Assembly (NCBI GenBank): GCA_020444325.1
Contig: JAHLLD010000012.1
Coordinates: 1 to 64,000, forward strand
Length of the DNA: 64,000 nt
Direction: 5' to 3'
Source: a bacterium
GTDB lineage: Bacteria; Bacteroidota; Ignavibacteria; SZUA-365
Shown here: positions 1-64,000 of the stretch, piece by piece
How positions within the stretch are numbered: position 1 is the first letter of the stretch
Layout: every line of letters begins with the position of its first letter
The notes under the pieces: generated by a model
What the model was told of the DNA's origin: nothing
Seen by the model: only the letters and a program-made list of their open reading frames with translations
Databases searched by the model: none
Translations under genes and position numbers: made by a program

Positions 1-161
1 TCCCGCGCGATGCGAAGCGGCGCTCCTGCGTGAGCGCAAGCGAACTCCCGCGCGACGCGAAGCGGCGCTCCTGCGTGAGCGCAAGCGAACTCCTGCGCGA
101 CGCGAAGCGGCGCTCCTGCGTGAGCGCAAGCGAACTCCCGCGCGATGCGAAGCGGCGCTCA
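1..161. repeat. 45-bp GC-rich tandem repeat, 3.5 copies
   Basis: Three full 45-bp units (1-45, 46-90, 91-135) and a partial fourth (136-161) lie head to tail with only a few C/T differences and no unique spacer. The array may continue to the left of the window. It lies just downstream of the minus-strand receptor gene. It shares short words (gagcg, agcgaac) with the array at 55065-55107, so the two may belong to one genomic repeat type. Confidence 0.9.
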
Positions 162-168
162 GGCGCGA

Positions 169-189
169 GTTCCGTCCACAGGACGGAAC
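169..189. other. Perfect 9-bp hairpin after the receptor gene
   Basis: GTTCCGTCC and GGACGGAAC are separated by ACA just past the stop codon of the minus-strand receptor. No T-run follows on either strand, so it could be an atypical terminator or an mRNA 3'-end stabilising hairpin. Function is inferred only. Confidence 0.45.
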
Positions 190-196
190 GAGCTCA

Positions 197-2713
197 CTAG
201 AATTCGTCGTCGAACTCTTCGCCGCCCCGGCGCTCTTCACCCTTTTCCTTCTTGACGGGGTTCAGGTTGTAGCGCAGCGTAAGGGTGACCTGGGGTGACT
301 CGCGTTCATAGTAATGGTAGGATGAAAAATCGGTACCGAAGGTCCTGGATTCGCGGTCGGCACTGCCGAAGACGTCTCCGATGTCGAGGGTCGCGGAGAA
401 GCGGCGGTCGAAGAATTCCTGGCGTACGGCAAGATCGGCAACGGCGTAGCCTTCGGTGCGTCCCTGCGCGGAAACCGAGGGACTGTTGTACCGCAGGTTC
501 AGCTGCAGCATGGTGGTCGGTGAAAGTTTCAGCGTGTTGTTGAAACGCAGATTCCAGGTCAGGCGCTGCTCGTCGAAATTCTGTTCACCCAGCTGTCCGC
601 TGATGCGGTAATCATACACGTTTCCGAGCAGGTAGATGTCCCATAACCCGAAGGCGCGGAAGTTGAACAGCAGTTCGGCACCTGAGGCTGTCTCTTTGCC
701 GACGTTCTCCACGCGATGCAGGGTGACGTTATCATTGAAAACACTGCGCACGCGTTCGATTTTATTCGAAGTCGCGCGGTGGTAGCCTTCGAGGGATAAT
801 AGGTTTTCGCCAATGTGGGTTTGCCAGGCCATTTCCCAGGAATCGATGTACTCGGGCTGCAGGTCAGGGTTTCCAACGCGTACATTGTAAGCGTCCATCC
901 ATGTCAGGAAGGGCTCGAGATACCAGCCTCGTGGACGCTCGATGCGACGCGTGTAGCTGGCCATGATCTGCTGCGTAGCGGAGAAACTGTACGAGGTGTG
1001 GAGCGTGGGGAAATAATCCCATCGGTCAATGGAAAAGGTCGCGGCGGTATCGGTGTATTCCACCGTCCTGCCCGTGTACTCCCCTCGCAATCCCGCCTGG
1101 AAACCAAACTGCCCCACTTCGCTGCGGAACATGCTGTACAGCGCATGAATGTTGCGGTCGTAGGTGGTGGAACGGCTGAATTCGGGCTGCAGCACATACT
1201 GCTGCTGCTGCGTATCGTAATCCGACAACGTGGTTATATCCTCCGAGGAACTGATCCGCGACTGGTAACCGGATTCGAGTGAAGAAGCGGTACCGAGGGG
1301 ACGAAGATAGTCAACACGGGTTTCGACCCTGGTTCCGGGACCATCTTCCGTGCTGCGCCGTCCGCTTGTGATCGTGCCGCTTTCGTCCAGCAGCTCGTCG
1401 GTGGTCTCCTCCTCCCCTGTTCGATGTCTGTACGAGAACTGCGCGTTCAGTTCGTGTTTCTCACCGTCGAAACGGTGCTGGTAGTTGGCATCGCCGGCAA
1501 AGAAATTTCCACCCCGTCCACGGGTATTCTCACTGACGTAAGAACGCGGGATTTCGCCACTTCGCGTCTCGACATAATCCATCGTACTGTTTCCACCATG
1601 ATCCCGGTATCCGTAGCGGAGTCCCAGCCCGAAATTATCCCGTGCGCTGAAAGGGAGATCGATACCGCTGCGCAGACTCCACCCCTCACGGGCATGCCGC
1701 GAGTCCCCTCTGCTGTCAATGAGAATACTTCCGTCGCCCGTCTGAAATTCGCTGTTCTCACGCTCGGTTGCGTAGCGCCCGCGTTTTCCATAATCCCCAC
1801 CGAAATACACCGAGAAGCCTTCTCCCCGCTGCGTAAGCAGCATATCGGCGCCATAGCGGTCCTGCGTTCCCGCATTGATATTGAAGGTGCCGGTGGTGCC
1901 GGATTGCCGGCCCTTCTTCATGATGACGTTGATGATGCCGGAAACGCCTTCGGGATCATATTTGGCGGAGGGATTGGTGATGATTTCGATGTTTTCGATG
2001 GCGCTCGACGGAATCTGCTCGAGCGCATCAGAGGCATCGAGGGCTGAGGGACGGCCGTCGATCAGCAGCGTAAAACTACCACTGCCGCGCAGACGAACCG
2101 CGCCGTCGAGGTCCACGGTGACGGAAGGGACGTTCTGAAGCACGTCAACGGCTGTTCCGGACGTGGCCGTCAGCTGTCCTTCTACATTGATGACTTTCTT
2201 GTCGATCTCATAGGATACCGGCGCACGATCCGCGGCAACTTCAACTTCCTCCATGGCGATGGAGGCGACTTCCATGCGGATGCGCCCGAGATCGACGGTA
2301 TTTCCCTGCACGCGAACGCCATCGACACGCCGCTTCTCATACCCCATGAAACTCACATCGAGATAGTAGCGTCCGTCCGGTACATCGTCGAGTGTGAAGC
2401 GTCCTTCCGCATCCGTGATCGTTCCCTGCACCATGCTGCTGTCGGCGCTGCGCGACAGCACCACGCTGGCATATTCAATGATATGTCCGCTTTCATCATC
2501 AACGATGATGCCGCGCACTGTTTCGCCGCTTTTCGTCTGCGGAGAGCCGGACTGCGTCGCCTGCGGAGAGCCGGACTGCGTCGCCTGCGGAGAGCCGGAC
2601 TGCGTCGACGGCCCCCGTGCATTCTCCGATGCGGGGGCCTGCTGCGCGAAAAGTGTGACGGGAACGATAAATATCAGGATGGGAATGAGAACGCGAAAAC
2701 AGCTTGCGATCAT
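197..2713 (-). CDS. TonB-dependent receptor-like outer membrane beta-barrel protein
   Basis: Predicted 838-residue outer membrane receptor. The start at 2713 is chosen because it opens a clear signal peptide (hydrophobic LIPILIFIVP, cleavage after LFAQ near residue 24); the reading frame stays open further upstream but would run through the neighbouring GPP34 gene. After a repeat-containing linker (TQSGSPQA units) comes a carboxypeptidase-regulatory-like domain (about 62-145, SFMGYEKR), a plug-like domain (about 150-255, with VRLRGSGSFTLLIDGRPS) and a long beta-barrel region to the C-terminus. This order matches the 'outer membrane beta-barrel family' of Bacteroidota rather than SusC. The C-terminal tail is unusually charged (about 15 Lys/Glu/Asp/Arg-rich residues). 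It lies 38 nt after the GPP34 gene on the same strand and may be cotranscribed with it. Substrate unknown. Confidence 0.88.
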   Translation of the reverse strand: MIASCFRVLIPILIFIVPVTLFAQQAPASENARGPSTQSGSPQATQSGSPQATQSGSPQTKSGETVRGIIVDDESGHIIEYASVVLSRSADSSMVQGTITDAEGRFTLDDVPDGRYYLDVSFMGYEKRRVDGVRVQGNTVDLGRIRMEVASIAMEEVEVAADRAPVSYEIDKKVINVEGQLTATSGTAVDVLQNVPSVTVDLDGAVRLRGSGSFTLLIDGRPSALDASDALEQIPSSAIENIEIITNPSAKYDPEGVSGIINVIMKKGRQSGTTGTFNINAGTQDRYGADMLLTQRGEGFSVYFGGDYGKRGRYATERENSEFQTGDGSILIDSRGDSRHAREGWSLRSGIDLPFSARDNFGLGLRYGYRDHGGNSTMDYVETRSGEIPRSYVSENTRGRGGNFFAGDANYQHRFDGEKHELNAQFSYRHRTGEEETTDELLDESGTITSGRRSTEDGPGTRVETRVDYLRPLGTASSLESGYQSRISSSEDITTLSDYDTQQQQYVLQPEFSRSTTYDRNIHALYSMFRSEVGQFGFQAGLRGEYTGRTVEYTDTAATFSIDRWDYFPTLHTSYSFSATQQIMASYTRRIERPRGWYLEPFLTWMDAYNVRVGNPDLQPEYIDSWEMAWQTHIGENLLSLEGYHRATSNKIERVRSVFNDNVTLHRVENVGKETASGAELLFNFRAFGLWDIYLLGNVYDYRISGQLGEQNFDEQRLTWNLRFNNTLKLSPTTMLQLNLRYNSPSVSAQGRTEGYAVADLAVRQEFFDRRFSATLDIGDVFGSADRESRTFGTDFSSYHYYERESPQVTLTLRYNLNPVKKEKGEERRGGEEFDDEF
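2537..2608. repeat. 24-bp in-frame tandem repeat x3 in receptor N-terminus
   Basis: Three near-identical 24-bp units (2537-2560, 2561-2584, 2585-2608) encode the peptide TQSGSPQA three times, immediately after the signal peptide. Because the unit is a multiple of three, copy-number change would alter linker length without a frameshift. Confidence 0.92.
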
Positions 2714-2751
2714 GGATACTCGGAGTTCGTGGATGCTTTTGATGGTGGTTG

Positions 2752-3438
2752 TCAGGAAGATGCGGCAGAAGCTGCGCTGGATGCGACAGCGGCTGTCACA
2801 GCAGCCATCACGGCGGCGTTTACCTCGGCGACGACAGCTGACACTGCCTTCCCTACCCTCTCGTCCGTGATAAAGGCATCGATGCGCTTCTTCATCTCGC
2901 GCTTGTTCGATTTGCCGAACACTTCGGTGATGAGGTCGCAGGCGCGCACGAGACTGAGCAGCGCCAGAAGCCGTTCGGTTGGAGCAATGCGTCCTTCGAT
3001 CAGGTCGTGCAGCATCTCGCGCACACGACGTTCCGGCTGCGGATCCTCTTCGGGATACCGCTTGTACGGAATAACCCACAGAAATTTCTTTTCCTCACGC
3101 TTCAGAATGCCTTTCTGCACAAGGTTGTCGAATACACGCGCGCGGAACTTCGGGATTTTACGCTGCAACCGGGACACCCAGTATTTGCCGTCCCTCTCCT
3201 TGATCGAGTCATGGATAAGCTCCATCGCTTCATCAGCCAGCGGATCGCCTGTGGGAGTGGTATCAATCAGGGCGACGGTTTTCTCGCGCCATTGCAGGCG
3301 CTTCTGCATGTGTAATTCCAGCAGCAGCGCTCCGGCCAGACCATACGGTACCGAAGTCGACCCCGCCATTACGACGCTTCCTTTTTCGTCATCGGTTGCG
3401 AGCAGCAGAAGCTGTTCTGCGAGAGTAAGTTTCTTCAT
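2752..3438 (-). CDS. GPP34 (Golgi phosphoprotein 3-like) family protein
   Basis: A 228-residue protein beginning MKKLTLAEQLLLLATDDEKG, the typical opening of GPP34/GOLPH3-domain proteins, followed by LAGALLLELHMQKRL and a helical repeat core. In eukaryotes the family binds phosphoinositides; in bacteria its role is not settled, so no reaction is assigned. The start at 3438 has GGAG about 9 nt upstream; the frame is open for 30 more codons without a convincing ribosome site. The C-terminus is odd: the last ~25 residues are almost all Ala, Val and Ser. No signal peptide, so probably cytosolic or membrane-peripheral. It precedes the receptor gene on the same strand. Confidence 0.75.
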   Translation of the reverse strand: MKKLTLAEQLLLLATDDEKGSVVMAGSTSVPYGLAGALLLELHMQKRLQWREKTVALIDTTPTGDPLADEAMELIHDSIKERDGKYWVSRLQRKIPKFRARVFDNLVQKGILKREEKKFLWVIPYKRYPEEDPQPERRVREMLHDLIEGRIAPTERLLALLSLVRACDLITEVFGKSNKREMKKRIDAFITDERVGKAVSAVVAEVNAAVMAAVTAAVASSAASAASS

Positions 3439-3587
3439 TGTCGCTCCGTATGCATGGTGATTCCTGACCGTCTCCCAACCTATAAAACCTCTCAGCACCC
3501 TGAAAGCGTTCCTGGGTGGGAAATTCATCCCCTTGTGAAATCATCGTTAATAACCGGAATTCGAAGGAGGTGCCAGCTTCGCCCGGG

Positions 3588-5258
3588 TCAGGCGGAAATA
3601 TAGAGGAAGCGCTTGATCTTCTGTGTGGGAGTTTTTTCGAAAGGAATACGCTGCTCAATCACCGTCGCCAGCTGTGAGAAACGGTTGACCTGTGTGTTGA
3701 CATATCCTTTCAGCTCGTCCAGCGTCTCTTCGACCTTCTTTTGCACATATTGCACTGCTTCCTCCTTCATATGCGCGAAATGCTCCTCGATCTCCTCGTA
3801 GTTGAGATGCACGAGAGCGACAAGCTTCCCCTTCTGCTCCATGACCAGGGATTCGAGGACGTAGCGGTGACGGTTGATGACCGACTCGATTTCTTCAGGA
3901 TAGATGTTCTCACCGCTGGAACTGACGATCAGATTTTTCAACCTGCCCTTGATATACAAATGGCCATCCTCATCGAAACAGCCGAGATCGCCCGTGCGGA
4001 ACCAGCCATCATCCGTCAGCGTCTCGCGTGAAAGCTCGGGTTCATTGTAGTAGCCGCGCATGACGCTCGCCCCGCGTGCCTGGATCTCGCCCTCGCCGCT
4101 CTGCGAATCCGCATCGGCAATGCGCAGTTCGATGCCCTGCATGGCGGGACCAGTGGACTGATACCGAATATGCTCCGGATTGGCCCCGGCAAGCAGCGGT
4201 GCGGTTTCCGTCAGACCATATCCGACGGCATACGGGAAGCGCGCCTCGCGCAGGAATGCTTCAACCGACGCATCCAGCTTGGCGCCGCCGACACCGAAAA
4301 AGTGCAGGCGTCCCCCAAACGTCTTCAAAAGTTTGCGGCCGGCAATGCGGTACAGCAGTTTGCGGCCGGCATTCGTCCCGTGCACGCGACGAAGCAATCC
4401 ATTGCGCGTGACTTCGGGAAGCACACGCTGCTTATACACTTTCTCAATGACGAGAGGAACACTGAGCATGATTGTGGGACGCACTTTCTCAAGCGCCGGC
4501 AGCAGCGCACTGGCCGTCGGAGGTTTCTCGAGATAATGCACCGAGGCGCCGGTGAGTATCGGGAGGATAAGTCCGAGCGTGTTTTCGTATGTGTGCGAAA
4601 GCGGGAGAATGGAAAGAAACACATCCTCCGGCTGTACGGGCTGTATCGTCTGCACCTGCGTTGCATTGAACGCAATATTGCGATGCGTCAGCATCACGCC
4701 CTTTGATTTCCCTGTCGTCCCCGAGGTATAGATAATGGTCGCCAGGTCATCCTCGTGTACGTCGGATGCTTCTTCCACGCCGAATGAGGGACGCCAGAGA
4801 GGAGCGTGCGCACCTGTCCGGGTCTCTTTCGCGCCGTCTTCGATGATCTCGAATGAATCTATGAGCACGCGATGCCTCAGACGTGGTAAATCCAGGCCTG
4901 CAAGCTTCGGGTACAGCCTGGCCGACACAAACAACACATCACACCCGGCGTGCTGCAGAAAGGTCCCGATCTCGTTTTCATGAAAATCCGGCAGCAGCGG
5001 CACCGCCACTGCACCCATGGTTGTAATGGCAAAGTACGCCACCCCCCAGTTCGGCATGTTGCCGCTGAGGATGCCGACACGATCTCCTGGACGCACATCG
5101 AGCTTTCTCAGGGAGGCACGCACCTGTGAGACCGCTTCGCCGAGCTCGCTGTAACTCATCGGCGTGGCCGAGACGAAGGAAAGTGCGGGACGCTCAGCGT
5201 ACTCCGTGATGCTCTGGTTGAAAATGGCGGTGAGCGTCAGGTCTTTGGTTCTAATCAT
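3588..5258 (-). CDS. Long-chain acyl-CoA synthetase (AMP-binding, FadD/FAA-like)
   Basis: A 556-residue member of the ANL adenylating superfamily, expected to activate a fatty acid with ATP and CoA to acyl-CoA through an acyl-adenylate. Visible motifs are the P-loop-like IIYTSGTTGKSKG near residue 175, GYGLTETAP, the DGWFRTGDLG adenylate motif, and a C-terminal TPTQKIKRF that holds the usual catalytic lysine. The length is slightly short of typical long-chain synthetases (about 600 residues) but all core motifs are present. There is no signal peptide. It stands alone, with 149 nt to the next gene downstream and 173 nt to the upstream gene. Chain-length specificity cannot be read from the sequence. 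Confidence 0.9.
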   Translation of the reverse strand: MIRTKDLTLTAIFNQSITEYAERPALSFVSATPMSYSELGEAVSQVRASLRKLDVRPGDRVGILSGNMPNWGVAYFAITTMGAVAVPLLPDFHENEIGTFLQHAGCDVLFVSARLYPKLAGLDLPRLRHRVLIDSFEIIEDGAKETRTGAHAPLWRPSFGVEEASDVHEDDLATIIYTSGTTGKSKGVMLTHRNIAFNATQVQTIQPVQPEDVFLSILPLSHTYENTLGLILPILTGASVHYLEKPPTASALLPALEKVRPTIMLSVPLVIEKVYKQRVLPEVTRNGLLRRVHGTNAGRKLLYRIAGRKLLKTFGGRLHFFGVGGAKLDASVEAFLREARFPYAVGYGLTETAPLLAGANPEHIRYQSTGPAMQGIELRIADADSQSGEGEIQARGASVMRGYYNEPELSRETLTDDGWFRTGDLGCFDEDGHLYIKGRLKNLIVSSSGENIYPEEIESVINRHRYVLESLVMEQKGKLVALVHLNYEEIEEHFAHMKEEAVQYVQKKVEETLDELKGYVNTQVNRFSQLATVIEQRIPFEKTPTQKIKRFLYISA

Positions 5259-5431
5259 CGTTGTGCGATGGACTGTGGGGCCGGTGTATTTCAGGTAGGA
5301 TGCGAGAGGCGGAAAGCCGGATTCTCGTGCAGACGCCTTTCAGCACTCTTATTGCTGAAATATCCCCCCATTCATGGAAATTTCAAAGCAAAAACGGTGT
5401 CATCGACTCGGGGAGAAGCCCCTGCGGCTGA

Positions 5432-8400
5432 CTATTTGATCAGCTGCATGCGCTGTACGCGACGTTGTGTCGGTGTGCGGAGAACGCAGTAGTAGAGTCC
5501 ACTCGAAAGGCCATGCGCATCGAAAAGTAACGAATACACACCTGGCTGCAGGCTGCCCTGCTGCAGCGTACGCACCACACGTCCCACATCATCCATGACG
5601 ACGACTTCAGTATTCCCGGCCTCGATGATTTCGAACGTGATGACGGTGCTGGAATTGAATGGGTTCGGTCGATTGGCTTCGAGACGAATCGTACCGCTTG
5701 CATCGAACAGACGATCTCCGCCCTCGGTACAGATTTCCACAAGCACCGCTCCGTCGATCAGATCCGTCCGCACCGGTGCGCCTTCCCAGGTATACGCGTG
5801 CAGTGAGAGGGACGTACTGTCGACCGGACCGAGGAGAACGAGAAATTCAAGTGTGAGCAGACGCTGCGGGGAGCCTGCCGCGGGACCTGAGACCGGAACG
5901 ATACGCATATCGCCTTCCATCCGGCCTTCGGCCGTTGCTCCCCAGGGAATCAGAACGCGTCCGTCAATCTCCAGCTCGGCCGACCAGCCGGTGAGAGGGA
6001 GTCCGGCGAGTTGCTGCGCCTCGAGCAGATCGATGCTGATCATGATTCGCTCTCCCGGCTCGGCACGCAGCGTGGGGAGTCCGACCACAGCGCGGGCTTC
6101 CGCCGGTTCCATGCGCAACAGATGTGTGACGGTACCCGGACAGCCGAGTGAATCGAAAACGAGCGCTTGGTACACCCCGGTGTCCGCCACTGTGATGCAT
6201 TGTTTGTCCGCGATGCCACTGCCATCAGGCAATGTCCACCGAATCTGCTGCCAATTCCTGTCAAGGCACAGCTCAGTAGTGCCGCCATACACCAGCAGCG
6301 TGTCGCCAGTGATCACGGGAAGCGGAGCAGGATATATGGTCAGCATCACGGAGTCGCGTGCGGTGCATCCGTTTGCACCCCTGGTTTCCAGCACGACGCT
6401 CCCTGCCCTGTTGCGGCGCAGCGTGTCATCTGTACTGCTGCCGTCGGCGGTAATCCATCGATGCGAGGCATACGTCCCTGCCGCCGTCAGGCTGGTGCTT
6501 TCCCCTTCGCAGAACGCCGTCTCACCGATGATGAACGCGTCCGGCGCCGCGAGTGGTGTGACGATGATGGAGGACGTATCCGCACAGCCGCTGGTATTCG
6601 TTGCCACGAAGCGGTGCAATCCCAACTGTCCCGTTTCGATGCTGTCGGTCCCGGAAACCCGTCTCCCATCCGGCAGTATCCACAGGCTGCCGCTTTGATG
6701 CGGTCCCACGGAAAGCCACGTATTCTCTCCGCTGCAGAGCTGCGTTTCCCCTGCAATCGACGGAGCGATCACGGTTTCCACCAGTACCTGGATACTGCTG
6801 TCGTGGGGACAGCCAGACGGGAATAACCTTGTCTGTGCAGTGAGTTCGTGAGTACCGACTTCATTCCATCGCACGAGTACATCCGCGGTACCAGCGCCCT
6901 GGAGGATTTCACCACCGGCCGGGAGTATCCAGTCGACGGAGGAAAGGGAGTCGCCACCGACATGGTATCGCACTTCTTCTCCGGGGCAGACGGAGCGGGG
7001 TCCGTCAAATACCAGTGGCCTCAGGGGATACGTGTACACCCGAATGGTGTCATGCAGCACGCAGCCGCGCGAAGTCGTGACCGTTGCGACATAGCTGCCC
7101 GAATCCGTCACCGTAATGCGGCGCGTCTGCTCCCCCGTGCTCCAGGAATAGGAGGCATATCCCGCTCCCGCGTCGAGCTCGCGAGCATCGCCGCGGCAGA
7201 GTGTATCCGTCGATCCGCTGATGAGAACGGGGAGCTCCGCGTAAATCGGAACGGTTGTATCGCCACTGCATCCATTGTCCGAGTACACAGTGATATGATA
7301 AATACCGGGTTTCGTTACCTCGATGATGCGTGTGGTATCACCTGTACTCCATTCATACCGCGCATACCCACCTCCGGCGTCAAGAGAAACGCTCCCTCCG
7401 GGACATAGGGTATCGCTGGGGGGACGAATCTGCGGGGCGAGTTCATCGCCGATGCGAACCACGACGGTGTCGGACATGGCACGGCAGCCGATTTCATTTT
7501 CGACCTCTACCCAGAAGCGCCCGCTGTCGGTAATGGCGATGTTCGACATCGGCCCCTCAAGCCCTGTGCTCCAGCGGTAGATGTCGAAACCAGGTGTTGC
7601 ATTGAGCATGCTGACGGACCCTCTGCAGAGTACGAGTCCGCCATCGAGCCAGATGTCCACGCTTGGTTTTTCATGAATAACAATGTTCACTGGGTTCGAT
7701 TTTCCCACGCATCCCATGCTATCACGCACGGAAACCTGGTAGAGCCCCGGCAGGGTCACATCAAGCCAGGGGTCGGGGCTGAGCTGACCGGTGTTCCACT
7801 CGTATTCCGTGTACCCGGGTGTTGCTTCGAGACGAAGGATGCCCTCTCCACAGAGCACGCTGTCACCGACCGCCCGGAGTTTAATGTCGGGACCGGCATG
7901 CACAGTCAGCCGTATCGTGTCGGATGTAATGCGGCAGCCGTTGGAATCCGTTGCGACGACCCAGTAGTCACCACTGTCACCTCCGGGTATGGAAGGAATC
8001 TCTCCGTTGGCCCCCGTGCTCCAGCGGTAATTCACGAATCCCGGTGTGGCGTGCAGCATGACCTCCTCACCTTCACAGTGTTCGGCGGGACCATCGAGTA
8101 TCAGTTCCAGGAAAGGTGTGGGACTGCGACGCACGGTAATGGCATTCGATACGACACGGCAACCGTTGGCGTCGTATGCAACGACGGTGTATCGTCCTGA
8201 ATCGGTCACCGAAAGCAGGTTGCCCTTGCTGCTGTCACCGGTACTCCAGAAATACTGCGCATATCCCGGCGTTGCACGCAGCGTAACATCGTCTTCAGAG
8301 GAACAGATAACCGTATCACCGAGCGCTTCGAGTTTCAGCACCGACGCCGGATAATCACTGATGCCGATAGCCGGAGACAGTCCGCTGCAGCCGTTCGAAT

Positions 8401-10438
8401 CGATGACCTCGACACGATATGTGCCGGGTACGGTAACCAGAAGCGTGCGCAGAGTGTCATGCGGCAATGCCGGCTCCCAGCGATAGTGCTCGTAAGCTTC
8501 GCTGACGCGAAGCTCGACCGGTTCTCCTGTACATTTGATGAGCGCACTTGCTTCAACATGCGGTGTCGGCCGTTCATGCAAATCGATCTGCATCGAATCG
8601 GAGAGGATGTAGCAGCCGAGTGACGTGCGCGCTTCATACCAGTACGTTCCCCCTTCCGTGATGAATCGCACCGTGCCGCCTTTCCCGTCGTTCCACCGTA
8701 TCTGTGTGAATCGCGGGTCGGCCTGTATGCGGACGGAATCGCCTTTGCAGATGACATTGGAAACAGTCTCCACGATGGGTCGCGGGGTACCGGCAAGTTC
8801 GATGTCATACAAGACCGGATTGTTCGTGGTGGAGCTGCCTCGAAAGAACTCGACGATCATCTGTATGTACCGCCCGCTCAATGCGCTGTCACAGTTCAGT
8901 GTGCCGTTCTCGAGATAACGGTATTCCTCATCCAGGAGATCTTCACGGCTGTCTGAAGCCCGTGCTTTCACGAGAATTCTGGAATCTGACGGCTCACTTG
9001 CATTCCACCTGACGCGCTGCCAGAGCAGCCCGTCCGCCCCCCCATCATGCAGCACCGACCACGTACCGTACAGCGCATAGTACTCTCCATACGCCGCACC
9101 GGTCATGTCACTGTAGTTGTAGGGACGCGCTCCGAACCCGAGATCGACCACCATGTCTATCAGTCCCTTCCCTGCATCACCCGCGGGATCGATGCGAAAC
9201 ACGTTGTTCGTGTTCGCGCATGTGATCCACACTTTCCCGTTGTAATCCACCGCGACACCTGTCGGAAACTCCCCCGGTGTTCCATTCGATGCCAGATCAA
9301 ATTCCTTGATCAGCGCTCCATCCGCATCACGCCGCTCAACGGTGTTCGTGCCCGTACATGCTATCCAGACGTGACTGTCGTCCGGTGTCACAGCAACACC
9401 GCGAACGAGTGTGCCGTTGAGTGCTATCGGATATCCCGGGAGTATGGCTCCCGTGGGATCGAGTTTGAAAAGCAGAGCCTTCTCATAAGACGACGCCCAG
9501 ATACTTCCATCCGGCGCTTCCGCGATGCCGTAGGATTCCACGGCATCGATGCAGGTGGTATCGCCGGACGATGACATCATCAGCATGGGACCGCTCCCGC
9601 CATTGAGCGAGGAAGAAAAGATCGTACCGTTCGCACTTACCAGTCCCCCGTATCCCCCACATTTCAGCTGCTCCTTCAGCATGAGAACATCACCGGTGTG
9701 TCCGTCGAGCTTCATCATCGTCGACAGGGTGATGTTCTGCATGGAATAGCCGCCCACCCAGACGTTGTTGTCGGCATCGATGGAAATATGCCGGCAGTTG
9801 CGTGCAGGAATTTTCTCATAGAGCAGGATGCACTCATCCTCGGCATCCTCAACGCCGTCACCATCCCAGGATTTAATATCCCCGAGTCCGCGGGATGTCC
9901 GGATCAGCCCATCCCCGTCCCTGTCCACCGCCGAGCAGTAGAGAAACGGCGGCTTGAGATACTCTCCACTTGCGACAGGAAGCCCGTTCCGGTCACAGCG
10001 GGTCCCGCCGAGCACCACACCGATTTTCACCACCGACCCCATGCCCGTTCCTGCCGGAACCGGCTGATCCCTGTTCGCGGCCCAGACATTACCGGCCCTG
10101 TCGACGGTTGTACGCGAAGGATTGTGCAGCGCCCCCTGCGGCGTTGTTCGATACTCCCCGAGAATTTTCCCCGTATTCGCATCAATGCGGATCACCGTGC
10201 CGCGATCAGAGGCAGCAACGTTCACGTACGGCAGCAGGGCGCTCTCATGGTTCAGCTGCAGCTGATCCGCGACGACATCGTGATTGACGTTAATGAGCAG
10301 TCCTTCGTCGAAATCCGCATTCACCGTCCATTCCTTCAGCGACTGCGCGGAGAGGGACGAACACAACAGCAACGACAGAACGACGCACAGGATCGTGCGG
10401 TCCGCCCTGCGAAAACATGCGGTCCCAATCGGGTTCAT
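5432..10438 (-). CDS. Giant T9SS-secreted surface protein: beta-propeller plus Ig-like repeats
   Basis: A 1668-residue exported protein. The start at 10438 opens a signal peptide (LCVVLSLLLCSSLSAQ, cleavage near residue 32); the preceding 33 open codons look non-coding. Residues about 40-520 form an NHL/Vgb-like propeller with blades such as VDRAGNVWAAN, ISIDADNNVWVGG, EAPDGSIWAS and VAVDYNGKVWITC, and a Ca-loop-like DRDGDGLI. Then come roughly a dozen Ig-like units, eight of the type xYxWSTG...GxYxV...GC, followed by four with a WxLPDG core. A cohesin-like segment precedes the T9SS C-terminal domain (EANRPNPFNSST ... GLYYCVLR ... MQLIK). It would be exported through Sec, then moved to the surface by T9SS and anchored or released there. 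The gene lies 109 nt downstream of two other surface-protein genes and probably belongs to the same transcription unit. Ligand unknown. Confidence 0.88.
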   Translation of the reverse strand: MNPIGTACFRRADRTILCVVLSLLLCSSLSAQSLKEWTVNADFDEGLLINVNHDVVADQLQLNHESALLPYVNVAASDRGTVIRIDANTGKILGEYRTTPQGALHNPSRTTVDRAGNVWAANRDQPVPAGTGMGSVVKIGVVLGGTRCDRNGLPVASGEYLKPPFLYCSAVDRDGDGLIRTSRGLGDIKSWDGDGVEDAEDECILLYEKIPARNCRHISIDADNNVWVGGYSMQNITLSTMMKLDGHTGDVLMLKEQLKCGGYGGLVSANGTIFSSSLNGGSGPMLMMSSSGDTTCIDAVESYGIAEAPDGSIWASSYEKALLFKLDPTGAILPGYPIALNGTLVRGVAVTPDDSHVWIACTGTNTVERRDADGALIKEFDLASNGTPGEFPTGVAVDYNGKVWITCANTNNVFRIDPAGDAGKGLIDMVVDLGFGARPYNYSDMTGAAYGEYYALYGTWSVLHDGGADGLLWQRVRWNASEPSDSRILVKARASDSREDLLDEEYRYLENGTLNCDSALSGRYIQMIVEFFRGSSTTNNPVLYDIELAGTPRPIVETVSNVICKGDSVRIQADPRFTQIRWNDGKGGTVRFITEGGTYWYEARTSLGCYILSDSMQIDLHERPTPHVEASALIKCTGEPVELRVSEAYEHYRWEPALPHDTLRTLLVTVPGTYRVEVIDSNGCSGLSPAIGISDYPASVLKLEALGDTVICSSEDDVTLRATPGYAQYFWSTGDSSKGNLLSVTDSGRYTVVAYDANGCRVVSNAITVRRSPTPFLELILDGPAEHCEGEEVMLHATPGFVNYRWSTGANGEIPSIPGGDSGDYWVVATDSNGCRITSDTIRLTVHAGPDIKLRAVGDSVLCGEGILRLEATPGYTEYEWNTGQLSPDPWLDVTLPGLYQVSVRDSMGCVGKSNPVNIVIHEKPSVDIWLDGGLVLCRGSVSMLNATPGFDIYRWSTGLEGPMSNIAITDSGRFWVEVENEIGCRAMSDTVVVRIGDELAPQIRPPSDTLCPGGSVSLDAGGGYARYEWSTGDTTRIIEVTKPGIYHITVYSDNGCSGDTTVPIYAELPVLISGSTDTLCRGDARELDAGAGYASYSWSTGEQTRRITVTDSGSYVATVTTSRGCVLHDTIRVYTYPLRPLVFDGPRSVCPGEEVRYHVGGDSLSSVDWILPAGGEILQGAGTADVLVRWNEVGTHELTAQTRLFPSGCPHDSSIQVLVETVIAPSIAGETQLCSGENTWLSVGPHQSGSLWILPDGRRVSGTDSIETGQLGLHRFVATNTSGCADTSSIIVTPLAAPDAFIIGETAFCEGESTSLTAAGTYASHRWITADGSSTDDTLRRNRAGSVVLETRGANGCTARDSVMLTIYPAPLPVITGDTLLVYGGTTELCLDRNWQQIRWTLPDGSGIADKQCITVADTGVYQALVFDSLGCPGTVTHLLRMEPAEARAVVGLPTLRAEPGERIMISIDLLEAQQLAGLPLTGWSAELEIDGRVLIPWGATAEGRMEGDMRIVPVSGPAAGSPQRLLTLEFLVLLGPVDSTSLSLHAYTWEGAPVRTDLIDGAVLVEICTEGGDRLFDASGTIRLEANRPNPFNSSTVITFEIIEAGNTEVVVMDDVGRVVRTLQQGSLQPGVYSLLFDAHGLSSGLYYCVLRTPTQRRVQRMQLIK

Positions 10439-10547
10439 TACTGCTGCTCCGTACAACAATGGGGATGAACGACTGCAAAGAAAATACATATTCTCTGCAT
10501 ACCAGACATTCAATGCAAAACGAAATCCTCGCAACAATACCGCTGCA

Positions 10548-11981
10548 TCACTTCAGTACTGTCATGACCTGTCGCTGCAGTGTCACACCGCTGCGCAGCT
10601 CTATGATATAGCTGCCGCTGGAGAGCGCCGCGGCATCGAAGGTCACCACGTACTGTCCCGGCTCTGCTTCGGCGTCGAAAAGTGTCTCGACGACGCGTCC
10701 ACTCACGTCGCGTACACTCAGCAGCGCGTGTGCACGTTCGATTACCTGGAAACGAATGGCTGTTACTCCGTTGAAAGGATTCGGACTGTTCGGCTGCAGT
10801 GCGACGCGCGCATCCCCGTCGAAGAGACGGGTCCCACCCTCTTCGCAGAGATCCGTCAGCAGCAGAAGACCGTTTTCCTCCGAAAGTGCGACATCCCCGC
10901 CCTTTGCGGCGCTGTGTTCAAGCTGGAGTGTCGTCCCGGTTGTATCGCCCAGGACGACGAGGAAAGTGAATTCGGCGATGATATCGTCGCGCAAGGGCAG
11001 CGTGGGCAGGTCATCGAGTGGAATGACGCGATCCTTCCCGATAAGCTGTCCTTCGGGCGTGGCGCCCACGGGCACGAGGAGTGAGGCACGGTAACGCAGC
11101 TGTGTGAATACGGATGTCGCGCCGGAAAGCTGGAAATCCTGCATATCACGAAGCCGAATGGGAAGCGTGATCATCGTTCCTGCGGCAGCGCGGACAGTGT
11201 CCGTCGCCAGCACGGCGGCGGCCTGTACCCCTATTCCTTCTCCGAATAACTGCATGGTCACGGGCAAGGGGAGCCCCGCGGCATGAAAATGCACGCTTCC
11301 GCTGGTGCGTCCCGCCCGTTTCGGAGCGAAACGAAGTGTCATTGCATGCGTGGACCACGGAGGAAGCATGAAAGGTTCTGCACCATCGAGCATCACAAAC
11401 TGTGCGCTGTCCGGTCCCGCCTGCACGATGTGCTGCAGTTCGACCGGCAGCGGACTCAGGTTGCGCAGAACCACATCCACAAGACTGTCGCGCACTGCGC
11501 CGACAGGAATGGCACCGAAGTCTACCGGACCCGTTACCACGGTAACGCGCTGTGCCACCGCACGTCCATGAATCCTGTACCGCTGCGTATCAACCTGTGT
11601 GTACAGCACGATGTCTGCTGAAAAATCGCCCTCCACGGCAGGATGAAATGCGAATACCACATCGTGTCCCTCTCCCTCGCCCACACGCACCGGAGGAATG
11701 CCCCCCGTGACAGAGAACGACCCGGCCTGCCCTCCCTCAATGATGATCGTGTCGATGCGAATTGCCGTCCTTCCCGTGTTTTCCACGAAACGTCGTAACA
11801 GGGAATCCTTTTCTGATCCCGCGAAGACTATCCCCATGTCCACATCCCGCGCCTCGGACGATGGCATGACAATGGAAAACACTGCATCAGATTGATCATG
11901 CACCTGACTGACGAGTTCTGGAAATGACCAGCCAGTCACCAGCAGTAAAAGGACGGAATATGCGAGTGTGCGGCGCATCAT
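10548..11981 (-). CDS. T9SS-secreted protein with choice-of-anchor-D-like and cohesin-like domains
   Basis: A 477-residue exported protein. The first ATG of an ATGATG pair (11981) overlaps the TGA of the upstream gene by 4 nt (ATGA), and AGGAGA lies just before it, so translational coupling is likely. A signal peptide (LAYSVLLLLVTGWSF) is followed by two beta-sandwich segments resembling choice-of-anchor D/HYDIN domains (DVDMGIVFAGSEKDSLL...; VDFGAIPVGAVRDSLV), then a cohesin-like segment (TMITLPIRLRDMQDF) and a T9SS tail (LQPNSPNPFNGVTAI ... GSYIIELRSG). The segment before the tail, CEEGGTRLFDG, nearly repeats CTEGGDRLFDA in the next gene, so the two share a C-terminal cassette. Confidence 0.82.
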   Translation of the reverse strand: MMRRTLAYSVLLLLVTGWSFPELVSQVHDQSDAVFSIVMPSSEARDVDMGIVFAGSEKDSLLRRFVENTGRTAIRIDTIIIEGGQAGSFSVTGGIPPVRVGEGEGHDVVFAFHPAVEGDFSADIVLYTQVDTQRYRIHGRAVAQRVTVVTGPVDFGAIPVGAVRDSLVDVVLRNLSPLPVELQHIVQAGPDSAQFVMLDGAEPFMLPPWSTHAMTLRFAPKRAGRTSGSVHFHAAGLPLPVTMQLFGEGIGVQAAAVLATDTVRAAAGTMITLPIRLRDMQDFQLSGATSVFTQLRYRASLLVPVGATPEGQLIGKDRVIPLDDLPTLPLRDDIIAEFTFLVVLGDTTGTTLQLEHSAAKGGDVALSEENGLLLLTDLCEEGGTRLFDGDARVALQPNSPNPFNGVTAIRFQVIERAHALLSVRDVSGRVVETLFDAEAEPGQYVVTFDAAALSSGSYIIELRSGVTLQRQVMTVLK

Positions 11982-14248
11982 CTGAATCTCCTGACCACGC
12001 GGAAGCCGATTCCGGATGTCGTGCGTACATGCGTCCCGTTGCGGGCGGCGCTGCGGCATTCTGTAGCGAAGCGGTTGAAGCCCCCGCCGCGGTACACGCG
12101 AAACTGGGCGGGTGAGGCGACAGCCGGTCCATGGGGATCGATCTGTTGTCCCTCTTCATAGACGTGGTAATAGTCCCAGCACCATTCAGGAACGTTACCA
12201 TGCAGATCGTACAGGCCGAACGCGTTCGGAGCCAGGGTGGCAACCTCCTGAACGCTGCCTGAGTACACGTTCCCGCAGTACCAGCCGATGCGCGTCAGGT
12301 TGGCATCGGGTCCGGCACAGTAAGGTTCACGCATCGGACCATTGGTGAAATCGTCACCCGAACCGGCGCGGCAGGCGTATTCCCATTCTGCCTCTGTCGG
12401 GAGCCGGTACCCCGAAGCATCGAAATCGCATTCCGCACTGTCGCCTGTAATGGTATAGCAGGGCTGCAATCCCTCCGCCTCCGAGCGTTTGTTGCAGTAC
12501 GCAAGTGCTTCGAGCCAGCTGATGTTGGATACCGGGAACATGTCTCGCTGATGCGACGATGGATTATAACCCATGACTTCTATCCATGCACGCTGTGTGA
12601 TTTCATGGGTCGACATGTAGAACGATTCCGTGAGCGTCACTTCATGTACGGGACGCTCGACGGGACTCCCGTTTCCATTCCCATCTCCCATGAGAAAACC
12701 GCCGGGAGGAATCAGCACCATGTCCTGCGGCGCGGGGAGAGACGCGAGCAAAGTCACGCGAACGAGGCAATGATCGCTCTCCACCAGCGGCACGCGCCAC
12801 GTGTACGCCAGTCCCTTCGTCCGCTCCGCAATAACCGACCAGTTGACACCCGCATCCGCACTGAAATCCAGCCGGACCTCATCCTCCGGGGTGGCGTCTG
12901 TCCACGTAATAACCGTATCGCTCCCGGCCACGAACTCCTCTCCCCCGTTCGGATGCACGAGGGTGATGACGCGCTCGTCTTCTCCCTTTCCCGGGTATCC
13001 AGCGGTGGCGAAAAATGCCTTCTGGCAGGCGGATGATTCAATCGCAAAGCGGCAACTGGCATAATTGGAATCCAGCGCTTCATACTGCACGCGTATTTCG
13101 CGTTTCCGCCAGGCACCGAGTGTGAATGGGGGATCGATCCCTCCATAGTCGAGGATGCGAAATCGCGCGTCATCAGGGGTGATGCTGCGGATGTCCACAT
13201 CTCGTCCCACCGCCGAGATCAAAATCGTCGCCTCCCGTTTTTCACCCGGCGGCACACCCTCGAATGCGATAACAGCGGAAGGATAAAAATCGAGCGCAGG
13301 CATATCTTCCCTGGTCAGGCTGTAGCCCGAGCGTGCCATGCTGCCATGCGCCGGCAGACGCACCACGACATCCCGTGCGTACGAGCATCCCCCGCTTTCC
13401 CAGGTGATGCGGCAGGGCTGATGCTCCCGCGAGATGTGAAGGATACTGCGGTAAATGTTCACGATCTCCTCCTGCGTCATGACACGCGGGAACGCCATTC
13501 CCCCGCTCTCATCGCAGAGGCGCTGCAGAAGTGGCGGCGTCTCCTCGCCGAGCGTGACACAGAACACCTGCGCATCCACCAGACGCATGGCATCGATGAT
13601 TGCCGACTCCGTACCACGTGCACGGCCGTCGGTGAGCAGCACAACCACTTTCTTGTGTTTCCCCCTGCTGACGATGCGCAGTGCACCCGCGAACGGATCG
13701 ATCAGCGCCGCATCAAAGCTGGTTCCGCCTCCCGCAGTGAGACGGTCGACCGCCGCGCGGAGCAGCTTTCTGTCATTGGTAAAATCCTGTTGCAGCACAT
13801 TGAGGGTGTTGAAGGACGTCACCGCACATTCAGATTCTCCGGGTGGGAACGCATCGATCCATGCATGCGCCGCACTGCGTGCGAGTCCGAGACGCCCCCC
13901 GTCCATCGACCCCGACACGTCAACAGTAAGCACAGCCGAAAGCGCCTTCGGCGGAGCAGGCGTCGGGCATTCGACATCCAGCACCACACACTGCTCTCCG
14001 TTTTCTGTCAGGAAGAAGTCTCCGGGCTGGAGTCCCTGCAGCATATCGCCCTGTGCGTCAAACGCATAAAACTGCGCATGCATAAGCGGGTAGCTTCCAT
14101 GATCGATATTGAACACGGTCAGAGACTGGGCCTGGAGGGATTGGAGCGACGCTCCACCAGCGAGGAGGATACAGCCCAAAAGGCGGATACAGCCCACGAG
14201 GCGGATACAGCATAGCAGGTACGGAAACGAAAAGCTAGGGCGGCGCAC
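11978..14248 (-). CDS. Exported von Willebrand factor A / formylglycine-enzyme-like fusion protein
   Basis: A 756-residue exported protein. Signal peptide: residues 1 to about 41, with a peculiar CIRLVG-CIRLLG-CILLAG repeat. The VWA domain carries a MIDAS site (DVSGS, residues 110-114; later VVLLTDGRA), implying divalent-metal-dependent ligand binding. A beta-sandwich middle contains HPNGGEEFVAGSDTVITW. Residues 508-756 are an FGE/sulfatase-modifying-factor domain (MVLIPPGGFLMGDG, YRLPTEAEWEYACRAG, GNVPEWCWD, YRGGGFN, GFRVVR). The C-terminal region has one Cys (ATECRSAARN) and lacks the spaced Cys pair used by aerobic FGEs, so formylglycine formation is unlikely; a binding role, as proposed for GldJ/GldK-type relatives, fits better. 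No T9SS tail is visible, although both downstream partners have one. Confidence 0.85.
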   Translation of the reverse strand: MRRPSFSFPYLLCCIRLVGCIRLLGCILLAGGASLQSLQAQSLTVFNIDHGSYPLMHAQFYAFDAQGDMLQGLQPGDFFLTENGEQCVVLDVECPTPAPPKALSAVLTVDVSGSMDGGRLGLARSAAHAWIDAFPPGESECAVTSFNTLNVLQQDFTNDRKLLRAAVDRLTAGGGTSFDAALIDPFAGALRIVSRGKHKKVVVLLTDGRARGTESAIIDAMRLVDAQVFCVTLGEETPPLLQRLCDESGGMAFPRVMTQEEIVNIYRSILHISREHQPCRITWESGGCSYARDVVVRLPAHGSMARSGYSLTREDMPALDFYPSAVIAFEGVPPGEKREATILISAVGRDVDIRSITPDDARFRILDYGGIDPPFTLGAWRKREIRVQYEALDSNYASCRFAIESSACQKAFFATAGYPGKGEDERVITLVHPNGGEEFVAGSDTVITWTDATPEDEVRLDFSADAGVNWSVIAERTKGLAYTWRVPLVESDHCLVRVTLLASLPAPQDMVLIPPGGFLMGDGNGNGSPVERPVHEVTLTESFYMSTHEITQRAWIEVMGYNPSSHQRDMFPVSNISWLEALAYCNKRSEAEGLQPCYTITGDSAECDFDASGYRLPTEAEWEYACRAGSGDDFTNGPMREPYCAGPDANLTRIGWYCGNVYSGSVQEVATLAPNAFGLYDLHGNVPEWCWDYYHVYEEGQQIDPHGPAVASPAQFRVYRGGGFNRFATECRSAARNGTHVRTTSGIGFRVVRRFR
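14165..14218. repeat. 18-bp in-frame tandem repeat x3 inside a signal peptide
   Basis: Units at 14165-14182, 14183-14200 and 14201-14218 share the core GGATACAGC and encode the six-residue repeat CI(R/L)L(V/L/A)G within the hydrophobic core of the VWA-FGE signal peptide. Confidence 0.85.
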
Positions 14249-14369
14249 GGCAGTCCTATCGCTGTAAGGGGTACACGTAATAATACGAATTAATCCCGTT
14301 TACGTCCAGTCCCTGCCGGACTGCGATCCCGCTCTGCCAAAGAAAATACCACAACGCCCCCGATGAAGC

Positions 14370-14972
14370 TTACCGGTTGAAACCGCGCAGTCCCGGATTC
14401 GCCTCTTCCCGTGCAGCAATGATTCCCCTTCGCAGCAGGTCCGTCGATACGGCCGAGAAAAAGCTGCGGCTGTTGAGATCGTCGTAGACGATGGAACCGT
14501 AATCACTGATGCTCCCGACCCAGATCACCTGGGCTGTTTTCGGGAGGAAAAGCTTGATCGCCCCCGAGCGCCAGGCCGGAGTATCGCGCTGAATATCCGG
14601 CGCTTCGGGATACAGCCATTCCCGCAGTGAACGGTCACTGTTGCCCCCGAACATGTAGAGAACCCCATCGATGTTCTCATCTTTCAGCGCCCAGAGCTTT
14701 TCCTTCTCACTCATGTTTTTCAGCGGGGAATACAGGTCGATGTCACGGTACACAATGCATGCCGTGTTATCCCGAAGATACGACGCGAATGCCTCCTCGA
14801 AGGCATCCTTCTTCGCCAGGTCATGCGAGTCGTAGACCACAAGGATATTCTGCAGCGGGAGTGAACGATTGGCGAGCAGAAACTGCGTGTCGACGACGGT
14901 GTTGAGATCCACGGAGGAGCAGCCGAAAAGGAAAACGGCTGTCAGCAGACTAAGCGGCAATAGGGCTTTCAT
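14370..14972 (-). CDS. Predicted lipoprotein of unknown function
   Basis: A 200-residue protein. The start at 14972 gives a textbook lipoprotein signal: MK, hydrophobic LLPLSLLTAVF, lipobox LFGC with Cys18 as the lipidation site. The mature part has alternating beta/alpha segments (LQNILVVYDSHD, AFASYLRDN, ENIDGVLYMFGG, AQVIWVGSISDYG) that suggest a small Rossmann-like or TolB-N-like fold, but I do not recognise the family. It stands apart from the surface-protein run by 121 nt. The likely location is the periplasmic face of the inner or outer membrane. Confidence 0.75.
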   Translation of the reverse strand: MKALLPLSLLTAVFLFGCSSVDLNTVVDTQFLLANRSLPLQNILVVYDSHDLAKKDAFEEAFASYLRDNTACIVYRDIDLYSPLKNMSEKEKLWALKDENIDGVLYMFGGNSDRSLREWLYPEAPDIQRDTPAWRSGAIKLFLPKTAQVIWVGSISDYGSIVYDDLNSRSFFSAVSTDLLRRGIIAAREEANPGLRGFNR

Positions 14973-15326
14973 GAGCGAAAAGAAGGTCTGTTTTTCAATG
15001 TGGAAAACCGTCGCAGCGCAAAGGACAGACAACGACGGCAGCGGCGTGCCATTCCGGCGTGCTGGCTCAGTTCTTCACGCGGGCCGGATCAGGCACGTGC
15101 GCAAACTATAAAAGCCCTGCGCAATAAGCAACGCATGCGGCCGCAGGTGCTCCCCGTCATGGAATGCGGTGCGACACGCAGTGCGGCACTGAGACGGATG
15201 TGCGGCACTGAGACAGACGTGCGGCACTGAGACGGACTTGCGGCACTGATGGGGATTTGTGATATTCCTCTACGGGAGCTTTTCATCCTGGAGAAATACC
15301 ACACCATCGTCTGACGGAGAACACAC
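14973..15326. other. 354-bp intergenic region between divergent genes
   Basis: No convincing gene on either strand. It separates the lipoprotein (minus) from the dihydroorotate dehydrogenase-like gene (plus) and must hold both promoters, which I could not place. Its notable content is the 19-bp tandem repeat at 15181-15254. Confidence 0.6.
15181..15254. repeat. 19-bp tandem repeat, about 3.8 copies
   Basis: Units start at 15181, 15200, 15219 and 15238, each built on TGCGGCACTGAGAC with one or two changes; the last is truncated. It lies about 75 nt upstream of the next start codon, so it may overlap the promoter or the 5' leader. Confidence 0.9.
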
Positions 15327-16307
15327 ATGCCGAATATTTCCACGACGTATATGGGACTGCAGCTTCGCAATCCCATCATAGTGGCCAGCAGCGGACTTAC
15401 GAAAAACATCGAACGTATAAAAGAAGCCGAGAAGGCAGGCGCGGGAGCGGTCGTCCTGAAATCGTTGTTTGAGGAGGTGCTCGCAGAGAAGGATTTCGGC
15501 CTCAAGGAAGGCACGGTCGATCATACCGAAGCATACGATTACTATTTCGCGCATCTCGAACTGCTTTACGGGGCGTCCGATTACACCGACCTCATCCGTG
15601 AAGCCAAGGCGGAAACCACACTGCCTGTGATCGCGAGCATCAACTGCGTTTCCTCGAAGTGGTGGCCAGATTTCGCACGTCAGGCGGAAGGTGCAGGCGC
15701 CGATGCGCTCGAACTCAATGTGTTCACCACCGCAACCGATCTCACCTTCGACGGACGCAAGATGGAGGAGCTGTACTATGAGATTCTCAGCACGGTCAAA
15801 CAGAAAGTCGGAATTCCCGTCAGCCTGAAAATCGGTCCCTACTTCTCCGCCCTGCCCAATGTCGCTGTGGAATTCGGTCGCCGTGGACTTGATGGACTCG
15901 TCCTTTTCAACCGCTTCACACAACCGGATATCGATATCAATGCGCTTTCGCTGAAAACGACGTTTGCGTTCAGTTCGGAGGCGGACATGCATCTCCCACT
16001 GCGATGGACGGCATTGATGTCACACTACCTCCCGTACGACATCTGCGCGACGACGGGTATTAAAACCGCGGAAGATGTGATCAAACTGCTCCTTGCCGGA
16101 GCTCCTGCCGTGCAGGTGGCCTCCGTGCTCTATGACAGAGGCATCGAACATGTCGCGTCGCTCAATGAAGGTATCGAACGATGGATGTCCGAGCACGGAT
16201 TTGAATCCGTGGCCGATTTCCGTGGAAAACTCAGTTTCCACCAGGCGGACAAAGCGGCCCACTATCTCCGCGCGCAGTTCATGGAAAAAATCTCGGAAGT
16301 GGAATAA
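15327..16307 (+). CDS. Dihydroorotate dehydrogenase-like flavoprotein
   Basis: A 326-residue TIM-barrel flavoprotein of the class 1 dihydroorotate dehydrogenase family. Family features seen are GLQLRNPIIVASSGLTKN at the start, SLKIGPYFSA with the lysine that usually faces FMN, and the phosphate-binding end TTGIKTAEDVIKLLLAGA and VQVASVLYD. The loop that in true class 1 enzymes reads N-x-S-C-P-N reads LELNVFTTATD here, so the catalytic Cys is absent. It is therefore better called DHOD-like; whether it makes orotate is doubtful. GGAG lies 8-9 nt before the ATG. It is monocistronic, with a strong terminator at 16343. Confidence 0.85.
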   Translation: MPNISTTYMGLQLRNPIIVASSGLTKNIERIKEAEKAGAGAVVLKSLFEEVLAEKDFGLKEGTVDHTEAYDYYFAHLELLYGASDYTDLIREAKAETTLPVIASINCVSSKWWPDFARQAEGAGADALELNVFTTATDLTFDGRKMEELYYEILSTVKQKVGIPVSLKIGPYFSALPNVAVEFGRRGLDGLVLFNRFTQPDIDINALSLKTTFAFSSEADMHLPLRWTALMSHYLPYDICATTGIKTAEDVIKLLLAGAPAVQVASVLYDRGIEHVASLNEGIERWMSEHGFESVADFRGKLSFHQADKAAHYLRAQFMEKISEVE

Positions 16308-16342
16308 TTCTCCTTTCCTCGTCCAACTGCTGAGATTTTCGC

Positions 16343-16382
16343 ACATCCCCTCCGCTCTCGCGTGAGGGGATGTTTTTTTTTA
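16343..16382 (+). terminator. Rho-independent terminator after the DHOD-like gene
   Basis: ACATCCCCTC pairs with GAGGGGATGT across an 11-nt loop and is followed by a T-rich run (16373 onward). Confidence 0.9.
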
Positions 16383-16524
16383 TTTTTTTTTCCATGTGAA
16401 TTCTCCTAGAAATTTTCTTGAAGCGTTTCCTCTAACCCCTTCCATGAAACCCGCTTCTCTGTTTCCTACACACCGCATTCCTCGTAACAGTCATGATTTC
16501 ACCATGTTCCGTCGCCTGGAACAC

Positions 16525-16566
16525 TTGACAAAATAAAATCCATCCCTTATAATGGAAGTGCTTCCA
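16525..16566 (+). promoter_or_regulatory. Sigma70-type promoter overlapped by a LacI-family operator
   Basis: TTGACA (16525-16530), a 17-nt spacer and TATAAT (16548-16553) match the E. coli consensus at every position. Starting at the last base of the -10 box is the palindrome TGGAAGTGCTTCCA (16553-16566), with 6-bp arms around a TG centre. This is the general form of LacI/MalR-type operators. An operator over the -10 and transcription start would block RNA polymerase, so negative autoregulation of the lacI-type gene 39 nt downstream is the simple reading. Confidence 0.8.
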
Positions 16567-16604
16567 ATTCTTATAGCAACCATGGCACCCTTACGGAGGA
16601 AAGT

Positions 16605-17639
16605 TTGGGCGTAACCATATATGATATCGCCAAAGAGGCCAACGTCGGCGTTGGAACCGTTTCCAGGGTGCTGAACAATCACCCGTCGGTTTCCGATACC
16701 ACGAGACAGCATGTCATCGAAGTCGCCCAGCGACTTGATTACCGGCCAAATGCCTCAGCGCAGCGCCTTGCCCGGCGAAAGAGCCGAACGATTACCGCCA
16801 TCATGCCTTACATCACGAATTACTTTTTCGTTGAGCTGCTGGGCGGTATCCAGGATGCACTCTTCGAGCGGGATTATGATCTGCTGCTTTACGGCGTCAA
16901 TCATCCAAAGCAGATCGAGGTGTACCTGCAGCGCTCGCTTCGTGCGGGACATTCAGACGGCATGCTGATTGCCTCCATCGACCTCCCCCCCGACTACACA
17001 CAGAAATACCTAAAAAACAATTTCCCGATCATTCTGCTCGACAGATTCAACGAAAACTTCGACTCGTTTTTCGTGGAGAATGTCGAAGGCGCACGTGCCG
17101 CCACCGAGTATCTGATCTCGCTGGGACACAAACGTATCGCCATGATCACGGGTATTGAAGACACGACCCCCGCTCGTGAGCGTTCGACGGGGTATCTCAA
17201 GGCACTCTCCGCCTATCCACACGTGAAAAACATGGGTATTCACCACCCGGTAATGGAATCCAAAAACGATGGTTTCAGCAAGGATGCGGGCTATGAAGTC
17301 ATGAAACGCATTCTTGGCATGCCCGAAGATGAGCGTCCCACCGCAGTATTCGTGACCAGCGACATCCAGGCCTTCGGCGCCATGCACGCCATCAAGGAGA
17401 CCGGTGCTTCCTGCCCCGAAAACATGTCCATCGTCAGCTTCGACGACATCGAGCTGGCGCACTATTATGGACTGACGACCATGCACCAGCCCATCCGGAA
17501 ACTCGGCGTGCTGGCGACAGACAGGTTGTTCGCACGAATGGACGACAACAGTCTCGAGCCGCTGCACCGTCGCTTTACGCCGGAACTGATGATCCGCCAG
17601 ACAGCCGGACCGCCCCCTTCGCGCTTCGGTACCCTGTAA
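16605..17639 (+). CDS. LacI/GalR-family transcriptional regulator
   Basis: A 344-residue repressor-type regulator. The start is a TTG codon at 16605, supported by GGAGG five nt upstream and by the exact family N-terminus (VTIYDIAKEANVGVGTVSRVLN, a helix-turn-helix, then HPSVSDTTR and the hinge helix ASAQRLARRKS). The rest is a periplasmic-binding-protein-like sensor (ITAIMPYITNYFF; TAVFVTSDIQAFGAMHAI; MSIVSFDDIELAHY), which usually binds a sugar or sugar phosphate. The gene sits behind its own probable operator and 27 nt ahead of a TonB-dependent receptor, so it probably controls the surface-protein locus that follows. The effector cannot be read from the sequence; the TGGAAG/CTTCCA operator style resembles that of alpha-glucan regulators. 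Confidence 0.93.
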   Translation: MGVTIYDIAKEANVGVGTVSRVLNNHPSVSDTTRQHVIEVAQRLDYRPNASAQRLARRKSRTITAIMPYITNYFFVELLGGIQDALFERDYDLLLYGVNHPKQIEVYLQRSLRAGHSDGMLIASIDLPPDYTQKYLKNNFPIILLDRFNENFDSFFVENVEGARAATEYLISLGHKRIAMITGIEDTTPARERSTGYLKALSAYPHVKNMGIHHPVMESKNDGFSKDAGYEVMKRILGMPEDERPTAVFVTSDIQAFGAMHAIKETGASCPENMSIVSFDDIELAHYYGLTTMHQPIRKLGVLATDRLFARMDDNSLEPLHRRFTPELMIRQTAGPPPSRFGTL

Positions 17640-17666
17640 CACTCTCGCAACCAATGAGCGGTGACA

Positions 17667-20435
17667 ATGAAACGTTGGTATGCCCTTCTCATCCTGTTGT
17701 TCCTCCCCTCCGTCGTCCTGGCTGGCTCGACCGGAAAGGTCGCAGGCAAAATCGTAGACGCCGAGACCGGGGAAGGAATACCCGGGGTCAATGTCATTCT
17801 CGTCGGCACCACACTCGGCGCCGCGACGAATTTGGATGGTGAATACTCCATCCTCAATATTCCCCCGGGGACCTATGAACTGAAAGCCACGGCGATCGGC
17901 TATGCACCGGTGACCGTGCGTGAAGTCAGGGTCAACATCGATCTCACCACACGCATCAACGTCGAGCTCGGTGAATCCGTCCTCGAGATGAAAGACGAGG
18001 TTGTCATCACAGCCTCTCGTCCCCTGGTGCGCAAGGACCTCACTGCGTCTACTGCCGTTGTCGGCGACGATGAAATCCAGGCGCTCCCCGTCACCGAAGT
18101 CAGCGAAGTGCTCAACCTGCAGGCGGGGTACATCGACGGACATGTGCGCGGCGGCCGCCAGGGCGAAGTCGCGTACTGGATCGACGGCGTGCCGGTCACC
18201 GATGTGTACGACGGCGGAACGGTCGTGGAAGTCAACAAGAATCAAGTGCAGGAACTGCAGCTCGTCAGCGGTGCGTTCAACGCCGAGTACGGCCAGGCAC
18301 TTTCCGGCATCGTCAATATTGCCACCAAAGACGGCAACAATGACTTCAGCGGAAGCTTCGGTACCTACTTCGGCGATTACGTCAGCAATGCATCCGACAT
18401 ATTCCTGGGGATTGATGAAGTCGAACCGTTCGCGATCAGCAACTTCGACCTCTCCCTCTCGGGTCCCGTCATCAAGGATTACGTCTTCTTCACCGTCAAC
18501 GGAAGGAAAAATGCCTTCGGCGGCTGGCTGAATGGCGAGCGCCGTTTTAATCCAAGCAATGTCGCATACATCGACAGCGCCGGGAATTTCATCGAGAGCC
18601 GCGATCCTGATCAGGGACTCGGTGATGGCAGCATCGTGCCCATGAACAGCAGTGACAAGCTGTACGGACAGGCCAAGCTGAGCGTGCGCATCACGAAAAA
18701 CATCAAGATGTGGTATCAGTATATCCACGATGATGTCAGCTATCAGGATTACAATCAGTTCTACAAATACAATCCCGATGCAAATCCCACGAATTATCGT
18801 CTCGGACAGACCCATCTCGCACAGCTGACACATCTGCTGTCGGACAACACCTTTTATACCCTTGGTGTCTCCGTCTTCGACAAGAATTTTCAGCGCTATG
18901 TCTATGAATCCACCACTGACCCCGGCTACGTCCACCCCAACCTGCTGACCGCCATCACGCCGTACAGCTTCGCGACAGGGGGTGTGGACATGCAGCATTT
19001 CGAGCGCAACACGAACACGGTGGTCGGGAAATTCGATATCACCAGTCAGATCACGCAGCAGCATCTGGTCAAGGCGGGACTGCAGCTGAGCAGCCATGAG
19101 CTGTTCTTCAACAACATCACCCTGCGTCCTGTGGAAATTCAATCGGATTTCGATCCGGCGACGGACGATCCCCATATCGCCACGCGGATTCTGGATGTCA
19201 GTACGATTTACCATGACGAATACACACGCAAGCCTATGGAGTTTGCGGCATACGTGCAGGACAAGATGGAGTTCGATGACCTGATCATCAATCTCGGTAT
19301 GCGCTTCGACATGTTCGATCCTGCGGGACAGGTGCTCGCGGATCCGACAGACCCGAGCATTTATAATCCCATTCGTCCCGAGAACCGTTTTCACGACACC
19401 AATGGAAACGGCATTCAGGACGCAGGTGAACCCGACGTGACCATCGCCGAGCGTGAGAGCTACTGGTATCGCGACACTGAGGTCAAGTACCAGGTGAGTC
19501 CGCGCTTCGGCGCGGCATTCCCGATCTCCGATCGCGGCGTGCTGCATTTCAGCTATGGACATTTTTTCCAGATTCCCCGTTTTGAGCTGCTTTACACGAA
19601 CCCCTACTTCAAACTCGGATCGGGAACCGGGAATCAGGGTACGATCGGAAACGCCGACCTGGAACCCGAACAGACCATCAATGCGGAAATCGGACTGCAG
19701 CAGCAGCTGACCGAAGACATTTCCATCGATGCGACGGCATACATCCGAGATACACGTAACCTGGCCGGAACACGCGCGGAACAGATCACGATCTTCGGCG
19801 GGTCTGCGACGTACTCGAAAGTGGTGAATTCGGATTTCGCCTACACGCGCGGTGTGGTGCTGTCATTCAACAAGCGATTTGCAGACGGACTCGCAGCCAC
19901 ACTGGATTACACGTTCCAGATCGCGCGCGGCACCGCTTCCGATCCCTACGCAGCGCAGCAGGCAGCCGCTCGCGGAGATCTTCCTGAAGTGCAGCTCACC
20001 CCGCTCAGCTGGGACCAGCGTCACACCGTCAATGCTTCGGTATCGTACAGCGCCTCCTCCTACGGCGGAAGTTTCATTTTCCAGTACGGCAGCGGCATGC
20101 CCTATACGCCACGTCGTACCGAGGATATTACCTCGCTGATCACGAACAGCCAGTTCAAGCCCAATACCGTCAATGCCGACATGCGGTTGTACAAGACCCT
20201 CACGTTCGGCACACTCGATTTCATTTTCTTCCTGCGCGTATTCAATCTCTTTGATACCGAGAATGAAGTCGGCGTCTTCGACGACACCGGCCGAGCGGGA
20301 TACACGACGGATCTTGAACGCATCAAGGCGCAGAACACACCGGAATACGTGAACACGATTGAAGAATACTTCACCATTCCGACCAACTACTCCGAGCCCC
20401 GCCGCGTCGAAATCGGTGTGAGCGTGGAATTCTGA
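17667..20435 (+). CDS. TonB-dependent outer membrane receptor (cassette A)
   Basis: A 922-residue receptor. ATG at 17667 is preferred over a GTG two codons earlier because it opens directly into the signal peptide (MKRWYALLILLFLPSVVLAG). Next come a carboxypeptidase-regulatory domain (about 25-110; GKIVDAETGEGIPGVNV, TAIGYAPV), a plug domain (YWIDGVPVTDVYDGG; VSGAFNAEYGQALSGIVN) and a C-terminal beta-barrel ending in VEIGVSVEF with the usual terminal Phe. It would import or help handle a ligand at the outer membrane using TonB energy. No SusD partner follows; the next genes are a large exported protein and a PorV-like barrel, the same order as in the cassette at 47-54.5 kb. Likely cotranscribed with the lacI-type gene. 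Confidence 0.9.
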   Translation: MKRWYALLILLFLPSVVLAGSTGKVAGKIVDAETGEGIPGVNVILVGTTLGAATNLDGEYSILNIPPGTYELKATAIGYAPVTVREVRVNIDLTTRINVELGESVLEMKDEVVITASRPLVRKDLTASTAVVGDDEIQALPVTEVSEVLNLQAGYIDGHVRGGRQGEVAYWIDGVPVTDVYDGGTVVEVNKNQVQELQLVSGAFNAEYGQALSGIVNIATKDGNNDFSGSFGTYFGDYVSNASDIFLGIDEVEPFAISNFDLSLSGPVIKDYVFFTVNGRKNAFGGWLNGERRFNPSNVAYIDSAGNFIESRDPDQGLGDGSIVPMNSSDKLYGQAKLSVRITKNIKMWYQYIHDDVSYQDYNQFYKYNPDANPTNYRLGQTHLAQLTHLLSDNTFYTLGVSVFDKNFQRYVYESTTDPGYVHPNLLTAITPYSFATGGVDMQHFERNTNTVVGKFDITSQITQQHLVKAGLQLSSHELFFNNITLRPVEIQSDFDPATDDPHIATRILDVSTIYHDEYTRKPMEFAAYVQDKMEFDDLIINLGMRFDMFDPAGQVLADPTDPSIYNPIRPENRFHDTNGNGIQDAGEPDVTIAERESYWYRDTEVKYQVSPRFGAAFPISDRGVLHFSYGHFFQIPRFELLYTNPYFKLGSGTGNQGTIGNADLEPEQTINAEIGLQQQLTEDISIDATAYIRDTRNLAGTRAEQITIFGGSATYSKVVNSDFAYTRGVVLSFNKRFADGLAATLDYTFQIARGTASDPYAAQQAAARGDLPEVQLTPLSWDQRHTVNASVSYSASSYGGSFIFQYGSGMPYTPRRTEDITSLITNSQFKPNTVNADMRLYKTLTFGTLDFIFFLRVFNLFDTENEVGVFDDTGRAGYTTDLERIKAQNTPEYVNTIEEYFTIPTNYSEPRRVEIGVSVEF

Positions 20436-20463
20436 TCATGAGATTATCGATCAAATCATACGG

Positions 20464-23400
20464 ATGTCTATGAAACGACAATGGTACATCATCGCCTGCG
20501 CTCTCCTGCTGCTCGCAGCTGAGCTGTCCGCCCAGAGCGGCCGGGAATACCGCCGTTCCAACGTCATGGCCGGCAACAGGGTGAAAACCGTGTTCGGAAA
20601 CTGGGGCGTCATCGGACAGCCGGCCACCGGTGGTCCGCGTGGAGCATGGATTTACGACAACGACGGGTATCTCGGAGACGTCAGTCCTTTCGTCGGTGCT
20701 GAAGTGCAGTGGAATGGCACGACCTTTCACTCTGTCGTGACTGCTCCGATGGATCGCCCGACATCCCGCCGTGACGAATCACCTTCCGGCATACCCTGGA
20801 CCTGGGAGCCGGTCTCCGGATATTTCAATGCGAGCCAGGACGGTGTCGCCCTCCTGACCGATCCGGAAACCTGGCCTTCGTTCTGGCCCGACCGCCTCAA
20901 CGATGCGACGGATCCCGGCTGGCGCGGAAGCTGGAACGGCTTCTTCGGAAAGACGTCCAGTAGTGACGAGGAAACGTATTTCGTCATGGACGACAACGTG
21001 GACGAGCGCTACAATTTCGCGGCCAACAACACACTGGGCGTGGCGTTCAAGCCGGATTCCCGCAAGCCGTCGCGAAACGGACTGGCACTGGAAATGCGCG
21101 TGCGAGGACTGCAGTGGGCGCAGTTCCTGGCGCAGGACAACATTTTCTGGCTTTATGAAATCACGAACACGGGGACGACGAATTATAATCGTGCGGTGTT
21201 CGGAATGCTCGTTGGCACGTACATCGGTGTCACCGGCGGAGATGATTCGCCCGGTGAATATGATGACGATTTCTCCTTCTTCGATGTAGAGAAGGATCTC
21301 ACGTATACCGGCGACTATCCTGACAATAACAGCCGCAACCCGAGCTGGGTCGGTCCTGTCGGGATCGTGGGCTATGCGTTCCTCGAAAGCCCGGGCAACC
21401 CCTTCGACGGTATCGACAACGACAATGACGCCGATTTCGCTTCGGCCGCCCCCTACTTCCAGGCTGACAGCTTCGATTCAACCGTGGCCTCGACGGGAAT
21501 GACACTCGTACTTATCGACGACAACTACGAACGCAGCACCGTACAGCTCGGATCCGCCCCTATGACGGTGAATACGCGTGGACTCGAAATCGAGGTTGTC
21601 CCCGGCAGCACGGTACTCATGGAAGGCAATGTCATCACGGACGCCCAGGGCAACAGCATCGTCAATCCCAACGCGTACGACGGCGTCGACAACGATCTCG
21701 ACGGCATTATCGACGAGAACTACTTTCTGCATTACCGCCAGTTGAAGCGCGACACGCAGGGCAACACGCTCATCGATGTGCTGCGTCCCGTACGTCATGT
21801 CGACTATATCACCGGCTCCGGCACCAGCGACAATATGGTTGATGAGCGTCGAGACGATCTGGTTGACAACGACGGCGACTGGAATATCGATTTCGACGAT
21901 GTCGGACGCGATGGCGTCGACGAAACCAATGACTACGGCGAAGGTGACGGTACGCCAACCTCCGGCTATGATTTCGGTGGTTTCGATACCGGGCTCCCCG
22001 GTGAACCGAATATTGACAAGACCGACGTCGATGAATCGGACCAGGTAGGACTCACCTCCTTCCAGTATTTCACACCGGCCAGCGATGTCACGCTTGCTGA
22101 CGACAACGATCTCTGGGACCGCATGGCACCGGGATTCTTCGATGTCCCGACCTCCATTGTCAACAATCGTCCCCAGCGGGGCGAGGACGGCGACTTCATT
22201 TATGGATCAGGGTACTTCCCGCTTCTCGCGGGCGGCACCGAGCGTTTTTCACTCGCCCTCGTGTACGGTGGCGGACAGGGTGGTTTTTCGACGGATCTCG
22301 TCGACCTCCTCAAGCACCGTGAAACCGTACAGAAAATCTATAACAGCAACTACCGCTTCCCTGTCGCTCCCGACAAGCCAACACTGCGTGCCGTGGCAGG
22401 CGACGGTGAAGTGACACTTTACTGGGACCGTGCCGCCGAACGCTCCTTCGACCCTGTCCTCAAGGAATATGATTTCGAAGGCTACAAGATTTACAAGGCG
22501 ACGGATCCGAACTTCATTGACGCTGCAACCGTGACTGACGCCGATGGCATCGTCGTCGGCTTCAAACCTGTTGCACAGTTCGATCTCGACAACAACATCC
22601 AGGGGTATTTCCGACCGAGTCCCGCTCTTTTCGAAACCGTCTCGGGACGCTCATACAACCTTGGAAGCAACACCGGCCTCGAACACTCATGGACGGATCA
22701 CGAGGTGCAGAACGGCCGCACCTACTACTATGCAATTGTCGCGTATGACCGTGGGAACGAACAGACCGATATCTTCCCCGCCGAAAACTCGAAGCGCGTG
22801 CGCCTGACGGCGACCGGCGATCCTGAGCTCGACATCAACACGGCGATGGTTGTGCCCAATGCTCCGGTTGCGGGCTATGTCGAACCACTTTCCGGCGTCA
22901 AACTCACCTCACCAACCTCCGTCGCAACCGGTGCACTCGCCTACGAAGTGCTCGATGCGATGCGTCTCGAACCGAACAGTTACGAGGTAACGTTCGAGGA
23001 TGTTATGTCTGACGAAAAGGACAACGATGGAGACGGCATCATCGACCAGGAAGATTTCCAGGAGCTGGCGCAGATCACGACCACATACAGCGTCCTGAAC
23101 AAAACGCAGCAGCAGTTCGCGTTTACCATCGAAGACACCCTGCCCGTCAAACTGCCGCATGAATATATCAATGCGGATGACGTGCTGGTGCGCACGGCGG
23201 CGGGTCCCGTGCTTCCGACGCAGTATCACATCGACACCCGGCGCGGCGACATTCGTCCCACCAGCGCGGGCAGCCTCTCCGGAGACTATGAAATACTCTA
23301 CACCTATTACCCGGTGTATCGGAGTCCCTACATCGCCGGCAGTCCCTACGTCTCCGAAGCCATCGACTCCGACATCTTTGACGGACTGCAGCTGAACTTC

Positions 23401-24243
23401 CAGAATGACTGGCGTATCGATCTGGTCGACAGTCTTTCCGGCTTCCGCACAGCAAACCCGACGAAGAGCATGATTTACACCTTCGCAACCACCGACATTC
23501 TGCTCGGTCCGGGAGATACGCTGCGAGGCGCCCGGTATCCGTCTGACTACGAAATCCGCTTTGCGAACAACATCATCGACACTTCAGCCGCACTGTACGG
23601 CTCCCCCGCAATACCAGTGAATTTCACCGTCTACAATGTGACCGAGGATCATACCATCCCGTTCATCTTCGTCGACACCGACGGTAATGAACTGCTGTCG
23701 AAAACCGATCAGGTCGCCTTCTTTGACCTCAAGCAAAATGGCGATCCCTTTTTCACATGGATCATGGCCTTTGAAAATCGTCCCAGTATGCCTGAAGACA
23801 CGGTGTTCGATTTCGGCGATGGAGAGATGGTAGAGCTTCGGACGAGCAAACCATTCCGCCATGGAGATGTGTATACGTTTTCACCTTCGCTCCCCGAGGT
23901 CGACGAGGTGCAGGCGGGTGATCAGCTGAGCAGAGTCGGTGTGGTTCCGAATCCGTATGTCGCGGCCACGATTCATGAGTCGCCCCTTCCCCCGGGCGTA
24001 ACCACCGGTCGCGGTGAACGAAAGATCGACTTCATCCACGTTCCGCGTGACTCGAAGATCAGCATTTTCACCGCCCGTGGTGATCATGTCATCACGCTCC
24101 GGCACGAAAGCGCCATTGACGACGGAACGGTGACATGGAACCTGAAATCGAAAGAAAACCTGGATATCGCCTACGGTGTGTACTTCTACGTACTGGAATC
24201 ACCTGTCGGTGAGAAATCCGGAAAAATTGCAATCATCAAATAG
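20464..24243 (+). CDS. Large exported protein with Ca-loop motifs, FN3-like domain and T9SS-like tail (cassette A)
   Basis: A 1259-residue exported protein with signal peptide (YIIACALLLLAAELSAQ); a second ATG at 20470 is an alternative start. The N-terminal half has aromatic, beta-rich segments and at least four acidic loops of the type GxDNDxDGxxD (GIDNDNDAD, GVDNDLDGIIDE, LVDNDGDWNIDFDD, EKDNDGDGIIDQED), which probably bind calcium. An FN3-like domain follows (LRAVAGDGEVTLYWDRA ... YKIYKA). The end (VGVVPNPYVAAT ... ISIFTARGDHVITL ... YGVYFYVLES ... KIAIIK) is a T9SS-type sorting domain variant with PNPY. Its counterpart in cassette B is the 1087-residue protein. Role unknown; surface display by T9SS is inferred. 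Confidence 0.85.
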   Translation: MSMKRQWYIIACALLLLAAELSAQSGREYRRSNVMAGNRVKTVFGNWGVIGQPATGGPRGAWIYDNDGYLGDVSPFVGAEVQWNGTTFHSVVTAPMDRPTSRRDESPSGIPWTWEPVSGYFNASQDGVALLTDPETWPSFWPDRLNDATDPGWRGSWNGFFGKTSSSDEETYFVMDDNVDERYNFAANNTLGVAFKPDSRKPSRNGLALEMRVRGLQWAQFLAQDNIFWLYEITNTGTTNYNRAVFGMLVGTYIGVTGGDDSPGEYDDDFSFFDVEKDLTYTGDYPDNNSRNPSWVGPVGIVGYAFLESPGNPFDGIDNDNDADFASAAPYFQADSFDSTVASTGMTLVLIDDNYERSTVQLGSAPMTVNTRGLEIEVVPGSTVLMEGNVITDAQGNSIVNPNAYDGVDNDLDGIIDENYFLHYRQLKRDTQGNTLIDVLRPVRHVDYITGSGTSDNMVDERRDDLVDNDGDWNIDFDDVGRDGVDETNDYGEGDGTPTSGYDFGGFDTGLPGEPNIDKTDVDESDQVGLTSFQYFTPASDVTLADDNDLWDRMAPGFFDVPTSIVNNRPQRGEDGDFIYGSGYFPLLAGGTERFSLALVYGGGQGGFSTDLVDLLKHRETVQKIYNSNYRFPVAPDKPTLRAVAGDGEVTLYWDRAAERSFDPVLKEYDFEGYKIYKATDPNFIDAATVTDADGIVVGFKPVAQFDLDNNIQGYFRPSPALFETVSGRSYNLGSNTGLEHSWTDHEVQNGRTYYYAIVAYDRGNEQTDIFPAENSKRVRLTATGDPELDINTAMVVPNAPVAGYVEPLSGVKLTSPTSVATGALAYEVLDAMRLEPNSYEVTFEDVMSDEKDNDGDGIIDQEDFQELAQITTTYSVLNKTQQQFAFTIEDTLPVKLPHEYINADDVLVRTAAGPVLPTQYHIDTRRGDIRPTSAGSLSGDYEILYTYYPVYRSPYIAGSPYVSEAIDSDIFDGLQLNFQNDWRIDLVDSLSGFRTANPTKSMIYTFATTDILLGPGDTLRGARYPSDYEIRFANNIIDTSAALYGSPAIPVNFTVYNVTEDHTIPFIFVDTDGNELLSKTDQVAFFDLKQNGDPFFTWIMAFENRPSMPEDTVFDFGDGEMVELRTSKPFRHGDVYTFSPSLPEVDEVQAGDQLSRVGVVPNPYVAATIHESPLPPGVTTGRGERKIDFIHVPRDSKISIFTARGDHVITLRHESAIDDGTVTWNLKSKENLDIAYGVYFYVLESPVGEKSGKIAIIK

Positions 24244-24261
24244 CCAGGACATGGAGCGCTT

Positions 24262-25281
24262 ATGAACACCCTGCTACGATCTGTTCTGCTCGCATTGCTC
24301 GTTGCTGCACTGCCCATCGCCGCCGGTGCGCAGAGTAAGGTCGGCACGACTGCGGCACAGTTTCTCGGCATCGGCGTCGGTCCACGTGCCGTGGCTATGG
24401 GCGGCGCCTATGTCGCCATGAGTGATGACGCCTCTGCCATGTACTGGAACCCGGGCGCGCTTTCGCGCATGGATCATTCCCAGGTGGTCGCCTCCCACAC
24501 CGGATGGCTGGTCGGCACCGACCTGAACTGGGTCGCGCTGTCATTGCAACTCGACGCCAGCAATACCGTGGGCATCAGCCTGACGCAGCTCGACTATGGC
24601 GAAGAAGAAGTGCGTACGGTGGTGCAGCCCGAAGGTACCGGTGCGCGATGGACAGCGCAGGACCTGGCATTCACCATCAGTTACGCCAGAAACCTGACCG
24701 ACCGCTTCTCCATCGGCGGATCGTTCAAGTACATCACGCAGCAGATCTGGAACGAAAGTGCCTCGACGATCGCGTTCGATCTCGGACTGATTTTCACGAC
24801 GCCGTTTGACGGACTCCGTCTCGGCGCATCTCTCTCAAACTTCGGTGGCGACCTGCAGCTCGACGGCAAGGATCTCACCCGGCGCATCGATCTCGATCCG
24901 GAAAACACGGGGAACAACGAAACGATTGTCGCAAACCTGAAGACGGATTCCTGGGAATTGCCGCTGTTCTTCCGCGCCGGCATTTCCTATGATTTCATGC
25001 GCAACGACCTCTTTCGCTTCACGATGTCCGCCGATGCGGTGCGTCCGAACGACAACAACGAGCATGTCAATCTCGGTGGAGAATTCGGATACCGCGACAT
25101 TTTCTTCGTACGCGGCGGATACAAGGCACTATTCCTTGCGGATGCGGAAGAAGGACTCACGGCCGGCGTCGGACTGCATTATCCCCTGTTCGGAACGACC
25201 GCCGCCGCGATCGATTACACGTATCAGGAATTTGGAGTATTTGACGGTGTGCAGACCATCACGCTGTCGATCGATTTCTGA
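24262..25281 (+). CDS. PorV/PorQ-family outer membrane protein (cassette A)
   Basis: A 339-residue outer membrane beta-barrel with signal peptide (LLALLVAALPIAAGAQ) and the PorV/PorQ (UPF0164) hallmark near the N-terminus, GPRAVAMGGAYVAMSDDASA followed by MYWNPGAL. It ends in aromatic-alternating strands (DYTYQEFGVF ... LSIDF). In known T9SS, PorV shuttles cargo from the translocon to the attachment complex and binds the C-terminal sorting domain. Its position directly between two proteins with sorting tails suggests a cargo-specific PorV paralogue. It starts 18 nt after the previous stop codon. Confidence 0.88.
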   Translation: MNTLLRSVLLALLVAALPIAAGAQSKVGTTAAQFLGIGVGPRAVAMGGAYVAMSDDASAMYWNPGALSRMDHSQVVASHTGWLVGTDLNWVALSLQLDASNTVGISLTQLDYGEEEVRTVVQPEGTGARWTAQDLAFTISYARNLTDRFSIGGSFKYITQQIWNESASTIAFDLGLIFTTPFDGLRLGASLSNFGGDLQLDGKDLTRRIDLDPENTGNNETIVANLKTDSWELPLFFRAGISYDFMRNDLFRFTMSADAVRPNDNNEHVNLGGEFGYRDIFFVRGGYKALFLADAEEGLTAGVGLHYPLFGTTAAAIDYTYQEFGVFDGVQTITLSIDF

Positions 25282-25360
25282 TCCATAACCATTACTGGAA
25301 GCAACAGCTTTAATGCGTTCGCTCTATAATCTCACTTCAACGTTTTTGGAGGTACCCTCT

Positions 25361-28300
25361 ATGAGAAAAGGCTTATTCTTTGCCGCAGTGTTGATGCTGA
25401 CGCTGTTTGCGGGAAGTGCCATGGCACAGACCGTAGACGTGACGTTTGTCATCAATACCGCCACCGTGCCGGATACGCTCTGGCCGGATGAGGCCTTTGT
25501 GCAGATGCGCGGCGATACATCGCCGCTGACCTGGGACAATACGAGTCCGGTCGTGTTCACCAACGCCGGCGGCGATTACTGGACTGCCACAGTCGCCTTC
25601 CCTGAGAACACTACCGTGAATTACAAACTCTTCACCAATGCGGTCGACAGCGAGGGCGACAACGCCAACAAGGGTTGGGAAAACGACATCGATCCCGACG
25701 GCAACCGCGTACTGACCACGGGCACGACGAATATGACTGTGCCGGTGCAATTCGTCAACGGTTCGCCCGATCGCCAGGAGCAGTTCTGGACCCCGTGGCC
25801 GCCGCAGCAGGACAGTATCGCTGTCTGGGTGCGCGTCAACATGCAGGGCTGGGAAGGCTTCAATGCTGCAACACAGTTTGTCGGCGTCCGTGGCGCTGCA
25901 TCCCCCGACTATCTCGGCAACCTGAGTTGGGGACACACGAACTTCCTCACACAGGAACAGCCGCATGGAAACGGCGGCAGCCGCCAGTACAGCGCGGGCA
26001 ATTTCTATTCCGGACTGGTCCTCATCCCGAAGGACGAGGTGACGGATGGACAGACCATCGAGTACAAATTCGTCATCGTCAATTCCAACGACCCGGACGA
26101 AGATCCTGCTACCTGGGAAAGCCGCAACAACCGAACCTTCAACATCCCCGTAGGTAAAGCCGATACCACGCTTATGTGGTCATGGTTTGATGATGTACGT
26201 CCCGTCCCCTTCGTGGGAAGCGACACCATCGTTGTAAACTATACCGTCGATATGAGCACCGCCATTCAGGAGCGCGGCTTCCGTACGGGTGATACCCTCT
26301 TCGTCCAGGCAGGATGGAGCGGCACCGCACGCAACCTGGCCGGTGAGAGTCCGACTCGCACCATCCTGACCAAGCAGGGATTCACGAACACGTACGTGGC
26401 CTCCGACACCCTGGTGCTGAAGAAAGGCGATCGCGTGTTCTACCAGTATTACGTGCAGAAAGACGGTCAGGATATCCGCGAAACCTACTTCAATTTTGCA
26501 TTCGAGGAGAGCAGCGATCCGCTTGCAGAGCGCCGCTTCTTCACACCGGATGCAGACAACTTCGATGTGATGGATACGGAAGACAGTCGCGTCAGCGCCA
26601 ATCGCATGCCGCGTTTCCGCAATACCTCCGTGCTGTCGCAGCCTGTCACCGTCACCTGGGAACTTGATGTGCGTCCCGCCATTTACCAGGTCCTGGCCGG
26701 CGACACGCTGGTCGATATCCAGGGCAATGACAGCGTCATTGATCCCGCCAGCATTCTCACCAACGGTGCATGGATGAATGGTCCCGCCACCGGCGGATGG
26801 ACGACCTGGGGTCTTACACTCCGCGAAGACCTTCCGAAAAAGATGTATGACGATGGCACGAACGGCGACGCTGTCGCCGGAGACAGTGTGTTCACCGTGC
26901 AGATCATGTATGCACCGGACAGCACCGGATCGAAGAAGTTCATCGGACAGGAATACAAGTTCGGTATCAATGGCGGCGACAATGAAGGAGGATTCGGCAA
27001 CAACCATATCGCCAACATTGACGATTCGCAGGATGAAGTGACCATTCTCACGCAGTGGGGATCCATCGATCCCAACTTCTACGACGCATGGGATTTCGAT
27101 CTCCGTCAGCCCAAGCCGCAGAGCGTGGAAGTCACGTTCATGGTCAACACCGCTACGGTGCCTGACACCCTCTGGCCGGACCAGGCCTTCGTGCAGATGC
27201 GTGGTGACACCGCCCCGCTGACCTGGGACAACACCAGTCCAGTTGTGTTCACCAACGCCGGTGGAGACTACTGGATGGCGAAAGTCGAATTCCCCGCGAA
27301 TACGACCGTCAACTACAAGCTCTTCACCAACGCCGTGGATGGTGAAGGCGACAACGCCAACAAGGGTTGGGAAAACGACATCGATCCTGACGGCAACCGC
27401 GTCCTCACCACGGGCAACAGCGACATGATGGTGCCTGTGCAGTTCGTCAACGGCTCGCCCGAGCGCCAGGAACAGTTCTGGACTCCATGGCCGCCGCAGC
27501 AGGACAGTATCGCCGTCTGGGTGCGCGTCAACATGCAGGGCTGGGAAGGATTCAGCTCGGCCACGCAGTATGTCGGTGTTCGCGGCGCTGCATCCCCCGA
27601 CTATCTTGGAAACCTCAGCTGGGGACACACGCTGTTCCTCAATCAGGAGGAACCGCATGGGAATGGCGGAAGCCGTCAGTACACCGCCGGTAATTTCTAC
27701 TCCGGTCTCGTGCTGATCCCGAAGGATGAAGTCTCCGATGGCCAGACCATCGAGTACAAGTTCGTCATCGTCAATTCCGATGATCCGGACGAAGATCCCG
27801 CCACGTGGGAAAGCCGTAACAACCGCACCTTCAACATCCCCGTGGGGATGGCCGACACCACACTGCAGTGGGTATGGTTCGACGATGTGCGTCCGGTGCC
27901 CTTCGTCGGCAGCGATACGATCAACGTCAACTACACGGTCGACATGAGTACGGCCATTCAGGAGCGCGGTTTCCGCACGGGTGACACCCTCTTCGTCCAG
28001 GCCGGATGGAGCGGTACCGCTCGCAACCTGGCCGGCGAGAGTCCGACCCGGACCATCCTGACCAAGCAGGGCTTCACGAACACCTATGTCGGTTCCGAAA
28101 CACTTGTGCTGCGGAAGGGCGACCGCGTCTTCTACCAGTACTACGTGCAGAAAGACGGACAGGATATTCGTGAGACCTACTTCAACTTCGATTTTGAAGA
28201 CAGCAGTGATCCCCTTGCGGAGCGCCGCTACTTCACGCCGGAAACTGACGATGTCGATGTGATGGATACGGAAGACAGTCGTGTCAGCGCCAATCGTATG

Positions 28301-29104
28301 CCGCGCTTCCGTAACACTTCCGTCCTCTCGCGCGCCGTCACCGTGACCTGGGAGCTGGACCTTCGTCCCGCATTCTACCAGGTGCTCGCCGGCGATACGC
28401 TGGTCGATATCCAAGGCGTGGAAAACGTGACAACGACTGAGTTCATCCTCAACAACGGTGTCTGGATGAATGGTCCCGCCACCGGCGGATGGACGACCTG
28501 GGGACTCACCCTGCGTGAGGATCTCCCGAAGATGATGGTCGATGACGGAACGAATGGTGACGCTGTCGCAGGTGACTCCATCTACACCGTCCAGATGATG
28601 TACGCACCCGACAGCACGGGTTCGAAGCAGTTCGTCGGCCAGGAATACAAGTTCGGCATCAACGGCGGCGACAACGAAGGCGGGTTTGGTAATAACCACA
28701 TCGCCAACATTGACGATTCGCAGGATGAAGTCACGATCCGCACGCAGTGGGGATCCATTGACCCGAACTTCTACGATGCATGGGATTTCGATGCGGGCGG
28801 TCCGAAGGTGACTTCCGTCTCCCGTCTCGACGTGGTACCTGCTGGTTACACTCTCGAGCAGAATTACCCGAATCCCTTCAATCCGACGACCACGATCACC
28901 TACTCCATCACCCGATCGGAAAACGTGACCGTTAAGCTGTACGACGCACTCGGAAACGAAGTCGGTACGCTCATCAACCGTTATCAGACGCCCGGCACCT
29001 ATCAGGTGACGCTCGACGCAGCCGATCTCGGCAGCGGAACGTATTTCTACCGCATGACGGCAGGTTCGTTCTCGCAGATCCGCAAGATGACGCTGGTCAA
29101 GTAA
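25361..29104 (+). CDS. T9SS-secreted protein with duplicated carbohydrate-binding-like modules
   Basis: A 1247-residue exported protein. The start at 25361 has GGAGG 9 nt upstream and a clean signal peptide (LFFAAVLMLTLFAGSAMAQ). Almost all of the rest is two copies of a 564-residue block (nucleotides 25433-27124 and 27125-28816), highly alike also at DNA level. Each block has about four beta-sandwich units in the style of starch-binding CBM20/CBM48 or E-set folds (VNYKLFTNA; IEYKFVIVNSNDPDEDPATW; VNYTVDMSTAIQERGF; QEYKFGINGGDNEGGFG). The family assignment is by pattern only. The tail is a classical T9SS domain (LEQNYPNPFNPTTTITYSI ... GTYFYRM ... MTLVK). A TATAAT at 25325 and a TGGAAG half-site at 25296 hint at an internal promoter under the LacI-type regulator. 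Probably a surface glycan binder or S-layer-like protein. Confidence 0.85.
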   Translation: MRKGLFFAAVLMLTLFAGSAMAQTVDVTFVINTATVPDTLWPDEAFVQMRGDTSPLTWDNTSPVVFTNAGGDYWTATVAFPENTTVNYKLFTNAVDSEGDNANKGWENDIDPDGNRVLTTGTTNMTVPVQFVNGSPDRQEQFWTPWPPQQDSIAVWVRVNMQGWEGFNAATQFVGVRGAASPDYLGNLSWGHTNFLTQEQPHGNGGSRQYSAGNFYSGLVLIPKDEVTDGQTIEYKFVIVNSNDPDEDPATWESRNNRTFNIPVGKADTTLMWSWFDDVRPVPFVGSDTIVVNYTVDMSTAIQERGFRTGDTLFVQAGWSGTARNLAGESPTRTILTKQGFTNTYVASDTLVLKKGDRVFYQYYVQKDGQDIRETYFNFAFEESSDPLAERRFFTPDADNFDVMDTEDSRVSANRMPRFRNTSVLSQPVTVTWELDVRPAIYQVLAGDTLVDIQGNDSVIDPASILTNGAWMNGPATGGWTTWGLTLREDLPKKMYDDGTNGDAVAGDSVFTVQIMYAPDSTGSKKFIGQEYKFGINGGDNEGGFGNNHIANIDDSQDEVTILTQWGSIDPNFYDAWDFDLRQPKPQSVEVTFMVNTATVPDTLWPDQAFVQMRGDTAPLTWDNTSPVVFTNAGGDYWMAKVEFPANTTVNYKLFTNAVDGEGDNANKGWENDIDPDGNRVLTTGNSDMMVPVQFVNGSPERQEQFWTPWPPQQDSIAVWVRVNMQGWEGFSSATQYVGVRGAASPDYLGNLSWGHTLFLNQEEPHGNGGSRQYTAGNFYSGLVLIPKDEVSDGQTIEYKFVIVNSDDPDEDPATWESRNNRTFNIPVGMADTTLQWVWFDDVRPVPFVGSDTINVNYTVDMSTAIQERGFRTGDTLFVQAGWSGTARNLAGESPTRTILTKQGFTNTYVGSETLVLRKGDRVFYQYYVQKDGQDIRETYFNFDFEDSSDPLAERRYFTPETDDVDVMDTEDSRVSANRMPRFRNTSVLSRAVTVTWELDLRPAFYQVLAGDTLVDIQGVENVTTTEFILNNGVWMNGPATGGWTTWGLTLREDLPKMMVDDGTNGDAVAGDSIYTVQMMYAPDSTGSKQFVGQEYKFGINGGDNEGGFGNNHIANIDDSQDEVTIRTQWGSIDPNFYDAWDFDAGGPKVTSVSRLDVVPAGYTLEQNYPNPFNPTTTITYSITRSENVTVKLYDALGNEVGTLINRYQTPGTYQVTLDAADLGSGTYFYRMTAGSFSQIRKMTLVK
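25433..28816 (+). repeat. 1692-bp direct tandem duplication within the gene
   Basis: The block starting at GTA 25433 recurs from GTG 27125, exactly 1692 bp (564 codons) later, and runs to about 28816. Long stretches are identical in DNA (for example around 25663-25698 and 27353-27388), which suggests a fairly recent duplication or gene conversion. Confidence 0.93.
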
Positions 29105-29144
29105 GCCCGGCCTCACGCTTTAACTGATTTTCCCCGAACATAAG

Positions 29145-29200
29145 CACCCCCGTCAGTCTCCATCCGTTATGCAGATGGGTCTGACGGGGGTGTTTTTATT
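29145..29200 (+). terminator. Strong rho-independent terminator closing the LacI locus
   Basis: CACCCCCGTCAG (29145-29156) pairs perfectly with CTGACGGGGGTG (29181-29192) and is followed by a T-run. It separates the plus-strand locus from the convergent minus-strand gene. Confidence 0.93.
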
Positions 29201-29212
29201 TTCCGAATGCCG

Positions 29213-31984
29213 CTAGTGCAGCAGCACCTTCTTCAGCACGAGTCCCTGTGCGCTCTGACAGCTGACGAGATACATCCCCCGGGGGACATCCGTCATATCA
29301 AACACGACCTGCCGCACGGATCCCACGCGATGATACACGCTGTGGGATCGCAGTTCCTGTCCGAGCAGATTGAGCACCTGAAACGATACCACCCCTTCAA
29401 ACTGCCCGCGGACGCGCACCGTGAACTGTCCCAGCGAAGGATCGGGAAACACATCAACGAGCATGCTCTCGGCCACAGGCAGATCAGCTGCGCCGAGCGC
29501 ATACGCGACGAAGGCGTCGGATCGTGATCTGCAGCTTTCTACCACCCAGGTTTCCACCGTGTATGTGCCGGTATCCTGCATCACGTAGACGCTGGTATTC
29601 GCTCCCGGGATCGGAATTCCGTTCCGGTACCACTGCAGCGGAGGTGATGCAGTGGTCGACAACGTATTGTTCTCACGAAAGATCGCAGGCTTCTGGGGAA
29701 CGGGAAGGATTGTGACGTCTACGGTCTGCGAATGCCCGACACGTCCCTGCGCATCCAGTACCGCAACAGAATAGCTTCCCGATGTGCGCACGACGATGCG
29801 CCGTGTGCTTTCCCCCGTACTCCAGCGGTACTGCGGGAAGCCGGCCTCAGCTTCCAGCACCACACTGTCGCCACTGCAGCATACAGGGCTGCCCTGCACA
29901 TCCACCGTGGTCGTGAAATCCTCCGGAATAAATGGAAGCACAAGCGTCTCGCTGCAATTGCGCATGAGTACACCATCGTTCGTGAGGGTACTCTGAATGT
30001 TGAAGTGGTCACCCCCGGTGAGTGAAGTCGCCTGCACCTGCCATGTCACTGAAGCGCTTCCCGACGGTGGAATCACGTCCGGCGACAGTGTCTTGTGCAG
30101 CGTTTCCCCTGGCTTGAGATACAATCCCGCCGGCAGCTTCAATTCCGCGCCAAGTGTTCCGCTCTGCACGTCACCGATATTCTCAACGTTCAGGCTGAGA
30201 TCGAATGGATTGGGCACAAATTTGCGCGTGCTCGCATCGAATGACAGTTCCGGCAGTTCGTAGCTGCAGGACAGCACTGCCGCCGCCGCAATGATGTCCT
30301 GCTGTTTGCAACACATAACATTTGCGTGATTCGCGAAGGTCGTGGGGAAGCACAGTTGACCAGTAGTATCACTGCTCTGCGCTTTCACGTGCACCATCCA
30401 GGCAACTTCCCCTGCGTCATTGACCTCGATGTCGCCTACACTCTGTTCCAGATCGCGTGGTTCGAGCAAATCATAGATGTTCGGATCGAACTCAATGCGC
30501 ACGGTACCCCCCTGCGCTTCCTTCGTCCCCCGATTCTCGAGACGGACCCGCACCTCAAAGGGCGACGGAAGATAGCTGCCTGATTCGGTATCCCATTGCA
30601 GACGGGAAGGAGCCGTGACCGCGCAGGTCACTCCCGGCGCGCTTTCCGTGAGCGTCACGCTCCCGTCATCAACGAGCGGGATAAGACAGCCCTTCTCGTG
30701 CACGGCCTGCTCAACCTCGATCGGGAGGGAGATATCCGTCGAGGTCGTGGCGGTTGTGAATACCGCGTAGCATAACGTACCACGTCCGGTGATCGCACGC
30801 ACTGTCGGAATGCGCAGCTTCCCCCCCTGCTGCAGGTCGGCGATGTCGATACGCATTCCCTCAAGCAGCGTACCAGGGGGCGTTTCCACGCGATCGAGCT
30901 GCAGCCAGTTCTTGTCATAGCGCAGATCGAGACTGAGGGGATAAAGATTTTCGTTATACATCTCCGAAAGCATCTCGATCGGCACCCATGCCTCCGTTCC
31001 ACCGGCAGCCGTGGTTTGTCCGACGGTCAGATACTTGTTGCGAAATGTGCTGGAATCGAGAGGCGCAAAATAGTTGCGATGCTTTGAATCGCTCCCGTTG
31101 CAAAGCTGGGGGATGTTCAATACCACTTCGTGCTCGAATCCGTCAGCGCATCGGGGTTCGTAACTGACTACGCACTCCTGGAAAAACTCGAAGAGTACGG
31201 TAGAAATGTTCTTGTATATTTCTTTCAATCCATCCGCATCCGGGGCTTCGTAATAATTCCCACCTGTAATCTGAGCGAGGTACGACAATTCGTCCCGCCG
31301 AATAAAATCTCCGTACCCGATCGGAAAGACGCGGATGTTCCGCTCGACGGCAAAGGCGATGACTTCCTGCAGGTTATGCGATGAGAAATTGTCGTCACCA
31401 TCAGTAAGCACAATGACCGCACGGCACTGATTGCTGCGGTTCATCAGATGCACCAGCCCTCGATACACGCCGTCCCACAGCTGCGTTGACCCGACTGCGG
31501 GCAGCTTATCCACAGCATCTTCCAGAGAGTCTTTCCGCGTCGTCGGGTAGATTTTCGAAACCACGTGATTGTTGAAATACACCACGCAGGCTTCGTCCAC
31601 CACGCCATCCATGTTCGCGATGAAGTTGCGTCCTCCGGCTTTCGCACCGGCATTCCCTTCCCCGACCATGCTGCCGCTGGCATCGAATACCAGGGCAACA
31701 GAAATGGGACAGCGATCTGTTGGATCGGGACACCAGATACCAAAATCATCGAGCTTTCTACCATCCTCGAAAATCTCGAGGTCCATGCTCTGCAGGAAGT
31801 AGTTTTTGATATTGTCGCAGCCAACGGAGAGATACACCTCAACGATCGGCCAATCGAGGCGAATACGCTTGAACGTGAGATTGGGCTGCGCGGCGGTTTC
31901 GACAGGCGCTGCAAAGATCATCACCGCACATGTGGCAACGGCGAACCATACGACGGAAGGAGGAAAGCGCAGCGACGGTTTCAT
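29213..31984 (-). CDS. T9SS-secreted von Willebrand factor A protein (923 aa)
   Basis: A 923-residue exported protein. The start at 31984 is chosen for its signal peptide (VVWFAVATCAVMIFAAPVETAAQ); the 30 codons before it look non-coding. The VWA domain has a full MIDAS (DASGS at 101-105; VIVLTDGDDNF), followed by a Cys-rich segment (EPRCADGFEHEV), several beta-sandwich repeats, one Ig-like YRWSTG unit, and a T9SS tail (VDVFPDPSLGQFTVRV ... GMYLVSCQS ... KKVLLH). Probably a surface adhesin or metal-dependent binding protein. It is convergent with the LacI locus and stands as its own transcription unit. It is related to the tandem VWA pair at 33-37 kb. Confidence 0.87.
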   Translation of the reverse strand: MKPSLRFPPSVVWFAVATCAVMIFAAPVETAAQPNLTFKRIRLDWPIVEVYLSVGCDNIKNYFLQSMDLEIFEDGRKLDDFGIWCPDPTDRCPISVALVFDASGSMVGEGNAGAKAGGRNFIANMDGVVDEACVVYFNNHVVSKIYPTTRKDSLEDAVDKLPAVGSTQLWDGVYRGLVHLMNRSNQCRAVIVLTDGDDNFSSHNLQEVIAFAVERNIRVFPIGYGDFIRRDELSYLAQITGGNYYEAPDADGLKEIYKNISTVLFEFFQECVVSYEPRCADGFEHEVVLNIPQLCNGSDSKHRNYFAPLDSSTFRNKYLTVGQTTAAGGTEAWVPIEMLSEMYNENLYPLSLDLRYDKNWLQLDRVETPPGTLLEGMRIDIADLQQGGKLRIPTVRAITGRGTLCYAVFTTATTSTDISLPIEVEQAVHEKGCLIPLVDDGSVTLTESAPGVTCAVTAPSRLQWDTESGSYLPSPFEVRVRLENRGTKEAQGGTVRIEFDPNIYDLLEPRDLEQSVGDIEVNDAGEVAWMVHVKAQSSDTTGQLCFPTTFANHANVMCCKQQDIIAAAAVLSCSYELPELSFDASTRKFVPNPFDLSLNVENIGDVQSGTLGAELKLPAGLYLKPGETLHKTLSPDVIPPSGSASVTWQVQATSLTGGDHFNIQSTLTNDGVLMRNCSETLVLPFIPEDFTTTVDVQGSPVCCSGDSVVLEAEAGFPQYRWSTGESTRRIVVRTSGSYSVAVLDAQGRVGHSQTVDVTILPVPQKPAIFRENNTLSTTASPPLQWYRNGIPIPGANTSVYVMQDTGTYTVETWVVESCRSRSDAFVAYALGAADLPVAESMLVDVFPDPSLGQFTVRVRGQFEGVVSFQVLNLLGQELRSHSVYHRVGSVRQVVFDMTDVPRGMYLVSCQSAQGLVLKKVLLH

Positions 31985-32116
31985 GCGATTCAGGCAGTTA
32001 TGATACTGAAAACATGGGAGTAGGATGCCCCCGTCCCGAATATAACACCTCGATGGCCAAAATGTAACAGACACATCCGCCCCCTCTCACGGGAGGGATG
32101 AAATCAGCACCGTTCA

Positions 32117-32148
32117 TTTGGATTTCAGGCGATCTACCCCTACATTTG
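32117..32148 (+). promoter_or_regulatory. Bacteroidetes-type promoter of tRNA-Met
   Basis: TTTG (32117-32120), a 20-nt spacer and TACATTTG (32141-32148) match the known Bacteroides primary-sigma consensus TTTG-N19-21-TAnnTTTG. The box ends 13 nt before the tRNA, the same distance as for tRNA-Pro at 44835. Confidence 0.82.
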
Positions 32149-32161
32149 TAGTCTCTATCAG

Positions 32162-32234
32162 GGCGGGTTAGCTCAGTCGGTAGAGCAGTGGAATCATAAT
32201 CCACGTGTCGGCGGTTCGAGTCCGTCACCCGCTA
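32162..32234 (+). tRNA. tRNA-Met (CAT)
   Basis: Cloverleaf read by hand: acceptor GGCGGGT with ACCCGCT (first pair G-U), D-arm GCTCAGTCGGTAGAGC, anticodon stem GTGGA/TCCAC with loop ATCATAA (anticodon CAT), T-arm GGCGG-TTCGAGT-CCGTC, discriminator A. CCA is not encoded. It looks like an elongator type; a tRNA-Ile with a modified CAT anticodon cannot be fully excluded. Confidence 0.93.
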
Positions 32235-32235
32235 C

Positions 32236-32261
32236 AGGCCATCCAGGGGATGGCCTTTTTA
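32236..32261 (+). terminator. Terminator after tRNA-Met
   Basis: AGGCCATCC pairs with GGATGGCCT across AGG, followed by TTTT. Confidence 0.88.
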
Positions 32262-32291
32262 TTTACATCAACTCCGACGTGAGAGCATGCC

Positions 32292-32903
32292 ATGCGCAAA
32301 CATACGATTGATACGATAACCGAAAGGAGAAAAAAGCGTCTCGAAAGTGTCCTGCGCCGGCGTCAGACGGGTCTGACCATCGTCATCGAGAATGTCTGGG
32401 ACCCACACAATGTGAGCGCCATCCTGCGATCGGCTGATGCCGTGGGCATCAGGACCGTGTACCTGCTGTACACCATCGAAAAAGCACCGAATCTCAAGCG
32501 GCATGGCAAACAGAGTTCGGCCAGTGCAAAAAAGTGGCTGAACTTTCGTGTCTTCGACGATACGGAGAAGTGCTTCGAGGCCCTGAGGGAAGAAGGTTTC
32601 CGTATCTACGCATCGCATCTGACAAAGCACGCCATCGGACTCCACGACATCGATTTCTCACAGAAAACAGCGATAATACTGGGAAATGAGCACCGCGGCG
32701 TTTCGGAAGAAGCCTGCGCGTTGTCTGACGGAGTCTATTTCATCCCCATGATGGGCATGGTGGAAAGCCTTAACGTCTCGGTTGCAGCGGCTGTTTCTCT
32801 CTACGAGGCCCTGCGGCAGCGCAACGAAGCGGGACTGTATGACGCTCCACAGCTGGGTGAACACGGGGTGCAGGAAACACTGATCGAATGGGCGCAAAAA
32901 TAA
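32292..32903 (+). CDS. trmH: TrmH-family tRNA 2'-O-methyltransferase
   Basis: A 203-residue SpoU/TrmH methyltransferase with the three SPOUT motifs: NVSAILRSADAVG, then AIILGNEHRGVSEEA, then IPMMGMVESLNVSVAAAVSLYEA, where the trefoil knot binds S-adenosylmethionine. Length and the short N-terminal extension fit the TrmH subgroup that methylates G18 in the tRNA D-loop. It lies 58 nt after the tRNA-Met gene, but a terminator separates them. A cytosolic tRNA-modification enzyme; the exact target is inferred from the subgroup. Confidence 0.9.
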   Translation: MRKHTIDTITERRKKRLESVLRRRQTGLTIVIENVWDPHNVSAILRSADAVGIRTVYLLYTIEKAPNLKRHGKQSSASAKKWLNFRVFDDTEKCFEALREEGFRIYASHLTKHAIGLHDIDFSQKTAIILGNEHRGVSEEACALSDGVYFIPMMGMVESLNVSVAAAVSLYEALRQRNEAGLYDAPQLGEHGVQETLIEWAQK

Positions 32904-32977
32904 GCTGATGAGAGGCAGGATGCGCGGGATTCCTGCAGGGGAGGTACAAAATCGCGAGGTATCGAGGGGAATCGTTG

Positions 32978-35017
32978 CTAGCGTAAGTTGAGGACGCCAC
33001 GGACGGTCTGTTGTTCTCCGAACGTCAAGACAATCAGGTATTCTCCGGGTGACAACTGAGGGAGATCTACCTGGTGCAGATAGCTTCCAGCAGTCAGATA
33101 TGCCTCAAGAAGCGTATGGACCAATCTCCCCTGTGCATCGAGCAGCTGCAGCCGCACCTGTCCGTCATGCGGAACAGTATACGAAATCGATGTTTTCCCA
33201 TTGAACGGATTCGGGAAATTCGCGAGGTTCAGCTCCGGCTCCCTTCGCCGTAGCAATGGCCTGCAGATTCCGTCGATGATGACAACAGGCTGCTCGACCG
33301 AACTCCTGATCGCACAATTACTCTGAATATCGCTGAAACTCAAAGTGAGCGGGATGAATTGCACGTCTTTTGTGCCCACAGCACTGTAGCGAAGAATGAA
33401 CAGCACGCTGTCCGCATTCCCCGATCCTGTCAGACGGGCCGTAACCTCGAGTCGTCCATCATTCGGCTGCAGCAGCAGATCACCGTCCTCGAGCATCGTC
33501 CCCGCTGTCATCACATCTTCAAAAATCAACGAAGGCGATGGATCAAGTATCTCCATCCCGAGCTCGTAATACTGTCCATCTTCCGGAACCGGCGACAGAT
33601 AGACGGGAATCTCCACGATATCACCGTCAGAAACGAGAACGGTGTCGGAGGAAAGCAGGAATTGCTCTTCGCAGGCTCGGATTTCGAGGCTGCTTCCTTC
33701 CATGGAAACTATCATCGGACAGAGTGCGAACAGCTTCCCATCCACGATTTCCATTCGGGTTTGCACATCGTCCGATCGACTGTAGGTGGAGAACATTACC
33801 TGGAGCAGCGTCCCTGAAGAAAAGGCCGGTACGAAATTATTCAGAGCAATCCGCAGTTCTCCCGGAATCACTTCCGTCACCTGCACATTGCCGCCCGCTG
33901 ACATCGTCCCAACGGTGGAAATATGCAGAAACTGCATAAGCGAAGCATCGTAATTGATTGTCAACGCATAGGATAGCGGCTGCGTAATCGAGAGACGCTC
34001 GAAGATGTTGACTGGAACGGCCACACTGTCTTTCGCGACGACTCCGGCAACCGGACCCAGTCTCAACGTCGCAGGAATAAGTTTGTTCTCAACATTGTAA
34101 AAGGTATCCGCCTCCCCGACGAATCCGAGTCCGGCAAGCGTCAGGTTCACGTTACGCAGGCTGCCGTCGAGGCAGGGGTTGGAGGAAGTGTAGCGGAGAA
34201 CGCAGTCGTCCGTCAGCAATTCAGCGCCGAGCTGAAGAAAAATGTCCTTCAATTCGCTGGCAGTGGGACTGGGCATGTAGCGTCCCCCTGTAGCACTGGC
34301 GAGCGAACGGAGCGATCCTTCATCGATGTCCTCACCCAGGGCGATCGGATATACCGGGATGTTCTCCGTCTGTGCCTTCCTGATGACATCGCTGAGATCA
34401 TTCGTCGTACTTCTGTCTCTGCCATCGGTGAGGACGATGAGAACGCGGCGTCCAGCCCGGGACTTGAGCTGATCCAGGGCGTCCACAATGGCGTCCCATA
34501 AAAACGTTCTGCCCTCGGCATAAATCGGGTACAGGCTCGCCTTCAGCGAAGCGATATCCGAACTGAAATCATGGTCCACGATGAAGCGGTGCACCCTGTT
34601 TCCCGCGGTCGCACTGAATCCATAAATGGCGGCCTCATCTCTTGATGTCAGGAGATCAAGAAACACTTCGACCGCCGCGGTCGCTTCCTTGATCTTGACA
34701 CTGTCAACGATATTGGCAGCATTTCGCAGCATGCTGTTGGACCGGTCGACGAGTATTGCCACGGAGAGCCGAATACTGCTGTCTTCGGGACAGTCAAACG
34801 CTTCAACGATCTGGGGAATGCCGTTTTCTTCCAGGTAGGCATTATTGACCGTGGGTTTACTGCTGTTCGATGTCGCACGCTGCAGCTTGACAGCGAGCAC
34901 GACCGTCGGAAACTGGGAAATGTCGATATCCGTAATATCCACCCCATTCCCCACCTGCGCAGAAAGCTGACTGCAAAACAGTACTGCGCCCAGCAGCACT
35001 GTACATGCAAAACGCAT
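32978..35017 (-). CDS. T9SS-secreted VWA protein, distal tandem copy (679 aa)
   Basis: A 679-residue exported protein with signal peptide (FACTVLLGAVLFCSQLSAQ). The VWA domain has a DxSxS MIDAS written DRSNS (91-95), plus LIVLTDGRDRS and FLWDAIVDALDQL. Cohesin-like segments follow (DSVAVPVNIFERLSITQPL; GDIVEIPVYLSPVPED), then the linker DGICRPLLRRREPE and a T9SS tail (LANFPNPFNGKTSISY ... GEYLIVLTFG ... VLNLR). It starts 3 nt after the end of a homologous gene and was probably produced by tandem duplication. Likely surface adhesin; ligand unknown. Confidence 0.87.
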   Translation of the reverse strand: MRFACTVLLGAVLFCSQLSAQVGNGVDITDIDISQFPTVVLAVKLQRATSNSSKPTVNNAYLEENGIPQIVEAFDCPEDSSIRLSVAILVDRSNSMLRNAANIVDSVKIKEATAAVEVFLDLLTSRDEAAIYGFSATAGNRVHRFIVDHDFSSDIASLKASLYPIYAEGRTFLWDAIVDALDQLKSRAGRRVLIVLTDGRDRSTTNDLSDVIRKAQTENIPVYPIALGEDIDEGSLRSLASATGGRYMPSPTASELKDIFLQLGAELLTDDCVLRYTSSNPCLDGSLRNVNLTLAGLGFVGEADTFYNVENKLIPATLRLGPVAGVVAKDSVAVPVNIFERLSITQPLSYALTINYDASLMQFLHISTVGTMSAGGNVQVTEVIPGELRIALNNFVPAFSSGTLLQVMFSTYSRSDDVQTRMEIVDGKLFALCPMIVSMEGSSLEIRACEEQFLLSSDTVLVSDGDIVEIPVYLSPVPEDGQYYELGMEILDPSPSLIFEDVMTAGTMLEDGDLLLQPNDGRLEVTARLTGSGNADSVLFILRYSAVGTKDVQFIPLTLSFSDIQSNCAIRSSVEQPVVIIDGICRPLLRRREPELNLANFPNPFNGKTSISYTVPHDGQVRLQLLDAQGRLVHTLLEAYLTAGSYLHQVDLPQLSPGEYLIVLTFGEQQTVRGVLNLR

Positions 35018-35020
35018 GAG

Positions 35021-37132
35021 CTACCTCGTCACTACAATCTTTTGCGTGCGAACCACTCCGCGGCTTCGGAGCACCGCAAGATATATGCCGCTCGCGAGCT
35101 GCTGTGGACGCCAGGCGGTTTCATATCTGCCGGCATCATAATATCCATCAACCAGTACCGCCTGACTGCGGCCGAATTCATCCACGATTTCAAGGAAAAC
35201 ATCCGATGCTTCCGTAATGCTGAATGCAAGGTCGCAGTTCGGATTACTTCCGGATATCGGGTTGGGGCGACTGGCTTCAAGAATCGGTCCCGCCCTGCGC
35301 CTGAGCAGCGGCTTACAGATTCCATCGGCAAACACGCGTGCTCCATACAGTTGAATCAGCGGAGTACAGGCATCAATGCCGAGCCCGGGTGCGAACTGCT
35401 GCAATGTGGCGGATTCTACCTTGAACGAGACTTCCTGCGCTTCCTTGAGTTCCGCGGCACGGAAGCGGAGTATGATGAGAGGATGTTCGTCAACCTGCGG
35501 GACTCCGGGACCGGCGGCAATGTGAAGCGCGTCTCCCATCGGTGTCACGCTCACGTCGAGCTTTGCACTCAAGGTACGCTCGATGAGATAATCGACATAC
35601 GTGAACACGCTGCCGTCGTACTCGAGCTGGAGATCGTAACTCAGCAGCTGGACAGGATCCAGCGTCGCGTCAAGTACCAGGGGTACTGTGACGATCGATC
35701 CCGGCGCAGCGACTATCGTCGTATCGAATCCAAGAACGATGGAACTCGGGCAGCCAGCCAGCAGCATGGTGCTGCCTTCTGCATCAGGCAGTACTTCACA
35801 GATTTGCTGTACCGGACCGACATCCAGTCCAAAATACGTGGTATCGATATTGAATCGCTGCAGTACCTGCATATCGAGGGCAACCACAGCATCGGGACTG
35901 TTGTATGAGATGCCGCGCCGCGGTACCGCACCGCGCGCACTGATGCGCTTGTGTCCGTTGCCCATGTCGGTAAGCTGCAGATTCGCCGGGTCAAACACGG
36001 AATTGATATTGGAGAGGCCTGAAATCTGCACGAGTGCGGGATCATACGTCACGTCAATATCAAAATCCGTCGGTTCGCCGGCCCTCAGCTCCCCGTCACC
36101 CATGATCGGGATGTCGTACCGCTCTCCCGAGGAAATACTGCTTCCTGGAAACGCGTAAGACAGAGACAGCCGGGATCTGAGATCCGGCAGTGTGTAGGAA
36201 TACTCTTCTGACGCAACCATCCCCTTCACCTCGGCCTGCAGTTCAACCTTGCGTTCGGAACCATTTCTGCAGGTATCGGGCGATGTGTAACGAACTACAC
36301 AGCCGATTGTGTAAATACTTTCAATAATCGTAGAGAAAATCGCTTCGAGTTCTTCACTCGTGGGTGCAAAAAAGGCTTTTCCCCCGGTTCCCTCTGCAAT
36401 ACGGGTCAGTGTATCGACATCCTGCCGGAATGGATCCGTCGGATCGCGATAGAAACCGAGTCCGATAGGATACACCGGCACTCCACGCGACCAGGAGATA
36501 TTGATCGCCTGCTCCCTCGTGTGACGCGACCGATTGTCTACGCCGTCCGTGAGAATGACAATAACGCGCTTGCCTTCCTGGTCTTCAAGGTACCCTGACG
36601 CCGTAACAATGGCGTCGTAGATGGCAGTCCCTGCGCGCAGGTACATTCCGGCAGCTGCATCGGCGAGGCTGGTCTTGTCGGTCGTGAAGCTCTGTTCCAT
36701 CCAGAAATCCCCGGCAAAGCTCGCGAGAGCCCCTACGTCAACTGCGCGCAGCTTCTTGAATCCCTCACTGAAGACGTTCTTGGCCGTGCGCCATTTGACG
36801 CTGTCGGGATCCTTCTCGTACGTTCCTTCCTTGAATGCCATGCTGTAGCTGACATCCATGAGGAAAAAGAAATTGACCTTCTGCGCACCCTTGAGATCGC
36901 CGCAATCGACGGTGAGCGGAAACATGCGCACGCCGTTCTCAAACAGAATCAGGTTCTCAGCTCCGACGGAGTCGAGTGTCGCGGTATTGTCGAGCAATTC
37001 AAACGGAATCGCGATACTCGGATAGTCCGAGAAATCCGGATCACCGAGTACGAGCTGAATCTGAGCATGCGCGGCAGAGCTGCTCAGCAGGAACAGCATA
37101 CCTGCCAGCAGCATAGTCCTGATCGCGTCCAT
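35021..37132 (-). CDS. T9SS-secreted VWA protein, proximal tandem copy (703 aa)
   Basis: A 703-residue exported protein. The start at 37132 has AGGAGG 6-7 nt upstream and opens a signal peptide (TMLLAGMLFLLSSSAAHAQ). The VWA MIDAS is DVSYS (93-97), with VIVILTDGVDNRS. Cohesin-like units (DIDVTYDPALVQISGL; SYDLQLEYDGSVFTYVD) are followed by the linker DGICKPLLRRRAGP and a T9SS tail (ASRPNPISGSN ... GIYLAVLRSR ... KIVVTR); the PNPIS in place of PNPFN is a mild variation. It shares order and linker with the next gene, 3 nt downstream. Upstream on the same strand, 120 nt away, is the PorE-like lipoprotein. Confidence 0.87.
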   Translation of the reverse strand: MDAIRTMLLAGMLFLLSSSAAHAQIQLVLGDPDFSDYPSIAIPFELLDNTATLDSVGAENLILFENGVRMFPLTVDCGDLKGAQKVNFFFLMDVSYSMAFKEGTYEKDPDSVKWRTAKNVFSEGFKKLRAVDVGALASFAGDFWMEQSFTTDKTSLADAAAGMYLRAGTAIYDAIVTASGYLEDQEGKRVIVILTDGVDNRSRHTREQAINISWSRGVPVYPIGLGFYRDPTDPFRQDVDTLTRIAEGTGGKAFFAPTSEELEAIFSTIIESIYTIGCVVRYTSPDTCRNGSERKVELQAEVKGMVASEEYSYTLPDLRSRLSLSYAFPGSSISSGERYDIPIMGDGELRAGEPTDFDIDVTYDPALVQISGLSNINSVFDPANLQLTDMGNGHKRISARGAVPRRGISYNSPDAVVALDMQVLQRFNIDTTYFGLDVGPVQQICEVLPDAEGSTMLLAGCPSSIVLGFDTTIVAAPGSIVTVPLVLDATLDPVQLLSYDLQLEYDGSVFTYVDYLIERTLSAKLDVSVTPMGDALHIAAGPGVPQVDEHPLIILRFRAAELKEAQEVSFKVESATLQQFAPGLGIDACTPLIQLYGARVFADGICKPLLRRRAGPILEASRPNPISGSNPNCDLAFSITEASDVFLEIVDEFGRSQAVLVDGYYDAGRYETAWRPQQLASGIYLAVLRSRGVVRTQKIVVTR

Positions 37133-37252
37133 TTGAATCCTCCTGGACACTGCAGTGTATCCTTTGATCTGATGGAAAAAAATACCACCAGAAATAAGAC
37201 AATAACTGGAGAACTTTGTTACATCAAAATGTCACGAAAATACGAAAAGCTG

Positions 37253-38845
37253 TCAAGGCTGTTCGTCGAGAATGATGCGGAGCTCGACCCGGCGGTTCTG
37301 GGAACGTGCCTGATCCGTGTCTCCTGGCTGTGCGGGACGGCTTTCACCGTACGCATTGATGCGAATTGCGTCGAGGGGGACGCCGAGTTCGCGCAGGACG
37401 CGGCTGACTGCTGCGCCACGCCTGCGCGAGAGGGCGTAATTGTACTGTTCAGTACCGCGGTCGTCGGTATGGGCATCGAGCTCGATCGTATACGAGGTCC
37501 CTGCTTCCTGCATCGGGAGCAGTTCATGCTGATAAAGGTCCTGCAATTCCTCACGGAACTCGGGCAAAACGTCCGATTTGTCGAACTCGAAGTATGTGAT
37601 GCTGAGATCGGGTGGTTGACGGGTGTCACCGCTTTCATCCTCTCGCGGCGGATGCAGCGGAGCGAGTCCCACACTCTTGCGAAACTCATTGTAATACAGA
37701 AATTCAGGTACCTTGATACGCACGGTCTCACTCTGATAGCCTTCGGCGGTAGCCGTCATGCTGTACCCGCGGTTCAGATCGGTGCGGAATTCATACCGGC
37801 CGTTCCGGTTGGCGGTGATGGTCATCTGCGCCCCGTTGTCGGGCACGATCTGCAGCTTGGCTCCGGATATCCCCATTTCCGTCAATGTATCAAAAATGAC
37901 ACCGCGAACGTGGTAGATATAGCGAAGGGAATCTTTGTACGGATTCGGCCACACAGCATAGAGATCGAGCATCCCCTGTCCTCCGGATCGGGACGAAGCA
38001 ATAAAGACGGTGTCTTCACGCGGGGAAAGGCGGAAAAACATATCATCTGCAGAAGTATTGAAGGGTTTGCCGATATTCTTCGCAGGGGACCAGGTGTTAC
38101 GCTTGATATTTGAAGACATGAACAGGTCATACCCGCCGCGACCCGGATGACCGTCGCTGGTGAAAAACAGATCCTGTCCGTTCGGTGCAAGAGTCGGAGC
38201 TTTCTCATCACCGGAAGTATTGACTTCGGGACCGAGGTTGCGCGGGCTGCCCCACTTTCCGCTGCGCAGGCGCTTGCTGCGCCAGATATCGCAGCCGCCT
38301 TCTCCACCAGGACGGTCGGATGCGAAATAGAGGTATTCACCATCGGGTGAGATGAACGGCTGGGAATCCCAGTATTTCGAATTCACCTTGTCGCCGAGAT
38401 TTCGGATTTCCTGCCATTTGCCATTGAAATCCATGCGGGCGGAATAGATGTCGCAGTCTCCGAGTCCATCTTCCGTATCGCACTGCACGAAATAAATGTA
38501 TTCGCCATCCGAAGTGATATACGGTGCACCCTCATCCTTCTGGGTATTGATCTTTCCACCGTAATTCAGTGAATGGGTCCATAGCGATGCCTCCCTGTCG
38601 GTAAACCAGAAATCGTCGCCCTGGATATATCCTTCGGCGGTGGGGCGATTGCTGGTGTAGTACAGGCGATTCCGGTAAAGGAACATTGCATAATCATCAT
38701 TCGGGGAATTGACTTCCCCGCCGAGATTCTGCGCCACGACACCGTCGTGATCTATCAGATTTTCCGTAGAGATACCGCTGCATGCAGGAAGCAGCAGTAC
38801 GGTAGCAATTAGCAGGGACAGAATGTATGGTGAGATACGTTTCAT
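37253..38845 (-). CDS. PorE-like lipoprotein: PD40 propeller, regulatory domain and OmpA domain
   Basis: A 530-residue lipoprotein with lipobox LLPAC (Cys22). WD40-like PD40 repeats follow (about 60-300: SPDGEYLYFASDRPGG, APNGQDLFFTSDGHPG, SPREDTVFIASSRSGG), then a carboxypeptidase-regulatory-like domain (GISGAKLQIVPDNG; RNGRYEF) and an OmpA C-terminal peptidoglycan-binding domain (TYFEFDKSDVLPEF; DAHTDDRGTEQYNYALSRRR; QNRRVELRI) with the Asp and Arg that hold diaminopimelate. This order, minus the N-terminal TPR part, is that of PorE, which anchors the T9SS to the cell wall. It follows a small barrel gene by 6 nt and precedes two T9SS cargo genes, supporting a secretion or anchoring role. 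A general OmpA/PD40 protein is the alternative. Confidence 0.85.
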   Translation of the reverse strand: MKRISPYILSLLIATVLLLPACSGISTENLIDHDGVVAQNLGGEVNSPNDDYAMFLYRNRLYYTSNRPTAEGYIQGDDFWFTDREASLWTHSLNYGGKINTQKDEGAPYITSDGEYIYFVQCDTEDGLGDCDIYSARMDFNGKWQEIRNLGDKVNSKYWDSQPFISPDGEYLYFASDRPGGEGGCDIWRSKRLRSGKWGSPRNLGPEVNTSGDEKAPTLAPNGQDLFFTSDGHPGRGGYDLFMSSNIKRNTWSPAKNIGKPFNTSADDMFFRLSPREDTVFIASSRSGGQGMLDLYAVWPNPYKDSLRYIYHVRGVIFDTLTEMGISGAKLQIVPDNGAQMTITANRNGRYEFRTDLNRGYSMTATAEGYQSETVRIKVPEFLYYNEFRKSVGLAPLHPPREDESGDTRQPPDLSITYFEFDKSDVLPEFREELQDLYQHELLPMQEAGTSYTIELDAHTDDRGTEQYNYALSRRRGAAVSRVLRELGVPLDAIRINAYGESRPAQPGDTDQARSQNRRVELRIILDEQP

Positions 38846-38851
38846 GCGATG

Positions 38852-39682
38852 TCAGAGCTCAAATTTGAAGACGCCGATAACATGAATGGCCGAGGCGGAC
38901 CAGTTGTCGTCGTCGGAAATATTGGTGAGGGGATATCCGTAGGAAATTTCAGGGGCGAAGAGAATGCTGCGGCTGAGTCTGAGGTTGTATCCTGCTCCGA
39001 AACGCAGGTCTGCACGGATGCCATTGGCACCGGGAAGGTCGCCGGAATCTTTCAAGACTTCACGAGATTCGGGATCACCGACATCGAATGCAAAGCGCTC
39101 GTCAACGACCAGCAGCGTGTAATCCTGTGTGGCACTCATGTTGAATCCAATTGCAGGTCCGCCAAACAGATAGAATCCCCCAATAGGATGCAACTGAATA
39201 ACTGGATGGATCATGAGGTACCCGAGTACAACAGTGTTCTGGCGTTCGAAAAGCACATCCTCAACAACCGTATTATCCGGGAGCAATCCATCCTGAAGAA
39301 GCTGATACGAATAGTCTGCACGCAGATCGTTGTATACCAGCTTCAGGGCTACGGCGATGCTGTTCGAGAGGAAATGCCCGGCCTCAATGCCAATGGCGAG
39401 TCCCGTTCCGCTTCCGTCCTCAAACGCGCATTCACAGAAATCCGTGACAAAATCACCGTCGTGCGAATTCAGATTCGCACCGGCCTGGGGGCCGATCCAC
39501 CAGCGGCTGGGGGCGGGATGTAGTACGCTCGGTGGTGGAGCGAGGGGTGATGCAGCAACTGCGCCAGACCGCATCGTGGACTGCGATGCTGGCTGACCGC
39601 CGCGATACTGCGCCTGTGTCACAGCACTGCCTGCGAGAAATACCAGCAGCATGGCTAAACAGAGGTGTCGCGAAAACGTCAT
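38852..39682 (-). CDS. Small outer membrane beta-barrel protein (PorT/OMP_b-brl-like)
   Basis: A 276-residue exported protein with signal peptide (LCLAMLLVFLAGSAVTQAQ), a Pro/Ser-rich linker and an outer-membrane barrel pattern of alternating hydrophobic strands (WWIGPQAGANLNSH; GIEAGHFLSNSIAVALKL; FGGPAIGFNMSAT; RFGAGYNLRLSRSILFAPEISYGY; VIGVFKFEL). A periplasmic or extracellular loop holds two close cysteines (FCECAFEDG). It is the first gene of a unit with the PorE-like lipoprotein 6 nt downstream, a pairing reminiscent of barrel plus OmpA-lipoprotein pairs in T9SS and gliding loci. Precise family uncertain. Confidence 0.75.
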   Translation of the reverse strand: MTFSRHLCLAMLLVFLAGSAVTQAQYRGGQPASQSTMRSGAVAASPLAPPPSVLHPAPSRWWIGPQAGANLNSHDGDFVTDFCECAFEDGSGTGLAIGIEAGHFLSNSIAVALKLVYNDLRADYSYQLLQDGLLPDNTVVEDVLFERQNTVVLGYLMIHPVIQLHPIGGFYLFGGPAIGFNMSATQDYTLLVVDERFAFDVGDPESREVLKDSGDLPGANGIRADLRFGAGYNLRLSRSILFAPEISYGYPLTNISDDDNWSASAIHVIGVFKFEL

Positions 39683-39761
39683 GTGTACCCTGAATGACTG
39701 GAATGGGGTGTTGGAAAGGACTACAGGAAAGTATCGATTTTTTATACCTGAAAATCAATAT

Positions 39762-39794
39762 AAAAACACCGCCGGATGAGAGGATCCGGCGGTG
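39762..39794 (-). terminator. Terminator after the CoA-transferase operon
   Basis: On the minus strand CACCGCCGGA pairs with TCCGGCGGTG and is followed by TTTTTATA. It closes the ymdB-folD-ald-CoA-transferase unit. Confidence 0.88.
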
Positions 39795-39815
39795 CAGAAT
39801 TGCTGACAGCTGCTG

Positions 39816-41129
39816 TCAGATATATTTCATCTCTTTCGCGTAGTGACGGAGCTCGTCACGGAATCGCGGGTGTGCCACGTGAATCAGTTCATTCACGCGC
39901 TGACGCACGGTTTTTCCGAACAACGATGCGATACCGTATTCGGTGACGACATAGTGCACATCCGCGCGGTTCGTGGTCACACCGGCACCGGGAATCAGAT
40001 GCGTCACGATACGCGAAATCTCGCCGCCCTTTGCCGTGGCAGGAAGAGCGATAATGGGTTTCCCGCCTTCGCTTGCAGAAGCACCACGGATGAAATCCAC
40101 CTGTCCGCCAAAGCCGCTGTAGAGACGCGGACCGATGGAATCGGCGCACACCTGTCCCGTCACGTCAACCTGAAGCGCGGAATTGATGGCGACCATCTTC
40201 TTGTTCTGCGCGACGACGAAAGGATTATTGACGTAATGACTCGGGTGAAATTCGACAATCGGGTTGTTGTCGATAAAGTCGAAAATGGTCTTTGTTCCCA
40301 GCACGAAGCTTGCGACCATCTTCCCCTTGTGAAGGGTTTTCTTTTCATTGTTGATCACACCCATCTCAACGAGCTTGATGACTCCGTCAGAAAACATTTC
40401 GGTGTGCACACCGAGGTCACGCTTGTTCTCGAGATAATTGAGCACGGCATCAGGGATCGCACCGATGCCCATCTGCATGGTGGATTCATCGTCGATGAGT
40501 TCGGCGATATGACCACCGATCTTGTCATAGACTTCCTGTTCGGCCTCGTTTGTGATTTCGCCGACCTGCGCCATTTCACGAATGGGCTCGTCGACCTCAA
40601 CGATGGCATCCAGCTTGTTGACGTGTATAAAGCAATCGCCAAGCACACGGGGCATGTTCGGGTTCACCTGGGCCACGATGGTTTTGGCCATTTCACAGGC
40701 TGGCTTCGTCATTTCGACACCGACACCATAGCTGCAGAAGCCATGCTCATCGGGCAGTGACACATGAATGAGTGCCACATCGACGGGAATAATTTTTTCG
40801 TAAAACAGTTTGGCCACTTCATGCAGGTAGATATGTGTGGCATCCGCGAGACCGGCGCCAACCGCCTTGCGCACGTTGCTACCGATAAACAGCGCATTGT
40901 GCCGGAAATGTCCCTGCATTTCTTCTGATACGTACCCTGACTCACCGATGGTGAGGATGTGATCGACTTTGACATCGGTCAGATCCTCTCCACGGGCCAC
41001 CATGGCCCGGATCAGTGTTTCGGGTACCGCGCAGCCCGGGTGGATGTAGACATGATCACCCGATTTGATCACCTGTACCGCATCTTCTGCGGACATGAGC
41101 TTGCTGCGATAACTGGTCATCCAATCCAT
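39816..41129 (-). CDS. Acetyl-CoA hydrolase/4-hydroxybutyrate CoA-transferase family protein
   Basis: A 437-residue class I CoA-transferase. It would swap CoA between acetyl-CoA and a carboxylate such as 4-hydroxybutyrate, butyrate or succinate. Family marks are YIHPGCAVPETLI near the N-terminus, HVSLPDEHGFCSYGVGV, and the motif HTEMFSDG containing the glutamate that forms the glutamyl-CoA thioester. The C-terminal half has GFGGQVDFIRGAS and YVVTEYGIASLFGKT. Length is normal for the family. It lies 34 nt after ald, with AGAGGA before the ATG, as the last gene of the operon. Substrate cannot be fixed from sequence; an acetate or amino-acid fermentation role with alanine dehydrogenase is plausible. 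Confidence 0.9.
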   Translation of the reverse strand: MDWMTSYRSKLMSAEDAVQVIKSGDHVYIHPGCAVPETLIRAMVARGEDLTDVKVDHILTIGESGYVSEEMQGHFRHNALFIGSNVRKAVGAGLADATHIYLHEVAKLFYEKIIPVDVALIHVSLPDEHGFCSYGVGVEMTKPACEMAKTIVAQVNPNMPRVLGDCFIHVNKLDAIVEVDEPIREMAQVGEITNEAEQEVYDKIGGHIAELIDDESTMQMGIGAIPDAVLNYLENKRDLGVHTEMFSDGVIKLVEMGVINNEKKTLHKGKMVASFVLGTKTIFDFIDNNPIVEFHPSHYVNNPFVVAQNKKMVAINSALQVDVTGQVCADSIGPRLYSGFGGQVDFIRGASASEGGKPIIALPATAKGGEISRIVTHLIPGAGVTTNRADVHYVVTEYGIASLFGKTVRQRVNELIHVAHPRFRDELRHYAKEMKYI

Positions 41130-41163
41130 AGAGTTTCCTCTTCAAATCGCTTGTATGTTCGGT

Positions 41164-42276
41164 TTACTGACAGCAGTCGTATGCGTCGACATCCATGCCA
41201 TAGATGTCACGAAGTATGGAATGCGTAGGTTCGCCCTTATGCATCGTAACACCGCAGCGTACGCATGGATCCGTGATTTTCTCCGGATTGAACCCATCGA
41301 GCATAATTTTCAGATACGGCAGCAGCACATTCGTCAATGCGTAGGTCGACGTCCGCGCCACGACCGATGGCATATTTGGTACGCAATAATGGATCACGCC
41401 ATGCTTGGTAAAGACGGGATCCTTGATGGTGGTGGGACGGCTGGTTTCGACGCATCCCCCCTGATTGATGGAGATATCGACGACCACAGCACCAGGCTTC
41501 ATGGTCTTCACCATTTCTTCCGTGATGATCTGATGGCTTTCCGGCTCATTGATGGAGATGGACGTAATGAGCACATCTGCGATGCGGCAACCACGGCGCA
41601 GATTTTCGGGAGTCGCCATCACCGTTGTCACACGCTTGTTGAAATAATGATCAGCTTCACGCAGGCGCTCGAGATCGTTATCGAGCAGGATGACCTGTCC
41701 ACCGAGCCCGAGAATGGTCTGCGCAGCCGACATGCCTGAGGCACCGGCGCCAATGATCACCGTCGCGGCCGGGGCAACACCACCGAGTCCGCCGATCAGC
41801 ACTCCGCGTCCCCCGTGATCGCTGCGCAAATAGCGTCCCGCTATCTGTGCGGCAACCTGGCCGGAGATCTCGCTCATCAGGCGCAGTACGGGAAAACTGC
41901 CGTCCTTCGCACGCATGTGCTCAAAGGCAATACCCGTCACCTTGTTCTTCAGCATATAGTCGACGAAATTTTTTCTCCCCATGCCGAGGAGCTGGAAGGA
42001 CATGAGTGCCTGTCCTTCGCTGAGCATTTCCCACTCAGCCTGCTCCGGTGGCATCACTTTCAGCACGATGCCTGCGCGACCGGCGGCCTCCTCGGCCGAA
42101 TACGCGATACTTGCACCGGCCTTCTGATACTGTTCATCGGAGAAACGGGCATGTTCTCCGGCACCCGTTTCGATGACGACCTGAGCTCCGGAACGCACGA
42201 TAGACTCGACGCCAAATGGCGAAAGCGCGACACGCTGCTCGTCTTCGAAACGTTCTTTGAGAATTCCGATTACCAT
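41164..42276 (-). CDS. ald: Alanine dehydrogenase
   Basis: A 370-residue NAD-dependent alanine dehydrogenase, interconverting L-alanine with pyruvate and ammonium. The AlaDH/PNT N-terminus is clear (IGILKERFEDEQRVALSP, with the substrate-binding Arg and Lys), as are EHMRAKDGSFPVLRLMSEISG, the Rossmann segment VIIGAGASGMSAAQTILGLG, DISINQGGCVETSRPT and VPNMPSVVARTSTYAL. Typical length. A feature less common in the family is a Cys-rich end (DPCVRCGVT; YDCCQ). AGAGGTG precedes the ATG. It sits 41 nt after folD and 34 nt before the CoA-transferase. Confidence 0.93.
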   Translation of the reverse strand: MVIGILKERFEDEQRVALSPFGVESIVRSGAQVVIETGAGEHARFSDEQYQKAGASIAYSAEEAAGRAGIVLKVMPPEQAEWEMLSEGQALMSFQLLGMGRKNFVDYMLKNKVTGIAFEHMRAKDGSFPVLRLMSEISGQVAAQIAGRYLRSDHGGRGVLIGGLGGVAPAATVIIGAGASGMSAAQTILGLGGQVILLDNDLERLREADHYFNKRVTTVMATPENLRRGCRIADVLITSISINEPESHQIITEEMVKTMKPGAVVVDISINQGGCVETSRPTTIKDPVFTKHGVIHYCVPNMPSVVARTSTYALTNVLLPYLKIMLDGFNPEKITDPCVRCGVTMHKGEPTHSILRDIYGMDVDAYDCCQ

Positions 42277-42317
42277 AGGGACACCTCTATCGAGATTTTC
42301 TTAACTGGTTTCGCTCG

Positions 42318-43208
42318 TCAGCGTCCTGCCGCTGCCCTGATGGCTGCGTTGCAGGTATTCTGCATAAGCATGGCTATGGTCATGGGGCCTACCCCACCGG
42401 GTACCGGCGTAATCTTCGACGCTTTTTCGGCAACCGCATCAAAATCAACGTCACCGGTCAGCCTGTACCCTCGTTCACGGGTGGCGTCTTCGACACGGTT
42501 CATCCCAACATCGATGACGACCACACCTTCCTTCACCATCTCACCTGTTACGGTATCAGGCATGCCTGTCGCGACGATCAGAATATCCGCCTGCCTTGTA
42601 AGCTTACCGAGATCCGACGCGGCGGAATGCGCGACAGTCACAATGGCATTGGCTCCTGCTGCTTTCTGCAGCAGAATATTCGCAATCGGTTTTCCGACGA
42701 TGTTGCTTCTTCCCACCACGACCACGTGCTTCCCTGCCGTCTCTACCCCGCTGCGGATCAGAAGCTGCTGAATCCCCGCGGGCGTGCAGGGCAGAAGCGT
42801 TTCCTGTCCAATCACCAATTTCCCGACGTTAATGGGGTGAAAACCATCGACGTCCTTCAGCGGCGAAACCGCCTCTATCACCCGGTCTTCGTTCACATGC
42901 GCGGGCAACGGCAGCTGTACCAGGATGCCGTGAATGTCGGGATCGATGTTCCATGTGTCGACCCGCGAGAGAATTTCCTGCTCCGTCGCGGTTGCGGGCA
43001 TGGTCACAGTCGTTGAATGGAAACCGCAGTATTCACAGGCACGCTCTTTCGAGCGGACGTAGCTTTGCGAAGCGGGATCCTCACCAACGAGAAGAACGGC
43101 GAGGCCCGGAACGATCCCGTGTTCCGCCTTGAGCCTGGTTGCCCGCTCTCTTGCCTCGTCCTTGATACTTGCCGAGATGGCTCGGCCGTCAATGATCCTG
43201 TTCTGCAT
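42318..43208 (-). CDS. folD: Bifunctional methylenetetrahydrofolate dehydrogenase/cyclohydrolase
   Basis: A 296-residue FolD, converting 5,10-methylene-THF to 10-formyl-THF in two steps in the cytosol. Motifs: PGLAVLLVGEDPASQSYVRSK with the catalytic Lys, HGILVQLPLPAHVN, DVDGFHPINVGKL, the CTPAGIQQLL segment, the Rossmann motif VVVVGRSNIVGKP, and PVPGGVGPMTIAMLMQN at the end. The gene starts inside the last 20 nt of the ymdB-type gene in another frame, with GGAG upstream within that gene, so translation is probably coupled. Confidence 0.96.
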   Translation of the reverse strand: MQNRIIDGRAISASIKDEARERATRLKAEHGIVPGLAVLLVGEDPASQSYVRSKERACEYCGFHSTTVTMPATATEQEILSRVDTWNIDPDIHGILVQLPLPAHVNEDRVIEAVSPLKDVDGFHPINVGKLVIGQETLLPCTPAGIQQLLIRSGVETAGKHVVVVGRSNIVGKPIANILLQKAAGANAIVTVAHSAASDLGKLTRQADILIVATGMPDTVTGEMVKEGVVVIDVGMNRVEDATRERGYRLTGDVDFDAVAEKASKITPVPGGVGPMTIAMLMQNTCNAAIRAAAGR

Positions 43209-44004
43209 GGCTGCTGAACTCCGGTATGGTCATCGGTTGAATGGAAACTGCGCGGCCGCTCGTCATCTCCACCTCCATCAGCACCACGGAAAGATGGACA
43301 TCATCACTGGCCATCTCGAATTTGTGCGGCGTCTGTTTCAGGAAGCGTCGCAACGCGATGTCTTTTCGCATACCGAGCACCGAATCATACGGACCGGACA
43401 TGCCGACATCGGTCAGATAGGCCGTGCCTTCGGGAAGGATGCGCGCATCCGCAGTCTGCACGTGCGTATGCGTCCCGAGCACCGCACTCACCTTTCCATC
43501 GAGGAACCAGCCCATTGCAACCTTCTCGGCGGTGGCTTCCGCGTGAAAATCGACCACGATGATATTCGTGCGTTCACGCAGCTTGCCGATGGCCCATTCC
43601 GCCGCGCGGAAGGGACAGTCGATGGGATTCATGAATGTGCGTCCCTGAATGTTCAGGACGCCAACGACGCCAGCCGCTCCGCAGTCCACGGTCGTAAACC
43701 CGCGACCGGTGTTGTCACGCGGATAGTTGAGGGGACGCAGCAGATTCTGCTCCGACGAAAGCAGTTTCTGTATATGCCATTTCTCCCAGATGTGATTGCC
43801 GGATGTGACGACATGCACACCAAGATCGTAAAGCTCCTGCAGCTGCTGCTGACTGATACTCTTGCCTTCCATCGCGTTTTCACCGTTCGCGATTATGCAA
43901 TCGAGACGGTATTTCTGCTTCAGGGACGGCAGGAACATGCGGACGGCATCCATTCCCGCATTTCCGACGATATCACCGATAAAAAGTATATGTATAGTGG
44001 ACAT
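43189..44004 (-). CDS. ymdB: YmdB-type metallophosphoesterase (TIGR00282 family)
   Basis: A 271-residue metallophosphoesterase of the YmdB family, whose studied members hydrolyse 2',3'- or 3',5'-cyclic nucleotides. The start at 44004 fits the conserved N-terminus ILFIGDIVGNAGMDAV, with metal ligands in GDIVG, ANGEN, TSGNHIWEK, VDFHAEATAEK and GTHTHVQTAD. Length is typical (about 260-270). The frame is open 61 codons further upstream but without family similarity. It is the first gene of the unit leading to folD, ald and the CoA-transferase, and is divergent from the sigma factor gene. Confidence 0.93.
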   Translation of the reverse strand: MSTIHILFIGDIVGNAGMDAVRMFLPSLKQKYRLDCIIANGENAMEGKSISQQQLQELYDLGVHVVTSGNHIWEKWHIQKLLSSEQNLLRPLNYPRDNTGRGFTTVDCGAAGVVGVLNIQGRTFMNPIDCPFRAAEWAIGKLRERTNIIVVDFHAEATAEKVAMGWFLDGKVSAVLGTHTHVQTADARILPEGTAYLTDVGMSGPYDSVLGMRKDIALRRFLKQTPHKFEMASDDVHLSVVLMEVEMTSGRAVSIQPMTIPEFSSHAEQDH

Positions 44005-44040
44005 GAGACATGTGTTATCAAGACGAAAATATAGGTCATG

Positions 44041-44071
44041 CAAAGTAGGAAAATGCCCCGGCAACTCCAAG
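44041..44071 (-). promoter_or_regulatory. Candidate promoter of the ymdB-folD-ald unit
   Basis: On the minus strand CTTG, a 20-nt spacer and TACTTTG resemble TTG-N20-TAnnTTTG, with one base missing in the -7 box. It would start transcription shortly before the ymdB ATG. Confidence 0.35.
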
Positions 44072-44100
44072 ATATGCATGTCTGAAATACCTCGAGCCGG

Positions 44101-44130
44101 TTTGATTTCCCGCATCGAAACCTTAGATTG
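44101..44130 (+). promoter_or_regulatory. Candidate promoter of the ECF sigma gene
   Basis: TTTG (44101-44104), 19 nt, then TAGATTG (44124-44130) partly match the Bacteroidetes consensus and lie 24 nt before the start codon. Confidence 0.35.
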
Positions 44131-44154
44131 TATCGATAAATAATACCTGAGCGC

Positions 44155-44763
44155 ATGTATCAGACACCCGAAGAAAGGCGCGAACACTCACGCGCCGAGG
44201 ATAAGGAACTCATCGCCCGGGCGATCGCCGGGAAGCAGGATGCGTATAAACGCCTCATGGCCAAATACCATAAGGCGATATACCATCTGATCATCCGTAT
44301 GGTCGGGAAAAATGAGGATACGGAGGATCTCACCCAGGAAGCATTCATCAAGGCCTTCAACAGCCTGTCATCCTTCAACGACGAATTCGCGTTTTCGACC
44401 TGGCTGTACAAGATCGCCACGAACAATTGCATCGACTATCTGCGAAAGCGCAAGCTGAAAACCTTCTCCATTGACAGGCCGCTGCATTCAGAGGATGGTG
44501 ACCAGCAGTACGAAATCCCCGATGATTCCCACATCCCCGATTCCGGCATTCTCCAGAATCAGCAGACCAGCACGATTCAGTATGCAATCAATCAGCTGCC
44601 TGAAAAATACCGCGTTGTGATCGTCATGCGCCATCAGGAAGAGAAAAGCTACGAAGAGATCGCCGATGAGCTGGACCTCCCTCTCGGGACGGTGAAAGCT
44701 CATATCTTCCGGGCCCGGGAAATGCTTTATCGCTCCCTCCGCGGCAAGGTCGGCAATTACTGA
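44155..44763 (+). CDS. ECF-type RNA polymerase sigma factor (RpoE-like)
   Basis: A 202-residue sigma-70 family protein with sigma2 (AYKRLMAKYHKAIYHLI ... DLTQEAFIKAFNSLSSF ... FSTWLYKIATNNCIDYLRKR) and sigma4 (LPEKYRVVIVMRHQEEKSYEEIA ... LPLGTVKAHIFRAREML), with no sigma3, as expected of ECF factors. It redirects RNA polymerase to a stress- or envelope-type regulon. No anti-sigma gene lies next to it: a tRNA gene follows on the same strand and ymdB is divergent, so its control must be encoded elsewhere or be of a different kind. The ribosome site is weak (TGAG before the ATG). Confidence 0.93.
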   Translation: MYQTPEERREHSRAEDKELIARAIAGKQDAYKRLMAKYHKAIYHLIIRMVGKNEDTEDLTQEAFIKAFNSLSSFNDEFAFSTWLYKIATNNCIDYLRKRKLKTFSIDRPLHSEDGDQQYEIPDDSHIPDSGILQNQQTSTIQYAINQLPEKYRVVIVMRHQEEKSYEEIADELDLPLGTVKAHIFRAREMLYRSLRGKVGNY

Positions 44764-44789
44764 AAATTCGCACGATGCGCCGTTGAACT

Positions 44790-44821
44790 ATTGCTTTTCA
44801 AGGTGCGAATAGCTACATTTG
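44790..44821 (+). promoter_or_regulatory. Bacteroidetes-type promoter of tRNA-Pro
   Basis: ATTG (44790-44793), exactly 20 nt, then TACATTTG (44814-44821), ending 13 nt before the tRNA. The -7 box, spacer and distance equal those of the tRNA-Met promoter. Confidence 0.8.
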
Positions 44822-44834
44822 ATACTACTTTGTT

Positions 44835-44908
<74 letters not shown>

Positions 44909-44913
44909 CGAAC

Positions 44914-44948
44914 AAAAAGGAAATCCTCACGGATTTCCTTTTTTTTTT
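44914..44948 (+). terminator. Terminator after tRNA-Pro
   Basis: AAAAAGGAAATCC pairs with GGATTTCCTTTTT across a TCAC loop and runs into further T residues. Confidence 0.92.
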
Positions 44949-45005
44949 GTTTCAGGAAGCAGGATTGAATAATCGGTGGACTACCCCTGGTGCTGAAGAC
45001 GCGTG

Positions 45006-46841
45006 CTAAGGGACCTCCTTCCCTGCCTGCATCATTCCTTCCATCACGGCTTCATACAGTGGCATCACCCCGGGCATGGCCGGGATTCGTCCGCCGAATC
45101 CGAGCAAGCGCACGGTATGCATCTGCATGGCTGCCGGTTGCAGCGCATCGAGCATCGCTGCGTCAATGCGAATGCTGCTGCGCCCTGCAAGCCTCCGAAG
45201 CAGCTGATCGGTGCGCGCCCGGCGAATCTGCGGCCCTTCCTTTCGTGCGACGGTGTCACGCAGGGCCTGCATTCCGCTCAGTCGCATTCCCGGATAGCGC
45301 CGATCAAGCAATTGGAAAAAGGTGTAGCCGCCGTCAGCAGCGACGGGACCACCTCCGTCAGCGATGCGCATGCCGAAAGCCAGTCGGCCGATGCGTCCGC
45401 GCTCCGACACTGCGAACCAGTCCGAGGCACCGTTAAACGCCGCGTTCTCCCCTTCCTTCCGAAGCTGTTTGGCTATCCGCTCGAGTGTCTCCCCTTCCTG
45501 GAATGTCTTCACGGCTGTGGCAATACGGGAGGAGTCGCCTGCGTGTGCCTGGAGGATGCGAACCTCGACCGGGGCACCGAAGAGGTCCGGTCTGGTAATG
45601 TACAGGTGCCAGAGACTGTCATCATCCGCCACGAATTGTTCGAAAAGGAGATCCGGCACACTCTGGGCGAGTCCATTTGCCGTCCACATCGTGAGCTGAT
45701 TGCGAACCTCACTGTCGCGCTGCAATCCCAGCGCATACGCTTTTCGCGTCACGACAAATCGATCGAGCATGTCGCGCACACGCTCCCGGTATAACCTGCG
45801 GGCAAGATCCGCCTGCTCCCGCTTCAGTCGCAGGTCGAGCTGTGCCAGCCTGTCGAGCGCCTCCCCGAGGGTCAGGACATCGCTTCCCACGCGTGCAAAT
45901 GCTGCATCGAGATCGCTGCGCCACGTGGAGCGAAGGGAATCGAACAGCAGGTCCGATGCCTGCATCATATCGTCACCACGCGCATATTGCCTGCGGTAGT
46001 CCGCGAGCAGCGCTTCACCCAGTCTGCGGTACCAGGTTTCATCCATCTGCGCCTGACGGCCTTCCCAGAGCCTCTGTACGAAAGCGACGGACTCAGTTGC
46101 TTCCCTCTCGTTCCGCAATGTGTTTTCGATACGTTTGTATTGCGCATCGAAACTGTAATCATCGGGCAGTGCGCTCTGCCGTACCCTGCGCCGCAGCAGA
46201 TACCAGCCATCGTCCCCTTTGAGAGGATTTGAGACGCAACCGCTGCAAAGCGTATCCATCGCCTGCAACAATGCTGGCTCAGGCGCCGATTCCGATGCTG
46301 CGTCATTCGCCGTCCCGGATCGCATGCGGACTGCAAGCAGCGTATCGAACGGGGTACCTCCGCGGAGGATGTCACCTACATTGCGTGCCCCCTGCTCACT
46401 GTCAAAGCGCAGGAAATCGAATTCGACCGCCTTCTGCTCCGCAAGATAGCGCGCACGTACATCGGCGGCGCTGACCTGCACCTTCGCGCGGACGCTGTCG
46501 CGATACAGCAGATCACGTGCAAACATCTCTTCCGCCATGCGAAGATTGCGCCGGAAACGATCCTCCGCATCATACCCGAGGCGTCTCGCCTCGGAAGCAA
46601 GAAGCCGTTCAGCCACCAGGGAATACAGGAACTGCCGCTTCACGACCGGAGTGAGTCCCGCCTGATCTTTGTAAGGAAATACCGAAAGCGCATACCGAAG
46701 CCGGAACTCACCGGCAGTGATCCCGGCATCCCCCACCCTCGCCAGCACCGCCTCATCCGGCACCGCCTCATCCGGCACCCCCTGCGCCAACAAAACGACC
46801 GGTGCCAGCAGTATAAGCCAGATTGTAATGAATCGCATCAT
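45006..46841 (-). CDS. SurA/PpiC-like periplasmic peptidyl-prolyl isomerase-type chaperone
   Basis: A 611-residue exported protein with signal peptide (FITIWLILLAPVVLLAQ). The N-terminal part is SurA-like (VLARVGDAGITAGEFRLRYAL, VKRQFLYSLVAERLLASEARRLGYD), followed by long charged helices and parvulin-like segments (VEFDFLRFDSEQGARNVGDIL; GWYLLRRRVRQ; VEVRILQAHAGDSSRIATAVKTF; GYTFFQLLDRRYPG). It probably helps fold outer membrane proteins in the periplasm, which suits a genome region full of barrels. The start is one of two adjacent ATGs (46841 or 46838), without a clear ribosome site. A PDEAV peptide is repeated just after the signal peptide. Whether the isomerase sites are active is uncertain. 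Confidence 0.75.
   Translation of the reverse strand: MMRFITIWLILLAPVVLLAQGVPDEAVPDEAVLARVGDAGITAGEFRLRYALSVFPYKDQAGLTPVVKRQFLYSLVAERLLASEARRLGYDAEDRFRRNLRMAEEMFARDLLYRDSVRAKVQVSAADVRARYLAEQKAVEFDFLRFDSEQGARNVGDILRGGTPFDTLLAVRMRSGTANDAASESAPEPALLQAMDTLCSGCVSNPLKGDDGWYLLRRRVRQSALPDDYSFDAQYKRIENTLRNEREATESVAFVQRLWEGRQAQMDETWYRRLGEALLADYRRQYARGDDMMQASDLLFDSLRSTWRSDLDAAFARVGSDVLTLGEALDRLAQLDLRLKREQADLARRLYRERVRDMLDRFVVTRKAYALGLQRDSEVRNQLTMWTANGLAQSVPDLLFEQFVADDDSLWHLYITRPDLFGAPVEVRILQAHAGDSSRIATAVKTFQEGETLERIAKQLRKEGENAAFNGASDWFAVSERGRIGRLAFGMRIADGGGPVAADGGYTFFQLLDRRYPGMRLSGMQALRDTVARKEGPQIRRARTDQLLRRLAGRSSIRIDAAMLDALQPAAMQMHTVRLLGFGGRIPAMPGVMPLYEAVMEGMMQAGKEVP
46746..46780. repeat. 15-bp in-frame tandem repeat after a signal peptide
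   Basis: CACCGCCTCATCCGG occurs twice (46746-46760, 46761-46775) and begins a third time, encoding PDEAV-PDEAV in the SurA-like protein. Confidence 0.85.
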
Positions 46842-46845
46842 AGTC

Positions 46846-47035
46846 TGATGAATGTGCAAATTTCAAATTGCAAATTCCAGATCACAGATTGCAATCTACA
46901 ATCTGAAATCAGGGATTGCTTCCATGATCAGAGCAGACATCCGGGTACACACCAGGGGAAGCAATCCCTGCTCCAGGCCGGTTTGCAGTCTGAAATCTGC
47001 AATTTGCAATCTGTCATCTGCAATCTGTCATCAGC
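46846..47035. repeat. Inverted array of AATCTGCAAT-type words around a 14-bp palindrome
   Basis: Intergenic DNA much richer in A/T than its surroundings. The left half (46855-46910) repeats words such as AATTGCAAAT and GATTGCAATC; the right half (46984-47032) repeats AATCTGCAATTTGCAATCTG-like words. In the middle CAGGGATTGCTTCC (46910-46923) and GGAAGCAATCCCTG (46957-46970) are perfect inverted repeats separated by 33 nt. No coding sequence is seen. It sits upstream of the SurA-like gene and downstream of the cassette B PorV gene. Confidence 0.75.
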
Positions 47036-47045
47036 GGAGCGGGAA

Positions 47046-47086
47046 TGCAAAACCCCCGGGGTTCGGGTGAACCACGGGGGTTTGCA
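47046..47086 (-). terminator. Probable bidirectional terminator after cassette B
   Basis: TGCAAAACCCCCG (47046-47058) and CGGGGGTTTGCA (47075-47086) form a hairpin; on the minus strand it leads into TTTTGC just past the PorV stop codon. The T-run is short, so strength is uncertain. Confidence 0.6.
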
Positions 47087-47106
47087 TACACAGCCTGGGG
47101 GTGGAC

Positions 47107-48159
47107 TTAGAAGCCGACCTTCAGGGTAAAGACATGCTGACCGTCGAAGACTTCGCGGGTGCGATAGGCATAATCGAGAATCAGCTTGGCATCGCCGGCC
47201 CATTGCTGGAGACCGACACCGAATGACGGACCGTACATGTAGGCGGCATCGCCGTTGTAGTCGGTCTTGTCATTGCCCGTGATGGGCATGGATCCACGCA
47301 GTGAGAGCATCTTGTCGAAGGTGTATTCGACCGCGACGCGATACTGGTCACTGAGGAAATTGTTGTTTTCGAAGGACGTCATGACGGAAAGGTCATGCAG
47401 TTCCTCGAAAGTGGTGCCGTAGGCCATGCCGATTTCCAGCGAGGTCGGGAGCTGGAAGCCCGCGGCCTGGATGGCAAGCAGCTGGTTGGTGCGATCGGCA
47501 TTGATTTCGTCGACATTGCGCAGGAGGCCGGGACCGGAATACGTCATGTTGCCACCGAGATGGCGAAGCGTGACGCCCAGTTCGAGCCCGTTGACTCCGG
47601 CGAGGCCGTTGTACTGCACACCGACGTCAAAGGCGAAGCCGGAGCTGGAAACACGGTCAAGTTCTTCACTCACGAGGTTGGCGGTGACACCGGCACGAAT
47701 ACGGTCGGTGAGCGCGCGCGAGTAGGTGAGTCCGAGTGTGATAAAGGTCGGTGTAAACACCGCACCCGTACCATCCGGCTGACGCTCATCCGTGATAAGG
47801 ATGTCGCCGAAGGAAAAAGACTTGACCGAGAAGGCAACGTGACCGAAACCGGCGAAGTTGCTTCCGACACCGAAATAGCTGATGCCGTCGTTGTCGAGAC
47901 CGTTCATCTGCGAAAACATGACTTCCACACCGTAGTTCATGCCGGAAAGTCCTGCAGGGTTATAGTAGATCGCTTCCACACCGGTGATGCCAGCGGTGTA
48001 GGCAGCGCCTAGCGCTATACCCCGGGCTCCAATTGGGACCAGCAACGGATCAGCTGCTGCTGTTCCTTCCTTGTTACCGCCGCCGGCAATCGCCTCGGAT
48101 GCCATCAGGGCCAACGCCATGAACAGCGCCGCGGCAAGATATCTGGGACTGATGCGCAT
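47107..48159 (-). CDS. PorV/PorQ-family outer membrane protein (cassette B)
   Basis: A 350-residue beta-barrel with signal peptide (YLAAALFMALALMASEAIAG) and the PorV/PorQ hallmark GARGIALGAAYTAGITG followed by AIYYNPAGL. It ends in aromatic-alternating strands (LILDYAYRTREVFDGQHVFTLKVGF), which matches the end of the cassette A homologue (DYTYQEFGVFDGVQTITLSIDF) almost position by position. The start at 48159 has GGAG upstream; the frame is open 16 codons further. It lies 65 nt after the 1087-residue cargo-like gene, third in the cassette, and would act as a cargo carrier or anchor in T9SS. Confidence 0.88.
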   Translation of the reverse strand: MRISPRYLAAALFMALALMASEAIAGGGNKEGTAAADPLLVPIGARGIALGAAYTAGITGVEAIYYNPAGLSGMNYGVEVMFSQMNGLDNDGISYFGVGSNFAGFGHVAFSVKSFSFGDILITDERQPDGTGAVFTPTFITLGLTYSRALTDRIRAGVTANLVSEELDRVSSSGFAFDVGVQYNGLAGVNGLELGVTLRHLGGNMTYSGPGLLRNVDEINADRTNQLLAIQAAGFQLPTSLEIGMAYGTTFEELHDLSVMTSFENNNFLSDQYRVAVEYTFDKMLSLRGSMPITGNDKTDYNGDAAYMYGPSFGVGLQQWAGDAKLILDYAYRTREVFDGQHVFTLKVGF

Positions 48160-48224
48160 GTGAGTTACTCCTTTATTACGTTCGTTCACTTTCATAATCG
48201 ATTTCAAGATGATTACCCTCCGGA

Positions 48225-51200
48225 TCAGATACGATCCAGGAACTGGGTTTCAGTAACCACGGCAAGTTTGAGAATTTTCTCAACCCCGAGGCCGGGCATT
48301 TCGATGTGGACGTAGTAAAGACCACTTGCGACAGGCAGTCCGTTGTCGTTCTGCAGATCCCAGGTGGCGTATTGCGTCCCGTCATCTGTTTTCTGGAAGG
48401 AAGCGACTAGAACTCCGGAAATCGTATAAATCTTGAAATTCGCGCGCGGCGGCAGGTGATTGAAGGTGACAAAACGCTGGTATTTATTGCTTTCGCGCTT
48501 ATTGGATCCATAGTACGGATTCGGGAAGACGTTGATTTCAGTGATGTCTTCCTTGGCCGTCTCGTCATCGTACGTCGACTTGAAGGTCGTGAAGGTGAAA
48601 CGGTCTTCCGCACTGAAGGGGACCTTCGGTGTGATGCGATACAGATCGCCGTCACGCCATGCTTTCGTCAGTCCGGTGTACTGCGGCTTCAGGATATACC
48701 AGCCCCAATAAATGATAGGCATGGTGTTTCCGCTCTCCTGGATGGAGAAATCAGGATCGGCGTACGCCGGGTTCGGTGTATCACTGTAAGGCTCATCGAT
48801 GATAAAGAGCATTTCCCTGTCATCGGCGAGTGCGGTCGGATTGTACATCTGGTTGTTGCTCGGGCGGTTGATACGCTCGATGAAGGCATACGAGAGCTGC
48901 ACGTGATTCGCGGGATCGGGATCAGTGACGTCCCACACCTGAATCGGGGATTCGAAGTAGCCCTGGTATCCGTAGTTCGGCCGTGCGCCACGCAGGTACA
49001 TGTAGCCCTTCGAGGTGTTGTCTTCGTCGAAACGGATTTCAACTACCTTGGTGACTTCGTATCCCTTGATGTTCGAACCGAACTGGTCGGGAGAGCCGAG
49101 CGTACTCGACGTGTACCCCATCTGCCAGGAATAACCACCTTCACCGCGCGTGCTTTCAAACGCTTCGAAGACTTCCGGACCACCTTCCCATTCACGAAGA
49201 AGGATCTCATCGTGGTTCTCTTTCGGGGCGCCATTGTCAAAACCGTCCTTGTTGAACTGGCGGTAATAGCCGGTGCCGCTCACGCCGATTTTGAAGCCGT
49301 CAAGGATGAAGAATTCCTTGTCGAGTCCTTCCATTGAAGGACTGCCGTCAATCAACACCTCATTCGTGGAGATGTCAGTCAGTGTCCAACTCGAGTAGTC
49401 GTCACGGATGAGCGTCTCATCGACAAAACCGTCGAGATCGCCGTCGTACGTGGTTTCAACCTGTCCGAGCGACTTGAACGACACTTCGTAGGAATCACCG
49501 GTGAGTTCCATGGGATCAGTGACAACGACTTCGACGAAGCCGGCGGACTTTCCTGTCACGTGACTGACGGGAATTTCGTCGTCGACCTTGTCGGTGTATC
49601 GCCAGCCCGGATCCGGCATCTGGGGACGCACGGTGATAATCTTCGGGGTAGACTCAAGCTGCCGCGGCGACGCATCGGGATCTTCGTTGTATGCGTAGGA
49701 AGTCACTGCGAAGTAGTACGGCTGGTTGTTGACCAGCGGACGATCCGTGAGTACATCAGTCGTGACATCATAGAGACGCTGAACACCGCCATCATTGCCG
49801 AGCTGCTGCGGCAGCTCAAGCACGATACCGGATTCGGGATCAATCTGTTCATCGAAAATAACCGATACTCCGTCGGTGACATCGTATGTGGCCAGACGGA
49901 TACCCTCATCGAGTGTCGAACTCGAAGTCGGGAACTGGTACACGTTGTAACCCTGGAACTTGAATCCACGATCGAAATGATTTTCAATCTTTTGGACCTG
50001 CTCCGGTTCACCCCACTGCAGAAGAACACGTTTGTTCTGCAGCGATACGTTTACGTTCGGCGAGGGCGGTGCTTTCGGGAGATCAAAATTATTGTCGAAC
50101 GCCAGCTGTGCGAACTTGTCGTAAAACTTGAGCACCTTCAGGCTGCTCAAACGGTCAGAGCCCTGAGCGACCAGCGAGGAGACAACGACCTCCTGCGTAT
50201 CACCCACGGCGAGCGTGAACGGTCCGGCCGTCATAAGGAAGCGGCGGTCACCCGGACTGTTGACGATACCGTCAATCCAGCCTTCACCGGTAATGGGGTC
50301 TCCGGCGAGGCAGACGATGACTTCGTTGCCCGTTGTGGGATCGACGAATGCGCGTCCGTTATACAGCTTGCCTGTGAGATAGTTGTACATCTCAATCGTT
50401 CCCACAGCATTTTTCAGCCGGGGATCGCGGTAAATGGAGCTTCCATTGATGTAGAAAGCAAAGGTGGAAACCGGGAGGTTCTTGACTCCCTTGCGGATTC
50501 CGAAATTGTACACGGCGGAATCACCGGCGCTTTCAATGATCGGACCCTGGAAGAAGTCATAGCCCGCTGCGGGAGGAATGCCGTAGACTTCGTCTTTCGC
50601 AAGACCGTTGTAAACGTACCCCAGGCTGAGCGAGGTGTCGATGCCGACATAATCATCGAAGGCATCGCCGAGATCGGGATCTGACCATTTCGCGAAATAG
50701 GTCTGCGTCATGTCATTGAGTCCCTTATTGATCACGGTGTATTTCGTGAACACCATGTTCGACAGCGGACCGGTCTGACTGTACGCCCAGACCAGTGTAT
50801 GGCACTCGATGCCTATCGGCTGCGAGCCGTAGAGGTCGCGCACACGGCGCTCATCGAGATCATTGGTAACAAACCAGATGGTCTCGTCACCGGGAAGCAA
50901 TGGCGTGTCGGAAAGACAGTCATCGTATCCCTTGGAGAGGAATTCCTCGAAATCGGGCTCATAGACGCCATTCCCGTTCTTGTCGACCCAGGGAGCACCG
51001 AGTTCGTCGGGCCACTCCAGGAAATCCTGTCCCATCTGAGCCTGGTATTCAGGATCAAGGGAAGCAAAGCCTTCGGTATCGACCTTGCGGATCTTGAACA
51101 TGCGGTTGAGCGGATCGTTGGGGTCTGACGCCGTACCATCACCTTTGATCGGACCGGCTGCCATTCCCGCATTGTACGTTGCGCCACCGACGCGGGGCTC

Positions 51201-51488
51201 GCCATCGACGAGACCGCCCCAGATGATGCCATCCGTGAAAATCGTGTACTTGGCGCTGCCGTTCGGCCACTCGAAACCGGATCCGTCAGACAGCGGATTG
51301 TGTGCCATGCGGCCGTTGTTCGACAGCCACATCAGACACTGGTTTACGGAGATGAAATCCCACTGGTCATTCTTTGTGACCTTTGAAAGGGATCCATCCT
51401 TCTTTGCACCCTCCGGAGACTCTGCACGGACGGGAAGAACCATCGCCAGCAGGAGCAGGGGGATGATATAATGCAATTGTCGTTTCAT
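48225..51488 (-). CDS. Large exported protein with FN3-like domain and T9SS-like tail (cassette B)
   Basis: A 1087-residue exported protein. The start at 51488 has GGAGAA upstream and a signal peptide (YIIPLLLLAMVLPVRA). The middle contains an FN3-like unit (SLQNKRVLLQWGEPEQ ... GYNVYQFPTSSS) in the same position as in the cassette A protein, and aromatic beta-rich regions before and after. The tail (ITEINVFPNPYYGSN ... NFKIYTISGVLVASF ... GLYYVHIEM ... ILKLAV) is a T9SS-like sorting domain with PNPY, the same variant as in cassette A, but with an unusual extra VTETQFLDRI at the very end. Acidic Ca-loop motifs are fewer (DGDLDGFVDE). Probably a surface protein partnered with the adjacent receptor and PorV. 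Confidence 0.85.
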   Translation of the reverse strand: MKRQLHYIIPLLLLAMVLPVRAESPEGAKKDGSLSKVTKNDQWDFISVNQCLMWLSNNGRMAHNPLSDGSGFEWPNGSAKYTIFTDGIIWGGLVDGEPRVGGATYNAGMAAGPIKGDGTASDPNDPLNRMFKIRKVDTEGFASLDPEYQAQMGQDFLEWPDELGAPWVDKNGNGVYEPDFEEFLSKGYDDCLSDTPLLPGDETIWFVTNDLDERRVRDLYGSQPIGIECHTLVWAYSQTGPLSNMVFTKYTVINKGLNDMTQTYFAKWSDPDLGDAFDDYVGIDTSLSLGYVYNGLAKDEVYGIPPAAGYDFFQGPIIESAGDSAVYNFGIRKGVKNLPVSTFAFYINGSSIYRDPRLKNAVGTIEMYNYLTGKLYNGRAFVDPTTGNEVIVCLAGDPITGEGWIDGIVNSPGDRRFLMTAGPFTLAVGDTQEVVVSSLVAQGSDRLSSLKVLKFYDKFAQLAFDNNFDLPKAPPSPNVNVSLQNKRVLLQWGEPEQVQKIENHFDRGFKFQGYNVYQFPTSSSTLDEGIRLATYDVTDGVSVIFDEQIDPESGIVLELPQQLGNDGGVQRLYDVTTDVLTDRPLVNNQPYYFAVTSYAYNEDPDASPRQLESTPKIITVRPQMPDPGWRYTDKVDDEIPVSHVTGKSAGFVEVVVTDPMELTGDSYEVSFKSLGQVETTYDGDLDGFVDETLIRDDYSSWTLTDISTNEVLIDGSPSMEGLDKEFFILDGFKIGVSGTGYYRQFNKDGFDNGAPKENHDEILLREWEGGPEVFEAFESTRGEGGYSWQMGYTSSTLGSPDQFGSNIKGYEVTKVVEIRFDEDNTSKGYMYLRGARPNYGYQGYFESPIQVWDVTDPDPANHVQLSYAFIERINRPSNNQMYNPTALADDREMLFIIDEPYSDTPNPAYADPDFSIQESGNTMPIIYWGWYILKPQYTGLTKAWRDGDLYRITPKVPFSAEDRFTFTTFKSTYDDETAKEDITEINVFPNPYYGSNKRESNKYQRFVTFNHLPPRANFKIYTISGVLVASFQKTDDGTQYATWDLQNDNGLPVASGLYYVHIEMPGLGVEKILKLAVVTETQFLDRI

Positions 51489-51540
51489 GTATTTCTTCTC
51501 CAACATGTATTCCGATTGAATTCTGCCTACTGGAAATGGA

Positions 51541-54513
51541 TTAGAAGTTCACACGCACACCGAACCAGACGCGACGGGGTGCACTGTAGACACCGGCGTT
51601 CATCAGGACCTGCTGGTAGTAGAAGTCCTGATAGAGATTGGCAAAGACATCGCCGTAGCTGGCGTAGTTTGCAATCTGCGTCTGACCTTCATCGGTGGCC
51701 AGGTAATTGTTGCTCTCCGCACTACCGGAAGTGGCGTAGACACCTGTGACATTCTTGATGTTCAGCAGATTGGTCACGCGGATGTAGAAGTTCCAGTCGA
51801 GCGGACCAATGGTGACCGTCTTGTCGAAACGTGCATCCAGGTTGAACACCCACGGGGTGCGGGACGCATTGATCGCCTCAATCGGGGTGCGGCGGTCGCC
51901 GAAGGAGAATTCGTTCACGCGGGTATACGGTGTGCCGGAATTGAAGGTGAAGAGGAAATTGGCTCCGAAACGCTCGAGCAGCTGTACGCCGAAGACCTCC
52001 GGACCGTCATCCCTGCCGAAGCGATAGTCGACGTTCAGCGAACCGCGATGCGTCTGGTCAAAGGCCAGTGTCATCGGGTACTTCGGAAGGAACGGCGTCT
52101 CTGTCGGGGAGAGCCAGAGGGCACGGAAGGACGAAGAAGGACTCGATCCCGTTCCGCGTGCGTCGCTGTAAGTATAGTTGGTCTGCAGCATGATGCGCTC
52201 GGTGCGGCGCATGGTGATCTGCAGCGAGACACCGGTGGTGGTCGCGAAATCGCCGTTCACCCAGGCGTAATATGCGGGATGTTCCGCGCCGAATTCGGCC
52301 GGAATCTGACGCTGCTGAATCTGGTCGCGAATATCCTTGTAGAACGCGCCGATGTCAAAGGCCAGGTTCTCACCGAGCTGCTGACGGAAACCAAAGTCAT
52401 ACTGGATGGTCTTTTCAGGACGCAGGCCGAAACCGACCGGCGAGCTGACTGCATATCCACCCTTGATCTGCGAGGAAATGGTCGCGTTTCCGAGATACAC
52501 GTCACGCAGACGCGACTGCTGCACGAAAATACCGTACTGCGCGTAGAACACCGTCTGGTCCGTCACCGGGAAGGAGAAACCGAGACGCGGACTCACGGTC
52601 TTGGACGGCTCGACATCCTTGACGTTATCCGGACTCTGGTCGATCAGACCGTCAGAGGTGAACTTGATGTTCTGCGGATCCACGAATTCCTTGGAGTTCG
52701 TGTTTATATAGTCGTAGCGCAAACCGACGTTGATGACGAGATCTTCGAGTTCGATCTTGTCGAGAACGTAGAATGCGGCAAACACAGGCTCCTTGGGTCC
52801 GTCAGGACCGCTGTCGAGCTTGCGTCCGTAGTAGTCATATCCATAGTTGTTCGTACCCATGGATCCCGCGATCTCGAGATCTGTGGCATCCGGGCTCTGA
52901 CGCACGAAGCGCGCAAGGCTGAATGCACTGATTCCGAAGGAACGGATGGAGTACTGTGTGAACTCACCACCGGTCTTGATCTCATGCGTACGGCCGATCT
53001 GATGCACGAAGTTGAGCTTGGTCTGCAGGGAGTTGAAGCTCGTCTTGCCGTAGCTGGAGCCAATCGGGTAACCGGCGGGATAGAAGCTGGCGCCGAAGGC
53101 GGTGATGGGCTGCTCTGGGATACCGTCAGCCAGGAAGTGATAACCGTACTGGGCATTCGCAACGGAATCGCCGTAGGCAAAGATGTCGTGCTTGAGGTCA
53201 GGATCCATCCCCACACCGAAGTTCCCGAAGAATCCGACGTACAGTTCATAGAACGTGGTCGGACTCAGGAGATGCGTGAATTTACCGTTCAAGCTGTAAT
53301 CTTCACTCTGATTGAGTCCGGCGCGCTGCTCAGCGAGCTGCGTCGTGAGTCCGGCACCGTCATGACTCGTTCCGTATCCGTACGATCCATCGATACGCAC
53401 GTTGATCGGATTGAGATCAAAGGTAAGGTTACCATTGAGCAGGTAGCTTTGACTCGCGGCGTTGTAGAAATATCCGCCGGGGAAGCGATAATCGATCTTC
53501 TGTGCGCTCGGTCCGAGTCGCGGATCAAAAATACCCACTTTCATCTGTTCTTCCGGAGAAAGCAGTGCGTGGGCGTCGGTCTGACGCAGCAGAGGATCGT
53601 AATACGTCGTCAGGTCGTAATCCTCACGCCAGCCAGAAGTCGGCGTGCGGGAAAAACTGTTCTGCGCCGCGACGAAGAATTTCACCGGACCGTACAGCGG
53701 TCCACCCGCCGTGAGGATATAGTTGCTCGATCCGGACTTGTACGTACCCAGGGTACGCTCACCGTAGTCTGCCCACGGGTAGTTGTCCGTGTACACCTCG
53801 AGTTCCACATTCAGCTTGCGTCCACCGGTACGCGTGGTCGTACTGATCAGACCGGCGTTTGCGCCGCCAAACTCTGCGGAATATCCACCAGCCTGGAGAC
53901 TCTGCTCTGCAATGGCATTGTTGATGAGGGACAGGGAGCGTCCGCCGGCGAGCGGGTTGTTGACCTGCATGCCGTTGATGACAAAACCTGTCGCATCCGC
54001 ACGACTGCCACGGATGTAGAGGCCGCCGCCGAGAGAAACCACACCGGCCTGTGTGGCGGAGATATTCTCCACACCACGCACAGGAAGGTTTTCAATATCC
54101 TCCTGCGTCACCGTTGTTTTGCTGTTTGTGACATTCTTGTCAACCAGCGGTTTCTCAGCGACAATAATGACCTCCCCTTCCAGTTTGTAGGAATCGGAAG
54201 GCAGCTGAATGTCCTTATCCGTCGTTTCATTCGACCGGACAAGCACATCCTTCACCTCGGTTTTCTGATAACCGATGTAACTTACCGTGATGTTCACCTT
54301 GCCGATGGGCACGTTGAGAACAACGTACCCGCCGTTGGCATCCGTTGCAGCACCACGCGTGGTACCACCGGAATTCACTATGACGTTTGCTCCGATCAAG
54401 GGCTCTCCGGTTTCAAGATCAGTGACCTTGCCGGATACCTTTCCCGTCTGCGCAAGCAAAGAAGCGGGAAAGAGCCCAAGCAGAAGCAGAACGAACAGTA
54501 GCTTTTTGTGCAT
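51541..54513 (-). CDS. TonB-dependent outer membrane receptor (cassette B)
   Basis: A 990-residue receptor. The start at 54513 is set by GGAGG 8-10 nt upstream and the signal peptide (LLFVLLLLGLFPASLLAQ). A carboxypeptidase-regulatory domain (KVTDLETGEPLIGANVIV; YIGYQKTEVKD) is followed by a plug (LYIRGSRADATGFVINGMQV; AGGYSAEFGGANAGLIST) and a long barrel ending RVWFGVRVNF. The segment IIVAEKPLVDKNVTNS corresponds to VITASRPLVRKDLTAS in the cassette A receptor, so the two are homologous. First gene of cassette B, 52 nt ahead of the 1087-residue protein. Its substrate is unknown and no SusD is present. Confidence 0.9.
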   Translation of the reverse strand: MHKKLLFVLLLLGLFPASLLAQTGKVSGKVTDLETGEPLIGANVIVNSGGTTRGAATDANGGYVVLNVPIGKVNITVSYIGYQKTEVKDVLVRSNETTDKDIQLPSDSYKLEGEVIIVAEKPLVDKNVTNSKTTVTQEDIENLPVRGVENISATQAGVVSLGGGLYIRGSRADATGFVINGMQVNNPLAGGRSLSLINNAIAEQSLQAGGYSAEFGGANAGLISTTTRTGGRKLNVELEVYTDNYPWADYGERTLGTYKSGSSNYILTAGGPLYGPVKFFVAAQNSFSRTPTSGWREDYDLTTYYDPLLRQTDAHALLSPEEQMKVGIFDPRLGPSAQKIDYRFPGGYFYNAASQSYLLNGNLTFDLNPINVRIDGSYGYGTSHDGAGLTTQLAEQRAGLNQSEDYSLNGKFTHLLSPTTFYELYVGFFGNFGVGMDPDLKHDIFAYGDSVANAQYGYHFLADGIPEQPITAFGASFYPAGYPIGSSYGKTSFNSLQTKLNFVHQIGRTHEIKTGGEFTQYSIRSFGISAFSLARFVRQSPDATDLEIAGSMGTNNYGYDYYGRKLDSGPDGPKEPVFAAFYVLDKIELEDLVINVGLRYDYINTNSKEFVDPQNIKFTSDGLIDQSPDNVKDVEPSKTVSPRLGFSFPVTDQTVFYAQYGIFVQQSRLRDVYLGNATISSQIKGGYAVSSPVGFGLRPEKTIQYDFGFRQQLGENLAFDIGAFYKDIRDQIQQRQIPAEFGAEHPAYYAWVNGDFATTTGVSLQITMRRTERIMLQTNYTYSDARGTGSSPSSSFRALWLSPTETPFLPKYPMTLAFDQTHRGSLNVDYRFGRDDGPEVFGVQLLERFGANFLFTFNSGTPYTRVNEFSFGDRRTPIEAINASRTPWVFNLDARFDKTVTIGPLDWNFYIRVTNLLNIKNVTGVYATSGSAESNNYLATDEGQTQIANYASYGDVFANLYQDFYYQQVLMNAGVYSAPRRVWFGVRVNF

Positions 54514-54960
54514 ACGAGCCTCCATTGGGGTTAAAGCTAAAGACTATCGTTAACGCTTGTGTGTCTCAGTATTTATGGAGCCGGCGTGCTCAACGCCGGG
54601 TTTTGGCCGTCAATCAGTGAGCGAAGCTCAGATCTGAGCGCAGGCTCAGTTTCGTCTTGTAGACACAGATTCGTGGAATGCGTTACGAAATCACGACCGC
54701 CGGCCGTGATGTCGGAGAAATTCCTTGCGGAACTGCACAGGGACGCGCGCCTGTGGTGGGATAATGCGAGAAGGAAGTCAGTCGCCAAGTCCGCTATCAA
54801 AACCTGTCTTGATTACGAGAACGACATGGGCAAAGCCCGAAATGCAACCGGAACTGCACCCGGTTTCCATCGCACGCAGGGTCGGCCAGGACCCTCTGCG
54901 ATGTCATGACAATATCAGCTTTTACTATCGGATATCCAAGCCTTGAGCTCGCTTCGCTCG

Positions 54961-55052
54961 CGGTGTTGCTCACCTGCGGTTCGCGGTGTTGCTCACCTGC
55001 GGTTCGCGGTGTTGCTCACCTGCGGCTCGCGGTGTTGCTCACCTGCGGCTCG
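54961..55052. repeat. 23-bp tandem repeat x4 upstream of cstA
   Basis: Four units (54961, 54984, 55007, 55030) of CGGTGTTGCTCACCTGCGG plus TTCG or CTCG, almost identical, with no spacers. Confidence 0.95.
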
Positions 55053-55064
55053 CGATAGTCCAAC

Positions 55065-55107
55065 CGAGCGCCAGCGAGCAAGAACGCGAGCGCCAGCGAG
55101 CAAGAAC
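55065..55107. repeat. 22-bp tandem repeat x2 upstream of cstA
   Basis: CGAGCGCCAGCGAGCAAGAA occurs at 55065 and 55087, directly after the 23-bp array and about 55 nt before the cstA start, hence probably within the 5' leader. Confidence 0.88.
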
Positions 55108-55160
55108 CCTCGAATTTTCGCCGTGGGTTCGTTATGTTATGGGATAGAAAGGAAATGACC

Positions 55161-56906
55161 ATGTCCCCACTTTTACTCATGCTGCTGACCTTTGCCGGGT
55201 ACATTGTGATGTACAGGCTGTATGGTCGCTATATAGGGAAGAAAATTTTCCGTATCGATGACGGGAATCCGGCTCCTTCGGTGGAATTCGAGGATGGTGT
55301 CGATTATGTGCCGACACGTAAGGAGATCATTTTCGGGCATCATTTCACTTCGATTGCAGGCACGGGGCCGATTGTGGGTCCGGCCATCGCCATCATCTGG
55401 GGCTGGCTGCCCGCGCTGCTCTGGGTGTTCGTGGGCAGCATTGTCATGGGAGCTGTGCACGATTTCGGAAGCCTCGTCATTTCCATGCGCAATAAGGGGA
55501 AATCCATTTCCGACTATACATCCCGCTATATCAACAGCCGCACACGATGGTTTTTCTTCGTCATCGTCTTTCTCGAGCTGTGGATCGTGATCAGCATTTT
55601 CGGACTGGTCATCGCCATTATTTTCAGTATGTTCCCCTCTTCCGTCCTGCCCGTCTGGCTGCAGCTGCCGATCGCTGTCGGACTCGGTATCATGATATAC
55701 CGCAAAGGCGGCGGACTCACCACGTGGTCGCTGATCGCCGTCGCGCTCATGTATGGCAGCATCGTGCTGGGCGCCTGGGTTCCGCTGGAACTGCCCACGA
55801 TGCTGGGAATTCCCGCTCCGGGACTCTGGACGATCATTCTCCTCATCTATGCCTATATCGCCTCGGTGCTGCCCGTGACAACGCTGCTGCAGCCACGTGA
55901 CTTCATCAACGCCTATCAGCTGATTATCGCCATGGCCCTTCTTTTTGCGGGCGTCATGTTCTCTTCCTTTGCCGGCAAACTGCATATCGTTGCTCCCGCC
56001 TTCCAGGCGGCGCCCGAAGCCGCTCCCCCGCTCTGGCCCTTCCTGTTCATCACCATCGCCTGTGGTGCGATATCCGGCTTTCATTCACTGGTTTCCTCCG
56101 GCACGTCCGCCAAACAGGTGCGGCGGGAAAGCGATTCGCTGTTCGTGGGATACGGTTCTATGCTTGTGGAAGGCGGACTCGCGACACTCGTCATCATCGC
56201 CGTTTCTGCCGGGATAGGGATGGGATATACTTCTGTCGATGGGGAATACCTCACCGGGGTGTCGGCATGGACGAATCACTATGCATCCTGGGCTGCCGCG
56301 GCCGGACTCGGTTCCAAGGTCAAGGCCTTCGTCGATGGTGCCGCAAACATGATTGCCATGACGGGTATTCCGCGCAGCATCGCTGTGGTGATCATGGGCG
56401 TGTTCGTGGCCTCGTTCGCGGGCACCACACTCGATACGGCCACACGCATCCAGCGCTACATCGTCTCCGAGCTCTTCACCACCCTGAAGCTCCGCGTATT
56501 CCAGAACCGCTACATAGCCACGGGCTTCGCGGTGCTCAGTGCTGCCGTGCTCGCCTTCGCATCCGGTGCGGATGGAAAAGGTGCCCTCAGTCTCTGGCCG
56601 CTCTTCGGTGCGGTGAATCAGACTCTCGCTGCACTGGCGCTCATTATCGTAACACTCTACCTCAAGGAGCGCGGAGGCTGGTCGTGGATTACCGCCGGCA
56701 TTCCGGCTGTGTTCATGAGCGTGATCACCATCTGGGCGGCAGTGCTCAATCAGCTGCAGTTCGGGACGGATCAGAACATCCTCCTCCAGGTGATCAACGC
56801 GATAATCATTCTCATCGTACTCTGGGTCACGGCGGAAGGAATCGTGCAATTCGTTCGAGGCAAAGAGCAGCCAGACCCGGCGGCTGAAACCGGGAGCGGA
56901 TTATGA
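55161..56906 (+). CDS. cstA: Carbon starvation protein A (CstA) family transporter
   Basis: A 581-residue polytopic inner membrane protein of the CstA family; studied members take up peptides or pyruvate during carbon limitation. The start at 55161 is set by AAAGGA with 7-nt spacing; an ATG two codons earlier is too close to it. Family marks: FGHHFTSIAGTGPIVGPAIA, GAVHDFGSLVISMRNKGKS, LPVTTLLQPRDFINAYQL, GFHSLVSSGTSAKQV, ASFAGTTLDTATRIQRYI and LWPLFGAVNQTLAALAL. About 15 transmembrane helices are expected. It is shorter than E. coli CstA (701), as in many short CstA relatives. Its stop overlaps the next start by 4 nt (ATGA), so the operon is translationally coupled. Confidence 0.93.
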   Translation: MSPLLLMLLTFAGYIVMYRLYGRYIGKKIFRIDDGNPAPSVEFEDGVDYVPTRKEIIFGHHFTSIAGTGPIVGPAIAIIWGWLPALLWVFVGSIVMGAVHDFGSLVISMRNKGKSISDYTSRYINSRTRWFFFVIVFLELWIVISIFGLVIAIIFSMFPSSVLPVWLQLPIAVGLGIMIYRKGGGLTTWSLIAVALMYGSIVLGAWVPLELPTMLGIPAPGLWTIILLIYAYIASVLPVTTLLQPRDFINAYQLIIAMALLFAGVMFSSFAGKLHIVAPAFQAAPEAAPPLWPFLFITIACGAISGFHSLVSSGTSAKQVRRESDSLFVGYGSMLVEGGLATLVIIAVSAGIGMGYTSVDGEYLTGVSAWTNHYASWAAAAGLGSKVKAFVDGAANMIAMTGIPRSIAVVIMGVFVASFAGTTLDTATRIQRYIVSELFTTLKLRVFQNRYIATGFAVLSAAVLAFASGADGKGALSLWPLFGAVNQTLAALALIIVTLYLKERGGWSWITAGIPAVFMSVITIWAAVLNQLQFGTDQNILLQVINAIIILIVLWVTAEGIVQFVRGKEQPDPAAETGSGL

Positions 56907-57355
56907 GTATGCATGGCATGCTGCATGCCCGTCTCCGGAAAACCTGGTTGTGGATGGCCCTCCCGCCGTTTATTGCACTGACGATCTCGGAAACGCTGCG
57001 TGGCATGGAGGGGTTCAGAGGCTGGCATGTCCCCGGACAGGAAACACTGGAAATCCTGCTTTTCATTTTTTCAGCCTCGGCGTCACTTGCGCTCCCCATT
57101 CTCTATCGGTCCATGTTCGCCAGGGCACATCGCGACCGCAGCAGCATCACGCCCACCATGTACTATCGCTACGCCAATAACAGCATAGTGCTCGCTCTGC
57201 TGTCGCTCTGGGTCATGGTCATCGCCAGTATTCTCAATTTCACACCGTTTTTCTTCATCGGTATTTTCCTCATGTGCCTCTATGCAGGATACACGCAGTA
57301 TCCTACGCATCACCGCATCAAAGCGGATTCCCGCATTTTCCGGGTTGAAACATGA
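56903..57355 (+). CDS. Small inner membrane protein in the cstA-arsA operon
   Basis: A 150-residue protein with four predicted membrane helices (WLWMALPPFIALTISET; ILLFIFSASASLALPILY; IVLALLSLWVMVIASILNF; FFFIGIFLMCLYAGY) and charged ends. No family recognised. It overlaps cstA and the following gene by 4 nt at each end (ATGA in both cases), which implies tightly matched synthesis and perhaps a complex. It could be an accessory subunit of the transporter or a membrane receptor for the ArsA-type ATPase. Confidence 0.8.
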   Translation: MSMHGMLHARLRKTWLWMALPPFIALTISETLRGMEGFRGWHVPGQETLEILLFIFSASASLALPILYRSMFARAHRDRSSITPTMYYRYANNSIVLALLSLWVMVIASILNFTPFFFIGIFLMCLYAGYTQYPTHHRIKADSRIFRVET

Positions 57356-57639
57356 CGCGCACCACCAATATCATTCGCAGGCTGCGAGCAATGTTCGCCA
57401 CGCTCGATGCGGTACAACGGCAGAAAGCGGTTGACAGCATAGAATGGGAATACGAGGAAATGCGGCATGTTTTCGCTCTGCTGGTGATGGGACAGTCGGT
57501 CGGACTCCCTTCCCCGCCCCCCGAAATCACCTTTGCACTTCTGCCGTACATGGAGGATGACCTGCGTCTGCTGCTGCGCCGCATCGACACCGCGTCCGCC
57601 CCATTCTCCCAGCTCTGGTCATCCCTGCCCATGGAATGA
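57352..57639 (+). CDS. Small acidic/helical protein between CstA and ArsA
   Basis: A 95-residue cytosolic protein without signal or membrane segments. The start overlaps the previous stop (ATGA). Its core, EYEEMRHVFALLVMGQSVGLPSPPPE followed by ITFALLPYMEDDL, resembles from memory the small proteins named cory-CC-star that are found beside ArsA-type ATPases. Those end in Cys-Cys, whereas this one has no cysteine at all. The resemblance is tentative. It ends 3 nt before the ATPase gene. Confidence 0.7.
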   Translation: MTRTTNIIRRLRAMFATLDAVQRQKAVDSIEWEYEEMRHVFALLVMGQSVGLPSPPPEITFALLPYMEDDLRLLLRRIDTASAPFSQLWSSLPME

Positions 57640-57642
57640 ACC

Positions 57643-58542
57643 ATGTCCCTTCAGACGGTATTCCATATCGGCAAAGGCGGCGTCGGTAAATCGACGCTCT
57701 CCGCACTCACCGCTCTGGGCGCAGCCGGGAAAGGCCAACGCGTCCTTCTGCTCTCCCTCGATCCCGCGCACAATCAGTCCGATCTTTTTGAAGCGTCCTT
57801 CGCAGACACTCCCCGCAACGTGCATCGCGCGCTGGATGTCATGGAGGCGGATATGGAGGCGTGGATCAGACGCTATCTTGACGAAGTACAGCAGCGCATG
57901 CGGGACGCCTACAATTACCTGACAGCGATCAATCTCGACAGACATTTCCGGGTGTTCAGACACTCACCCGGACTCGAAGAATTTGCACTGCGCCGCGTCT
58001 TCGAGCATGTCATTGCGGAACAGGACAGGTGGGATCTGCTCGTGGTCGATATGCCCCCCACCGCACTGTCTACACGATTTTTCGCTTCGCCAACCATCTC
58101 TTCGGCGTGGACCACCGAACTGCTCGCATTGCGAGAGGACATCAAGGAGCGGCGGGAAATGATTACCCGGGTGAAGCTGGGAAAAAAAGAAATCGAGACT
58201 GACCGCGTCATTACCGCGCTGTCTGAGGAACAGCAGCGCAACCAGACGCTGCGCGAATTTTTCACTGACAGCACGCGGTGTGCTGTGCGTCTCGTCATCA
58301 ACCCTGATCCACTTTCGTGGAATGAAGGACTGCGCGTCCGACGCGCACTCTCTGACCTCTCCATCTCCCTGAACGCGGTTCTGCTCAACAGGGCCACGGA
58401 CGATGCCCGAACACATGCACAGCTCGAGGATCTTCCGCACCTGCGTATACCCGCCATCGATCCGGCACCGATCGGAAAACAGGCTCTGCTCACATTGCTA
58501 TCCCGAATCCCTGACCTTCAACCCCGCTTTCCATCACACTAG
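57643..58542 (+). CDS. ArsA/Get3-family ATPase
   Basis: A 299-residue P-loop ATPase of the ArsA/Get3 (SIMIBI) class. It has the deviant Walker A GKGGVGKST (residues 10-18), a switch I-like LSLDPAHNQSDLF and switch II-like LLVVDMPPTALSTRFF. It is single-domain, so it would act as a homodimer. It has no CxxC zinc motif and no arsenite-binding cysteines, and no arsenic genes are nearby, so arsenite export is unlikely. In eukaryotes the family delivers tail-anchored membrane proteins. Last gene of the cstA operon, 3 nt after the 95-residue protein. Role in a membrane-protein or transport process is inferred from the neighbours. Confidence 0.88.
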   Translation: MSLQTVFHIGKGGVGKSTLSALTALGAAGKGQRVLLLSLDPAHNQSDLFEASFADTPRNVHRALDVMEADMEAWIRRYLDEVQQRMRDAYNYLTAINLDRHFRVFRHSPGLEEFALRRVFEHVIAEQDRWDLLVVDMPPTALSTRFFASPTISSAWTTELLALREDIKERREMITRVKLGKKEIETDRVITALSEEQQRNQTLREFFTDSTRCAVRLVINPDPLSWNEGLRVRRALSDLSISLNAVLLNRATDDARTHAQLEDLPHLRIPAIDPAPIGKQALLTLLSRIPDLQPRFPSH

Positions 58543-58544
58543 CA

Positions 58545-59474
58545 TCAGCGTTTTTTCCCTGCGGCATAGCGGCTGAGCCTGCCGTGTTTTTTCCCTTCAT
58601 CGCTGATGAGCATGTCGCCATCCGGCAGAAAGGTCAGTCCTTCCGGCTGTTCATGCAGATCTGCATCGAGCCGTCCGGCTGCCACCATCTTTCCGTTCGC
58701 ATCGACCTCGATGAGCAGATGTCCCTGCGAGGCAAGGATGAAAAAATGTCCCGTGCCTGCTTGCCGTTCAATGGCCGAGGGACGCATTTCCTTCCCCTTC
58801 GCGATATCCTTGAAATCCCTTTCATCGAGTACGAAGCGCGGCTTGTCGCGCAGCCTGTGCGAACGCAGGTCGAAACTGTAGACTGCACGGTCATGCTTCC
58901 CATAGCCGTTCCCCGCATCACCCTTGCAGGCCAGAAGCAGCGAAGAGGTCGCAGGGTCATAGCAGAGTCCTTCCACATCACTGCGTTTGTCGAGCGGCGT
59001 CCTGTGCACACGATACGCCACGCGTCCCGCATCCTTCCCTTCCCTGAACTGATACAGGTCACCGTTGCTGGTCACGAGGTAGAAGTATTCGCCTGCAATG
59101 GCGAGACCCTCAAAATCCTCCGTCACCACCGTCCTTCCCAGCAGAAAATAATCCAAGATGCTCCCGGTCATCGGGTCGATGCGATAGACAACGCCCCGTT
59201 CGTCGTCATGCGCGAACACGCGGCCCCTGTCATCCGATGCCAGACCTGAAATCTCCTTCAGGTGTTTGGCGAGCTTCATCACATGCGGTTTATCGCCGAA
59301 ATCATATCCTCCCGGAGCTCGCTTCGGCTGCGCGTCGCACGCTGCAACGAGGAACAGGACGCCGATTATGCAGAATGTGCATATTCCCCGCCGCAGCGAT
59401 ATGCAGAAACTGCATATTCTCGCGGGCAGGTTTATGCAGAAACTGCATAATGTGCGTTGTGCGGGAGGCTTCAT
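58545..59474 (-). CDS. YjiK/SdiA-regulated-like beta-propeller lipoprotein
   Basis: A 309-residue lipoprotein. The start at 59474 is preferred over an ATG two codons earlier because AGGA then lies at the right distance. The N-terminus is unusual: an 11-residue unit (CSFCINLPARI, CSFCISLRRGI, CTFCII...) precedes the hydrophobic stretch and lipobox LVAAC. The mature part is a propeller of the SdiA-regulated/YjiK or phytase-like type (EISGLASDDRGRVFAHDD; DFEGLAIAGEYFYLVTSNGD; DVEGLCYDPATSSLLLACKG; QPEGLTFLPDGDMLISDEG). Function unknown; possibly a phosphoester or ligand-binding propeller. It is convergent with the ArsA operon, 2 nt apart. Confidence 0.82.
   Translation of the reverse strand: MKPPAQRTLCSFCINLPARICSFCISLRRGICTFCIIGVLFLVAACDAQPKRAPGGYDFGDKPHVMKLAKHLKEISGLASDDRGRVFAHDDERGVVYRIDPMTGSILDYFLLGRTVVTEDFEGLAIAGEYFYLVTSNGDLYQFREGKDAGRVAYRVHRTPLDKRSDVEGLCYDPATSSLLLACKGDAGNGYGKHDRAVYSFDLRSHRLRDKPRFVLDERDFKDIAKGKEMRPSAIERQAGTGHFFILASQGHLLIEVDANGKMVAAGRLDADLHEQPEGLTFLPDGDMLISDEGKKHGRLSRYAAGKKR
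59367..59449. repeat. 17-bp palindrome repeated three times with exact 33-bp period
   Basis: TATGCAGAAACTGCATA occurs at 59400-59416 and 59433-59449, with a variant (TATGCAGAATGTGCATA) at 59367-59383. The period is 33 bp (11 codons), in frame in the YjiK-like lipoprotein signal region. Arms of 7 bp surround a 3-nt centre. Confidence 0.93.
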
Positions 59475-59680
59475 GATCATTCCTCAAATGTGGCGAATCC
59501 AGGGATAGCGTACAGAAAAGACTGTGCGACGGGAACCGCAGGGCGAATTCCGCGCATCACATGGAGAGATTCCTGTCCGGGTTCTTGAATTTATCAAAAA
59601 ATCTCGCTAGCATAAACTTCCCGGATATCAGAACTTCAACCCCCACTATCCCCTAATGCATTATTTGTGAGGATTCTGTT

Positions 59681-60661
59681 ATGTCTCAAACCGTTCACGT
59701 AGCCGTAACCGGCGCCGCCGGCGCCATTGGTTATGCCATCCTCCCTCGCATCGCTTCCGGACAGATGTTCGGTCCCGACACCAAGGTAGCACTGCACCTG
59801 CTGGAACTGCCGCAGGCCATGGGCGCGCTGGAAGGCGTTGTCATGGAACTCAACGACTGCGCATTCCCCCTGCTCGAGAGCATCAGCATCGCCGACAATC
59901 CCGATGTCGCCTTTGACGGCGTCAACTGGGCCCTGATGATCGGTTCCAAGCCCCGCACGAAGGGCATGGAACGTAACGATCTTATCAAGGACAACGGACC
60001 GATTTTTGTCGGCCAGGGCAAAGCACTGCTCAAAGCCGCCAGCGACGTACGCGCCGTGGTTGTCGGGAATCCCTGCAACACGAACGCGCTCATCGCCATG
60101 AACAATGCGCAGGACCTTCCGAAGGACCGTTTCTCCGCGATGACGCGTCTCGATCAGAACCGCGCCATGGCGCAGCTGGCCACCAAGGCCGGTGTCGGTG
60201 TCAGCGCCGTGACCAACGTCACCATCTGGGGCAACCACTCCGCCACCCAGTATCCCGATGCCGCCAATGCGAAGATCAACGGTCAGCCCGTGTTCGACGT
60301 GATCAGCGACCATGAGTGGCTGAAGGGCGACATGATCACGAAGGTGCAGAAACGCGGCGCAGAGATCATCAACGCACGCGGCAGCTCCTCCGCGTTCAGC
60401 GCTGCGAACGCCGCCATCGACCACGTCGTCAGCCTCATCAATCCCACGCCCGCCGGCAACTGGTACTCCGCGGCCATCCCGAGCGACGGCAGTTACGGCA
60501 TCGATGAAGGACTCATGTTCTCCTTCCCGCTCGTCACCGGCGCCGATGGCAAGTACAGCATCGTGCAGGATATCCCGCACGACGACTTCGCAAAGGAGAA
60601 GATCCAGAAAACGCTCGACGAACTGAAAATGGAACGCGAAGTGGTCAAAGACCTCCTCTGA
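59681..60661 (+). CDS. mdh: Malate dehydrogenase (cytoplasmic-type, NAD-dependent)
   Basis: A 326-residue malate dehydrogenase, interconverting malate and oxaloacetate in the TCA cycle. NAD-binding motif [19 protein letters not shown]; mobile-loop [36 protein letters not shown]; and the catalytic [11 protein letters not shown]. Sequence style and length match the cytoplasmic/type 2 MDH group (as in Thermus or plant cytosol) rather than the LDH-like MDH common in many Bacteroidota. GAGG lies before the ATG. Monocistronic with its own terminator. Confidence 0.95.
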
Positions 60662-60690
60662 TCACACCCCTCGCATCCAGGAAAACTCAC

Positions 60691-60721
60691 AAGGGCCGCC
60701 TAACCAGCGGTCCTTTTTTTT
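60691..60721 (+). terminator. Terminator after mdh
   Basis: AAGGGCCGC pairs with GCGGTCCTT (one G-T pair) and is followed by eight T residues. Confidence 0.88.
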
Positions 60722-60731
60722 CACTCAAAAG

Positions 60732-60865
60732 AATCGATTTCGACTTCGATGATCGATTTCGATTTCGATTTCGATTTCGATTTCGATTTCGATTTCGATT
60801 TCGATTTCGATGATCGATTTCGATTTCGACTTCGATTTCGATTTCGATTTCGAAATCGATTTCGT
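60732..60865. repeat. Hexanucleotide microsatellite (TTTCGA)n
   Basis: About 130 bp made almost entirely of TTTCGA units, with a few CTTCGA or TGATCGA interruptions, between the mdh terminator and the 3' end of mnmA. It does not enter either gene. Confidence 0.96.
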
Positions 60866-60869
60866 ATTC

Positions 60870-61973
60870 CTATTCGAGTATTTCGGTGATGACGCCGCCG
60901 CCTACGACGTCGTCTGCCTCATAAAAGACAGCGGATTGTCCGCGAGTGATGGCGGTTTTGGGTTGGTCGAAGGTAATGACGAGAGATCCGTCGGACTGTG
61001 GCTCGAGCGCGGCGGGCGCTGGCGTATCACGGTAGCGGATTTTCGCGTCGACGCGGAGGGGTTCGGTGGGATAAGCGTATTTCTGCATGGTGATGTCGCG
61101 CACACGAAATCTGCGGTGCTGCAGATCGGCTTTACGGCCAACGATAATGGTGTTGTCACCGGATTGGATTTCCGTCACGTACACGGGCTCTCCGACGGCG
61201 ACATTCAGTCCGCGCCGCTGTCCGATGGTGTAAAACGGATATCCGTCATGCTCCCCGATTTTACGTCCTTCGAACATGACATCGCCACCCTTGAGGCGTT
61301 CGTCGATACCCGGGACGTTATCCCGCAGGAAGCGTCCGTAATCGTCGTCAGGGATGAAGCAGATTTCGTAGCTCTCCTGCTTCGAAGCCGTTCGCACTCC
61401 CATACGTTCGGCAATGGCGCGCGCTTCTTCCTTGCTGATATCCGAGAGTGGGAAGATGCTGCGCGCGAGGCTTTCCTGTGAGAGCCCCCAGAGCGCGTAC
61501 GACTGATCTTTTCTCCCATCGCCGCCACGGGAAATCCAGTAGCGTCCGCTCGCCTCGTCGTGGGAAAGTCGTGCGTAATGTCCCATTGCGACACTGTCCG
61601 CACCGATCGTGAGTCCCTTGCGAATCAGTTCCTCCCACTTGATTTTGCGATTACAGATCACGCAGGGATTCGGTGTGTTGCCGGCCATGTATTCGTCGAT
61701 GAACATGTCGATGACATTCTGACGGAACGGCTGACTGAAATCGAGTACGTAATGCGGGATACCGAGATCCGCGCAGACGACACGCGCGTCGTTGATGCCG
61801 TCAAGCGAGCAGCAGCTCTTGTCGTTCGCGGCGTTGCCGCCCACATCTTCGTAATTGTATGTCTTGATGGTGATGCCGATTACTTCGTAACCCTGCTCCA
61901 CGAGCAGCGCGGCTGCGACACTGCTGTCAACGCCGCCGGACATGCCCACCACCACACGTTTTCTGTCTGTCAC
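60870..61973 (-). CDS. mnmA: tRNA-specific 2-thiouridylase MnmA
   Basis: A 367-residue enzyme that thiolates U34 of tRNA-Lys, -Glu and -Gln using ATP and a sulfur relay. The start is taken as GTG at 61973 because AAAGGA lies 7 nt upstream and the protein then begins, as usual for the family, a few residues before the PP-loop VVVGMSGGVDSS; ATG at 61994 is the alternative. Other motifs: NTPNPCVICNRKIKW with the first catalytic Cys, GHYARL, GRKDQSYALWGL, KQESYEICFIPDDDY with the second catalytic Cys, and the C-terminal beta-domain (YTIGQRRGLNV). Complete and of normal length. Confidence 0.96.
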   Translation of the reverse strand: MTDRKRVVVGMSGGVDSSVAAALLVEQGYEVIGITIKTYNYEDVGGNAANDKSCCSLDGINDARVVCADLGIPHYVLDFSQPFRQNVIDMFIDEYMAGNTPNPCVICNRKIKWEELIRKGLTIGADSVAMGHYARLSHDEASGRYWISRGGDGRKDQSYALWGLSQESLARSIFPLSDISKEEARAIAERMGVRTASKQESYEICFIPDDDYGRFLRDNVPGIDERLKGGDVMFEGRKIGEHDGYPFYTIGQRRGLNVAVGEPVYVTEIQSGDNTIIVGRKADLQHRRFRVRDITMQKYAYPTEPLRVDAKIRYRDTPAPAALEPQSDGSLVITFDQPKTAITRGQSAVFYEADDVVGGGVITEILE

Positions 61974-62104
61974 GTAATCATCCTTTCGCTTCATCGGTCG
62001 ACACCGCGTCATTGGTCCACGGTGAGGGACCTGCTATATTTACCAAACGCATCCCCCGAACGCCCCGGTTCCGGGTATCGCATAAAGGAACAAAAAATCA
62101 TCGC

Positions 62105-62845
62105 ATGATCACAGCCGAAAAATCATCCCTTCACGCCCGCTTCCTGACGCCATATTTCAGGAGAAAGCTCCGTCGCAGCTTCGCTGGCGTGCATTGCAAG
62201 GGAATGGACTTTCTGGGAGAGGCGGAAAACGGCGTCCCGGTCGTACTCTACGCCAACCATCCCGGCTGGTGGGACGCCGTGCTGCCCATCTTCCTGAGCT
62301 ACGACGTGTTCAGGCATGATGCCTATGCGATGATGGAAGAAAAGCAGCTGTCGCGCTACCAGTTTTTCCGCAAACTGGGTTGCTTTTCCGTCATCAGGGA
62401 GAACCCCCGCGAGGCGATGCGCAGTCTGCAGTATGCAGCATCCCTGCTTCACGGCAGTGATCGCGTGCTGTGGATTTTCCCCCAGGGAGAATTGACATCG
62501 GTCGACAAACGGCCTCTCAGTTTCTATCCCGGTACCGCGCATCTGCTGCGCGCCCTCGGCGACGTCACTGCCATCCCCGTCGCCTTCCGCTATGATTTCC
62601 TGGAACAGGAACGCCCGGAAGCCTTCATTGCCATCGGCAAACCCTGGCGCATCCATGCCAACGAGCGCGTCGACATCCCCCTCACCAGTTCCATCCTGCA
62701 GCAGCTGATGGAATACGAAATGGACGTCCAGCGTGAAGACGTCATGGAACGTGAGTTCGACGCGTATACCACCCTTCTGAGTGGAAAGCGATCCATTAAT
62801 GAGATTTGGGATAACCTACGTGGGAAGTTAGTCCAGCCTAAGTAG
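62105..62845 (+). CDS. Lysophospholipid/1-acylglycerol-phosphate acyltransferase-like (PlsC family)
   Basis: A 246-residue membrane-associated acyltransferase. The NHx4D catalytic motif is NHPGWWD, followed by FFRKLGCFSVIRENPREAM (motif II region), FPQGEL (variant of FPEGTRS) and IPVAFRY. The substrate could be lysophosphatidic acid or a glycosylated carotenoid or other lipid; the Gln in FPQGE departs from the phospholipid enzymes. The start at 62105 has no close ribosome site. Its last 18 nt overlap the convergent hpnE-like gene, which supports an isoprenoid-lipid context, though the link is not proven. Confidence 0.8.
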   Translation: MITAEKSSLHARFLTPYFRRKLRRSFAGVHCKGMDFLGEAENGVPVVLYANHPGWWDAVLPIFLSYDVFRHDAYAMMEEKQLSRYQFFRKLGCFSVIRENPREAMRSLQYAASLLHGSDRVLWIFPQGELTSVDKRPLSFYPGTAHLLRALGDVTAIPVAFRYDFLEQERPEAFIAIGKPWRIHANERVDIPLTSSILQQLMEYEMDVQREDVMEREFDAYTTLLSGKRSINEIWDNLRGKLVQPK

Positions 62846-64000
62846 CTCTGCAGCCCTGTTCCCACTGCGCACGGCGCTTTCTATCGTGGCAGGCAGCCCC
62901 GTATTGGTCCAGTCACCGGCCAGATACAGGCCAGGTATGGAAGTGGTGGGATCGGGACGAATGGATTCGAGTCCTGGAGCCGGAACAAAAGTCGCACGTT
63001 TTTCCCGGATGGGCATGATGCGGTCGATGTCCTCGTCCCGGAGATCAGGAACGGCAAGCGCGAGTTCATCGTGCAGCAGTGCACGCAGGGCATTTTCCCC
63101 GGCAGGAAAATCCTCCGGTACGGCAGATACTGTCGCACTGTAGTGATACCTGTTGTCGCTTTCCTTTTCCTTACTGAAAATCCAATGCAATCGCGTTTCG
63201 AGCAGTCCCGTCATGCGCGGGAGCCGGAGGTCTCGTCGCGTCCAGAAATGCAGGGATAGGATTTCCGATGCTTCAAAGCGGGAAAAATCGATGGCGAGTT
63301 GCTCCAGCACCCCCGATTCCCGCGCGAGACGTTCAAGCGCCCAGGGCGGGATGGCGCTGATGACGGCGTCTGCGGGAATTTCCTCTCCTTCCGAAGTACG
63401 TATACCCCGCACCGCACCATCGCGAATGAGAATGCTGTCAGCGCGCAGACTGCATTGCACCTCGGCACCGGCACTCCAGAGTTCAGCGAGAGCGCCATCG
63501 ACCAGGAGAGGAGTGAGTCCCGTTTTGGGAAGCAGCATATCCGCTGCATCTGCGCTGCCGAGGAAGATTTCACGCAGCACAACGGTCAGCAGCCAGGCGG
63601 AAGCCCGGTCAATATCGCTGTTCATGGTTGCCAGGACGACGGGACGCCAGAAGCATTCCAGCGAAGCTCGATCCTGCCGCAGCAAGCGCAGCCAGGCCGC
63701 GGCTGTCATACCATCGAGTTCCTCGCGATCAGCCCCGGTGATGGATCGCAGTTTCCATGCAACGGAAGCGATGCGCAGACGCGCGCTCAGCGGCAGCATG
63801 GAGTAGGAAAGAAATGCCTGTGCGAGTCCGATGGGATGCGGCAGCGTGCCGGCAGTCAAAGATGCGCTGCGTCCGTCCCGGTGAAAGAATTGCAGCGCCA
63901 TGCCTTTTCTGCGTTCGAGCAGGTCGCGGGTACCGCAGGCTTCCAGGTACGCAAGCGTGGCGTGGCAGCAGCCCATGAGCACATGCTGGCCGTTATCGAT
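62828..64000 (-). CDS. hpnE: Hydroxysqualene dehydroxylase-like FAD amine oxidase (HpnE), 5' end cut by window
   Basis: The C-terminal 390 residues of a flavin-dependent amine oxidase/desaturase-type protein. The fragment begins within the signature IDNGQHVLMGCC, typical of HpnE, and ends with the FAD-binding GLYLAGDWTNTGLPATIESAV and a SGNRAAELL helix. The N-terminal GxGxxG dinucleotide-binding domain lies beyond position 64000. HpnE completes squalene synthesis from hydroxysqualene in the HpnCDE route to hopanoids or carotenoids. Phytoene desaturase-like relatives are the main alternative. Its 3' end overlaps the convergent acyltransferase by 18 nt. Confidence 0.82.
   Translation of the reverse strand: MDNGQHVLMGCCHATLAYLEACGTRDLLERRKGMALQFFHRDGRSASLTAGTLPHPIGLAQAFLSYSMLPLSARLRIASVAWKLRSITGADREELDGMTAAAWLRLLRQDRASLECFWRPVVLATMNSDIDRASAWLLTVVLREIFLGSADAADMLLPKTGLTPLLVDGALAELWSAGAEVQCSLRADSILIRDGAVRGIRTSEGEEIPADAVISAIPPWALERLARESGVLEQLAIDFSRFEASEILSLHFWTRRDLRLPRMTGLLETRLHWIFSKEKESDNRYHYSATVSAVPEDFPAGENALRALLHDELALAVPDLRDEDIDRIMPIREKRATFVPAPGLESIRPDPTTSIPGLYLAGDWTNTGLPATIESAVRSGNRAAELLRLD

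Follow-up and report, generated by a model that had tools for sequence, protein, structure and literature searches.

The type IX secretion system (T9SS) is described as moving its type A substrates with a single general shuttle, PorV, and its type B substrates with PorP/SprF shuttles. Canonical PorV collects type A tails (PMC12618676), and for type B substrates, PorP/SprF barrels encoded alongside serve as both shuttle and anchor (PMC12618676, PMC9143113). The tails of PorU and PorZ stay bound to PorV and PorQ, respectively (PMC10202324), and a FadL-family protein, BamG, serves the BAM complex of Bacteroidota (PMC12611786). PorV and PorQ are single, general parts of the machine. By contrast, the genome studied here encodes several PorV paralogues, each in a trio with a large exported protein and a TonB-dependent receptor. 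Two of these cassettes lie within the 64,000 nucleotides of contig JAHLLD010000012.1 (Ignavibacteria, SZUA-365) that we analyzed and refer to as the window. In open-access papers, we found no description of the trio, nor of PorV together with TonB receptors in Ignavibacteria. We propose, with a probability of roughly 0.55, that each trio forms one surface assembly on the outer membrane, in which the PorV paralogue acts as a dedicated carrier and probable permanent anchor that places the large protein beside the receptor.

Results

Two diverged types of cassette

All three cassette B ORFs reported in a preliminary description of this DNA are present on the minus strand, but the starts given for them (54513, 51488, and 48159) are internal to longer ORFs that begin at 54525, 51506, and 48207. 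The features of cassette B and its neighbor are as follows.

51541-54513, minus strand: cassette B receptor (TonB-dependent), ORF from 54525; CarboxypepD_reg-like domain at the N-terminus plus plug, a SusC-like architecture
48225-51506, minus strand: Lg_B, large exported protein of cassette B, 1093 aa; start at 51488 also possible
50082-51380, minus strand: Lg_B residues 43-475, predicted super-beta-sandwich (VIA-align structure comparison)
48258-48554, minus strand: Lg_B residues 985-1083, PNPY-type C-terminal sorting domain, seven-stranded (AlphaFold2 strands 992-1083)
48228-48257, minus strand: Lg_B residues 1084-1093 (end TETQFLDRI), conserved extension after the last strand, predicted to be unstructured
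47107-48159, minus strand: PorV_B, PorV-family outer-membrane barrel of cassette B; ORF from TTG 48207
45006-46859, minus strand: SurA-like peptidyl-prolyl isomerase (PF13145), downstream of cassette B

The cassette B receptor matched Pfam PF13715, PF13620, and PF07715. Lg_B has a Sec signal peptide without a lipobox cysteine, and a Pfam search of this protein found no passenger domain. In an AlphaFold2 model (mean pLDDT 84), residues 43-475 resemble, by VIA-align, the N-terminal domain of GH15/GH65/GH94/GH116 enzymes minus their alpha/alpha barrel (9ju0_CCC, Z 19.5, 257 aligned residues, 3.3 A; glucoamylase 1lf6, Z 18.9), and the remainder is predicted to be almost entirely beta. The family pattern of the C-terminal extension is ExQxLDRF. 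The PDB structure closest to the PorV_B model (pLDDT 89) was Flavobacterium johnsoniae PorV (8gl6_F, Z 33.0, 3.6 A, 284 residues), followed by FadL-type channels (Z 26-29), and the PDB profile match was 6h3i_F (E 1e-21). The SurA-like isomerase beside cassette B is retained in close relatives and is present in L068.

Cassette A lies on the plus strand of the window.

16605-17639, plus strand: LacI-family regulator (Pfam LacI and Peripla_BP_3), directly upstream of cassette A
17661-20435, plus strand: cassette A receptor (TonB-dependent; Pfam and trio-receptor profile)
20464-24243, plus strand: Lg_A, large exported protein of cassette A; PNPY tail, end GKIAIIK
24262-25281, plus strand: PorV_A, PorV-family barrel of cassette A
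25313-29104, plus strand: CBM20 repeat protein with a canonical type A T9SS tail (PF00686 and PF18962), downstream of cassette A

As the preliminary description held, cassettes A and B contain the same three gene types in the same order, and pairwise comparisons confirmed the homology that it claimed for all three genes: 27% identity over 1038 aa for the receptors (266 bits), 24-29% in two pieces for Lg_A and Lg_B (62 and 56 bits; Lg_A covers positions 42-1062 of the 1070 in the trio profile), and 26% over 329 aa for PorV_A and PorV_B (108 bits). A third receptor in the window (197-3079) scored only 58 bits against the trio-receptor profile versus 743 bits for receptor A and 1251 bits for receptor B (over 1-970/970), both themselves members of that profile, and thus the A-B likeness is not general to TonB receptors. 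TIGR04056 matched only residues 26-152 of receptor A, below its cut-off. Two copies had been overlooked: a third cassette on contig C8 (L024:4423-11831), which at 58/57/58% identity to B is far nearer to B, and a partial fourth, cassette D (L028:9189-13036), with receptor and PorV genes and no large protein between them. A and B are types that diverged long ago, not products of a recent duplication. In a congener (G001, locus L255), a gene of equal length (344 aa) occupies the position of the LacI regulator.

Family membership of the barrels and the T9SS of the genome

PorV_A, PorV_B, and PorV_C belong to the PorV/PorQ family (NF033709, 210, 130, and 136 bits; cut-off 90). PorV_B falls below the equivalog cut-offs for PorV (NF033710, 38.6 versus 250 bits) and PorQ (NF033711, 56.9 versus 220 bits), and the canonical PorV (263 bits) and PorQ (254 bits) of the genome are located elsewhere than the trios. 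SprA profile matches lie within one 2593-aa frame on contig C5, and PorU is encoded on contig C18 (NF033707, 957 bits). The best NCBIfam match of the Lg_B tail was the PorZ C-terminus (NF052228, 37.9 bits), whereas its match to the type A profile TIGR04183 (19.1 bits) fell below the cut-off of 23. In searches with type A tail profiles (TIGR04183/PF18962), Lg_A gave no match and Lg_C scored 17.8 bits against a cut-off of 27.

These results bear on whether the paralogue might be a carrier only, with PorU removing the tail, the large protein attached to lipopolysaccharide or released like a type A substrate, and the receptor co-located for regulatory reasons. We consider this explanation unlikely. 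It draws support from the presence of PorU, from the collection of type A tails by canonical PorV, and from the AlphaFold2 strand count of the Lg_B tail, seven as in Ig-like type A tails. However, the genome encodes at least 150 type A tails versus a handful of PorV paralogues, and the best match of the Lg_B tail is to that of PorZ, which is retained.

Tail type predicts a neighboring PorV gene

Among homologues of the passenger, a PorV gene lay downstream of 115 of 124 PNPY tails but of none of 27 canonical PNPF (type A) tails. The named-genome scan relied on a PNPY peptide pattern; when the contrast was redone on profile-search loci alone, PorV was downstream of 45/52 PNPY and 0/24 PNPF tails (p 7e-14). 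The passenger tree contained ~16 tail changes, and 15 of its 17 non-PNPY clades were without PorV. We initially considered a basic versus LDRF C-terminus as the defining split but dropped it; A-type tails end in GKIAIIK yet keep their PorV, and we therefore adopted PNPY versus PNPF. PNPY was ruled out as a general mark of retained tails, as retained PorU tails carry PNPV, PNPF, or PNPM.

Other observations count against our proposal. Nine PNPY-tailed proteins lack an adjacent PorV, and in genome G021, which has 17 PorV-family genes, our threshold yielded no match to the B type. Distance correlation over 55 trios did not reveal tail-specific co-variation with PorV, the tail-PorV value (0.66) being below the passenger-PorV value (0.76). 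The earlier suggestion that PorV paralogues are specialized by cargo agrees with the division between PNPY and PNPF tails and has precedents in PorQ with PorZ and SprF with type B substrates, but the co-variation analysis, a direct sequence test of the idea, was negative. We infer that PorV-cargo binding may nonetheless be specific.

The tightest distance correlation among named-genome trios was that between receptor and PorV (0.85), which, together with the missing large protein of cassette D, also counts against the proposal, because PorV might serve the receptor. The barrel could then be a receptor partner or assembly factor, as BamG is for BAM (PMC12611786), or a small-molecule channel, in keeping with the FadL-type channels that rank second among its structural matches, and the nearby T9SS substrate would be incidental. 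We regard this possibility as less probable still. The top match of the barrel in both structure and sequence is PorV, its presence follows the type of tail that the exported protein carries, and a tail-bearing protein precedes PorV-family pairs without any receptor at L025, L252, and L257.

The trio is conserved and co-inherited

We found 56 complete cassettes in Ignavibacteria, Kryptonia, KSB1, Marinimicrobia, and Zixibacteria, with the order receptor, large protein, PorV and median gaps of 32 and 26.5 nt. Most homologues sampled outside the class also have this order, which persists over several phyla while the flanking genes vary. At L039, L072, L073, L118, L174, and L267, tblastn located the PorV gene in place. 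Most class genomes without the large protein have 3-5 PorV-family genes, compared to 8-18 in those with it. In line with the expectation that PorV-like genes of relatives mostly neighbor such cargo, 10 of the 14 PorV-family genes of genome G050 belong to trios, among the matches listed, and most PNPY-tailed homologues have PorV downstream, as counted above.

Distances between the trio gene families were correlated over the 56 trios (Mantel r 0.71-0.85). In 12 genomes with 2-10 trios each, r rose to 0.92-0.96, compared to 0.54-0.55 (sd 0.08) for a null in which partners were shuffled within genomes, and 0 of 5000 shuffles reached the observed values. In these multi-trio genomes, PorV distances tracked those of the cognate receptor (r = 0.95; null 0.55) and of the large protein. 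Thus, the congruence check suggested in the preliminary description, when run, gave three family trees that match beyond species relatedness. Block co-duplication by itself would yield matching trees, which we count against our proposal. Nevertheless, that the trio is simply a block duplicated and inherited jointly, with no physical or functional specificity between PorV and large protein, is improbable: any tight operon should give congruent trees and tail-specific co-variation is missing, but the order is retained over several phyla amid differing flanking genes, and tails other than PNPY repeatedly occur without a linked PorV.

The data strongly support the trio as a unit, one that is ancient and has been duplicated many times in Ignavibacteria and their relatives. 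The claim that the trio is a functional unit gains its strength from this breadth of conservation; the original argument, that two copies imply it, was weak.

Discussion

In our proposal, the large protein would be made with a Sec signal peptide and cross the outer membrane via the ordinary SprA translocon of the genome, where the neighboring PorV paralogue, rather than the general shuttle PorV, would collect it. The PNPY-type C-terminal domain is probably left uncut by the sortase PorU and would stay on the barrel. Much as PorQ holds PorZ, and SprF its type B substrates, the barrel would therefore be both carrier and anchor, keeping the large protein next to the TonB-dependent receptor encoded in its operon, where it would act as a subunit that captures substrate. 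Cognate binding, tail retention, complex formation with the receptor, and capture of nutrients (glycans for A-type trios) are the steps that we infer. A SusD-like role for A-type trios is plausible because these trios lie near CAZymes.

More tentatively, and at less than even odds, the trios may constitute an undescribed class of outer-membrane uptake complex in which a SusC-like receptor is paired with a T9SS-exported protein whose carbohydrate-enzyme sandwich has lost its catalytic barrel, which replaces SusD, and which is held permanently on its own PorV by its PNPY tail, a further kind of T9SS sorting tail, this being the main receptor-partner system of SusD-less Ignavibacteria and relatives. 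SusD (PF07980) had no match in the genome studied here or in 16 of 20 class genomes, but it is also rare in class genomes that lack trios, and its absence is thus weak support for replacement. If PorV has expanded into dedicated substrate-anchor pairs tied to receptors, then type IX secretion gains a further sorting route and a direct link to the uptake of nutrients, and a function can be given to many "PorV/PorQ family" genes, as well as to large exported proteins without annotation, in widespread, mostly uncultured bacteria. The PNPY/PNPF contrast inside one passenger family offers an experimental handle on the tail features that require a private shuttle.

Comparison with known systems

Among NCBIfam families, PorV2/PorU2 (NF052325/NF052324) includes a recognized PorV paralogue, PorV2, but PorV_A, PorV_B, and PorV_C score far below its cut-off (47-80 versus 325 bits); a nearer PorV2 candidate lies elsewhere in the genome (L031, 207 bits). 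The type B systems of F. johnsoniae are similar in that a substrate gene is followed by the gene for its cognate FadL-fold barrel, with some substrates orphan (PMC12618676). By contrast, the trio barrels belong to the PorV/PorQ family rather than PorP/SprF, and a receptor completes the operon. PorP/SprF (TIGR03519) gave no match above cut-off in 8 class genomes and none in the genome studied here. The trio tails are PNPY and Ig-like; a search with the type B profile TIGR04131 gave no match, but its control was silent too, and we give this result no weight. In PorQ-PorZ and PorU-PorV, as proposed for the trio, a PorV/PorQ-family barrel holds one resident T9SS substrate, whose C-terminal domain is left uncut and serves as the point of attachment (PMC10202324), and the Lg_B tail is nearest that of PorZ. 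Finally, the trio resembles SusCD systems in combining a TonB-dependent receptor bearing CarboxypepD_reg with a large surface protein and, for the A type, in its nearby CAZymes and the LacI regulator in the window, but here the receptor is partnered by a T9SS substrate that lacks a lipobox, and not by SusD. The trio suggests that receptor complexes at the cell surface can be built in a manner not yet described.

A three-gene unit present in several copies

All three minus-strand genes that the preliminary description had assigned to cassette B were found, encoding a TonB-dependent receptor, a large protein exported by the type IX secretion system (T9SS), here called Lg_B, and a PorV-family barrel, PorV_B.

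51541-54525, minus strand, receptor with CarboxypepD_reg and TonB plug domains (profile scan)
48225-51506, minus strand, large protein Lg_B, an open reading frame with no Pfam passenger domain
47107-48207, minus strand, PorV-family barrel, NF033709 at 130 bits

Cassette A (17661-25281, plus strand) has the same gene order, and the proposed homology with B is weak but clear in all three genes. Profile scans firmly named the outer genes of both cassettes, the receptors by CarboxypepD_reg and TonB plug domains and the barrels by NF033709 (PorV/PorQ family, cut-off 90 bits; 210 bits for PorV_A, 130 for PorV_B), found no Pfam passenger domain in either large protein, and detected their T9SS tails at sub-threshold scores only. 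The same genome carries on other contigs a copy C, whose receptor, large protein, and barrel are 58, 57, and 58% identical to those of B, and an incomplete fourth copy, D, consisting of receptor and barrel only. The D locus (L028:8107-17716, contig C2) contains an NHL-repeat gene, PorV, the receptor, an unannotated 489-residue protein, and an M4 protease bearing a type A tail; judged by gene lengths, two relatives (L250, L254) have the same arrangement, in which receptor and PorV are not separated by a large protein.

An ordinary T9SS is encoded elsewhere in the genome, as profile scans identified SprA, PorU, PorV, and PorQ (254 bits, cut-off 220). One operon contains the PorU sortase (957 bits), canonical PorV (263 bits, cut-off 250), and an M6-like protein. 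The trio barrels score far short of the equivalog cut-offs for PorV, PorQ, and PorV2 and are therefore paralogues rather than components of the secretion machine itself. The genome encodes at least 150 type A tails, and nearly all substrates therefore do without a private PorV.

Co-inheritance of the trio

A scan of named genomes for the B-type large protein yielded 80 loci. Trees were built from 56 complete trios (53 from these loci, plus A, B, and C) from Ignavibacteria, Melioribacteraceae, Kryptonia, KSB1, Marinimicrobia, Zixiibacteriota, and other groups; median intergenic gaps in trios were 32 and 26.5 nt. As anticipated for a functional unit, trees of the three families were concordant (r 0.71-0.85), with none of 2000 permutations as high. 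When species relatedness was controlled by shuffling partners only within genomes (22 genomes with 45 trios in total, 12 of these genomes having 2-10 each), observed correlations were 0.956, 0.946, and 0.921 versus null means of 0.54-0.55 (sd 0.08; 0/5000 shuffles), and paralogous trios thus retain their own partners.

PorV-like genes also lie mostly beside such cargo rather than away from it. In G050, a relative with 14 listed PorV-family genes, 10 belong to trios, one is canonical, another forms part of a group of a tail-bearing protein followed by two PorV genes, and two stand alone. Among 22 Ignavibacteria genomes, PorV/PorQ-family genes number 3-5 in most that lack a B-type match and 8-18 where a match is present; G021 is an exception, having 17 but no match. 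At L025:8484-12018, L252, and L257, two tandem PorV-family genes, with no receptor, follow a BNR-repeat protein that has a T9SS tail; L248 of G050 resembles this group.

PorV linkage and the C-terminal tail

Block co-inheritance alone could produce matching trees; the linkage between tail type and PorV bears on function. First, the large proteins share their passenger domain with other T9SS proteins; of 162 distinct carriers of the domain for which sufficient sequence was available downstream, PorV lay within 2 kb downstream for 115 of 124 with PNPY tails and 0 of 27 with canonical (type A) PNPF tails. Second, the named-genome scan used the PNPY pattern, and loci recovered solely through the profile search, to which that pattern does not apply, gave 45/52 versus 0/24 (p 7e-14, a value that overstates the evidence because related proteins were counted separately). 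Third, tail class switches ~16 times on the passenger-domain tree with weak nodes collapsed, and 15 of 17 non-PNPY clades are without PorV; one passenger has thus repeatedly borne another tail, with PorV linkage varying accordingly. Finally, four G050 trios (L243, L245, L246, L247) have in the middle a different, short protein (707-775 residues) whose match to the trio profile lies mainly in the C-terminal part, and receptor and PorV keep their usual places; the elements that stay constant are thus tail, PorV, and receptor. Tail-PorV co-variation was not greater than passenger-PorV co-variation.

One PNPY protein without an adjacent PorV (L166, G070) ends in EQQFLDHY, identical to the tail end of trio L165 in the same genome; such proteins may share another's shuttle, and some orphan type B substrates have a common shuttle (PMC12618676). 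At L163, L193, L197, and L285, the same passenger domain occurs in tandem arrays with type A-like tails and neither PorV nor receptor.

Predicted structures

The PorV_B model (63 sequences, pLDDT 89) best matched Flavobacterium johnsoniae PorV (Z 33.0), followed by FadL channels (Z 26-29). In the Lg_B model (55 sequences, pLDDT 84), residues 43-475 form a super-beta-sandwich resembling the N-terminal domains of dextran dextrinase, bacterial glucoamylase, and GH94/GH116 enzymes (Z 17-19.5). Because nearly all-beta sequence succeeds this sandwich, the catalytic alpha/alpha barrel is missing. The predicted fold fits carbohydrate binding without cleavage, although a fold match itself shows no function. 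The C-terminal ~100 residues are modeled as a seven-stranded domain, and the final ten, predicted to be unstructured, carry an ExQxLDRF-like pattern conserved in B-type proteins.

Gene neighborhoods

Cassette A has a LacI-family regulator upstream and a type A-tailed CBM20 protein downstream; in G050, several A-type and short-passenger trios adjoin genes for GH16 plus malectin, CBM9, CBM20/48, a GHL10 hydrolase, and pectinesterase; and this genome lacks SusD, as do 16 of 20 Ignavibacteria genomes. Together, these observations suggest that A-type trios have a surface role like that of SusD. The neighbors of B-type trios are different: a SurA-like isomerase, a GWxTD protein, a PIG-L deacetylase, and a lipid A acyltransferase. 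A GWxTD-domain gene (PF20094) is directly 3' of PorV in copy C (L024:11958-13358) and, by similarity, follows PorV in more than 20 named trios (e.g., L075, L081, L087, L100), often preceding the acyltransferase gene; in others, the deacetylase is found there. The window also has four large VWA-domain genes (11978-14248, 29213-32074, 32978-35017, 35021-37150), two with T9SS tail matches (one above and one below cut-off) and one with an FGE-sulfatase domain.

Proposed mechanism and known systems

We favor a model in which the large protein would be exported via SprA and captured by its private PorV, its tail would be retained, and the protein would be placed next to the receptor. A serious rival is that the barrel acts on the receptor side, because receptor and PorV are the most tightly correlated pair among the named-genome trios and copy D has no large protein between them.

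Capture and retention by a private PorV is favored because of precedents and the PorZ-like tail of Lg_B. The trio components belong to known families, and substrate-barrel pairing is already known for PorP/SprF and PorQ; in the open-access literature searched, we found no description of dedicated PorV paralogues tied to a PNPY tail and a TonB-dependent receptor. Type B substrates rely on a neighboring PorP/SprF barrel, which also anchors them (PMC12618676; PMC9143113). The C-terminal domains of PorU and PorZ are not cleaved off but remain on PorV and PorQ, respectively, and protection of such retained tails by cognate PorV-like barrels has been proposed (PMC10202324). The best NCBIfam match of the Lg_B tail is that of PorZ.

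Follow-up and report, generated by a model that had tools for sequence, protein, structure and literature searches.

The leader of a putative lipoprotein gene contains three palindromes repeated every 33 bp, which are part of a set of several hundred near-perfect copies that is dispersed through the genome of one bacterial species and nearly confined to that species among its relatives. We give about an even chance to the reading that this array is one of some 300 dispersed putative sites of a dimeric, DNA-bending protein, which would bind in phase with the helix and have a genome-wide role. The window (the whole stretch of DNA analysed, 64,000 nt) comes from a genome, G000, of 4,646,367 bases in 25 contigs, all of which were scanned. 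Its relevant features are as follows.

33921/33922-33938: solitary palindrome copy, in the called gene 32978-34999(-); ungapped against the sister genome G001
58545-59480, minus strand: putative lipoprotein gene, 311 aa, with the array within its leader
59337-59351, minus strand: LVAAC, residues 44-48, read by eye from the translation as the presumed lipobox
59367-59383, no strand: palindrome copy 1, TATGCAGAATGTGCATA, imperfect, with one arm mismatch and 6-bp arms
59384-59399, no strand: spacer 1, 16 bp
59400-59416, no strand: palindrome copy 2, TATGCAGAAACTGCATA
59417-59432, no strand: spacer 2, 16 bp, with 8 of 16 positions as in spacer 1
59433-59449, no strand: palindrome copy 3, TATGCAGAAACTGCATA

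The start-to-start distances of the three palindromes are 33 and 33 bp, and in copies 2 and 3 a 3-bp centre is flanked by 7-bp arms that match perfectly. The first-pass annotation had described 17-bp palindromes at an exact 33-bp spacing; the positions and the spacing stand, and the description of copy 1 has to be amended for its arm mismatch. When up to 3 mismatches are allowed, the window contains 4 matches to TTATGCAGNNNCTGCATAA, whereas dinucleotide shuffles average 0.11 matches and never exceed 1. The array palindromes are in frame inside the ORF at 58545-59480(-), as expected from the earlier claim that they also code, within the lipoprotein leader. This ORF has ATG codons at 59480 and 59474 and, as read from the sequence, no in-frame ATG, GTG or TTG between 59474 and the lipobox, so that peptides starting downstream would require a non-standard start. 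The leader, MIMKPPAQRTLCSFCINLPARICSFCISLRRGICTFCIIGVLFLVAAC, is as strongly Cys-rich as had been noted, with 7 Cys in 48 residues, 6 of which precede the Cys of the lipobox. We take LVAAC to be the lipobox from its fit to the lipobox pattern; by eye, the leader has the form of a signal peptide with a terminal lipobox, and the sister proteins show LLLLAAPAC and LLLMVNGC. At 48 residues, against 24-25 in G002 and G001, the leader is about 24 codons longer than its counterparts, and the array is absent from the lipoprotein locus of the sister genomes compared. The match of the 311-aa product to PF06977 (SdiA-regulated) is marginal (E = 0.00011). Elsewhere in the window, a (TCGATT)n hexanucleotide tandem array at 60734-60877, downstream of a malate-dehydrogenase-like gene, is open as DFDFDF repeats, and further short tandem arrays with 19-45-bp units lie at 1-169, 2533-2607, 15181-15249 and 54956-55054.

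The palindromes of the window had been put forward as sites of which further copies should be sought in the genome, and such copies abound, contrary to the lack of other copies that would have told against the idea. The exact pattern TATGCA-N5-TGCATA occurs 315 times in the whole of G000 (reversed control, 1), and TATGCAGNNNCTGCATA has 384 matches with at most 2 mismatches (reversed control, 11) and 337 with at most 1 (control, 1). An 822-kb sample of G000 contains 37, 27 and 10 sites with 0, 1 and 2 mismatches, respectively, compared with 0, 0.08 and 1.45 for control palindromes; at three or more mismatches the ratio to the controls is at most 2.2, which is near background and hardly differs from that in G001. 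The feature is genuine and lies well outside chance expectation. It is also nearly confined to the species of the window: among same-genus genomes, TATGCA-N5-TGCATA is found 0 times in G001, G002 and G003 and once in G004, and TGCAGWWWCTGCA is found 188 times in G000, 14 times in G004, 9 times in G001 and 0-8 times in each of the remaining 194 of the 197 genomes of the class that were scanned. G004, which matches the MAG Zod_Metabat.348 with identity over 5,321 bases, has one small array, a perfect 33-bp triplicate of a variant site, and one 31-bp pair. The triplicate (L064:1261-1345) has identical spacers, unlike the arrays of G000.

Beyond these genomes, a plasmid collection contained no copies. 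In IMG/VR, 33 viral stretches (L254-L286) are nearly all variants of one conserved sequence with two palindromes 35 bp apart, of which 50 bases recur almost without change in most of the contigs; we judged these viral sequences to be unrelated. A search of open-licence PMC text for the palindrome sequence gave one unrelated match only, and topic searches gave comparison papers only. We place the G000 set among dispersed, putatively protein-binding palindromes; the open PMC text searched contained no account of it.

The spacing seen in the window recurs throughout the genome. A two-site pattern identified 86 adjacent site pairs 33 bp apart in G000, with none in the control. In the 822-kb sample, which is 18% of the genome, no cluster exceeds three sites: 40 are single, 5 are double and 5 are triple. 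Within this sample, all 15 neighbour spacings below 60 bp equal 33, and all pairs within 100 bp are separated by 33 (15 pairs) or 66 bp (5 pairs). A partly different set of 29 pairs has 27 at 33 bp, one at 34 and one at 39. Degenerate neighbours, with 2-5 mismatches, show no excess at multiples of 33 bp.

The sequences between the palindromes are unrelated. Neighbouring spacers in arrays agree at 4.07 of 14 positions, compared with 4.14 by random pairing, so tandem copying of the unit did not generate the arrays; in 8 triple arrays, spacer 1 and spacer 2 are alike at 7.4 of 16 positions, compared with 6.0 between arrays. Because neighbouring spacers are unalike, we reject tandem duplication of a 33-bp unit in general, although a few local duplications may have occurred. 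What the array spacers do share is composition, with AT at the edges and a GC content of 0.83-0.86 at the midpoint, compared with 0.50-0.59 at the corresponding positions beside single intergenic sites. AT in the middle of the palindrome combined with GC one and a half turns away is the pattern that would be expected of DNA bent round a protein. The proposal of the first-pass annotation that the copies form same-face arrays of dimer-type sites is borne out to the extent that the register is genome-wide and that unrelated spacers have a GC-rich midpoint in common. Unrelated 16-bp spacers of constant length between identical repeats are also CRISPR-like, but the likeness is superficial; 86 adjacent pairs among 315 copies imply more than 200 separate loci in G000.

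Sites occur both within and between genes. By midpoint, 27 of the 62 sites in the 822 kb lie in called genes (40.7 per Mb) and 35 lie between genes (220.8 per Mb). These placements depend on a home-made codon-usage caller, which called the lipoprotein gene of the window only from 59279 and thus counted its three sites as intergenic. The 24 intergenic sites in 562 kb are distributed over 9 divergent, 8 co-directional and 7 convergent gene pairs, and placement at promoters is therefore no explanation. Along 620 kb, the cluster positions fit a random spacing model (KS p = 0.33). Among 24 sites wholly in called genes, 11 are read in the YAxxAY frame, 13 in the MQxLH frame and none in the Cys frame, for which the chance is about 6 in 100,000 if the frames are equally likely. 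Since none of these gene-internal sites uses the Cys frame, the Cys-rich leader peptide appears to be a by-product of the DNA sites. The leader in the window is the exception, since there the residues that the sites encode are of use to a hydrophobic signal peptide. Two further three-site arrays lie in frame, one at L018:4483-4565 (AKYAERAY..DYAETAY.., within an adenylate-forming-enzyme-like linker) and one at G000:C1:572167-572249 (MQNMH..MQNVH..MQNVH); the 11-residue peptide repeats at these two places are shadows of the DNA array.

Comparison with the sister genome G001, with which contig C12 of G000 is collinear, indicates that most coding sites that can be compared arose in place. Eleven of the 24 coding sites are alignable, and 9 of these 11 are ungapped within three residues of the site, with G001 differing at 3-12 of the 12 motif bases. 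The two gapped cases involve a 25%-identical paralogue in one instance and a linker in the other. In the clearest in-place case (G000:C1:303097), about eight residues have been replaced at equal length between well-conserved flanks. Between genes the evidence is mixed, and arrays may have been inserted, as both longer gaps and the longer leader in the window would allow; this counts against the binding-site reading set out below. Site-bearing intergenic gaps are longer than those of the sister (median +101 versus -3 bp, n = 6 versus 193, p = 0.0097, with one at -1407), in a test with a small n and ascertainment bias, confounded by the tendency of longer gaps to hold more sites; pairwise alignments of four site-bearing gaps were too diverged to read.

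From the register and the composition of the arrays, we infer binding by a protein that acts as follows. One dimer of a helix-turn-helix-type protein would recognise AWTATGCAG-WWW-CTGCATAWT, and two or three sites placed 33 bp apart, which is three helical turns, would bring the dimers onto one face of the helix, where they would touch. Dimers in phase in this way would bend the DNA, or wrap it, over about 50-100 bp. A dimer on one face every three turns would explain the register, the unrelated spacers, their composition and the maximum of three sites seen in the sample. Because the sites are spread through coding DNA and through gaps of any gene orientation, the binder would act genome-wide, in a chromatin-like manner, and not as a switch of the lipoprotein gene. 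The array in the window would have fallen at the 5' end of that gene, and its Cys/Phe/Ile reading would be tolerated as part of a signal peptide.

The uptake sequences of Haemophilus (USS) and Neisseria (DUS) are precedents for another origin, which we consider rather unlikely, in which the palindrome would mark DNA favoured for uptake or recombination and copies would build up by mutation and biased exchange. As in those systems, G000 has hundreds of dispersed, near-identical copies in one species, in coding and intergenic DNA, that arise in place (9 of 11 alignable coding sites are gap-free), and over 620 kb its clusters fit random spacing. The G000 sites, however, are palindromic, and their fixed 33-bp tandem arrangement with unrelated spacers is foreign to the uptake model. 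In addition, the G000 motif is sharp, with nothing beyond 2 mismatches clearly above background, whereas the portion of PMC1939737 drawn on here describes known uptake sequences as non-palindromic, with an over-representation that declines gradually with mismatches.

It is less probable still that the copies are mobile palindromes of the REP or RPE type, small hairpin elements that a transposase would have multiplied and placed in genes as well as between them. REP/REPIN and RPE elements with RAYT are likewise short, dispersed palindromes, some of them in frame within genes, and such mobility would suit a burst specific to one species, the greater density between genes (convergent ones included) and site-bearing gaps that exceed those of the sister. 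Within 12 bp on either side, however, a GTAG tag accompanies 3 of 62 sites (random, 6.9%) and CGTC accompanies 15 of 62 (24%; random, 19.2%), which is no clear excess. G000 has one Y1_Tnp match, which is partial and lies in a 3.2-kb locus without sites, and its burst-free sisters have fuller ones. The G000 sites differ from REP/REPIN in being without a GTAG tag, a clear CGTC excess or a flanking RAYT and in not being mainly extragenic (27 of 62 are coding). Moreover, a 17-bp insertion would shift the reading frame, and most alignable coding copies are ungapped against the sister; nor would random insertion keep the 33-bp distance.

We attach very little probability to a local operator, in which the three sites would control the lipoprotein gene or else the gene divergent from it at 59681-60661, which is malate-dehydrogenase-like. 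The array does stand at the 5' end of the lipoprotein gene, and other taxa, among the matches listed, have single palindrome pairs 33-34 bp apart over promoter-like sequence. That the array is an operator peculiar to the lipoprotein gene is nevertheless unlikely, given 315 copies genome-wide, many of them in genes or between convergent genes, and sisters that are without the array at this locus. The earlier reading centred on the leader or on a local regulator does not survive this genome-wide distribution over coding and intergenic DNA, even between convergent genes. Hairpins working as RNA or DNA structures (terminators, stability elements or cruciforms) are the least credible explanation: a single copy folds at -7.9 kcal/mol and the array reaches z ~ -7 on both strands, but the two spacers of the 8 triples lack complementarity to each other (5.1 of 16 positions versus 6.4 between arrays), 28 spacers have no dyad excess, there is no Rfam family (one sub-threshold match, E = 3.1) and a 33-bp register across unrelated spacers is nothing that an RNA role would require. 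We therefore rejected a fold of the whole array as RNA or cruciform, to which, for all its z score, spacer complementarity lends no support; the fold follows from the palindromes.

Related arrangements occur in distant relatives. A two-site pattern with a 13-22-bp gap had matches in 6 of the 395 genomes of the phylum: 83 in G000, an unrelated simple repeat in G137, and 6, 2, 1 and 2 in four members of g195, a single distant genus. In the genome_contigs scan, many of the matches listed are in Rhodothermales MAGs, and L136, from one such MAG, is identical to a stretch of G424. In Rhodothermales, TATGCA-N5-TGCATA with an AT-rich centre forms pairs or fours at 31 bp or at 31-63-31, with a skipped place. 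These arrays lie between genes of all orientations and are kept at the same loci between species, and 19 of their 14-bp spacers have a GC content of 0.79-0.84 at the midpoint. Arrays of two to four units in a Rhodothermales genus are found in L098, L103, L130, L132, L136, L144, L148, L162, L184, L205 and L207; one beside ruvA exemplifies conservation between species.

In other taxa, the matches listed are promoter-like operator pairs or simple repeats. Single ATGCA-N5-TGCAT pairs 33-34 bp apart occur, among the matches listed, in Rhodobacterales and relatives and in Clostridia (records L097, L118, L135, L140, L156, L157, L198, L206; L102, L104, L105, L174, L177), several of them over TTGAC-like promoter boxes, and they look like paired operators of regulators. 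Those in Rhodobacterales and Lachnospiraceae share with G000 the ATGCA-N5-TGCAT pairs and the three-turn spacing, but they differ in that mostly one pair is present per record among the matches listed and several lie over promoter-like sequence. A LysR-type regulator was considered as the binder, a pair being located at the start of a LysR gene in L130 and L148, and was rejected, with no homologue in G000, G001 or G004.

For the family of the proposed dimeric binder, Lrp/AsnC (feast/famine) proteins are the best candidate class, a candidate by geometrical fit and not a result. Lrp-type sites are described, in the part of PMC2995911 used here, as 13-17-bp inverted repeats with an AT-rich centre, spaced by two or three turns on one face of the helix, and three Ss-LrpB dimers are described there as wrapping about 100 bp. 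The G000 site is a 17-bp palindrome with a WWW centre in most copies, and the spacing is 33 bp in G000 and 31 bp in Rhodothermales. The Ss-LrpB consensus, given as TTGCAAAATTTGCAA in an excerpt of PMC4046817, has the 13-mer TGCAAAATTTGCA in common with some Rhodothermales array sites, such as L144:4088. Ss-LrpB arrays are thus like those of G000 in repeat size, AT-rich centre, three-turn spacing and a limit of three adjacent sites; the known natural sites of Lrp/AsnC proteins, however, are said to be quite degenerate and to cluster where their targets lie, and those of G000 are near-perfect and number about 300 per genome.

G000 has one Lrp/AsnC gene, at L299:1450-1917 on the minus strand, adjoining glutamine synthetase (named by eye from the sequence), and lrp has this neighbour too in G003, in G004 and in those g195 genomes that were inspected. 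PF01037 is matched in 37 of 41 relatives, site-free genomes included, and such near-universal presence of Lrp explains nothing. The Lrp proteins of G003 and G004, where there are 0 and 1 sites, are 77-79% identical to that of G000 and have nearly the same recognition helix. No full site is present in the lrp promoter of G000, where the closest one is located about 1.1 kb upstream of lrp; in 3 of 4 g195 genomes (L293, L294 and L296), a degenerate but conserved TATGCA pair about 33 bp apart lies upstream of lrp. Nor would a chromosome-wide task be expected to go with the loss or gain of all sites within one genus. Bacteroidetes LexA, also considered as the binder, was rejected on its motifs: its sites are palindromic with a 5-bp spacer, as in G000, and come from the same broad bacterial group, but the non-canonical motifs listed in the portion of PMC8565304 consulted (GGA-N5-TCC and CTAA-N5-TTAG) differ.

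A broader reading, which we advance tentatively, is that a palindrome code for self-marking or chromosome organisation swept this species after its split from its sisters. In such a sweep, a new or respecified protein would have driven near-perfect sites in place, into conserved genes at unchanged length, with further sites added only in the 33-bp register, and wrapped units of two or three dimers would thus dot the chromosome. If this were so, a related 31-bp code would operate in Rhodothermales, and bacteria would have a dispersed-wrapping system whose sites turn over from one sister species to another. A species with several hundred near-perfect, helix-phased sites, in a genus with hardly any, raises the question of what fills a genome with one motif so fast, in part within conserved genes and gap-free. 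Given an exact register and unrelated spacers, the geometry of binding is open to direct test, and G001, as a collinear sister, provides a ready before-and-after comparison. For annotation, Cys-rich leaders and MQxLH or YAxxAY repeats in proteins can be the shadows of DNA sites.
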